Shown here piece by piece: positions 1 through 35,640 of a stretch of 35,640 nt of DNA. The translations under genes and the position numbers were made by a program. The DNA is from Microcaldota archaeon (GTDB lineage Archaea; Micrarchaeota; Micrarchaeia; Anstonellales; J096): assembly GCA_027024255.1 (NCBI GenBank), contig JALVSQ010000025.1:1-35640 (forward strand). Reading direction: 5' to 3'. Below the pieces are notes generated by a model. The model did not search any database and was not told the origin of the DNA. It saw only the letters and a list, made by a program, of their open reading frames with translations. Within the stretch, counting starts at the first letter, position 1. Each line of letters starts with the position of its first letter.

Positions 1-319
1 TGGCCACAAGCAAAATTCTATGCCTTCTTTCATTAATGTTCTCTCCAGAGTTTATAAATTCAGCAACATCTTTTTCTCCAAGCACATCAACAATTCTTTT
101 TATAATCTTTTTTCCAAATGAAATAGTCTTAAATCCAGTTACTTCTCCAATGTATTCAAGCTCTTTTTCATTGTAAAGCTTATAAAGCCCTGACCTCCAT
201 AGAGAGGAAATATTTGTTGAGAATTTGTATCTTTCCTCAGGAAAGAATATCTTAACCTCTTCACATGCTTTTTTTACTCCTTTTACAAGATGCCATAATC
301 TAAGGCTTTTTGGTTTCAT
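1..319 (-). CDS. Hypothetical protein, N-terminal part (runs off left edge)
   Basis: Reverse-strand ATG at 319 opens a frame to the window edge: MKPKSLRLWHLVKGVKKACEEVKIFFPEERYKFSTNISSLWRSGLYKLYNEKELEYIGEV... Confidence 0.6.
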   Translation of the reverse strand, partial: MKPKSLRLWHLVKGVKKACEEVKIFFPEERYKFSTNISSLWRSGLYKLYNEKELEYIGEVTGFKTISFGKKIIKRIVDVLGEKDVAEFINSGENINERRHRILLVA

Positions 320-345
320 GTTATTTTCTATGATAAAAAATGTTT

Positions 346-1401
346 TTAAACCAATCTGTTCAGGACTTCCTCATAAAACTTCCTGAGCCTCAAAATACTT
401 GATATGCTTACCCATTCGTTTTTGTTATGGGTGTTTTTGCCAAAAGGACCTACTGAAAACACAGGCATTTTCAAAGCAATCCTGTTTTCGTCAGCCACTG
501 TCAGGCCTCCTTTCAAAGCATATCTTCCATAAACTTCTTTTGATACCTCGCTAAGAACATCAACATAACTGCTATCAGAAAAATCGTAGGGCATCATATA
601 AGGCGTTTCTCTTTCCTTTAACTTAACATCAAGGTTTGTAATGCTCCTAACAGTTTCAACCACACTTTCAGCATCTTCTCCAGGAACCAGATGATAATCT
701 ATATCAAACGAGCATGTCTCGGGATAACTCAAAGCTTTTGATTCAGAGTAAATCCTTCTTATAAACCATGAATTTGAAAAGAACCTGTGCCTCACAACAG
801 GCATTTCCTCAAGCTTCCGGATTCCTCTTATGCACTCATCAATTGCGCTTCTGCCCTTTAAGGCTCCATGCCCACTCTCAACAGTAGTATTAACCTCCAT
901 AACAATCCTGCCCCTTCTTGCAACTATTATGTCTCCTTCTTTATGGCCTTGAGGCACATCCATAATCTCAGGGGACAAACAAAAATCAAAATCAAGGTTA
1001 TAATTCAAAGCATGATAGGAGCCAAGAGAAATATTCTCTTCATCAGAAGTAAAAAGAACACCAAAGGGATAATCAGTATTCTCCGCTAAATCCATTATAA
1101 CTGCTATGCCTGCCTTCATATCATATGCTCCAAGACCATAAGCCCTATCTCCATCTACCTTTAACATAAAAGGCTCTTTCATACCCATTGAAACAGGAAC
1201 TGTATCCAGATGGGCTAAAAACAAAATCCTTGGATTTCCTCTTTTTCCCAATACATTAAACCTTCCTTTCACATATTCATCCAGATCAACGTTGAAGTCG
1301 TACTTCCTTAACTCCTCTGCCAGTTCAAAAGCAAAATCTTTTTCATCAGGAAAGATTGATGGAATGCTAACATACCTCTTTAATCTTGCCAGAACATCCA
1401 T
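346..1401 (-). CDS. M20-family metallopeptidase / deacylase (ArgE/DapE/LysK-like)
   Basis: ORF; FLAHLDTVP, GLGAYDMKAG, SDEENISLGS motifs. Start set at MDVLARLKR (1401), preceded by GGTGA, rather than the ORF-track start. Confidence 0.8.
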   Translation of the reverse strand: MDVLARLKRYVSIPSIFPDEKDFAFELAEELRKYDFNVDLDEYVKGRFNVLGKRGNPRILFLAHLDTVPVSMGMKEPFMLKVDGDRAYGLGAYDMKAGIAVIMDLAENTDYPFGVLFTSDEENISLGSYHALNYNLDFDFCLSPEIMDVPQGHKEGDIIVARRGRIVMEVNTTVESGHGALKGRSAIDECIRGIRKLEEMPVVRHRFFSNSWFIRRIYSESKALSYPETCSFDIDYHLVPGEDAESVVETVRSITNLDVKLKERETPYMMPYDFSDSSYVDVLSEVSKEVYGRYALKGGLTVADENRIALKMPVFSVGPFGKNTHNKNEWVSISSILRLRKFYEEVLNRLV

Positions 1402-1405
1402 GTTC

Positions 1406-2425
1406 TCACCTTCCTGGAGGGATAACCCTGCTGTAAACATCTAAAGGGTTTTCCTCTTCCACTCTGTTCCAAGCAACTTTTTCAAACTCAAAACCTGCAA
1501 AGGCTAAATACTGAGCATAAGCCTCAAAACCCGCATAATTACCTGTCCTTATCCAGACTTCCTTATCCTTCTCTGCCACATTGCTGTTCATAACATGCTC
1601 CACATTCCTTTTCAGCTCAACTATAGGTTCTCCTGAATCAACTTCATAAGTTAAATGATGAACTGTAGCACCAACAACAGGCAGCTTCAACCTGACAGCA
1701 TCACTTGTAGGTGTATTTCCAGGTAGAACGAACTCGCCTTTTAAGAGAGCAGGATGGGAGTTTATGACATTACCCTTAATAGGTGAAACATCATCTATTA
1801 TCAAACCAAGATAAAACATGGCTCTATCTGAAAGCAAGACATCTATGCTATTTCTCTCTAACTCAGATATTATCCTCTTCTCAAATACCATCTTATCTGA
1901 TAAGACGCTTAAAAGGCTCTCTCTAAGCTGGCCGTTGAGTCTTCCCTGCTTCACCATCCTTATACCAGTATAAAGGTCAAGTCCTGCCCTTTTCATTTCC
2001 TTACTTATGCGCACGACCTTTCTTCTCCATCCCAGTGAGTAGAGCTCAACAAAAGGAACTTTAAATTCCTCTGCTAAATCCCTGTAAGCTTCCAGTGAGG
2101 TAAGTAGAGAAGGATATCTTCGAGTTTGGAGGAGTAAATGCTCTCTGTTCATTGCCTTTATGTCCAGGATAATTAAACCTGCCTTAACATCTCCGAGCAA
2201 TTCCAAAAGAGGTAAAAGAAAATAGATATTGCCCGGTAAGAAACCTGAAAAAGATGTGTTGTTCAATCTCTTAAGGGCATCCTTTGCCCTTTGACTTATT
2301 ATGCTAACCACTCTTTTTTCCATTCTTTCTGTATTTCTCTCCAACTCCTGCATAAAGTACCTTGAACTTATAGGTTCTTCCCTTGCAACCTCGTGCAGTG
2401 TGGTAATCACAGCTATCTTTCTCAT
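1406..2425 (-). CDS. Formyltransferase-fold protein (PurN/Fmt-like)
   Basis: INSHPALLKGEFVLPGNTPTSDAVRLKLPVVGATVHHLTYEVDSGEPI resembles the formyl_trans_N active-site region (N-H-D type catalytic residues). Confidence 0.6.
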   Translation of the reverse strand: MRKIAVITTLHEVAREEPISSRYFMQELERNTERMEKRVVSIISQRAKDALKRLNNTSFSGFLPGNIYFLLPLLELLGDVKAGLIILDIKAMNREHLLLQTRRYPSLLTSLEAYRDLAEEFKVPFVELYSLGWRRKVVRISKEMKRAGLDLYTGIRMVKQGRLNGQLRESLLSVLSDKMVFEKRIISELERNSIDVLLSDRAMFYLGLIIDDVSPIKGNVINSHPALLKGEFVLPGNTPTSDAVRLKLPVVGATVHHLTYEVDSGEPIVELKRNVEHVMNSNVAEKDKEVWIRTGNYAGFEAYAQYLAFAGFEFEKVAWNRVEEENPLDVYSRVIPPGR

Positions 2426-2519
2426 GAACTATGTATTCATTTTGAAATATTTAAATATATTTTAAAAAATTTTATGAAAGTTGGTAAGATTTATAAATAT
2501 TTTTTAATTAAACATCCCT

Positions 2520-3143
2520 ATGTCATTAAAAGATGAAGTAGCAATGATTGTTGAATCAAAGCCCTGCATAAGAATTGCCCTGGCTGAAGGATTAATAAAT
2601 TACTCTGCCTTGGCAAAATACATAAAGGAAGAGGTTGAAGCTGAACTTGGTAAAAAGGTTTCAGAAGGGAGTGTGATGCTGGCAATAAGGGAAATTCATT
2701 TAAAACAGGGTAAAGGCAGTGATGTAATTAAAGCGCTGAAGACATCTTACTACACGATTGAATCAAACCTTATAGATTACGTGGTTGACTGGTCCCTGGA
2801 ATCTGTTAAAAAATTGTTTGAAAAAATAGCTAAGGAGGATGTTCTGCTCAGCATAATTGTTGGTAAGATGTACGCATCCATCATCACCCATCAAAACATA
2901 GATGATTATCTTGATGAAATAGGGATAAAGCCCATCAAAAAGATTGAGAATCTTGCCAATTTTAGAGTAGTTATAAAAAAAGAGTACATAAGTTCAGTAG
3001 GTATAATTGAGGAGATTATTAGAAAGCTCGTTTTACACAATATATCGATAGTGGAAACTGCCTCATCATTTACAGAGATAGGATTCATTATAAGAGAAGA
3101 GGATGTTATAAAGGCCGTCAACGCTTATAAATCACTTGTGTGA
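2520..3143 (+). CDS. Conserved archaeal hypothetical protein, possible regulatory (ACT-like) C-terminal domain
   Basis: 207-aa ORF; TTTATAAATATT TATA-like box ~25 nt upstream of ATG (leaderless). Ends 12 nt inside the convergent aminotransferase gene. Confidence 0.6.
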   Translation: MSLKDEVAMIVESKPCIRIALAEGLINYSALAKYIKEEVEAELGKKVSEGSVMLAIREIHLKQGKGSDVIKALKTSYYTIESNLIDYVVDWSLESVKKLFEKIAKEDVLLSIIVGKMYASIITHQNIDDYLDEIGIKPIKKIENLANFRVVIKKEYISSVGIIEEIIRKLVLHNISIVETASSFTEIGFIIREEDVIKAVNAYKSLV

Positions 3144-4334
3144 ATTCACAAATTCCTCAATCTTATCCATTGCTTCATTGATTACGCTTTCAGGAGGAAG
3201 GTAAACAGTTCTTATATGGTCCTTTCCATACTTTCCAAATCCTGAACCAAAGACTGTCAAAACACCTGTTTCTCTGAGCAAAGAATAAACAAAATCCCTA
3301 TCATCTTTCCATGCTTTAAGAACAGAAAAATCAAGCCTGGGGAACATGTAAAAGGCTCCTTTTGGCTTCACAACTGAAAAACCGTTGATTTCATTAAACC
3401 TCTTTACCATTAAATCTCTCCTCTTTTTGTACTTTTCATTTATGCCCTTAAAGTAAAGAGGTTCTTTTAACATGAGCTTTTTAGCTGCTTTTTGAACAGG
3501 TAAAACAGGACAAAGCCTTGCTCTTGCCATCTTTGCCACTGCATTCTTGAACTCCATAACCTTTTCATCCGGATTGGCAATATACATGTAACCCATTCTC
3601 CATCCTGTTGCTAAATAAGATTTGGAAATGCCATTCAACCCAATCACAGGATAATCCTTAACTATGGCTGATGTGCTTTTGAAAGAGCCTTCAAGAACAT
3701 TGTGGTCATAAATTTCATCACTGAAAAGCAGGAGGTTGTGCTCCTTAGCTATATCTGCAATCTCCTTTATTGTTTTTTCATCGTAAACAGCTCCTGTCGG
3801 ATTATTGGGATTTATAATAACAATGCCAACTGTCTTTTCTGTAATCTTTGACCTTATATCATCTATATCAGGCTGCCACCCATCGCTCTCATCACATCTG
3901 TATTCAACAGGCCTTCCTCCAAAGAGTTTGGGATAAGAAGTGTAAATAGGATAAGAAGGCCCTGGAATAAGCAATTCCTCCCCGTTCTGGAATAAAGCAG
4001 CACTTATCATCAAAAATACCTCTGAAACTCCGTTGCCTACTATTATAGTCTCAGGGTCTATGCTTATGTTGTTAAATGCCTTTTCCCTGTAGCTTATCGC
4101 CTGCCCGACATCTTCCTCTCCTAAGGAATCGCCGTAGTAATTGAATCCATCTTTTATTGCCTCAACCATATACTCTTTAAGCTCCTCAGGAACATCAAAA
4201 TCGTACTTTAATGGGTCACCTATGTTTAAGGGAATTATTTTCCTGCCTGCTTTCTCAACCTTCTTAGCCTCAACAACAACATCCCTTATTGCATACTCTA
4301 ACTCATGTATTCTTGGCGTTAATTTAGAGAACAT
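3132..4334 (-). CDS. Class I/II aminotransferase (PLP-dependent, alanine/aspartate type)
   Basis: NPNNPTGAVYDEKTIKEIADIAKEH, SDEIYDH, NGISKSYLATGWRMGY (PLP lysine). Start MFSKLTPRIHELE at 4334 with TATA-like gtttttaaac ~25 nt upstream; the N-terminal extension in the ORF track is translated tRNA/repeat. Confidence 0.9.
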   Translation of the reverse strand: MFSKLTPRIHELEYAIRDVVVEAKKVEKAGRKIIPLNIGDPLKYDFDVPEELKEYMVEAIKDGFNYYGDSLGEEDVGQAISYREKAFNNISIDPETIIVGNGVSEVFLMISAALFQNGEELLIPGPSYPIYTSYPKLFGGRPVEYRCDESDGWQPDIDDIRSKITEKTVGIVIINPNNPTGAVYDEKTIKEIADIAKEHNLLLFSDEIYDHNVLEGSFKSTSAIVKDYPVIGLNGISKSYLATGWRMGYMYIANPDEKVMEFKNAVAKMARARLCPVLPVQKAAKKLMLKEPLYFKGINEKYKKRRDLMVKRFNEINGFSVVKPKGAFYMFPRLDFSVLKAWKDDRDFVYSLLRETGVLTVFGSGFGKYGKDHIRTVYLPPESVINEAMDKIEEFVNSHK

Positions 4335-4402
4335 GGGTAAATGTTTGTTTGAATGTTTAAAAACAAAATGTTTGAGGATAAGGCAAATAACGGAGTTGCT
4401 TT

Positions 4403-4438
4403 CTGTTATCTTACTGTTCTCAAATCTACGAGGAAAAG
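4403..4438 (-). repeat. Remnant of a type-A tRNA-trailer repeat (head only)
   Basis: Reverse complement CTTTTCCTCGTAGATTTGAGAACAGTAAGATAACAG matches the head of the 32063 element nearly exactly, then similarity stops. Confidence 0.8.
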
Positions 4439-4537
4439 CGGGCCCGGAGGGATTTGCCCCTCTTCTCGGGTTCAAATCTTCCAACCTTCGGTTGGAGCCT
4501 CCTGTTTCTAGGAGAACATGAATACCCGAAAAATAGA
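4439..4537 (-). repeat. tRNA-trailer repeat element, type-B head, 99 nt, ending in a copy of the tRNA-Arg 3' end
   Basis: Minus strand: TCTATTTTTCGGGTATTCATGTTCTCCTAGAAACAGGAGGCTCCAACCGAAGGTTGGAAGATTTGAACCCGAGAAGAGGGGCAAATCCCTCCGGGCCCG. The last 18 nt are identical to the tRNA 3' end at 4538-4555. Confidence 0.9.
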
Positions 4538-4612
4538 CGGGCCCGGAGGGATTTGAACCCTCGACCTCCGCCTTAGGAGGGCGTCGCTCTATCCAAGCTG
4601 AGCTACGGGCCC
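4538..4612 (-). tRNA. tRNA-Arg (CCT)
   Basis: GGGCCCG-TA-GCTC..GAGC-..CTCCTAA..-GAGGG TTCAAAT CCCTC-CGGGCCC-G cloverleaf; CCA not encoded. Confidence 0.93.
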
Positions 4613-4669
4613 CATAAATAAGAATGAGTGTTAAGTTTTTATAGATAATGTTCAACTATTTTAAATGTT

Positions 4670-6040
4670 ATGATAGGTGTGAGTTTTCAAGATGCAATAC
4701 TTAGCCCAGCTCCTCTTACATTCATAGTTTTAGGATTTTTCATAGGTCTTTTCTCCACCATCATTTACTACTTTTACTCAAAAATCATAGGAGATGCCAC
4801 AATCACTCAAAAAGCTTCCAATACTTTAAAGCAGGTTGTTGAAGGAGTGGGTATAATAGCAATACTTCTTATAGGCAACTCATTTTTCCAGCAAACGCTT
4901 GCCCTGTTAACAGGTGTCCCAAGTGCTATTCAGGTAGGTGATGCATTTCACATAAAGTTAGCCGATATTGCTTTATCATCATTTGCTTCAATGCTTGAGT
5001 TGGCCTACATTGTTATGTATTCAATTGACTTTGTTCTTGTGTTCTTTTACGGTGCAAGCTTAACCCTCCAGTTTGCAGAGGTAGGCATAGGTCCATCAAT
5101 AACGCTTATGCCTTTGATTGGTTTAGATGATATAATTAACCTGCACAATATGCTTTCAAACCAGCTTGTTTTAATTATAGCAATGGTTTATGCCAGAAAA
5201 CTCCTTCTGGAAGTTGCTGTGGCGATGCTTTATGTTATGCTACCCATAGGCCTCTTTCTCAGGTTTATTCCAATAACAAGGAAAACAGGTTCAAGCATTA
5301 TTGCCCTGTTCTTGGCAGTTTATTATGTCTTTCCTCTCAGCGTTCTCTTCTCAGATTATATTGCTTATGGGCCTGAAGGCTATAGGATGATAGATTACAG
5401 TTCATTTTCAAATGCCGGTTATTTAAAACCCTACTTTGCCCAGTACGTTAAATCAGTTGTGACAAGAACACCAACATCTGTTGGTGGAATTGTTGACATA
5501 GGGGAGGCTCCTGATATAGGTCTTGAAGCACAAAAAAATGAATTTGAGAATGATTATAATGTTATGAAGGAAACAGATCAGGACGCTGCAAAAAGGAGCG
5601 ATGAGGAGATTTTGAGTGGAAATGCACCCCTCAGTACATTCAGCTTTACAACACCTATAACAAGCACAGGAGGTGTTATGAAGTCATTTATAAAGAAATT
5701 GAAGCTTTCAACCATTATAGAGGCTGCCCTGGGTTTACTCTCATTACTCGCTCACAAGGTACTGGGCTGGGCTGCTAAAAAATCAGTCATAGGGGCTTTA
5801 GCCTACTTTCTCCTTAAAGTAGTTCCTTTCATTTACCTGCTCATTAAATACAATCCCTTTGTTGTAACAATTGATTTTATGGGTTTAATATTGAGAGAGT
5901 TATTTATGATAGGCCAGCTCTACGCAGTTTCGCTTGTGGCTTTATTGCTTGAAATAACATTCACAGTCACGATGTACAGGCAGTTCGGCATGCTTCTTGG
6001 AGGGGAGGTAACCCTTCTTGGCCTGACAAAGGTGATATAG
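4670..6040 (+). CDS. Polytopic membrane protein, paralog 1 of 6 (VirB6/CedA-like candidate)
   Basis: Multiple TM segments; motif LPIGLFLRFIPITRKTGSSIIALFLAVYYVFP; C-terminus GGEVTLLGLTKVI. TATA-like TTTTTATAG ~27 nt upstream. Confidence 0.85.
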   Translation: MIGVSFQDAILSPAPLTFIVLGFFIGLFSTIIYYFYSKIIGDATITQKASNTLKQVVEGVGIIAILLIGNSFFQQTLALLTGVPSAIQVGDAFHIKLADIALSSFASMLELAYIVMYSIDFVLVFFYGASLTLQFAEVGIGPSITLMPLIGLDDIINLHNMLSNQLVLIIAMVYARKLLLEVAVAMLYVMLPIGLFLRFIPITRKTGSSIIALFLAVYYVFPLSVLFSDYIAYGPEGYRMIDYSSFSNAGYLKPYFAQYVKSVVTRTPTSVGGIVDIGEAPDIGLEAQKNEFENDYNVMKETDQDAAKRSDEEILSGNAPLSTFSFTTPITSTGGVMKSFIKKLKLSTIIEAALGLLSLLAHKVLGWAAKKSVIGALAYFLLKVVPFIYLLIKYNPFVVTIDFMGLILRELFMIGQLYAVSLVALLLEITFTVTMYRQFGMLLGGEVTLLGLTKVI

Positions 6041-7044
6041 TGATTCCATTGCTCAACATGTATGTAGGAGTTGCATTTATGGTCATGATTATAGCTATAG
6101 CTATTGCTAAGACGGCGGGTAAAGCCATGAGTAAGCCGGATATAGAGGCATGGGCAAATGTTGAATTCAGCTCTTTATTAATAACTGCCCTGATATATGG
6201 CATTATACTTGCTTTTTATTCAGCATTGGAAGGAATAGCAATGGCATGGACAGGCTCATCACTTCCTCTGGCTAAGTTTTCCATGAATATTTTAGGAGGT
6301 TTGCTCGGAAAAACAGGTCAAACATGGTTGGAGGTTACATCTATAGAGCATCAATTAAAGATATTTGAAGGAGCTACAGAATCCATAGGGCCCGGAATGC
6401 TTAACTGGCAGTGGAAGCTCTTCCCTGGAATGACACTATATGTTAAGGCAATGGATACTGTAATGCTTGTTCTGCTTACTGCCTTCACCAGCTTGAAGGC
6501 TCAGATTATAGGTCTTGATATAATAACCGTCCTTTCATACAACATATTTTTACCACTTGGCTTAATATTCAGAATATTTCCTCCTGTAAGAAATGCAGGT
6601 AATGAGTTAATTGCCATCTCAATATCATTTGGAATACTCATTCCATTCTTTTATGTCGTTACATTCAAGGCAATGGCTGATATTGAAGAGCAATTTGGGG
6701 TTAATGGTATGGTCTCATCTGTTGTGAATAGAGCAGGCTCACTTTCAATGGTTGAAGGCGAAACAGCAGAGATAGCTCAAAAGATGGTGAAGATTTACAA
6801 TACAGGTGTTATGTTTGGAATAGCAAGCTTTGCTCCAAAGACAGCAAGCCTGTTTTCATATCTCCATCCAATGATAATGACAGGGCTCACACCTTTACTT
6901 TTAAGATTATTTTCATTGATGGGTGTTGTTATAGCCGCCTCAGTGCTTATTCCATCGTTCAGCCTTGCACTGGCACTGGCATTTGTCAGGGCAATTGTTG
7001 ATGTACTTGATTTCAAACCAACTGCTGTGGGAGTGTTGATATAA
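6040..7044 (+). CDS. Polytopic membrane protein, paralog 2 of 6
   Basis: GTG start overlapping upstream stop; motif LPLGLIFRIFPPVRNAGNELIAISISFGILIP. Confidence 0.82.
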   Translation: MIPLLNMYVGVAFMVMIIAIAIAKTAGKAMSKPDIEAWANVEFSSLLITALIYGIILAFYSALEGIAMAWTGSSLPLAKFSMNILGGLLGKTGQTWLEVTSIEHQLKIFEGATESIGPGMLNWQWKLFPGMTLYVKAMDTVMLVLLTAFTSLKAQIIGLDIITVLSYNIFLPLGLIFRIFPPVRNAGNELIAISISFGILIPFFYVVTFKAMADIEEQFGVNGMVSSVVNRAGSLSMVEGETAEIAQKMVKIYNTGVMFGIASFAPKTASLFSYLHPMIMTGLTPLLLRLFSLMGVVIAASVLIPSFSLALALAFVRAIVDVLDFKPTAVGVLI

Positions 7045-8270
7045 TGCTTTCATATCAAATAGCCTTTAAGGTTGCTTTAAGCGTTATGGCTCCTGCGTTT
7101 GCTATAGGTGTAATGTTAATTAGCTTAGCCTACATGCTCGGCAAACTCCTTCAAAAAGAGGACTGGATTGCATGGGCAAAGACAGAGATAGTTGAATTAA
7201 TTGTTGTAAGCATAATCCCATTTTCAGTTGCGTTCCTCTCATTAATTGCATCTCAAGTCGTTTCCCAGATAGATTACAAAGGCTCAACTATATACTGCCA
7301 GGGCAATATTCCTGAATGTCACATAGTTGTGGCAGGCAGCTATTTTGAAAACATGTTGAGAGAGATATTGACACTTTACCAGGGCCTGGTCAAGCTAACA
7401 CTGATTCCAAAAATGCTCGAAGGAGCAAGCGTTGAATTGACCCATAGGGCAACTATTACAGAATCTGCTGGCAATGTGTTTGCCATGCTAACTCCCTTCA
7501 ACATTATCGTCAGAAAATTCTGCGATTTTCTTAGAATATCAGCAGCAATCGTTGCATTTCAATACTTCTTTGTTGCATTGATTGTTCAGATATTCCCTCA
7601 CCTTCTATTTTTAGGTCTTGTTCTCAGAGTCCTCCCATTCACCAGAAAATTAGGTGGTCTAATACTCGCAATTGCGTTGGTTTTTTATTACTTTTATCCT
7701 GTTCTTGTTTCTTTGCTGGATGCCGTGTACTGGCAGTTGCCTAAAAACCCGGATACAGAAGGAAGAATAAACAGATTATCCTTAGCAGGTATAAAAGTTA
7801 AGGTGCCTGTTAAAGGACCTGGTGGAGATATAATATATCAGGATATTGATATCTCAAAGGTCACATCTAAAAATATCGACTACACAGAGTTCGGAAAGAA
7901 GGAAAAAGAGGTAAGAGAAGAAGCTAATAAGGTAAGTAATGCTGGAAGTAAGGCATGGGAGTTCTTTAAAAAGAATGTGCTTGGCTGGCTTAAAAATATG
8001 GTTGTAGGATTCATGGCATGGGTCTGGAATGTTATTAAGTTTGGCACAGTTACACTTGCACTTGTTATGGGCACTCCTTTAATAAGTGCATCAACATTTT
8101 TATGGGGGCCACCTTTCTTGGATGGAGTAATGAGCATGATAGCTGATGTGGTTGTTATGAATGTGCTTATGGCCTGGATTATACTTATTGCATGTATAGG
8201 AGCCGTAAAATCTTTATCTCCTGTCCTGGGAGGTGACACAGAGATAGGTGGTTTGAGCCACTTGATATAA
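7044..8270 (+). CDS. Polytopic membrane protein, paralog 3 of 6
   Basis: TAATG overlap with upstream gene; motif LFLGLVLRVLPFTRKLGGLILAIALVFYYFYP; C-terminus GGDTEIGGLSHLI. Confidence 0.85.
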   Translation: MLSYQIAFKVALSVMAPAFAIGVMLISLAYMLGKLLQKEDWIAWAKTEIVELIVVSIIPFSVAFLSLIASQVVSQIDYKGSTIYCQGNIPECHIVVAGSYFENMLREILTLYQGLVKLTLIPKMLEGASVELTHRATITESAGNVFAMLTPFNIIVRKFCDFLRISAAIVAFQYFFVALIVQIFPHLLFLGLVLRVLPFTRKLGGLILAIALVFYYFYPVLVSLLDAVYWQLPKNPDTEGRINRLSLAGIKVKVPVKGPGGDIIYQDIDISKVTSKNIDYTEFGKKEKEVREEANKVSNAGSKAWEFFKKNVLGWLKNMVVGFMAWVWNVIKFGTVTLALVMGTPLISASTFLWGPPFLDGVMSMIADVVVMNVLMAWIILIACIGAVKSLSPVLGGDTEIGGLSHLI

Positions 8271-8279
8271 GGTGAAATA

Positions 8280-9506
8280 ATGAAAAAAATATTGATGTTT
8301 GTTTTGATTGTTTGCCTGCTCAATATATCTTTTTCCAGTATAAAGGATGAAGTAAACAAGCAGTTTGAGATAATGGAGGAAGTTAGCAGGGAAATGACTG
8401 ATGCTGTTTTCACAGGCAGTTGCGGAGTGGGCACAACATCTGCTGTGCTTAAAGATTACTTAATAAATTCTTTTTTGGCCATATTCATATCCCTGCTTAT
8501 ATCAGTGCTTTCTTACTATGCTGTTAAAGTTGTAGGCCAAACAAACATAAATCCTTCATCAATTTTAGCAATGAAAGTACAGGACACAATAGTAACTGTG
8601 TTGATAGTTATTATATTTGGAGGCATGTTTATGGCAGTGGGAGGCACAAACTACGGTTTTCTCAGAAACTCTATGGAGTTTACAAGAGAGCTTGTGTTTG
8701 AAGCCTCAACCTACATAATGTTTTTGAGCTTCTTAAATACAGGTATTGTTTTATTATCCCAGCTTGCAGTGCCTCTGCCCTTTAATGCAGACTATGTGTT
8801 TTCAGTTACAATAAACTTTCAACAGGCAGTAAAGCCCTTGATAGATGCCAGCTTCACAATAGCAAACTTCTACAGCCTTTTACTCTCTGAATGGGTTGGT
8901 AAGTTCTTTGTTCTTTGCTTCATGAGGTTTTATGCCTATCCTGTTCTAATTCCTCTGGGAGTTCTCCTCAGGAGCTTTAACTTTACCAAGGGAGCCGGCA
9001 ATGCACTCATAGCCATAACCCTCTCCTTCTTCTTTGTTTATCCTGTAATGCTCTCATTTAACTATGCTCTCTACAAATCAACAATAGGAAAGCTTTCTTT
9101 GAGGAAGCTATCTCCTGTTAAGATAGCAATGGACTATGTAGGGCCTATTATAATATATGTGACAAGTGTTAATATTGCTACCAAAGTATTCTCCAAACTT
9201 TTCGGTCCAAAAACAGCTCCAAACTGGATAAAGAAGCTCCTTTACACGTCTTCAGGTGCTCTCAAAGGATTTGGTCTATTTGCAGGCTTAGCAGCAAGGT
9301 CTTTTCAGCTGGTTGTTTTGATAGGGGGCTTAATGATGATAACTGTGTTTGTTACAAAGATACTTATTCAATCTGTTAACCTAATTGTTGTTTACAGCTT
9401 TCTTTTAACTGCTTTAAATGTTTATGTTACTCTTGTATTAGCTCAGGAAATATCAAGGCATTTAGGAACAGAGCTTGAATTGAGTGCATTTACGAGGGTG
9501 TTATGA
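8280..9506 (+). CDS. Polytopic membrane protein, paralog 4 of 6 (N-terminal signal-like segment)
   Basis: GGTG SD; motif IPLGVLLRSFNFTKGAGNALIAITLSFFFVYP; C-terminus GTELELSAFTRVL. Confidence 0.85.
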   Translation: MKKILMFVLIVCLLNISFSSIKDEVNKQFEIMEEVSREMTDAVFTGSCGVGTTSAVLKDYLINSFLAIFISLLISVLSYYAVKVVGQTNINPSSILAMKVQDTIVTVLIVIIFGGMFMAVGGTNYGFLRNSMEFTRELVFEASTYIMFLSFLNTGIVLLSQLAVPLPFNADYVFSVTINFQQAVKPLIDASFTIANFYSLLLSEWVGKFFVLCFMRFYAYPVLIPLGVLLRSFNFTKGAGNALIAITLSFFFVYPVMLSFNYALYKSTIGKLSLRKLSPVKIAMDYVGPIIIYVTSVNIATKVFSKLFGPKTAPNWIKKLLYTSSGALKGFGLFAGLAARSFQLVVLIGGLMMITVFVTKILIQSVNLIVVYSFLLTALNVYVTLVLAQEISRHLGTELELSAFTRVL

Positions 9507-10675
9507 TGAACATATTCCAGTATATAATGCAAAAGTTCGTGAACTTCGGATTGCCTTTGCCCATTGAGTCGTTAATGGCAACCCATGTTTGTCCAGCTGT
9601 TTTGTTTCCTTCAAGCGTTATGATGCCTATTCTTTTAGCAATGGGAGCAAGCCTTTTCCTCATTGTTTTTATTTATATGATGGCCAAAATATTTGGATTG
9701 AAGAACTGGGAGCTCTATGCGAAATCAGAGCTTGTTGAGTTATTCTTAACAACTGTACTTATACTTTTAGTTGTTTATCCCATAATAAAGATACTGTGCG
9801 GTGTGGACATCACAGGAGATGGCAGTATATTCCAAACAGGAAAGTACTATTTTTATGAAGTGACTGTAAATGCTGAGATTGCTGGAACAGTTATTCAGTT
9901 CTTCTATACTTTATTCTCAGCTATTGCTTATACTTCCATCACTGAAGCAGTTTTTGCAGGTATCAGAGGTGGCAGACCATTTGAAGGTATATTCTCAACA
10001 ATAAAGCCTTTCTTCTCAAACATTGCCTTAGGAGTCGGATTGAGCATAAGCCTTAATGCTGCTTTCACATACCTTTACGAGTTTGTTACTTACGGATTTT
10101 TCAAGTACCTTTTACCAATAGGGCTCGTAGCAAGAGCATTTACACCAACAAGAAAGATAGGGGGAACAATCATAGGGTTAACGCTTGGCATGATCATATT
10201 TATTCCTTTGCTTTTCTCTATCGGGCATTTGGTTAATAAGAGCCTTGCCCCAATCTACATAACAAGAGGAGGTTCTGTTGTTATAAACCCATCTTACTAT
10301 GGCGTGCTGGGTTTGCTAACAACTCAGGTAAGTTCCTATGGCGAGTTAGTTCAGGCACTGCATGATGTGCTGGCAAAGGGCCATTACGATGTTAGAAGTC
10401 CTACTGACCCGAACAATCCGTCAGAACCAAATAAAACATACGGCCATATTGATGAGCAGTTAGGCAATCTAAGCATCATGTTTAAAGTCGTTATTGCTTT
10501 AATATTTGCAGTTCTTGTGCTGGTTGGTCCTTACATAAAGATGGCTGTCTTTGGCATATTCGCCAGCATGCTTTTCCCTGTTATAATGAGCATCATAGCT
10601 GTTGCAGGTGTTAAGTTCATTTCAGGTGTATTTGGACAGGAACTAGATGTAACAAATTTGACGAGGTTGATATGA
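9503..10675 (+). CDS. Polytopic membrane protein, paralog 5 of 6
   Basis: Start overlaps upstream stop; motif LPIGLVARAFTPTRKIGGTIIGLTLGMIIFIP; C-terminus GQELDVTNLTRLI. Confidence 0.85.
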   Translation: MMNIFQYIMQKFVNFGLPLPIESLMATHVCPAVLFPSSVMMPILLAMGASLFLIVFIYMMAKIFGLKNWELYAKSELVELFLTTVLILLVVYPIIKILCGVDITGDGSIFQTGKYYFYEVTVNAEIAGTVIQFFYTLFSAIAYTSITEAVFAGIRGGRPFEGIFSTIKPFFSNIALGVGLSISLNAAFTYLYEFVTYGFFKYLLPIGLVARAFTPTRKIGGTIIGLTLGMIIFIPLLFSIGHLVNKSLAPIYITRGGSVVINPSYYGVLGLLTTQVSSYGELVQALHDVLAKGHYDVRSPTDPNNPSEPNKTYGHIDEQLGNLSIMFKVVIALIFAVLVLVGPYIKMAVFGIFASMLFPVIMSIIAVAGVKFISGVFGQELDVTNLTRLI

Positions 10676-11691
10676 TGGAGGACTGGGAAGGATATGCAAT
10701 TCTGCTTTCGATGATGGAGATTGCAGTTGCAGTTCTGCTTTACTACTTTTCAAAACTCCTGCAGTTTGGAAAGTATGAGGTGTTTGCAAAGGAGTTTTTA
10801 ATTGAAAGTGTTTTGACTCTGTTTCTTGTAATAGGCATATTCTTAATAATTGAGATAGGCAATGAGTTTGGAAAGGAATTAAATCAAAGGATATCCTCTT
10901 CCTTCAAGAATGCCAATGAAATATTTAAGGAGCATCCTGTTAGAGGTAAAGAAGATGTATCATGGTATGCAGTACTTTTAACAATGTATGTAAGCAATTC
11001 ATGTTTGAGACCTTTTTACGAGATGACATTCTTTCTAACTCAAATATCTGCCCTTTCAAAAGGAGTTGTCCTTGTTAGTGATTCATTCAGGTCCCTGGGA
11101 AGTAATGCTGACCTTCTCTTTGTCATAAGTCAGAATTTCTTCAACACATTCATGTTTATCTACCTTATGTACTTTGTTTCTATAAAGCTTCTCCTCTTCT
11201 TTAAATATATATTTCCTGTATTCATAATGATAGGCGTTCCTTTAAGGGCATTTGAGCCAACCAGGAGTGCTGGGGCTTATTTAATAGCTGTTGGCCTGGG
11301 TTTTTACTTTGTTTATCCTGCTATCTACCTCCTTCTAATGGCTCAGGGGTACAACAATAATGCTTGCAGTATTCCTGATGCAATTTATCCAGTAATAAAG
11401 TCCTGGAATAACTCTCCAATTGGAAGAATTGGGTTCGCAATGATGAGCATTGTTTCAGGTGTTGTTTTTGGAGCAGTTGCATCAAGCGGGTGGGTAGTCT
11501 CATTCTTAAACAGTGTACTGGGCACTGAGATGTTAGGCACACTCGAAATGAGCATGATTCATACAGTGGTTAATATATGCTTTGTTCCTATAATTGCATT
11601 TTCACTTGCCATGACATTTGTTAACATAGGAACAACAACATTAGGTGGTAGAATTGCCGAAGTTGGTAGAGGTTTGTTCAAGTTTTTATGA
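10672..11691 (+). CDS. Polytopic membrane protein, paralog 6 of 6
   Basis: Start overlaps upstream stop; motif IMIGVPLRAFEPTRSAGAYLIAVGLGFYFVYP. Confidence 0.83.
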   Translation: MMEDWEGYAILLSMMEIAVAVLLYYFSKLLQFGKYEVFAKEFLIESVLTLFLVIGIFLIIEIGNEFGKELNQRISSSFKNANEIFKEHPVRGKEDVSWYAVLLTMYVSNSCLRPFYEMTFFLTQISALSKGVVLVSDSFRSLGSNADLLFVISQNFFNTFMFIYLMYFVSIKLLLFFKYIFPVFIMIGVPLRAFEPTRSAGAYLIAVGLGFYFVYPAIYLLLMAQGYNNNACSIPDAIYPVIKSWNNSPIGRIGFAMMSIVSGVVFGAVASSGWVVSFLNSVLGTEMLGTLEMSMIHTVVNICFVPIIAFSLAMTFVNIGTTTLGGRIAEVGRGLFKFL

Positions 11692-11700
11692 GGTGGTTAA

Positions 11701-12237
11701 ATGAGGTTTGTAGTAGATACAAGTGTTTTTGTGAACCCTGATGTGTATGTGCAGTTTGGTAAGGATGTTGATGAGGCAATAGATGCATTCGTTAAACTTG
11801 CAAAGGCTTCAAAGCACGAGTTTTACATGCCTCCTTCTGTGTTCAAAGAGCTATCTCACTTCAGTAAAAAAACAGATGAATTAGAGTTGGTAGTTAAAAA
11901 AAGAGCACCTAATGTTTACAGCCTTTATGTTCCGGCAGCTGTGCTTTACGATATTGTTTCAGAAGTAAGGAAGAGGATAGATAAAGGCTTAAGAATTGCA
12001 GAAAAGTATGCTGTTGCAGAAGGAACACCCGAGGAAATAAGAAAACTTAGAGAGAGGTACAGGGAAGCTGTGAGGCACGGCATCGTTGATAGCACAGAGG
12101 ACTTAGATGTAGTTCTTTTAGCAAAGGAACTTGACGGAGCTATTGTAAGTGCTGATGAAGGAATTATAAATTTAGCAAATAAGTTAAGTTGCGAATGGAT
12201 AGATGCCAGGAAGTTTAAGAAAATAATCAGTCAGTAA
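11701..12237 (+). CDS. PIN-domain RNA ligase partner protein
   Basis: MRFVVDTSVFVNPDVYVQFG ... VDSTEDLDVVLLAKELDGAIVSADEGIINLA: PIN acidic residues and resemblance to the archaeal 'RNA ligase partner' family; adjacent to the RNA ligase gene. Confidence 0.8.
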   Translation: MRFVVDTSVFVNPDVYVQFGKDVDEAIDAFVKLAKASKHEFYMPPSVFKELSHFSKKTDELELVVKKRAPNVYSLYVPAAVLYDIVSEVRKRIDKGLRIAEKYAVAEGTPEEIRKLRERYREAVRHGIVDSTEDLDVVLLAKELDGAIVSADEGIINLANKLSCEWIDARKFKKIISQ

Positions 12238-13240
12238 ATGGAGTTCCTGTTAGCCAGAGCCTTAGCCTCTTTTCAGTTTTTAAGTATCTTTTCTTAAATA
12301 CAATTTCATAAAATTCTTTCCTTTCAAATATCTCCTCCTCAACCTTTATGTATTTGCTGTTTAAAACATTTTCCTTTAACCACTTCCATGTTTCAAGTTC
12401 CCTTACAAACACCCTGAATGTTTTTTGTATTTTGCCTGTCCTCTCAAACTCCTTCCATTTTTCTGATGCCTTCTTTATGATATTTTTAAAGCCCGGTAGC
12501 TTTCCAAACTCGTTGTAAAAGAAACTTATCCTGAGCAACCGTTCATTAAAAAAGCCAGTAGGCATATCAAACAGGGCAAACAGCATTTCCATGTCCTCAG
12601 CATCTGAATTGGCAGTGACATACTTAAACTGCTTCCTTTTGTTCCTTGCTTTTAACACAATGCCCTCCCTTCCCTCTTTGTTTAACTTTAACAATATTTC
12701 AGTTATTTCATCGTACTTCCTTTTATTAAACAATCCAAAAACTGTCGGAGGGTTCAGGTTGAATTCATCAAGTATTGAGTACCTTTGCTCAGGCATCACA
12801 AAATCATTTTTTTCATTCATTATATCAAAAACAAAGAACCTCACATCATAGTCTTTAACAGGCTCTGTAAAGGGAGTATTACCAATCATCTCTCCACAGA
12901 GTATGTAGCCAGGATACTTTTCAAAGAATTCATCAAGCCCAAGCTCATATGCCTTTTCAGTTGTGAATGGGTCAATTCTTCCACTTCTTGTTAAACCAAA
13001 CACACTTCCGTTGTGGTAAAAGAACCTTACATTGTAGCCGTCTATTTTTTCCTCTATATAAAACTCCTCATCCCTGAAGTAGTTATCTATTCCCCTTTTT
13101 AAATGCCAGACCCTTGGGATATGAGGATAGCCAGGTATTATTCTATTTCCTATTACAACGGTTCCTCTTTCTAATTTTCCCTGTTTTGAAGTGTATCTTT
13201 TATAACTCAACATTCCCATGAACTTCTCATTTACAATCAT
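12227..13240 (-). CDS. Archaeal ATP-dependent RNA ligase (Rnl3 type)
   Basis: YIEEKIDGYNVRFF (KxDG nucleotidyltransferase motif I), GEMIG, REGIVLKAR. Start set at MIVNEKF (13240). Confidence 0.88.
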   Translation of the reverse strand: MIVNEKFMGMLSYKRYTSKQGKLERGTVVIGNRIIPGYPHIPRVWHLKRGIDNYFRDEEFYIEEKIDGYNVRFFYHNGSVFGLTRSGRIDPFTTEKAYELGLDEFFEKYPGYILCGEMIGNTPFTEPVKDYDVRFFVFDIMNEKNDFVMPEQRYSILDEFNLNPPTVFGLFNKRKYDEITEILLKLNKEGREGIVLKARNKRKQFKYVTANSDAEDMEMLFALFDMPTGFFNERLLRISFFYNEFGKLPGFKNIIKKASEKWKEFERTGKIQKTFRVFVRELETWKWLKENVLNSKYIKVEEEIFERKEFYEIVFKKRYLKTEKRLRLWLTGTPFTD

Positions 13241-13292
13241 GATTAAAATTACATTCTCAACTTTTAAATATTTATATTTCCAATTAAGACTT

Positions 13293-13973
13293 ATGGGGAA
13301 AAAATGGGGACAGCACTTCATAGCCCCTTCATTAGCTAAATACATTGCTTCATTTGGCTATGGAAAGGTTCTTGAAATAGGCGCAGGTGATGGAAGGATA
13401 ACAAAACATATTAATGCAGATGAAGTATGGGCTGTTGAAATTGATAAGAGGTTCTGCGAAAAATTGTTAAAGTTAGATGTGCATGTTATATGCAAGGATT
13501 TTTTGAAAGTAAAGCCTTTTGAAGTAGATGTTATATTGGGGAGTATTCCTTACTACATAAGCTCCCGGATAGTGTTTAAACTTAGAGAATGGATTTTTAA
13601 GGAGGCTTATCTTGTTCTGCAGTATGAATTTGCTAAGAAGATGTGCGCAAAGCCAGGCCAGAGCAATTACGGCAGGCTTTCAGTCACATCTCAGCTCTTT
13701 TATGATGTTAAGTTTATAAGGAAAATATCAAAGCATTTATTTACACCAATGCCAGATGTGGATTCTGCTTTAATCAAAATAACAAAAAAAGAAAACAATG
13801 TTTCAGATGAACTATTAGAGTTAATAAGGCTCTTGTTCAGCCATAAAAATAAAAAAATTAAGAATATACTTGATAAATGTCCTGAGGAGTTATGCAACAA
13901 AAGACCGAGGCACATGAGCATTGATGAGATAAAAAGATTACTCTCATTCGTAGGGCCCTTAGATCAGCGGTAG
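13293..13973 (+). CDS. ksgA: rRNA adenine dimethyltransferase KsgA/Dim1
   Basis: MGKKWGQHFI, VLEIGAGDGRIT, GSIPYYISS, YGRLSV. Start at 13293 removes the unlikely upstream extension. Stop lies inside tRNA-Ala. Confidence 0.9.
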   Translation: MGKKWGQHFIAPSLAKYIASFGYGKVLEIGAGDGRITKHINADEVWAVEIDKRFCEKLLKLDVHVICKDFLKVKPFEVDVILGSIPYYISSRIVFKLREWIFKEAYLVLQYEFAKKMCAKPGQSNYGRLSVTSQLFYDVKFIRKISKHLFTPMPDVDSALIKITKKENNVSDELLELIRLLFSHKNKKIKNILDKCPEELCNKRPRHMSIDEIKRLLSFVGPLDQR

Positions 13974-14024
13974 ATCGCTCCCCTCGCACGGGAGAGGCCG
14001 GGGGTTCGAATCCCCCAGGGTCCA
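13953..14024 (+). tRNA. tRNA-Ala (CGC)
   Basis: GGGCCCT..GATC AGCGGTA GATC..CTCCC CTCGCAC GGGAG..GGGGG TTCGAAT CCCCC AGGGTCC A; G3:U70 present. Confidence 0.95.
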
Positions 14025-14124
14025 TTCATTATCGTAGATTTGAGAACAGTAAGATAACGGGAGGCTCCAACCGAAGGTTGGAAGATTCGAAGCCTCGGAG
14101 GGGGTTCGAATCCCCCAGGGTCCA
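14025..14124 (+). repeat. tRNA-trailer repeat element, type-A head, 100 nt, ending in a copy of the tRNA-Ala 3' end
   Basis: TTCATTATCGTAGATTTGAGAACAGTAAGATAACGGGAGGCTCCAACCGAAGGTTGGAAGATTCGAAGCCTCGGAGGGGGTTCGAATCCCCCAGGGTCCA; last 25 nt identical to 14000-14024. Confidence 0.93.
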
Positions 14125-14171
14125 TCTAATTCCATACAAATAGATTTAAATCAAGAACATCATATTTAACC

Positions 14172-15218
14172 ATGCTAAAAGAAGCATTTCTTTACAAAAG
14201 GCTTGATAAAAAAAAGGTTCAATGCCTTGCCTGCAAGCATAGATGCATAATTCCCGAAGGAAAAACAGGGTTATGTGCAACAAGAGGCAATGAAAATGGC
14301 AGGCTTTACCTCTACACCTATGCATACCCTGCTGCTATAAATCTTGACCCGATAGAGAAAAAACCTCTATTTCACTTCTACCCGGGAACATGGGTTTATT
14401 CACTCGGCACATTCGGATGCAATTTTAGATGCTCTTTCTGCCAGAACTGGGAGTTAAGCCAATTTCCTAAAAAAGAAAGTAAGTTTTACTCTCTCAAAGC
14501 AAAACAACTCATTCAATCAAATTCAACATTCCTACCTCCTCAAAAGGCTGTTGAAAATGCTTTGCATTACAGAGCAGATGGCATTGCTTACACCTACAAT
14601 GAACCAGCCATATGGGCTGAGTATGCTCACGATATTGCAGAGATAGCTAAAAAGCATGGCCTTTTCAATGTTTTTGTTTCCTCAGGATATGAAACAGATG
14701 AAGCCCTTGATTATTTAGATGTGATAGATGCTTACAATGTTGACTTGAAAGCATTTTCAAATGAATTTTATCTCAAGTATTGCGGAACAAAGCTTGACAA
14801 TGTGCTTGACACAATAAAGAGCATTTACAAAAGAAAAAAATGGATTGAGATTACTACATTGGTTATTCCTGGTGAGAACGACAGTGAGGAGCAATTAAAG
14901 GGAATTGCAGAATTTATAAAGAATGAGTTGAGCAAGGATGTGCCCTGGCACATCACCCGCTTTCATCCTGATTATAAAATGCTGGACAAAGAAGTAACTC
15001 CTTTACAAACACTTGAAAAGGCATTCAATATTGGAAAAGAAGCAGGTTTAAACTACATTTACATAGGCAATGTGTTAGGAACTGATAAAGAGACAACATA
15101 TTGCCCGAGATGTGGGAAACCTCTCATAGAAAGGTATGGGTTTAGAATACTAAGCTATCATATAAAAAATGGCAGGTGTGAGTATTGCGGAGCTAAGATA
15201 GCAGGAAAGTTTAGATAG
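14172..15218 (+). CDS. AmmeMemoRadiSam-type radical SAM protein (PFL-activase homolog)
   Basis: CLACKHRCIIPEGKTGLCATRGN; TFGCNFRCSFCQNWELSQ (CxxxCxxC); CPRCGKPL...CEYCGAK zinc ribbon. Confidence 0.88.
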   Translation: MLKEAFLYKRLDKKKVQCLACKHRCIIPEGKTGLCATRGNENGRLYLYTYAYPAAINLDPIEKKPLFHFYPGTWVYSLGTFGCNFRCSFCQNWELSQFPKKESKFYSLKAKQLIQSNSTFLPPQKAVENALHYRADGIAYTYNEPAIWAEYAHDIAEIAKKHGLFNVFVSSGYETDEALDYLDVIDAYNVDLKAFSNEFYLKYCGTKLDNVLDTIKSIYKRKKWIEITTLVIPGENDSEEQLKGIAEFIKNELSKDVPWHITRFHPDYKMLDKEVTPLQTLEKAFNIGKEAGLNYIYIGNVLGTDKETTYCPRCGKPLIERYGFRILSYHIKNGRCEYCGAKIAGKFR

Positions 15219-15828
15219 AAGAGTTAAACAACCTGTAAAGGCTTTCAGCCTCTTTTTTAGGTAGAATTGAGAGTAACTCCTCTTTATCAGCAGAAAACAG
15301 GTCTTTAAGGCTCTTAAATTTCCTCCTTAAAAGCCTCGCCCTTTTTTCTCCAATGCCTGGGAGTGAGGTTAAAACGTTCATTACAGGGTCTTTATACACT
15401 TTTTTGTTAACAAATGAGATTTTTTTACCTAAGCTTCTTTCAATCTTTGCCAATTCATAAATGAGCAGGGCAGTTTCCTTAATCCCATCAGAAAATATAA
15501 TGCTAGCATTAAATTCTACTATTAAAGAACTTATAGCACCTGCTTTTGATTTGTCCATTTCATTGTTCCAGATGTTTCCTTCAATGATAAACACAGGCTT
15601 TTCATAAAACAACCTCATCTTCTCAGCCTGCTTGAACAACCTACCATCGAATATTGAGCTAATAAAATCAAACGAACTTTTTCTCTCCACGACTAACCTA
15701 TCGGAGCAAACAGCATCACCTACAGCAAGCTTTTTTTGAATTACATGAGCATATTGCTTTAATTCATTTGCCAATCTCTCCTCTCCAGCATCAACAATAA
15801 TTGAAAAGTCAAGCAATGTTTGCTTCAT
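15211..15828 (-). CDS. ERCC4/XPF-type nuclease with C-terminal HhH, no helicase domain
   Basis: IIVDAGEERLANEL, LVVERKSSFDFISSIFDGRLFKQ (ERKxxxD), TSLPGIGEKRARLLRRKF HhH. Confidence 0.85.
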   Translation of the reverse strand: MKQTLLDFSIIVDAGEERLANELKQYAHVIQKKLAVGDAVCSDRLVVERKSSFDFISSIFDGRLFKQAEKMRLFYEKPVFIIEGNIWNNEMDKSKAGAISSLIVEFNASIIFSDGIKETALLIYELAKIERSLGKKISFVNKKVYKDPVMNVLTSLPGIGEKRARLLRRKFKSLKDLFSADKEELLSILPKKEAESLYRLFNSSI

Positions 15829-16484
15829 ATCACCAGCCTTTTTATCTCCTCAATCTCATCAAAACTTATAGAACATCCGTTGTACTTTAAGGCATACAAA
15901 CCTGCTTCGAACATCTCTTTGCTTATAAAACCTTTCTCAAATGCCACTGTAAGCAGTTCAGAACTTCTAATTACCTGCATATCTCTTGTGTAATCTCTAA
16001 ATGCCTCAAACGATTTTTTGTTGAGCATTATGTTTGTGTGAAGTTCTTTCTCTAAATGCTCTTTCAACCTGAATGGTGCCTCTATAAGCATCCTTGTTGT
16101 TCTCTCATCCATGAGCAATAGGTTTATGTTTAAGGCATGGGCCAATGCAATCATATCTGCTTCTCCTAAATCAATTAAGTGAATGGGCTTTCCCCTAACA
16201 AAGAATGAAGTATTTGCCATACTCAGGATATTTTTTGCTTCCAGTTCTGTATCTGCATTTACTTCTATCAAAACACCATCGCTTAGCGCTTTTTTCATCC
16301 TTAATGCTGAGAGCTGGTATGCTTTCATTTGAATGCTTAAGGGTCTGTCTATAATCTCTTTTCTTACAGAGGGCGGAATCACAAAGTCAACATCAAACTT
16401 CTTAGAGAGAAAGTAAAAAACATCTATAAAGCAGGTGTCTGTTAATGAGATGAGCGAGGAAGAATCACACAGAACTGTTTTCAT
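15825..16484 (-). CDS. PIN-domain protein
   Basis: MKTVLCDSSSLISLTD ... LGEADMIALAHALNINLLLMDERTTRML; start after GGTGATTGAA. Confidence 0.75.
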   Translation of the reverse strand: MKTVLCDSSSLISLTDTCFIDVFYFLSKKFDVDFVIPPSVRKEIIDRPLSIQMKAYQLSALRMKKALSDGVLIEVNADTELEAKNILSMANTSFFVRGKPIHLIDLGEADMIALAHALNINLLLMDERTTRMLIEAPFRLKEHLEKELHTNIMLNKKSFEAFRDYTRDMQVIRSSELLTVAFEKGFISKEMFEAGLYALKYNGCSISFDEIEEIKRLVI

Positions 16485-16485
16485 T

Positions 16486-17004
16486 TCAATCACCCAAAAG
16501 GCTCCTCGCAATCCTTAATCTCTTTTTTACAGGCACTTCATCTTTTAGCCTGTCAAACATCATTGTTTTTCCTGCATATGCCAGAATTTCCTGCTTCGGA
16601 ATCCCGCTGAGCTTGCTTACCTTGCCCAAGGACATGCCTTTTGCATAAAGTAAAGCCGCAATCTTCACCCTTCCTTTTGTAAACAAATCAAACACAAAAC
16701 GGGCATCCTCTCTTTCCATTCCTATGATTGTCCTCTCAATTTCATCAAGTGTAGCTTCATCAACTTTCTCTGTCAATTTTTTCAGGAGAGATTCAACCTT
16801 ACTCACCCTTTCCTTCATCTCTTCCTCAAAAAACCTTGTTTTAGTAATCATCTTTGCCAGGACATAGCTTAAAAGTGAAAGCCTGAACGCGAGCTTGCTT
16901 GATGACTTCATTACTTCCTCAGCAAATAAATCCACAAGTTTTTTTAAGCTCCTCATTCTTCTTTGCTTGAATGAAGAGTAAAGCCTTCTTGTCAATGCAT
17001 ACAT
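16486..17004 (-). CDS. Conserved archaeal hypothetical protein with C-terminal HTH-like segment
   Basis: 172-aa ORF co-oriented with the PIN and ERCC4 genes; GMSLGKVSKLSGIPKQEILAY is HTH-like. Confidence 0.65.
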   Translation of the reverse strand: MYALTRRLYSSFKQRRMRSLKKLVDLFAEEVMKSSSKLAFRLSLLSYVLAKMITKTRFFEEEMKERVSKVESLLKKLTEKVDEATLDEIERTIIGMEREDARFVFDLFTKGRVKIAALLYAKGMSLGKVSKLSGIPKQEILAYAGKTMMFDRLKDEVPVKKRLRIARSLLGD

Positions 17005-17101
17005 GGTTAAAAGGTTAATGAAAATAATTAAAAACCTACTTCGGCAAACACCTTAAACCAAAAGCCTTTGTTTAAAAAACATATTGAGAAAATGCAGGTT
17101 T

Positions 17102-18151
17102 ATGGCAGGCATTGTCGGTTATGGTGCTTATATCCCTCTCTATAGAATAAAATCAGAAGAGATAGCAAGGGTATGGGGAGAGGACCCCAATAGAATAATA
17201 AAGGGCCTTGGCATAAAGGAGAAGGCTGTTGCAAATGTGGATGAAGATACTGCAACGATCGCTGTTGAAGCATCAAGAAATGCACTGAAAAGGGCAGGTA
17301 TTAACCCAAAGGATATAGGAGCTGTTTATATAGGAAGTGAGAGCCATCCTTATGCTGTTAAAAGTACTGCAAGCATAGTTGCAGAGGCAATAGGAGCAAC
17401 ACCTGAGCTTAATGCAGCCGACTTAGAGTTTGCATGCAGAGCAGGGACATCTGCTTTGATAATGTCCTTAGCTTTAGTCAATTCAAACATGATTAAGTAT
17501 GGGTTAGCAATAGGAGCAGACACTGCCCAGGGCAGACCAGGAGATGCTCTTGAATATTCAGCAGGCTCAGGAGGAGCAGCGTTTATAATAGGCAAAGACA
17601 ATGTCGTTGCTGAGGTCGAGGATTACTACTCTTTTACAACAGATACACCCGATTTCTGGAGAAGGGAGAAAGCAGATTATCCGAGCCATGGTGGTAGATT
17701 CACAGGTGAGCCTGCATACTTTAAACATGTTATAAATGCAACAAAAGGACTGCTTGAAAAAGGCTACAACCTTAATGATTTTGACTACGTTGTGTTTCAT
17801 CAACCAAATGCTAAGTTCCCAAAGGCAGCTGCTAAAAAATTAGGTATTCCTCTTGAAAAAATAGAGCTGGGTTTATTGACTCCTGTAATAGGTAACACAT
17901 ATAGTGGAGCCAGCCTTGTTGGTTTAGCAAATGTTCTTGACCACGCAAAGCCAGGTGAAAAGATATTGCTCACAAGCTTTGGTTCAGGAGCTGGCAGCGA
18001 TTCATTTGCCATTGTTGTGAAAGAAAGGATAGATGAAGTCAGGGATAAAGCACTGAAGGTTATGGATTATGTGAATAGAAAGAAGTACATTGATTATGCT
18101 ACTTATGTTAAGATGAGAGGAAAATTAAAAGGCTTTAACGGTGGACATTAA
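17102..18151 (+). CDS. Hydroxymethylglutaryl-CoA synthase (archaeal)
   Basis: [29 protein letters not shown] (catalytic Cys), [46 protein letters not shown]. Confidence 0.93.
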
Positions 18152-18189
18152 GCAGAAAAATTTTTATTGAGATAAGCCTATATGCTTTC

Positions 18190-18825
18190 ATGAGATTACT
18201 TGCCTTAGCCGATGTGCATAATGAAGAAGAGGTTCTGAGCAGGCTAAGGTCTAAGATGATAAGTAAATCATTTGATTACTTAATACTGGCTGGTGATATA
18301 ACCACCAGGGTGAGCTTTGCTGAGGACTTAGTTGAGATAGTTAAAGAGGGTTTCTTTGTCCCGGGGAATAACGATACTGAAGAAGTCATAGATGTTTTTA
18401 CAAAAGCAGGCTGGAATATACATAAAAGGAGAGTTGAGATAGGCCAGGGATTAAACATTGCTGGCTTTGGTTATTCTTTACCTACTCCTTTTAACACCCC
18501 CGGGGAGATAAGCGAAGAGGAGTTTGAGAGAGGTTTATCTCAGCTAAGCATAGATGAAAACACAATACTCATAACCCACTCGCCTCCAAAAGGAGTTCTT
18601 GACACAATACCTGATGTTGGAATAAGCTTAGGGAGCATTAGCGTGTTAAATGCCATAAAGAAAGGGCAACCCCTTCTCCATCTCTGCGGACATGTGCATG
18701 AGGTTGTGGGAAAGCAAAGGGTTGGAAAAACACTTGTTGTAAACCTGCCTCCTGGCACTTCACATATGGCAGGCTTTATAGAGATTGAAGACAAAAAAAT
18801 AAGTGTGGATTTTGGCAGGTTATAA
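18190..18825 (+). CDS. Metallophosphoesterase (YfcE-like)
   Basis: ALADVHNEEE, LAGDITT, VPGNNDTEE, THSPP, CGHVHE. Confidence 0.85.
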   Translation: MRLLALADVHNEEEVLSRLRSKMISKSFDYLILAGDITTRVSFAEDLVEIVKEGFFVPGNNDTEEVIDVFTKAGWNIHKRRVEIGQGLNIAGFGYSLPTPFNTPGEISEEEFERGLSQLSIDENTILITHSPPKGVLDTIPDVGISLGSISVLNAIKKGQPLLHLCGHVHEVVGKQRVGKTLVVNLPPGTSHMAGFIEIEDKKISVDFGRL

Positions 18826-18862
18826 AAGAATATTTATAAACATTTTAACCCAATAACTTCCC

Positions 18863-19847
18863 ATGAGGTCCACTATCATTGCTTTTCTACTTGCTCTTGC
18901 TTCTCTTTCATTCTCAATCCAATTGGAGTTTTTATTTGATACGGGGTTAGCTAATGCCACTGCATTTGAGCCATTTAACAATAAGTTTTACGTGATAAAT
19001 GATTTTGATGGAAGGATATATGTATTTGATTCCATAGGAGCATTAACAAACAAAGTAAAAGCTCAAAACCTGTATATATATGACATTGACTCTTTCAATG
19101 ATAAACTCATCTACATATCTGACCTGGGCGTTTATCAATTAAAGCCATCTGTAAAGGAATTAAGCAGAATATATGGATTTAACTCAATTGCTTTTAATGA
19201 TAAATTTTATGTATTTGGAACTGTTTATCATGCTTTAACCTCTTATACTTCAAATTTTTCATTTGTAAATAAGATTGGAGGTGTAAAGCAGCCTGATGAG
19301 CTAATAGTTAAAGATGTGAAGTTAATCAACAACACTCTCTTTGTCTCAGATATTTACAGAGGAAGGATATTAATATTCAATGCATCTTTACACAAAATAG
19401 ACGAGTGCAACTTGAACATCTCTACATTTGAGGTCTTGAACGGAACTATTGTGGCTCATTCAAACCACTCACTTGTTATAATAAAGAATTGCTCAATAAA
19501 AAGTAGTTTAAAACTTGATAATGTAAAGGATATTGAGCAGTACAACGGAGAAATCTATGTTCTGGTTAATTCTTCGATATACAAGCTTGAATATGAAAAG
19601 GTAGAGGAGAAAGAGGAAGTTGAAGAAAAGAATGAAGAAGTAATAAACCAAACAGAGCAGGAGCAAAAGCAGGAGAAAGAGGAGGTTAAAGAACCCGTAA
19701 AAAAACGAAACTTATAAAGATGTTAAAGAGGAAAAGCAAAGTGACCAGCTCTGGCAGCTGGCTGGAGTTGCAGTCTTTTTGCTATTTATCCTTGCTATTA
19801 TTTACATATTTCTGAGACCTAAAAAGAGGTACAGGAGGAAAAAATGA
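18863..19847 (+). CDS. Secreted/surface repeat protein (propeller-like) with C-terminal TM anchor, interrupted by a frameshift
   Basis: Signal peptide MRSTIIAFLLALASLSFS. In-frame stop at 19717, but the +1 frame continues ETYKDVKEEKQSDQLWQLAGVAVFLLFILAIIYIFLRPKKRYRRKK* and its TGA overlaps the next ATG. Confidence 0.7.
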
Positions 19848-20479
19848 AAGTGGGAGTGCTTTTTTCAGGTGGAAAAGACTCTACATTAACGGCATTCTTA
19901 ATGCAGAGCAGCGGATTTGATGTGGAGCTAATAACATTTATTCCTGAAAAAAGGCATTCCTACATGCTTCACAGCGAGAACTTGAATGTTAGTAGCTTAG
20001 TTGCAAAATCAATGGGGTTAAAACAATACCTCTTTTATGTGAGTGGAGAAAAAGAGAAAGAAGTTGATGAAATGTTAAAGACCATAGGAACATTAAACAT
20101 TGAGGGATTGGCAAGTGGAGCAAATGCAAGCGAGTATCAAAGGCAGAGAGTTGAGTACATAGGAGAAAGCCTGGGCATACCAACTTACTCTCCGTTATGG
20201 CATAAAAACTATTTTGATGAGCTTGAGTACCTTGATGTAATACTTGTAAAGTACGCTGCCCACGGAATGGACAGCTCCTTGCTTGGAAAGCCGTTCAGGC
20301 TTTACTCTAATTCCATTCATCCATACTTAGAAGGAGGAGAGGGTGAAACACTCGTTGTTGATGCACCTTTTTTTAATAAAAGAATTGTGATTGATGATTT
20401 TTTAATAAAGGATTATAAAACCTGGGGTGAATTAATCATAAAAAAAGCCCACCTGGAGGATAAACATGGACGTAATTGA
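19844..20479 (+). CDS. Diphthine-ammonia ligase family ATP-binding protein (DPH6-like)
   Basis: VLFSGGKDSTLTAFL PP-loop; GLASGANASEYQRQRVE; GEGETLVVDAPFF. Confidence 0.85.
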   Translation: MKVGVLFSGGKDSTLTAFLMQSSGFDVELITFIPEKRHSYMLHSENLNVSSLVAKSMGLKQYLFYVSGEKEKEVDEMLKTIGTLNIEGLASGANASEYQRQRVEYIGESLGIPTYSPLWHKNYFDELEYLDVILVKYAAHGMDSSLLGKPFRLYSNSIHPYLEGGEGETLVVDAPFFNKRIVIDDFLIKDYKTWGELIIKKAHLEDKHGRN

Positions 20480-21236
20480 TTTAATAAACGAAAGAAGGTA
20501 TGATGAAGCACTTGAAATAGTAAATGGCATGATAAAAAAGGGAAATGAAAAGGCATACCTTCTCTCAGCCGAGATTTATTATAGAATGTATTTAGATACG
20601 GGCTATGACTCTTATTTGAAAAAAGCAGCTGAGAGGTTAGAGAAAGTTAAAGGTAATGAAGAGAAGCTATTTTCTATTTACTTAATGCTCGGGGAATATG
20701 GGAAATGCAGGGAAATAATAAACAAAGCAGATGGAGAACTGAAGAAGTTTTTGAATGCCCTGCTTGCTTTTGAAGAAAAAGGAGATGCATCAAAGCTAAA
20801 ATCACTTGTTAATGCTTCAACATCAATTTCTGATGCTTATCTCGTTTACTCCAGAATTTTGTATCAGGAAGGCAGATACGAGATGGCAAGAGATGTTTTG
20901 AAGAGAGGTTTCAAGATAACTAAAGACAGAGAAATAAAAAATGAACTAAAGCTCGTTGAAAGCCTGTTAAATGCTGAAAAACCAATTATTCTCAAATGCA
21001 CATTTAAAAACTCACAACTCGTATCAAAAGAACTGATTCACTGCAAATCCATCTATGAATTCATAGACATGATAGGAATAAGCTACGAAGGGGAGAGCAT
21101 AAGCCTTCTTGTCCCTTATTCAAAATCGCTGTTTTTAAAAATAAAGGATAGAATACCCTCTATATTCAAAGATGATGTTTCATTGACTGATGTAGAGAGA
21201 ATGCTTGAGCTATGTGAAAAGGAGGTTGAAGGATGA
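20466..21236 (+). CDS. TPR-like repeat protein
   Basis: Repeated helical units (RRYDEALEIVNGMIKKGNEKAYLLSAEIYYRMY..., EGRYEMARDVLKRGFKI). Confidence 0.6.
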   Translation: MDVIDLINERRYDEALEIVNGMIKKGNEKAYLLSAEIYYRMYLDTGYDSYLKKAAERLEKVKGNEEKLFSIYLMLGEYGKCREIINKADGELKKFLNALLAFEEKGDASKLKSLVNASTSISDAYLVYSRILYQEGRYEMARDVLKRGFKITKDREIKNELKLVESLLNAEKPIILKCTFKNSQLVSKELIHCKSIYEFIDMIGISYEGESISLLVPYSKSLFLKIKDRIPSIFKDDVSLTDVERMLELCEKEVEG

Positions 21237-21814
21237 AAAAGTTTAGTTATGCTTACATAATTGTCGTTGCACTGCTTGCCTTCTCCATATTTATCCCTCC
21301 AGTTGTTGGATTTTTTAACGATAAAGAAGGAGCATTCCTTCATTCTTTGTTTAAACCATTATGCCATCAATATGTGTATAGGTCATTATGCATGCAGAAG
21401 GACTTTCCTTACATAACAAATTGCCTTAACACTCATGAAAAGGCAAAGGCATATATTTTATTAAATGAGCAAGTGATTGTCAGGAACATCACATTTTCAA
21501 AGCAGGATGTTGGAAAAATAAGACCTTATAAGATAGAAACAGACAGAGTGAAGTATGTCTTTCCTGTCTGTGCCAGGGATACAGGATTTTATTTAGGCAT
21601 GTTTTTAGGAGTTTTTGCTTTTCTTGTTATGCCTAAAAAGAGGATAAGCATATGGATTTATCTGGCCCTTGTTGCACCTTTTCTCTTGGATGGAGTGCTT
21701 CAACTCCTTCTTCCCTCTTATGAAAGCTCAAATGTAATAAGAATAGTAACAGGTTTAATAGCAGGCATTTCCACAACAATTGTTATACTTGGAGGCTTTG
21801 AGAGTAGGTTTTAA
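21233..21814 (+). CDS. DUF2085-type membrane protein
   Basis: CHQYVYRSLC ... FPVCARDTGFYLGMFLG ... APFLLDGVLQLLLPSYESSN. Confidence 0.75.
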   Translation: MKKFSYAYIIVVALLAFSIFIPPVVGFFNDKEGAFLHSLFKPLCHQYVYRSLCMQKDFPYITNCLNTHEKAKAYILLNEQVIVRNITFSKQDVGKIRPYKIETDRVKYVFPVCARDTGFYLGMFLGVFAFLVMPKKRISIWIYLALVAPFLLDGVLQLLLPSYESSNVIRIVTGLIAGISTTIVILGGFESRF

Positions 21815-21820
21815 TTTGTT

Positions 21821-22648
21821 TTGGAGCTAAATATTATTGTGGAAGGTGCCATATTGAAGGGAAAACCTATATTCTACAAAGGGAATGTTTCACTTGCTAT
21901 GTTGAAAGATTTGGGTAAACAGCTAAAAAACAAAAGAAGGATTGAAAAGGGAAATAATTACTGTTTTAAAGTGAGAATAAACAAAAAGGAGGTATTTGTG
22001 AAAGTGACAAAAAGACCTTCTGTGTTTGAATGGATTGAACCTCTTGAAAATGAGTTTGACATTGTAGAAAAATTAAAAAGAGGGGGAGTATCTGTTCCTT
22101 CAACAATAGGTTATGTAAAAATTAAATACAGGGAGATGTTCTACGGCATTGCCTTTTATCAGTTCATTGAAGGAAAGCCATTTGGCGAGCTTCTATTTGA
22201 TGAGTTTGAGAAAGATGGGAAAATATCTGAAGAGATGTTTATCAACTTAATTATTCAAATAGCAAAGATGCATGCTCTTAACATAATGCACCATGACCTC
22301 CACTGTGGAAATGTTATTATGAACAGCAAGCCTTACCTGATAGATTTTGAAATAGCCAAGGAATTCAAACAAAAAAATTCAGAGTTCTGGGCAACTGCTT
22401 ATGCTTTTGATGTGTGGAAACTCATCTTAGCCATAGATAGAATTGCCATACATAGTCACCCTTCTAAGAGATTAATAAAGGCAGTAAACAGGGCCATCGG
22501 AGAAATGCTTAACATCTATCTTCGCTCAACAGACATAGAACACGAGATATGGAAAGGAATTAATGATAAATATCTTCAGCTACTGCGCGTTTTATCTCCT
22601 GTTAAACTTCAACAACATTTTTTACTGAGCAATATTAAAACTAAATGA
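21821..22648 (+). CDS. RIO/WaaP-like protein kinase-fold protein, paralog 1 (TTG start)
   Basis: MHHDLHCGNVIMNSKPYLIDFEIA catalytic loop and DFE; N-terminal KGNVSLAMLKDLG. Confidence 0.75.
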   Translation: MELNIIVEGAILKGKPIFYKGNVSLAMLKDLGKQLKNKRRIEKGNNYCFKVRINKKEVFVKVTKRPSVFEWIEPLENEFDIVEKLKRGGVSVPSTIGYVKIKYREMFYGIAFYQFIEGKPFGELLFDEFEKDGKISEEMFINLIIQIAKMHALNIMHHDLHCGNVIMNSKPYLIDFEIAKEFKQKNSEFWATAYAFDVWKLILAIDRIAIHSHPSKRLIKAVNRAIGEMLNIYLRSTDIEHEIWKGINDKYLQLLRVLSPVKLQQHFLLSNIKTK

Positions 22649-22679
22649 TTTTTATTTGTTTCTGTACATGTATTAAAAT

Positions 22680-23441
22680 GTGAGCGTAGCTTTAGAAAAA
22701 GGAAAAGTCATTGGCTTTAAAGGAAATGTTTCCCTTAACATGCTTAATAGGATAAAGGAACAGGCAATTGAAAAAAACGAAATTCCAGGAGGATTTAACA
22801 ATCTATGCTTTAAAATGGATATAAATGGTCCTGTTTTTGTAAAGATAACAGGAAAGCCAAGCATCCTCGGAGATGATGGAATAGAGCATGAGTTTGACAC
22901 AGTAAGCTTCCTTAAAAAAGAAGGTTTTAAGGTTCCAGAACCACTGGGTTTTTTTAAGTTGAGTTATAAAGGAACAGTCTATGGCATTGGCATTTACAGG
23001 TTTGTTGAAGGCGAACAACTGGCTAAGGCATTCCACGATTTGTTTACAAATGGCTCAGAGTTAGCCCTAAAACACCTCAATGGTATTGCTCTTGAAATTG
23101 CCAGGCTTCATTCATTAAGAATTTTGCATAGGGACCTTCATGCAGGTAACATAATTGTGAATTCTGATTTTAGACTCGTTGATTTTGAAATGGCTGAGAA
23201 ACTTAACCCAGATGGAATTTATGCTGAAAGAAGATTCATGTTTGAAGTCATTCAATTTGTGTCAAGTGTTAACAAAATATTCTTAAGCACTAAACCGTCT
23301 GATGAAATAAGAAAGAAAGCAAGAGATGCCCTGATGAACTTTATTTCCATATATGCAAATAGTATAGGAATAAATAAACTTATTACAGATAATTTCATTC
23401 ATTTATCAGTTCTTCGACCACGTTTATTATCTCCTCTTTAA
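22680..23441 (+). CDS. RIO/WaaP-like protein kinase-fold protein, paralog 2 (GTG start)
   Basis: LHRDLHAGNIIVNSDFRLVDFEMA; N-terminal KGNVSLNMLNRIK matches paralog 1. Confidence 0.77.
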   Translation: MSVALEKGKVIGFKGNVSLNMLNRIKEQAIEKNEIPGGFNNLCFKMDINGPVFVKITGKPSILGDDGIEHEFDTVSFLKKEGFKVPEPLGFFKLSYKGTVYGIGIYRFVEGEQLAKAFHDLFTNGSELALKHLNGIALEIARLHSLRILHRDLHAGNIIVNSDFRLVDFEMAEKLNPDGIYAERRFMFEVIQFVSSVNKIFLSTKPSDEIRKKARDALMNFISIYANSIGINKLITDNFIHLSVLRPRLLSPL

Positions 23442-24708
23442 TTGCGGGAATATAATCCGGGTTTCTTATCCTCAATGCTGCTGCCTTTGCATGACCCCCT
23501 CCTGATTCGAAGGCATGAGGCATTCTTTCCTTCAATTTCTCAATCATCTTATTGGCAGAAACACCCTTCCTGTATGCTTCATCTGCTAACCTGAATATTA
23601 AGCTCCTCTCAGAGATGCCTATGACAACAGCAGGTTCATCTTTAACAAGTTCATAAGCCTGAGATGTTATCTTACCTTTGCTTGGAAACTCAGAGCGCCT
23701 TGCAACAACATCCACCTTAACAAAGTAGATGTTTATGCCCTTTACTTCAACAGGCTTCATCTGCTTCTTTATTTCCTCTCTTACTTCAAGTAGCTTTTCA
23801 TTTGCTTTTATAAGAATTGTGGAGTAAAGCTCCTTTTTACTCAATACCTCTCTATAAAAGTTCAGGTTATTGCCATAAACATTGTAAGTTGCCAGAAAGT
23901 CAAGGACAAGTGCCTTCTCCCTATCCTCTTCGCTAACATCCATCAAATCGCTTTTGTCTCCTGCTAAGGACACCTTAATCATATCTGCCTTTTTCCCTGC
24001 TGCTCTTGCCACCTCACTACTTAAATAACCTGCTGTATATTTACTGCAATTCTCAAAGTACTTCCATGGGTTGAGGACATTGGCATTCAATTCAGCGTAG
24101 GGATGGTGGTCTATTACATAAACATCTATACCCGCCGCCTTCACTATATCAATCCCTTCTCTGCTTTCTTCATTGCTTGAAAAATCAAGGTTTATAACCA
24201 TCGGCATAAACCCAAACCTCAGAGACTGGATATCGTTCAGCGCATCCTTAACAGAATATATTGCTGAATTGTGTTGAAATGTTTTTCCTTTAATAATAGA
24301 AGTTATGGCAAATGCAGACACAATGCCGTCAGCATCATGATGGAAATGAATGACTGCATCCCTTCCTAACATGGATGAGATTAAAAAATCCTTTGCGAAC
24401 CTTACAACATCTTCCTTAAGTTTATTCATCACTTCATCTTTTATCAAAGGTTCATAATCAATCTTTATTGAATTTCTTAAACCTTCAAGTATACTTTCAA
24501 AATCATCCTTACTTGCATTTCTCCTGGTAACAATACTTCCAGAAAATCCTTTTGGAGTTGGCGAAAGAGAAACCCTTACATATTCATTTTCATCAACATA
24601 CTCATTAGATGCAAAGGTTATCCTTCCTTTTGATGTAATAAGCTCAACCAGAAACTTATCTTGAAGTCTTTTGACATCTTTAACAATTCCTTCCCTTTCG
24701 ATCTCCAT
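23395..24708 (-). CDS. DHH-family phosphoesterase (archaeal RecJ/GAN-like)
   Basis: HFHHDADGIVSAFAI, VIDHHPYAE, SLAGDKSDL, ESGGGHAKAAALRI (DHHA1). Confidence 0.85.
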   Translation of the reverse strand: MEIEREGIVKDVKRLQDKFLVELITSKGRITFASNEYVDENEYVRVSLSPTPKGFSGSIVTRRNASKDDFESILEGLRNSIKIDYEPLIKDEVMNKLKEDVVRFAKDFLISSMLGRDAVIHFHHDADGIVSAFAITSIIKGKTFQHNSAIYSVKDALNDIQSLRFGFMPMVINLDFSSNEESREGIDIVKAAGIDVYVIDHHPYAELNANVLNPWKYFENCSKYTAGYLSSEVARAAGKKADMIKVSLAGDKSDLMDVSEEDREKALVLDFLATYNVYGNNLNFYREVLSKKELYSTILIKANEKLLEVREEIKKQMKPVEVKGINIYFVKVDVVARRSEFPSKGKITSQAYELVKDEPAVVIGISERSLIFRLADEAYRKGVSANKMIEKLKERMPHAFESGGGHAKAAALRIRNPDYIPAIKEEIINVVEELINE

Positions 24709-24712
24709 GAAA

Positions 24713-25588
24713 TCACCTTAACGTTATCTTCAATCCATCGTAGGCAACGGTTATCTTTCCTTTAAAGTACTTCTCTGCCTGAGCTAAATAAAGAGAATCA
24801 TCATCTTTGTATCTACCACTTATATGAGTTAGAACTAAATGTTTCACATTGGCTTTGCTTGCTGCTAATGCTGCATCCTTCACCGTTGAATGGTTTGTTT
24901 CTCTTGCTTCTTCCTCTAAGCTCTCATCAAATGTAGCTTCATGAATAAGCAAATCCGCATTCTTAGCATGTCTCACAAGGTTTTGACTGAATGCAGTGTC
25001 ACCGCTGTAAACTATTTTAATGCCCTTTTTCACATATGATATATCTTTGAGCTCAACAACTCTACCGTTTATGTTCAAGCTACCTTTCTCCTGAATCTCT
25101 CTAAACATCTTCCCCTTTAATCCCAGTTTCCTTGCCTTTTCTTTATAAAATTTAATTTTATCATCCTGCTTGAATACAAATCCATAGCTGCCCTTAACAT
25201 GCTTTACTTTGAATGCAGATATGGTAAAGTCCTTTCCTCTTAAAAGCGTTGATTCCCTCAGCCTCTTAAGCTTAATAAAGGGCCATTTGTTTATTAAAAG
25301 CTCTTTGAACCTCGAAGGAGCAAACACATTCAAGCTATCTATATGTGTTGTCATCCTCAGTGTTTCTATAAGTCCATATATACCTAAAAAGTGGTCTAAA
25401 TGAAGGTGGCTTATGAATATGTTCCTTATGCTTCCATAGCCAACTTTATGCTTCATTAAAGCTCTCTGGCAGCATTCCCCAACATCCCATAGAATAACCT
25501 CTCCCTGCCATCTCAAAGCAATGCAGGGCATTCCTCTGTAAACAGAAGGAATGCCTGAAGATGTGCCCAAGAAGTATATATCAAGCAT
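24713..25588 (-). CDS. rnz: Ribonuclease Z
   Basis: FLGTSSGIPSVYRGMPCIAL, FISHLHLDHFLGIYGL, YSGDTAFSQNLVRHAKNADLLIHEATF, LVLTHISGRY. Confidence 0.92.
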   Translation of the reverse strand: MLDIYFLGTSSGIPSVYRGMPCIALRWQGEVILWDVGECCQRALMKHKVGYGSIRNIFISHLHLDHFLGIYGLIETLRMTTHIDSLNVFAPSRFKELLINKWPFIKLKRLRESTLLRGKDFTISAFKVKHVKGSYGFVFKQDDKIKFYKEKARKLGLKGKMFREIQEKGSLNINGRVVELKDISYVKKGIKIVYSGDTAFSQNLVRHAKNADLLIHEATFDESLEEEARETNHSTVKDAALAASKANVKHLVLTHISGRYKDDDSLYLAQAEKYFKGKITVAYDGLKITLR

Positions 25589-26822
25589 TCTTTGTTTCTA
25601 TTATGATGCCTTCTGGCTTTTTCCTGACATTGCCTATTCTGATACCATAGAGTGCCTTTATACCCCTGTTTTCTGCAATATCAACCAGCCTTTGAGTAAT
25701 AATTCCATCAAACACAATTGCACCTATATCTTTTCTCGAAAGCAGTTCTTTTATCATATCCTTCACGCTAACCTCCTTTACAAGATATCCTTTCCTGTCA
25801 TAAAGCCTCGCAGAAAGCCTTCCTTTAACTTCGTCCAGAGCCTTTTTAAGTTCCTCTGTGTTAACAACCGTTTGTTCTTCTTTTGTCTCTTTTACCTCTT
25901 CTTTCTTCTCTTTCTCAACCTTCTCCACTTTTTCTGCCTTCTTGGGTTTAAACTTTTTCTTAGTTTCTCTTTCTTTAATCCCGAAGTACTTATTCTCCTG
26001 TATGTACTGGTCAACAGGTATCTTATTTCTCAATGATTTTATTATTTCCTTTCTTGTTAATTCCTCAACCTCCTTTCCTGTTGGTGCTTTTGCCACAAAG
26101 TCAATATCTGCCCCTGCATTTATAAGCTCTTTAAGTATTATGTCTCCACCCCTATCTCCATCTAAAAACACAGTCGTTTCCTTCTTCTTTGTTAAATCCA
26201 CAATTGTCTGGCTTATGTTAGCTCCCCCTATTCCTATAACATTCTTTATGTCATTCTTCAAGAGATTAATAACATCTGCCCTGCCTTCTACAAGCACAAC
26301 ATCATCAGCAACATCTATGCTTGGACCTGCTGGCAACTTGTCCTTCCCATAGCTGATAACCTCCTCAGCCCTTAACTCTTTCCTGACAAGTTCAGTTATC
26401 TCCCTGCTATCAGGTAATTGAGTCGTCATTATCTCTTTAAGGAGTTGCTTTGCCCTTTCAAGTATTCTTTTTCTTTTGGCATTCCTATTGTCTTCAATTT
26501 TATCAACTACTATTTTAGCATCACATGGTCCAACTCTATCAATTGCTTCCAGTGCTGCTGCTATTATGCTCGTCTCAACCACATCAAGACTTGAAGGCAA
26601 CTTTATGCTCCCATATGTTTTGTTCTTTGAATGAGTTAGCTCAACCTCTATTCTGCCTATTCTCCCATTCTTTTGCAAATCTCTTAGTTCTAAATCCTCT
26701 CCAAGGAGTCCTTCTGTTTGTCCAAACATGGCCCCAATAACATCAGGCTTTTCCACTAACCCATTAACTTCAAAATGTGCATATATGGTGTACTTAACAG
26801 CATCTATATAAGTTTTTCCCAT
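25581..26822 (-). CDS. dnaG: Archaeal DnaG-type protein (Toprim)
   Basis: GKTYIDAVKYTIYAHFEVNGLVEKPDVIGAMFGQTEGLLGEDLELRDLQKNGRIGRIEV; VLVEGRADVINLL; VFLDGDRGGDIILKEL. Confidence 0.95.
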   Translation of the reverse strand: MGKTYIDAVKYTIYAHFEVNGLVEKPDVIGAMFGQTEGLLGEDLELRDLQKNGRIGRIEVELTHSKNKTYGSIKLPSSLDVVETSIIAAALEAIDRVGPCDAKIVVDKIEDNRNAKRKRILERAKQLLKEIMTTQLPDSREITELVRKELRAEEVISYGKDKLPAGPSIDVADDVVLVEGRADVINLLKNDIKNVIGIGGANISQTIVDLTKKKETTVFLDGDRGGDIILKELINAGADIDFVAKAPTGKEVEELTRKEIIKSLRNKIPVDQYIQENKYFGIKERETKKKFKPKKAEKVEKVEKEKKEEVKETKEEQTVVNTEELKKALDEVKGRLSARLYDRKGYLVKEVSVKDMIKELLSRKDIGAIVFDGIITQRLVDIAENRGIKALYGIRIGNVRKKPEGIIIETKNA

Positions 26823-27157
26823 AGTTTCACCTCCATCTTTTCAACCTTTTTTGCTATTTCCTCAAACCTTCTGAGCTTTAGCAAATATCCCAGCTTTTTC
26901 CTCATAACTGTATTCGGTTTTAAACCCCTTAGCATCAATTCATGCATTATCTCTTTGAGGAGTCTTTCTCCTTCTCTATCAAGGTCGGTTAATATAAATA
27001 CTTCTTTCTGTGGCTTTATTTCAGGTATTTCTCTGTGTGTGACTGCTTCAATACCGAGCTTTTGCAAAGAGGCAATATCCTTTTTACCCTCAACAATAGC
27101 AATCCCTTCTCTCAACCTTGCAAGAATCTTCCTTAATTCCTTTACTTCATCTCTCAT
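26804..27157 (-). CDS. Small Toprim-domain protein
   Basis: GIAIVEGKKDIASLQKLGI ... FILTDLDREGERLLKEI; start MRDEVKEL at 27157 rather than 27208. Confidence 0.8.
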   Translation of the reverse strand: MRDEVKELRKILARLREGIAIVEGKKDIASLQKLGIEAVTHREIPEIKPQKEVFILTDLDREGERLLKEIMHELMLRGLKPNTVMRKKLGYLLKLRRFEEIAKKVEKMEVKLWEKLI

Positions 27158-27234
27158 AGTCCCAATGGGATCAGGATTAGATGAGCCGGGCACTGTTGAC
27201 AGCAGCAATCACCCTCATCATGCCCGCCATCCAT
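27154..27234 (-). CDS. Candidate 26-aa Cys-rich micro-protein
   Basis: MDGGHDEGDCCCQQCPAHLILIPLGL*; TGA stop overlaps the Toprim ATG (ATGA); sits 11 nt after the CBS stop; locally GC-rich. Confidence 0.4.
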   Translation of the reverse strand: MDGGHDEGDCCCQQCPAHLILIPLGL

Positions 27235-27245
27235 GCCCGGCAGTA

Positions 27246-27662
27246 TTATAACCTTGCCTTTTCCTCTATTAAATCAACTATGGTTGGGAATAAAGACATT
27301 ATGTCATTCTCTGTGAGTATGCCCACTAAAAGACCCTCTCTGTTTATGACAGGTAATCTCCTTATGTTGTTATCGTGCATGACCCTGGCAGCGTCTTCCA
27401 GCGCTGTTTCAGGTTCCACTACTATCAAAGGATGGCTCATAACATCCTTTACCCTGGTTGTTAAAGGCTTCATCTCCGCAACAACCTTCCTGACAATGTC
27501 TCTTTCAGTCAATATGCCTTTTGCTTCATTCCCTTCTATCACTATTATTGAACCTATGCCTTTATCCTTCATTACCCTTGCTGCTTCTTGAACTGTTGCA
27601 TTAGCATGCAAAGTGACAACATTCTTTTTCATAACATCTGCTACTTTAATACCCGATCCCAT
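27246..27662 (-). CDS. Tandem CBS-domain protein
   Basis: VADVMKKNVVTLHANATVQEAARVMKDKGIGSIIVIEGNEAKGILTERDIVRKV ... VKDVMSHPLIVVEPETALEDAARVMHDNNIRRLPV. Confidence 0.93.
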   Translation of the reverse strand: MGSGIKVADVMKKNVVTLHANATVQEAARVMKDKGIGSIIVIEGNEAKGILTERDIVRKVVAEMKPLTTRVKDVMSHPLIVVEPETALEDAARVMHDNNIRRLPVINREGLLVGILTENDIMSLFPTIVDLIEEKARL

Positions 27663-27690
27663 GGTTTAAGGCTTGAAAAGAAGGTTTTTT

Positions 27691-27754
27691 AAATCTTCCA
27701 ACCTTCTGTTGGAGCCTCCTGTTTCTAGGAGGATATGAATACCCGAAAAATAGA
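27691..27754 (-). repeat. tRNA-trailer repeat element, type-B head, truncated (no distal tRNA copy)
   Basis: Minus strand TCTATTTTTCGGGTATTCATATCCTCCTAGAAACAGGAGGCTCCAACAGAAGGTTGGAAGATTT, near-identical to the element at 4439-4537 up to GATTT. Confidence 0.9.
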
Positions 27755-27826
27755 TGGACCCAGAGGGATTTGAACCCTCAGCCTCCCGCGTGCAAGGCGG
27801 GCGCTCTACCGTTGAGCTATGGGCCC
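27755..27826 (-). tRNA. tRNA-Ala (TGC)
   Basis: GGGCCCA..GCTC AACGGTA GAGC..CCCGC CTTGCAC GCGGG..GAGGG TTCAAAT CCCTC TGGGTCC A; G3:U70 present. Confidence 0.95.
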
Positions 27827-27898
27827 GCAGATTATGAATTGTGTTATAAAGTTTTAAAAATGTTTGTTATCAAATGCTAATGCAGGAGGTGAAAACAC

Positions 27899-28154
27899 AT
27901 GAAGAGGTGGTATAAATTGGACGCAAGGAGGTGGTCTGAAATCTAAGAGAAGAGGAAGGAAGCCTAAATTATCCAAGACAGAAGTTGAAAGACTTGTGAA
28001 ATTCTATTTGAGTGGTATAAAACCCCGGGAACTCTCCAAACAGTTTGGAGTTAGTAGAATGACTGTATACAGGATTCTTGACGAATTCTTTGCTCCTATG
28101 CAGGAAATGGATGTTGAAGAGATGTTCACATATGTAAGGAACCTGATAAGGTAA
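27899..28154 (+). CDS. Small Hin/resolvase-type HTH protein, frame-broken near the N-terminus (absent from ORF track)
   Basis: AGGAGGTG SD then MKRWYKLDARRWSEI* (27899-27946); +1 frame reads KSKRRGRKPKLSKTEVERLVKFYLSGIKPRELSKQFGVSRMTVYRILDEFFAPMQEMDVEEMFTYVRNLIR* to 28154. Confidence 0.65.
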
Positions 28155-28193
28155 ACCTAATCTTTTTTATATACTTTGTGTTATAATAAGTAT

Positions 28194-28871
28194 GTGAAGG
28201 AGTTTAAAGAAGCCCTGAAAGAAGGTAATTATGTATTTGCCTTGAATCTACTCTATGATTTATCATGGAGTAAGGAAAAAAGGGAAGAGTTAGCAGAAAT
28301 GCTTATAGATAAAGCAGGCATTGACAAAAAGAAATTCATACTCTCAACAATTGCAAAGGATGAGTTTTTCTCATCTCATTTGAGGCAGTATGCAGGCTTA
28401 AAGCTGATCAGTCTATGCTCCTTTAAAGAGCTTGGAGAAATCTTGAAGGATAACTCATTTCCTCTTCAAATAAGGGACAGAGCACTTCAAAGAATGAAGG
28501 AGATGCTTAAAAAGGAGGCAGAGGAGAAAGGACCTGTGGTGGATGAGGTATGCAAGAAGATAGCTGAAGCTTTTTATGTTGTTGTAAAAAACCTTGAACC
28601 TGTTAGGCCCTCCTTAACAGATATAATAAACACAATGAAGTTCAGGAAAGCAAACCTCTCATACGAGGATGTAAAAGAGATAATTGATTTTTTTAATAAA
28701 GCCTTCAATGATATTCTTAAAAACAAAGACCACCCACACCATCAGCATGTATTTGCAATAAAGGCACATATGGATTTGATAAAAGAACAAAAGGAAAAGA
28801 AGAGAGAAGAAAATAAAAAAATTGAGCCCAAAAAACCCATAAATCATCAAGAAACACTTAAAATAACATAA
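28194..28871 (+). CDS. Helical-repeat hypothetical protein
   Basis: ORF; TTTTTTATATAC TATA ~27 nt upstream of GTG at 28194 suggests a leaderless start there rather than 28176. Confidence 0.6.
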   Translation: MKEFKEALKEGNYVFALNLLYDLSWSKEKREELAEMLIDKAGIDKKKFILSTIAKDEFFSSHLRQYAGLKLISLCSFKELGEILKDNSFPLQIRDRALQRMKEMLKKEAEEKGPVVDEVCKKIAEAFYVVVKNLEPVRPSLTDIINTMKFRKANLSYEDVKEIIDFFNKAFNDILKNKDHPHHQHVFAIKAHMDLIKEQKEKKREENKKIEPKKPINHQETLKIT

Positions 28872-28930
28872 GGTTTTTATATATTTCCTACCATAATATA
28901 GAATGTAAACTTTTTTTGAAAGGTGGAAAA

Positions 28931-29485
28931 ATGGCGAAGTCTAAGGCTGTTGATGAATTGCGTGATTTGCTCTCTGATAACAAGGTGAGGAGAGCATTGA
29001 TAGAGACAGCTGGAGAAAATGCTATCGCAGTTATCGAAGCTTTGAACAAAGCATCTCAGGATGAGGACATTGCTAAATTACTCTCATTAAGAGTAAGTGA
29101 TGTAAGGTCAGTGCTAAACAGATTGAATGAGGAGGGATTCACTTACTACGAAAGAACAAAGGATGAGGAAACAGGCTGGTACTCCTACTTCTGGACACTG
29201 GATATAAATAAATTTAAGGAATGGATAAAGAAGAAGTTGTTGAGCAAGTATGAGAGATTAAGGCTTATGGCTAATGAAGGAGAATACTACTTCTGTCCTC
29301 ATTGTGGAGTTGATGTTGTATATTCTTTTGAGGAAGCAATGGATATAAACTTTAAATGTCCAAAGTGTAATGAAACGCTTGATTTGCTGGAGGAGGAGAA
29401 GGTATTGAAAATGATGCCAAAGCTTGATTTTTCAAAATTGAAAAGGAGATTCAAAAAAACTAAAAAAAGAAGAAAGTCAAAATAA
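28931..29485 (+). CDS. Transcription factor E (TFE alpha)
   Basis: Winged-helix plus zinc ribbon YFCPHCGVDVVYSFEEAMDINFKCPKCNETL; SD GGTGG before ATG at 28931. Confidence 0.9.
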   Translation: MAKSKAVDELRDLLSDNKVRRALIETAGENAIAVIEALNKASQDEDIAKLLSLRVSDVRSVLNRLNEEGFTYYERTKDEETGWYSYFWTLDINKFKEWIKKKLLSKYERLRLMANEGEYYFCPHCGVDVVYSFEEAMDINFKCPKCNETLDLLEEEKVLKMMPKLDFSKLKRRFKKTKKRRKSK

Positions 29486-30139
29486 TTTCTCTATCTTCTT
29501 CTTGTTCTTCTTCATTATTCCCTCAATTGTTGATTTGCTTCCCAGGCCTATGCCTATTCCAATACCTATTGAAAGACCAAATGCTATACCTGCCACTATT
29601 GCAACGAATGCATTCTCAAGTATATTTGTATTTATAGCAGGGAATATTGCTGGCAGAGCAATTGTTAATCCTATGTAAGCAATAAATACCTGAACAATTG
29701 CTCCAACAAATGAAGCAAATGCAAACTTACCTCTCTTGATTTTATCACCTATATAATCGCCTATAAATAGTGATACAACCACGATTAAAAGGCCTTGCAC
29801 AAGGCTTGGGAAGTAGTTAAGAAGGCCAAGTCCCCATTCAGAAAGAACGGGTATGCCTGCAATATTGCCCGATACAGCCAAAGCCAGTATGAACAGATAA
29901 AGACCCACTACCTTTTCAACAACATCTCTCAAGGAGATACCCAGCAGGGCATCCTCTAACTTCTCTTTTTTCAACATTTCATCAATTCTTAAGTATCTCC
30001 ACAACCTCCTTATTAATTCCACAATCACTACATCAATTAGCCAGGCAGCAAGAAACACAACAAGAATAAAGGCTGCCTTAATTAAAGCATCCACTAATGT
30101 GAGGGAAAGCTGAGAGACTATTGCATCTACCTCAAACAT
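29477..30139 (-). CDS. MscS-like TM-region membrane protein (no obvious MscS beta domain)
   Basis: Multiple TM segments with GLLNYFPSLVQGLLIVVVSLFIGDYIG; GGTGATAAT SD before ATG at 30139. Confidence 0.6.
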   Translation of the reverse strand: MFEVDAIVSQLSLTLVDALIKAAFILVVFLAAWLIDVVIVELIRRLWRYLRIDEMLKKEKLEDALLGISLRDVVEKVVGLYLFILALAVSGNIAGIPVLSEWGLGLLNYFPSLVQGLLIVVVSLFIGDYIGDKIKRGKFAFASFVGAIVQVFIAYIGLTIALPAIFPAINTNILENAFVAIVAGIAFGLSIGIGIGIGLGSKSTIEGIMKKNKKKIEKLF

Positions 30140-30143
30140 ATTA

Positions 30144-30710
30144 TCACCCATTTATCTTAAAGTTGTAAATTCTATTTAAACCTTTATCTTTTGACCTGGC
30201 ATTTAAACCTAAACTCTTTATCAGTTCTGCTACTTCTCTGTGATTAGCAGGCAAAAACTCCCCTGTGCCTCCATAAAAAACAAGGTAATCTTTTTCCTTT
30301 CTTATCAATCCTTCCTTCACCTTATCTCCTTTAATTTTAAGTTCCTTTATCACCATGTCCAGAACTTCGCTTGCAAACCTCTGGAAAGGAATTGCCACAA
30401 TGAGCTTTATTTTCCCTTCATCTATAAAAACATAATGAGTTGGCTCTGTTTTATGAATAAATAGCATTATTCTGTAATTTATTCCATCCTTTTCTCTAAT
30501 GACATCTAAATTCATAAGGATTTTTGCTCCAAACGCAGATGTATGGAAATTTGGCTCTTTGAGGGCTTTTTTTGCTATCTCGTCAACAACGTCCAGTTTA
30601 GCTAACCTTATTGAGCCTTTGATAGATTCTATAAGCGGTTCTGTCTTGACAGCCTCTTTGAATCTCTGCCAGCTTCTTTTAACGAACTCTTTTACCTCTT
30701 CTTTTCTCAT
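30144..30710 (-). CDS. Hypothetical protein
   Basis: ORF; start proposed at MRKEEVKEFVKRSWQRF (30710), about 27 nt from the shared TATA box. Confidence 0.55.
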   Translation of the reverse strand: MRKEEVKEFVKRSWQRFKEAVKTEPLIESIKGSIRLAKLDVVDEIAKKALKEPNFHTSAFGAKILMNLDVIREKDGINYRIMLFIHKTEPTHYVFIDEGKIKLIVAIPFQRFASEVLDMVIKELKIKGDKVKEGLIRKEKDYLVFYGGTGEFLPANHREVAELIKSLGLNARSKDKGLNRIYNFKING

Positions 30711-30732
30711 AAAGACATTAGACCTGGAAGGA

Positions 30733-30755
30733 TTTTTAAATAGTTTGGCCAAACT
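30733..30755. promoter_or_regulatory. Bidirectional TATA box (TTTTTAAAT) plus 14-bp palindrome AGTTTGGCCAAACT
   Basis: TATA centre is ~25 nt from the plus ATG (30763) and ~27 nt from the minus ATG (30710); palindrome 30742-30755. Confidence 0.6.
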
Positions 30756-30762
30756 TTTTGCC

Positions 30763-31932
30763 ATGTTGTATTCTTTAAAGATTGTTGAACTAATTATCAT
30801 TTTTCTGGCTCTTTTTGTTATGGTGTTTTTTCTTCTCCTAACATTTGTGAATATTAAAGAGAGAAAGGAACATAAGCTAAGTGAATTTCCCTCTGTTTCT
30901 ATTTTGATTCCTGTTTATAATGAAGAGAAATACTTAAAGAAGTGTGTTGAATATGTTGCAAACAGCAATTATCCAGAAAATAAACTGGAGATTTTGATAA
31001 TAGACGATGGAAGCGTTGATGGCACTCCTGAAATAGCCAGGGAGTTGAGTAAGAAGTATAAAAATGTAATCTACTTTAGAAAGAAGAATACAGGTAAAGC
31101 GGATTCTTTGAATTATGGGATAAAAAAAGCAAGAGGAGAAATAATTGGAGTGCTTGATGCCGATACCTTTGTGAGTAAAGATGCTATAAAAAATCAGGTC
31201 TGGCATATCGTTAATGGAGCAGATGCAGTTACAGGCGTAGCCAAGGTTTACAATGCTGATAAGAATATTTTAACGAGATTGCAGAGTGTAGAATATCTAT
31301 TTACAGCGTTTGTAAGGAAAGTTTTAGAAGGAATTGATTCAATATATGTAACACCTGGAACGCTGAGTATGTACAGAGCAGATATTCTAAAAAAAGTTGG
31401 TGGGTTTGATGTGAATAACTTGCTTGAGGACCAGGAGATAGCGATGAGGTTTCAGAGCCTGAATTATAGAATAGAAAGCTGTCTTGAATCAGTTGTTTAT
31501 ACCGTTGTGCCTGAAACATTTAACGATTTGTTAAGGCAAAGAGAAAGGTGGCACAGAGGTGGCTTAAGAAATGCATTCAAATACATACACATGATAAATC
31601 CAGCTTACGGCGATTTTGGAGTGCTTATAATGCCTCTCTCCATTGTCTCGATTCTCTTCATGTTTGCTTTGCTCTTCATTGTCATTGTTGTAAGGATAAG
31701 CAATCCTCCCTCCCCTCCCTTGCTTTTGATATTTGACCCGTCATTTGTTCTTGGCTCAATGCTTTTCCTCTTAACTTTAATATGGACAGAGTTAAACCTC
31801 AGAGCATTTGAAGATAAAGTTCCTGCAAGGGATGTAATTCTCTACCTGATTACATATGCTTACTTCATCACATTTGTCTGGATAGTTTCCATAACCAAGG
31901 AAATTCTGTTAATCCCTCCAAAATGGCGTTGA
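30763..31932 (+). CDS. Glycosyltransferase family 2, membrane-anchored
   Basis: SILIPVYNEEKYLKKCVEYV, IIDDGSVDGTPEIA, GVLDADTFV, GFDVNNLLEDQEIAMR, RQRERWHRGG. Confidence 0.88.
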   Translation: MLYSLKIVELIIIFLALFVMVFFLLLTFVNIKERKEHKLSEFPSVSILIPVYNEEKYLKKCVEYVANSNYPENKLEILIIDDGSVDGTPEIARELSKKYKNVIYFRKKNTGKADSLNYGIKKARGEIIGVLDADTFVSKDAIKNQVWHIVNGADAVTGVAKVYNADKNILTRLQSVEYLFTAFVRKVLEGIDSIYVTPGTLSMYRADILKKVGGFDVNNLLEDQEIAMRFQSLNYRIESCLESVVYTVVPETFNDLLRQRERWHRGGLRNAFKYIHMINPAYGDFGVLIMPLSIVSILFMFALLFIVIVVRISNPPSPPLLLIFDPSFVLGSMLFLLTLIWTELNLRAFEDKVPARDVILYLITYAYFITFVWIVSITKEILLIPPKWR

Positions 31933-31962
31933 TTTTTAAAAAAGTTTGAACAAAGTTTTTCA

Positions 31963-32062
31963 GGGCCCGTAGCTCAGTCAGGATAGAGCGGCTGGCTTCG
32001 GAAGCCATCTCCAGATTGCTGGAGATACCAGCAGGTCGAGGGTTCAAATCCCTCCGGGCCCG
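31963..32062 (+). tRNA. tRNA-Arg (TCG) with 25-nt intron at 37/38 (32002-32026)
   Basis: Mature anticodon arm GCTGG CTTCGGA CCAGC restored after removing AAGCCATCTCCAGATTGCTGGAGAT; intron contains ATCTCCAG/CTGGAGAT hairpin. Confidence 0.9.
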
Positions 32063-32161
32063 CTTTTCCTCGGAGATTTGAGAACAGTAAGAGAACAGGA
32101 GGCTCCAACCGAAGGTTGGAAGATTTGAACCCGAGAAGAGGGGCAAATCCCTCCGGGCCCG
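32063..32161 (+). repeat. tRNA-trailer repeat element, type-A head, 99 nt, ending in a copy of the tRNA-Arg 3' end
   Basis: CTTTTCCTCGGAGATTTGAGAACAGTAAGAGAACAGGAGGCTCCAACCGAAGGTTGGAAGATTTGAACCCGAGAAGAGGGGCAAATCCCTCCGGGCCCG; last 18 nt identical to 32045-32062. Confidence 0.93.
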
Positions 32162-32164
32162 TGA

Positions 32165-32836
32165 TTAACAGATCCCAATAAACCTTTTAGCATCCTCATA
32201 CATTGTGTAATTGTTAAACATCACATAATCTCCTTTCTTTACTTTAGTGCAAACTCTTCTCAACTCTTCATCAGAGAATGTGTAATTGTACATCATAGGC
32301 TTACCAAACCCATGGAGCCTGTAATAGCGAGGCTTCCCATAAAATGAGTTCTGCCTCAGAGGGTCAACAACATGTACAATGTCCAATTCTTTGAATAAAG
32401 GCTTCACAATCTCCTTCTTCCATTCATCTGCCCACCTAACTTCAAACCCTATTTTGAAATCCTCCCTATCAATTGCGTTAAAAAATCTAGATAACTTCTT
32501 TATGTTCTCATCCGTTGGCTTAAAGCTTTTAGGTGTCTGAAATATAAGCCACTTAGCTTCAAGAGCCTTTGCTATTTTCTTAACTTCCTCAAAATAAGCC
32601 AAACTTTTATGTGATGAGAATTTGTCTCTATGAGTAATGCCCTGAAACACCTTCACTGTAAATTCAAAATCCTCATTTACTGACCTTGATTTTTTAAGCC
32701 ATCTCTCAGCTGTTGAAAGCCTTGGCAATCTGTAAAATGTGCTGTTTACCTCAACAACATTGAACACAGAGGCATAATTCAATAACTTATCGCCTCTTTC
32801 AGGATAATAAGACCAGCCACATGTGCCTACATTCAT
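32165..32836 (-). CDS. DUF72 (YecE-like) family protein
   Basis: VGTCGWSYYPERGDKLLNYASVFNVVEVNSTFYRLP ... FEVRWADEW. Confidence 0.88.
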   Translation of the reverse strand: MNVGTCGWSYYPERGDKLLNYASVFNVVEVNSTFYRLPRLSTAERWLKKSRSVNEDFEFTVKVFQGITHRDKFSSHKSLAYFEEVKKIAKALEAKWLIFQTPKSFKPTDENIKKLSRFFNAIDREDFKIGFEVRWADEWKKEIVKPLFKELDIVHVVDPLRQNSFYGKPRYYRLHGFGKPMMYNYTFSDEELRRVCTKVKKGDYVMFNNYTMYEDAKRFIGIC

Positions 32837-32867
32837 AAAAGTAAAGTTAATGAAAAAGAATTAAAAA

Positions 32868-33191
32868 TCAAGGTATTACAAAATTGCATCCACCGCTGTA
32901 AGAGCCCCCAACCATTGCTGCTAAAAAGCCTGGTAGAAGGATGATAATGACAATACCTATTATGGCACCTGTAAGCATGTTTGTTGCCCATACATTGGCT
33001 CTTGCCCTTGTCTCTGCACCAAAGAACTGGCCACCTGTATAAACAATTGATGACAAGAGAATCATTAAAACTGCAACCTCTCCTACTATGTTGTAAAGAA
33101 ACTCACAAAACTGCCTTAAAGCCACCTGTAAGTTTGTTGCCTGAGCAAATATAAGGCTTATAAAAAATAAAGCAATGAGTAGCCTCTTCAT
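32868..33191 (-). CDS. VirB2/TrbC-like pilin candidate, copy 2
   Basis: Signal peptide, two TM segments, GGQFFGAETRARANVWATNMLTGAIIGIVIIILLPGFL. Confidence 0.7.
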   Translation of the reverse strand: MKRLLIALFFISLIFAQATNLQVALRQFCEFLYNIVGEVAVLMILLSSIVYTGGQFFGAETRARANVWATNMLTGAIIGIVIIILLPGFLAAMVGGSYSGGCNFVIP

Positions 33192-33197
33192 GAAACC

Positions 33198-33533
33198 TCA
33201 CTCACAGACATGTTCTAAATCCAGATTTGGGTCAATTTGACTGAGCAAATAGGGAACAACAAGAACAACAATTATGGCAATCACTGAATATATAATCATG
33301 TTTGTTGCCCATACATTGGCTCTTGACCTCGTCTCTGCTCCTAAGACCTGGCCAGCTGCAAACACAACACCTGCAAGGACTATCACGGCAAGTATTATCA
33401 CAGGCAATAAATCTTTTAGCATACCGTACACATTGCAAATGCCCTCTCTTATCCTCTCTCCAGCATCAGCACTCAACGAAACAGATAAAAACACAAGTAA
33501 TGCAAATGCGAGCATTCCCATTTTCTTCATCAA
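33198..33533 (-). CDS. VirB2/TrbC-like pilin candidate, copy 1
   Basis: Signal peptide, two TM segments, AGQVLGAETRSRANVWATNMIIYSVIAIIVVLVVPYLL. Confidence 0.7.
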   Translation of the reverse strand: MMKKMGMLAFALLVFLSVSLSADAGERIREGICNVYGMLKDLLPVIILAVIVLAGVVFAAGQVLGAETRSRANVWATNMIIYSVIAIIVVLVVPYLLSQIDPNLDLEHVCE

Positions 33534-33600
33534 TTACCACCTCTTTCAATAAATTTTAACAGCAAAATATTTTTAAGGTTACCTTCTTAATTGCTTCACC

Positions 33601-34247
33601 ATGATAATAAAATACTTTGGCCACTCTGCATTCTTAGTTGATATAGGTAAAAAGATATTGTTTGACCCATGGCTAAAAGGAAATCCATGGGTGAAAGAAC
33701 CTGTTGAAGTAAACGCTGATTATATATTTGTAAGCCATAGCCATTCCGACCACGGATTGGAGGATGCAATAAACATTTCACAAAAAACAGATGTGCCTAT
33801 TATAAGCATATTTGAATTAGCAAACTACGCAAAGCAAAAAGGCGCCAGGGCAATAGGAGGAAATATAGGAGGCATAATGAAAGTTGATGAATTAGAGGTA
33901 TTTTTAACACCTGCTCTTCATTCTTCTTCTCTTGGAAGTCCTGTTGGATTTATTGTAAAATACAACGGAAAAACTCTGTATCATGCCGGAGACACAGGCT
34001 ATTTTGCTGAAATGAAGTTCTTAGGGAAAAGGTTTAACATAGATGTTGCTTTTCTACCCATAGGAGGCACATTCACGATGGGAGTGGAAGAATGCCTGTT
34101 TGCAATAAAAGACTTAAAGCCAGGGTTTGCTGTGCCCATGCACTACAACACATTTCCAGCAATTAAAGCTGAACCTCAAAGGCTGAAGGAAAAGTTGAAA
34201 ACACATTGATAGTAGAGCCCGGGCAAGAACTCAAATTAGAGATTTGA
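33601..34247 (+). CDS. UPF0173-type metal-dependent hydrolase, frameshifted near C-terminus
   Basis: FGHSAFLVDIG, FVSHSHSDHGLEDAI, YHAGDTGYFAEMK, PMHYNTFP. Stop at 34209, but the next frame reads VENTLIVEPGQELKLEI* to 34247. Confidence 0.82.
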
Positions 34248-34770
34248 GCTTTAAAGTTGACAGGATTAAATCAACCTCCTGTTCAATAGAAAATTTTGAA
34301 GAGTTAATGCACAAATCAGCCATTTCATAAAGCCTGAATATATCAATATTGTAAAGAGAAAGGTATCTTTGCCTGTTCTCTTCATCCCTTTCTTTAACAT
34401 GCTTTAAAGCTTCCTCAAACTCCATATTATCTCTTGATGCTATCCTCCTGGCCCTCTCAGTTAAAGGTGCATGTAGAAAAACGCTAAGGTTTGCATCTAC
34501 AAGATAGATGGCGAGCCATGTTGCCACAACAACATTGCTGTGCTTTTTTACCTCTTTCTTTATGTATTCATCAAATTCTCTGTCTATCTCTGGATTTTTT
34601 TCTGCTTCTTTCTGAAACTCCATTAAATCAATACCTTTTGCTTTTGCAAGTGATTTGAATGTGGGGGCAACAAGCTTAACATCTAAACCCAACGCATTTA
34701 ATCTTTTAACTAAATGCTTTGCCAGAGCTGTTTTTCCAGAACCCGCAAAGCCAGACACAGCAATTATCAA
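34231..34770 (-). CDS. cmk: Cytidylate kinase (archaeal type)
   Basis: MIIAVSGFAGSGKTALAKHLVKRLN P-loop; ARRIASRDN; directly after L34e. Confidence 0.82.
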   Translation of the reverse strand: MIIAVSGFAGSGKTALAKHLVKRLNALGLDVKLVAPTFKSLAKAKGIDLMEFQKEAEKNPEIDREFDEYIKKEVKKHSNVVVATWLAIYLVDANLSVFLHAPLTERARRIASRDNMEFEEALKHVKERDEENRQRYLSLYNIDIFRLYEMADLCINSSKFSIEQEVDLILSTLKLKSLI

Positions 34771-35048
34771 AGCCTTTCCACCATCCTTGAAACAAAGTTT
34801 CTCAACTTGATGGGAACATCATTAAGGCTGATGAATCCTTTTTTTAGCCTCACAGCATATCTCACAACCCTTTCCAGAACTGAGTGGCTTAAGACACCTC
34901 CAAAGGGCCTTGAAGCACCCTGCTTTGTGAGATTTTTGAATGCATCTTTATGCTTCCCTTTCTTTTTTCTTCTAAAATGGGTCGAAGTACCCTTCCCTAC
35001 CTTTTTGATTATCTTTTTAATTGAAGTACTTCTTTGATAAGGTCTCAT
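34767..35048 (-). CDS. Ribosomal protein L34e (eL34), zinc-less variant
   Basis: MRPYQRSTSIKKIIKKVGKGTSTHFRRKKKGKHKDAFKNLTKQGASRPFGGVLSHSVLERVVRYAVR; L34e-cmk gene order; SD GGGTGAT. Confidence 0.78.
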   Translation of the reverse strand: MRPYQRSTSIKKIIKKVGKGTSTHFRRKKKGKHKDAFKNLTKQGASRPFGGVLSHSVLERVVRYAVRLKKGFISLNDVPIKLRNFVSRMVERL

Positions 35049-35143
35049 AGCATCACCCATTCAATAAAACCCAACTAATATTTTTAAATTTTGTTCAAAG
35101 ATAAAGATTGATTTTTAAACAATGCCATAAAAAATAAATACAG

Positions 35144-35640
35144 ATGAGGATTGGCATATTCACAGACAGCTATAACAGGGAAGAGCCAAGCGGTGTGTTT
35201 AATGCCATTTACTACTTAAGGAAGGGCCTGGAAGAAAAAGGCCATGAAGTCTTTATATTTTCCCCTGGCACCAAAAAACAGAAGGAAAACGCTGAAGAAA
35301 GAACCTTCTACTTTACCTCTGCTCATTTTAAAGAATACCCTGACTTCAGGATTGCTGTCTTTCCTTTTTTAAACACCACAAACATAGTAAAAAAACTTGA
35401 TTTAGATATAATACACATAGTAGCTGTTGGAACCATGGGCATTGCAGGTATAAAAACAGCTGAAACATTGAACATACCTAAAATTGCTACAATCCCTATA
35501 ATACCCCAGAGGCTTATAGAATCCATGCTGAGCAATTCTGTTAAAGAAATGGTTGAAAAACTTGCATTGAAGTATTTGAGATGGTTTTACAATCACTTTG
35601 AAACCGTGACATGCCCTTCAGAGTATGCAAAAAAAATAAT
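35144..35640 (+). CDS. Glycosyltransferase family 4, N-terminal part (runs off right edge)
   Basis: MRIGIFTDSYNREEPSGVFNAIYYLRKGLEEKGHEVFIFSPG ... TVTCPSEYAKKI. Confidence 0.85.
   Translation, partial: MRIGIFTDSYNREEPSGVFNAIYYLRKGLEEKGHEVFIFSPGTKKQKENAEERTFYFTSAHFKEYPDFRIAVFPFLNTTNIVKKLDLDIIHIVAVGTMGIAGIKTAETLNIPKIATIPIIPQRLIESMLSNSVKEMVEKLALKYLRWFYNHFETVTCPSEYAKKI

Follow-up and report, generated by a model that had tools for sequence, protein, structure and literature searches.

Six adjacent genes for related but distinct polytopic membrane proteins (W1-W6) lie at positions 4670-11691 of the window, the 35,640-nucleotide stretch of Microcaldota archaeon DNA analysed here. The six products are probably non-interchangeable paralogs that occupy the VirB6/CedA slot of a chromosomal Ced/T4SS-like machine across the Micrarchaeota. 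In a number of families, the W genes share operons with genes for a CedB/VirB4-class ATPase (B4), the two-TM protein B3 and VirB2-like pilins, and phyletic co-occurrence links them as well. Because the set is kept nearly phylum-wide beside pilin and motor genes, W1-W6 probably form the membrane base of a pilus-type transfer machine. The W proteins likely work like VirB6/CedA; that they are VirB6 is unproven.

The six open reading frames recognized in the first-pass annotation are real, with products of 334-456 aa (Table 1). The stop/start overlaps that it described between all six genes are present at four of the five junctions: W1/W2 and W2/W3 overlap by 1 nt and W4/W5 and W5/W6 by 4 nt, whereas W3 and W4 are separated by a 9-nt gap. 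The alignment recovered the common N-terminal K/E segment (hhYhhSKhhx...AKxExxE) and the central P/G/R/PTR signature (LPhGhhhRxFxPTRxxGxxhIA...P) of the W proteins, and the C-terminal G-x-E-type element noticed earlier in several of them (G.(E/D)h...L(T/S).hh) was found in W1 and W3-W5. W4 has an additional N-terminal hydrophobic, signal-like segment. When W1-W6 were aligned with six more paralogs of the same genome, the residues invariant in all 12 proteins besides Met1 were R198, G207 and P222 (W1 numbering), which belong to the central motif. The PIN_5 nuclease gene downstream is a conserved neighbour that follows the W operon in most named loci, and is probably no part of the machine.

Table 1. 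Coordinates of the W operon, its downstream neighbour and the pilin genes in the window.
Feature	Position	Strand	Description
W1	4670..6040	+	456 aa, polytopic subunit 1, PTR motif LPIGLFLRFIPITRKTGSSIIA; position-1 orthologs throughout Micrarchaeota
W2	6040..7044	+	334 aa, subunit 2, motif LPLGLIFRIFPPVRNAGNELIA
W3	7044..8270	+	408 aa, subunit 3, motif LFLGLVLRVLPFTRKLGGLILA
W4	8280..9506	+	408 aa, subunit 4, motif IPLGVLLRSFNFTKGAGNALIA
W5	9503..10675	+	390 aa, subunit 5, motifs LPIGLVARAFTPTRKIGGTIIG ... GQELDVTNLTRLI
W6	10672..11691	+	339 aa, subunit 6, motif IMIGVPLRAFEPTRSAGAYLIA
PIN_5 nuclease	11701..12237	+	PF08745 1.6e-54; starts 9 nt downstream of W6
VirB2-like pilin	32868..33191	-	107 aa; PF18895 T4SS_pilin 4.7e-6, above cut-off
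VirB2-like pilin	33198..33533	-	111 aa; PF18895 0.0012 and TrbC/VirB2 0.0016, both under cut-off

W1-W6 are true paralogs. All 15 pairings of the six ortholog families gave hhalign probabilities of 99.0-99.9% (E 5e-18 to 2e-34), which excludes chance and bears out the earlier description of six diverged paralogs; as an hhalign control, unrelated multi-TM families compared with a VirB6 profile gave noise. The number and order of the genes are nearly fixed. In a count that took in the window, the second operon described below, named loci and fetched regions, 43 of the 46 complete multi-W clusters contain exactly six genes (five genes in two clusters, seven in one), and seven further complete clusters are all single-W minimal operons. 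The order W1-W6 is conserved in the named Candidatus Micrarchaeota loci. In a tree of 123 proteins, the nearest neighbour outside a protein's own cluster occupies the same operon position in 120 cases; all 20 position-2 proteins form a single clade (support 0.90), as do 19 of the 20 position-6 proteins (support 0.91), and the position-1 and position-4 clades are less clean. A second six-gene W operon is present in the window's genome (contig C3, locus L005) and also in others of the order. Given this orthology by position, the six-part set is older than both the split of the sampled Micrarchaeota families and the duplication that produced the second operon. Very large secreted proteins are encoded after the second six-gene operon.

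W6-family matches occur in 259 of 296 genomes sampled across the phylum, and W5 matches in 83 of the 84 genomes of the window's order. The named records that carry a W6-type gene are almost all Candidatus Micrarchaeota. The W6 family is absent from five of the sample's families (f16, f18, f20, f23 and f25) and from most of f21; most of the genomes are MAGs, and such family labels are handles, not names. Loci were picked partly by the W6 motif, and W6-based searches bias the sample towards W-type operons.

The conserved neighbourhood was examined in these relatives, and operons that join pilin, W1-W6, B3 and ATPase genes were found in distant families. The f17 operon reads pilin(s), W1-W6, two B3 genes, a B4 ATPase of ~510 aa, x136, x232 and x809. 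In f12 and f13, a minimal operon consists of a pilin, a single W, B3 and B4, and a separate second operon contains six W genes, two B3 genes and B4. Some genomes of the window's order have a single W followed by B3, B4 and x232, with a pilin in one of four loci. The platform gene therefore adjoins a VirB4/CedB-class ATPase in f17, f12, f13 and the single-W loci of the window's order. In the window's own genome, the W genes (the left half of an f17-type operon), the ATPase and the pilins are at separate loci; contig C50 carries B3, B4, x136, x232 and x809 in the order of the right half of the f17 operon. Together with the co-occurrence described below, this gene context strongly supports the chromosomal T4SS-like apparatus proposed in the first-pass annotation.

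The pilin genes reported at 32868-33533 are likewise real, and one of the two exceeds the PF18895 cut-off (Table 1). In f17, homologs of the window pilins immediately precede W1, and in f12 and f13 they immediately precede the single W, so that a VirB2/CedA1-like pilin is encoded together with the platform gene. PF18895 is over its cut-off only for the window pilin at 32868-33191, and the operon-linked pilins match it weakly (0.0086-0.049). Further pilins of the window's genome are on contig C36, and genomes encode several pilins each.

B4 is a CedB/VirB4-class ATPase. Among 18950 NCBIfam models, the best match of the B4 from the window's genome is CedB (1.6e-22, 79.8 bits), with CedD, VirB4-like conjugal ATPases and HerA next in rank; CedB or CedD is likewise the best NCBIfam model for the ATPases of the distant operons. 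Pfam gives DUF87, AAA_10 (6.8e-13) and P-loop_TraG (1.1e-9), and the PDB match is the VirB4-like 4ag5 (7.6e-7). The score is far from the 700-bit cut-off of the CedB equivalog NF041017, and all NCBIfam scores are under their equivalog cut-offs, which assigns the protein by sequence to the CedB/VirB4 class and not to CedB itself. An ATPase whose absence would have spoken against a T4SS-like reading is thus present, on contig C50.

B3, encoded ahead of the ATPase, combines a cytosolic domain with a pair of hydrophobic helices. Its position and layout make it a candidate equivalent of VirB3 or the VirB4 N-terminal domain; it has no detectable homology to VirB3/VirB4 in Pfam, and no match to R388 VirB3 and VirB4. 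Of the 296 genomes, 254 have both the W family and B3 and 36 have neither (290 concordant), and six are discordant; Fisher's test gives 1e-39, a value that does not account for shared ancestry among genomes that are not independent. The presence/absence split also runs within f21 and within f13, which argues that the W/B3 link does not stem from ancestry alone. Neither Pfam nor NCBIfam places B3, x136, x232 or x809 convincingly in a family; x809 has two TMs and a large external part.

How such a machine could work is outlined here. Each W protein would start with an external N-terminus and pass through TM1, a K-rich cytosolic turn and TM2 to an external central region, and would then continue through TM3, a cytosolic R..F.PTR turn, TM4, an external loop and TM5 to a cytosolic C-terminus. 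One copy of each W protein could form a pseudo-sixfold ring in a single membrane atop the hexameric ATPase, docked through the conserved Arg-rich R..F.PTR turns, which would face B3 and the ATPase along with the K-rich loop. The external parts would serve as the pilus base where pilin polymerises, and the ring would gate the passage of substrate (DNA as in Ced, or protein) across the single membrane, and ATP hydrolysis would drive the insertion of pilin and the passage of substrate. That the six genes form an invariant set gives good reason to infer a hetero-oligomer of W1-W6. The stronger version, in which the platform is an obligate hetero-hexamer matching the six-fold ATPase, with one copy of each paralog, and the six-part set arose once before the sampled families diverged, a later duplication of the entire operon giving two machines per cell in the window's order, is somewhat less likely than not. 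Several points count against the platform model: known VirB6 rings are homopentamers and not heterohexamers; W has no VirB6 match by sequence, profile or fold and lacks the invariant VirB6 Trp; B3 resembles neither VirB3 nor VirB4 in sequence; the ATPase scores far under the CedB equivalog cut-off; and the W genes, ATPase and pilins are at separate loci in this genome.

There is nearly an even chance that the machine delivers proteins to a host cell, or attaches to it, rather than serving DNA exchange as Ced does. The very large secreted proteins after the second six-gene operon fit such a role, as does the requirement of the patescibacterial T4SS for epibiotic growth (PMC12102498), whereas the relatedness of the ATPase to CedB and CedD, which move DNA, points the other way. 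In the loci examined, genes for effectors, relaxases or DNA processing show no consistent linkage that would decide between the two readings.

It is unlikely that W1-W6, although VirB6-like, form separate homo-oligomers, or are divided into subsets that serve different partners, pilins or substrates, in an array of alternative platforms. The minimal operons of f12, f13 and part of the window's order make do with one W, so that one subunit type can presumably form a platform; the bacterial VirB6 is a homopentamer (PMC9259494), and each genome has several pilins. Alternative platforms would, however, be expected to differ in number, whereas six genes in fixed order are kept, tightly packed, over very deep divergence, and no stable four- or five-gene version exists in the sample.

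The resemblance to VirB6 is one of topology. The W proteins are predicted to have about 5 TMs and a large external central region (positive-inside analysis; W6 model, pLDDT 75, pTM 0.70), as do VirB6 topology models, which are polytopic with a large external central region (PMC2653234). Both this topology and the order in which helices follow one another in the W6 model agree with the hydrophobic pattern of R388 VirB6, in which helices 1, 2 and 5-7 of seven long helices are hydrophobic (PMC9259494). Direct homology to VirB6 found no support. W1-W6 gave no Pfam match at E≤1, TrbL (PF04610) included; W1 and W3-W6 (all but W2) and the single W gave nothing in NCBIfam at E≤0.01; the TrbL/VirB6 profile PF04610 gave no match in the window's genome at E≤10; the W5 and W6 profiles gave none among PDB sequences; and no match to pNOB8 conjugation proteins was found. 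Compared by hhalign with 13 MPF_T plasmid VirB6 sequences, a small and one-sided sample, W1-W6, the single W and pan-W reached probabilities of at most 1.8%, within the range of the control and shuffled nulls. The best local alignments of W5 and pan-W pair their PTR turn with the VirB6 PTHR turn; this pairing was rejected as evidence of homology, since shuffled and reversed controls score about equally. The Trp after the TM-cytoplasmic motif is invariant in VirB6 (PMC2653234) and is seen in TrwI (PTHRFFDQW), whereas the W families have PTRxxGxxhIA without Trp. Foldseek returned nothing at E≤0.001 when the W6 model was compared with the PDB or when the single-W model was compared with the PDB and with viral structures; the VirB6 chain 8rt9_F appeared at E=3.4 for one of these two monomer models, among few deposited chains. 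TedA and CedA are likewise unrelated to one another by BLAST (PMC9905601), so the missing W/VirB6 similarity is weak evidence against membership in the VirB6 family.

These negative searches are what an unrelated membrane complex would produce, one co-opted to work with small pilin-like membrane proteins and a HerA/VirB4-type ATPase as a new kind of machine whose VirB6 resemblance is topological convergence. The lack of a convincing family for B3, x136, x232 and x809 and the lack of a PF03432 relaxase above cut-off fit the same idea, as does the fact that no VirB8, VirB9, VirB10 or VirB11 was noted; in the window's genome, which is 91% complete, PF03432 gave a single sub-threshold match, at 14.6 against 24.6 bits and crossing stops. 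We regard this origin as improbable, because a pilin exceeds the T4SS_pilin cut-off, the ATPase is nearest CedB/VirB4, and a pilin, a polytopic protein and a VirB4-like ATPase constitute the Ced/Ted gene content (PMC9905601); TedA and CedA, too, are dissimilar by BLAST. That the six genes are ordinary permease or transporter paralogs, as their polytopic character with about 5 TMs each might suggest, is highly implausible, given the operons with pilin and VirB4-like ATPase, the lack of any transporter family match and the lack of a transporter fold at E≤0.001 for the W6 and single-W models, a fold that would have told against the first-pass annotation.

The preferred reading, W1-W6 as a platform in the VirB6/CedA slot, would mean that nearly the whole phylum has a machine with a pilin and a CedB-like ATPase, and it offers a concrete candidate for DNA exchange or cell contact by small, often host-dependent archaea. 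Ced and Ted have been described in Crenarchaeota, and we found no report in the open literature of a Ced/Ted-like machine in Micrarchaeota. The R388 VirB6 ring is five-fold (PMC9259494) over a six-fold ATPase. A platform of six non-interchangeable subunits would let nature test the role of symmetry in T4SS, since with a six-part ring the 5/6 mismatch would disappear.

Among known systems, the Ced system of Sulfolobales comprises CedA, CedA1, CedA2 and CedB, with the paralogs CedD and CedE (PMC9905601, PMC11868833). By gene content, the machine proposed here resembles it in being chromosomal, in combining a VirB2-like pilin, a polytopic VirB6-like protein and a CedB/VirB4-class ATPase, and in that no PF03432 relaxase passed its cut-off and no outer-membrane complex was noted. 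It differs in its six obligate paralogs, where Ced has one or two, an ATPase far under the CedB cut-off and the extra conserved genes B3 (two TMs), x136, x232 and x809. The Ted system of Thermoproteales (TedA, TedB, TedC) has the same three-part logic by gene content (PMC9905601), but it belongs to another phylum and has a single TedA, which is tied to CedA solely by profile comparison (PMC9905601). The W proteins share with R388 TrwI (VirB6/TrbL) the hydrophobic helices 1-2, a soluble middle and hydrophobic helices 5-7 (PMC9259494), as well as a PT(R/H) turn flanked by hydrophobic helices; in contrast to TrwI, they lack the invariant Trp, no profile or fold similarity to it was detected, and six different subunits stand in place of a homopentamer.

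Two other systems from reduced or DPANN lineages are comparable. The T4SS of Patescibacteria is also phylum-wide and chromosomal in ultrasmall organisms with reduced genomes, and has a strongly diverged VirB6 (PMC12102498), but it is bacterial, with an MPF_FATA-related VirB4 and no six-fold VirB6. The nanohaloarchaeal SPEARE proteins place a VirB4-type ATPase in a DPANN lineage with a proposed host-interaction role (PMC10266531); there, the ATPase domain is fused to giant adhesin-like proteins, and no six-paralog platform is reported (PMC10266531). The Rickettsiales rvhB6a-e genes are tandem, diverged VirB6-type genes that are kept together (PMC2653234) as the W genes are, although they number five (four arrayed in relatives) instead of six (PMC2653234) and have TrbL/VirB6 domains, the Trp and large extensions, whereas W has no TrbL similarity. 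CedE is a five-TM paralog of CedA, and a CedA-CedE hetero-oligomer has been suggested (PMC11868833). This CedE (PMC11868833) and the set of five VirB6 genes in Rickettsia (PMC2653234) are the closest precedents for W1-W6.

In the window's own genome, the two-TM protein B3 and a VirB4/CedB-like ATPase lie in one operon on a separate contig, which encodes B3 (297 aa), a CedB/VirB4-class ATPase (520 aa), a 136-aa two-TM protein, a 232-aa protein and an 809-aa two-TM protein in the gene order of the full operon of family f17. The genome also carries a second operon of six W paralogs, the polytopic membrane proteins of W1–W6. A secreted Cys-rich protein (1239 aa) is encoded 3´ of this second operon, and 5´ of it the opposite strand encodes a 1322-aa protein that has a signal, a single TM and a long cytosolic portion. 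In genomes of the window's order, the downstream place is taken by one-TM proteins of 856–1640 aa.

Coordinates of the features
Feature	Location	Strand	Remark
B3-ATPase operon	L015 (G000:C50) 1756-7746		one operon
Further T4SS_pilin-like match, window's genome	L018 (C36) 4679-4999		below family cut-off
Further T4SS_pilin-like match, window's genome	G000:C36:15100-15273		below family cut-off
Second operon, six W paralogs	L005 (G000:C3:32000-51900) 8174-15500		within region 4091-19216
PIN_5 nuclease and RNA-ligase-like gene	window 11701-13345		beside W1-W6 operon
RNA-ligase-like gene	window 12227-13345	minus	label by resemblance
Aminotransferase ORF as called	window 3132-4655	minus	
Second HerA/VirB4-like ATPase, ~700 aa	L180:3579-5669		directly downstream of minimal single-W operon

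The PIN_5 nuclease and RNA-ligase-like gene are kept as operon neighbours in many Micrarchaeota. On the other side, a tRNA-Arg (window 4538–4612) falls inside the called aminotransferase ORF, and the true start is therefore probably near 4334. Judged from translation, window ~4440–4505 looks like a second tRNA-like remnant, at which ARAGORN made no tRNA call.

Both W and B3 are absent from whole Micrarchaeota families in the sample (f16, f18, f20, f23 and f25, and most of f21), several of which have rather large genomes (1.2–1.4 Mb); the loss may track lifestyle. Several other loci of families f12 and f13 (L170–L175), which have the minimal operon, encode similar-sized proteins in the position equivalent to that of the second ATPase, which is a candidate CedD or coupling-protein equivalent.
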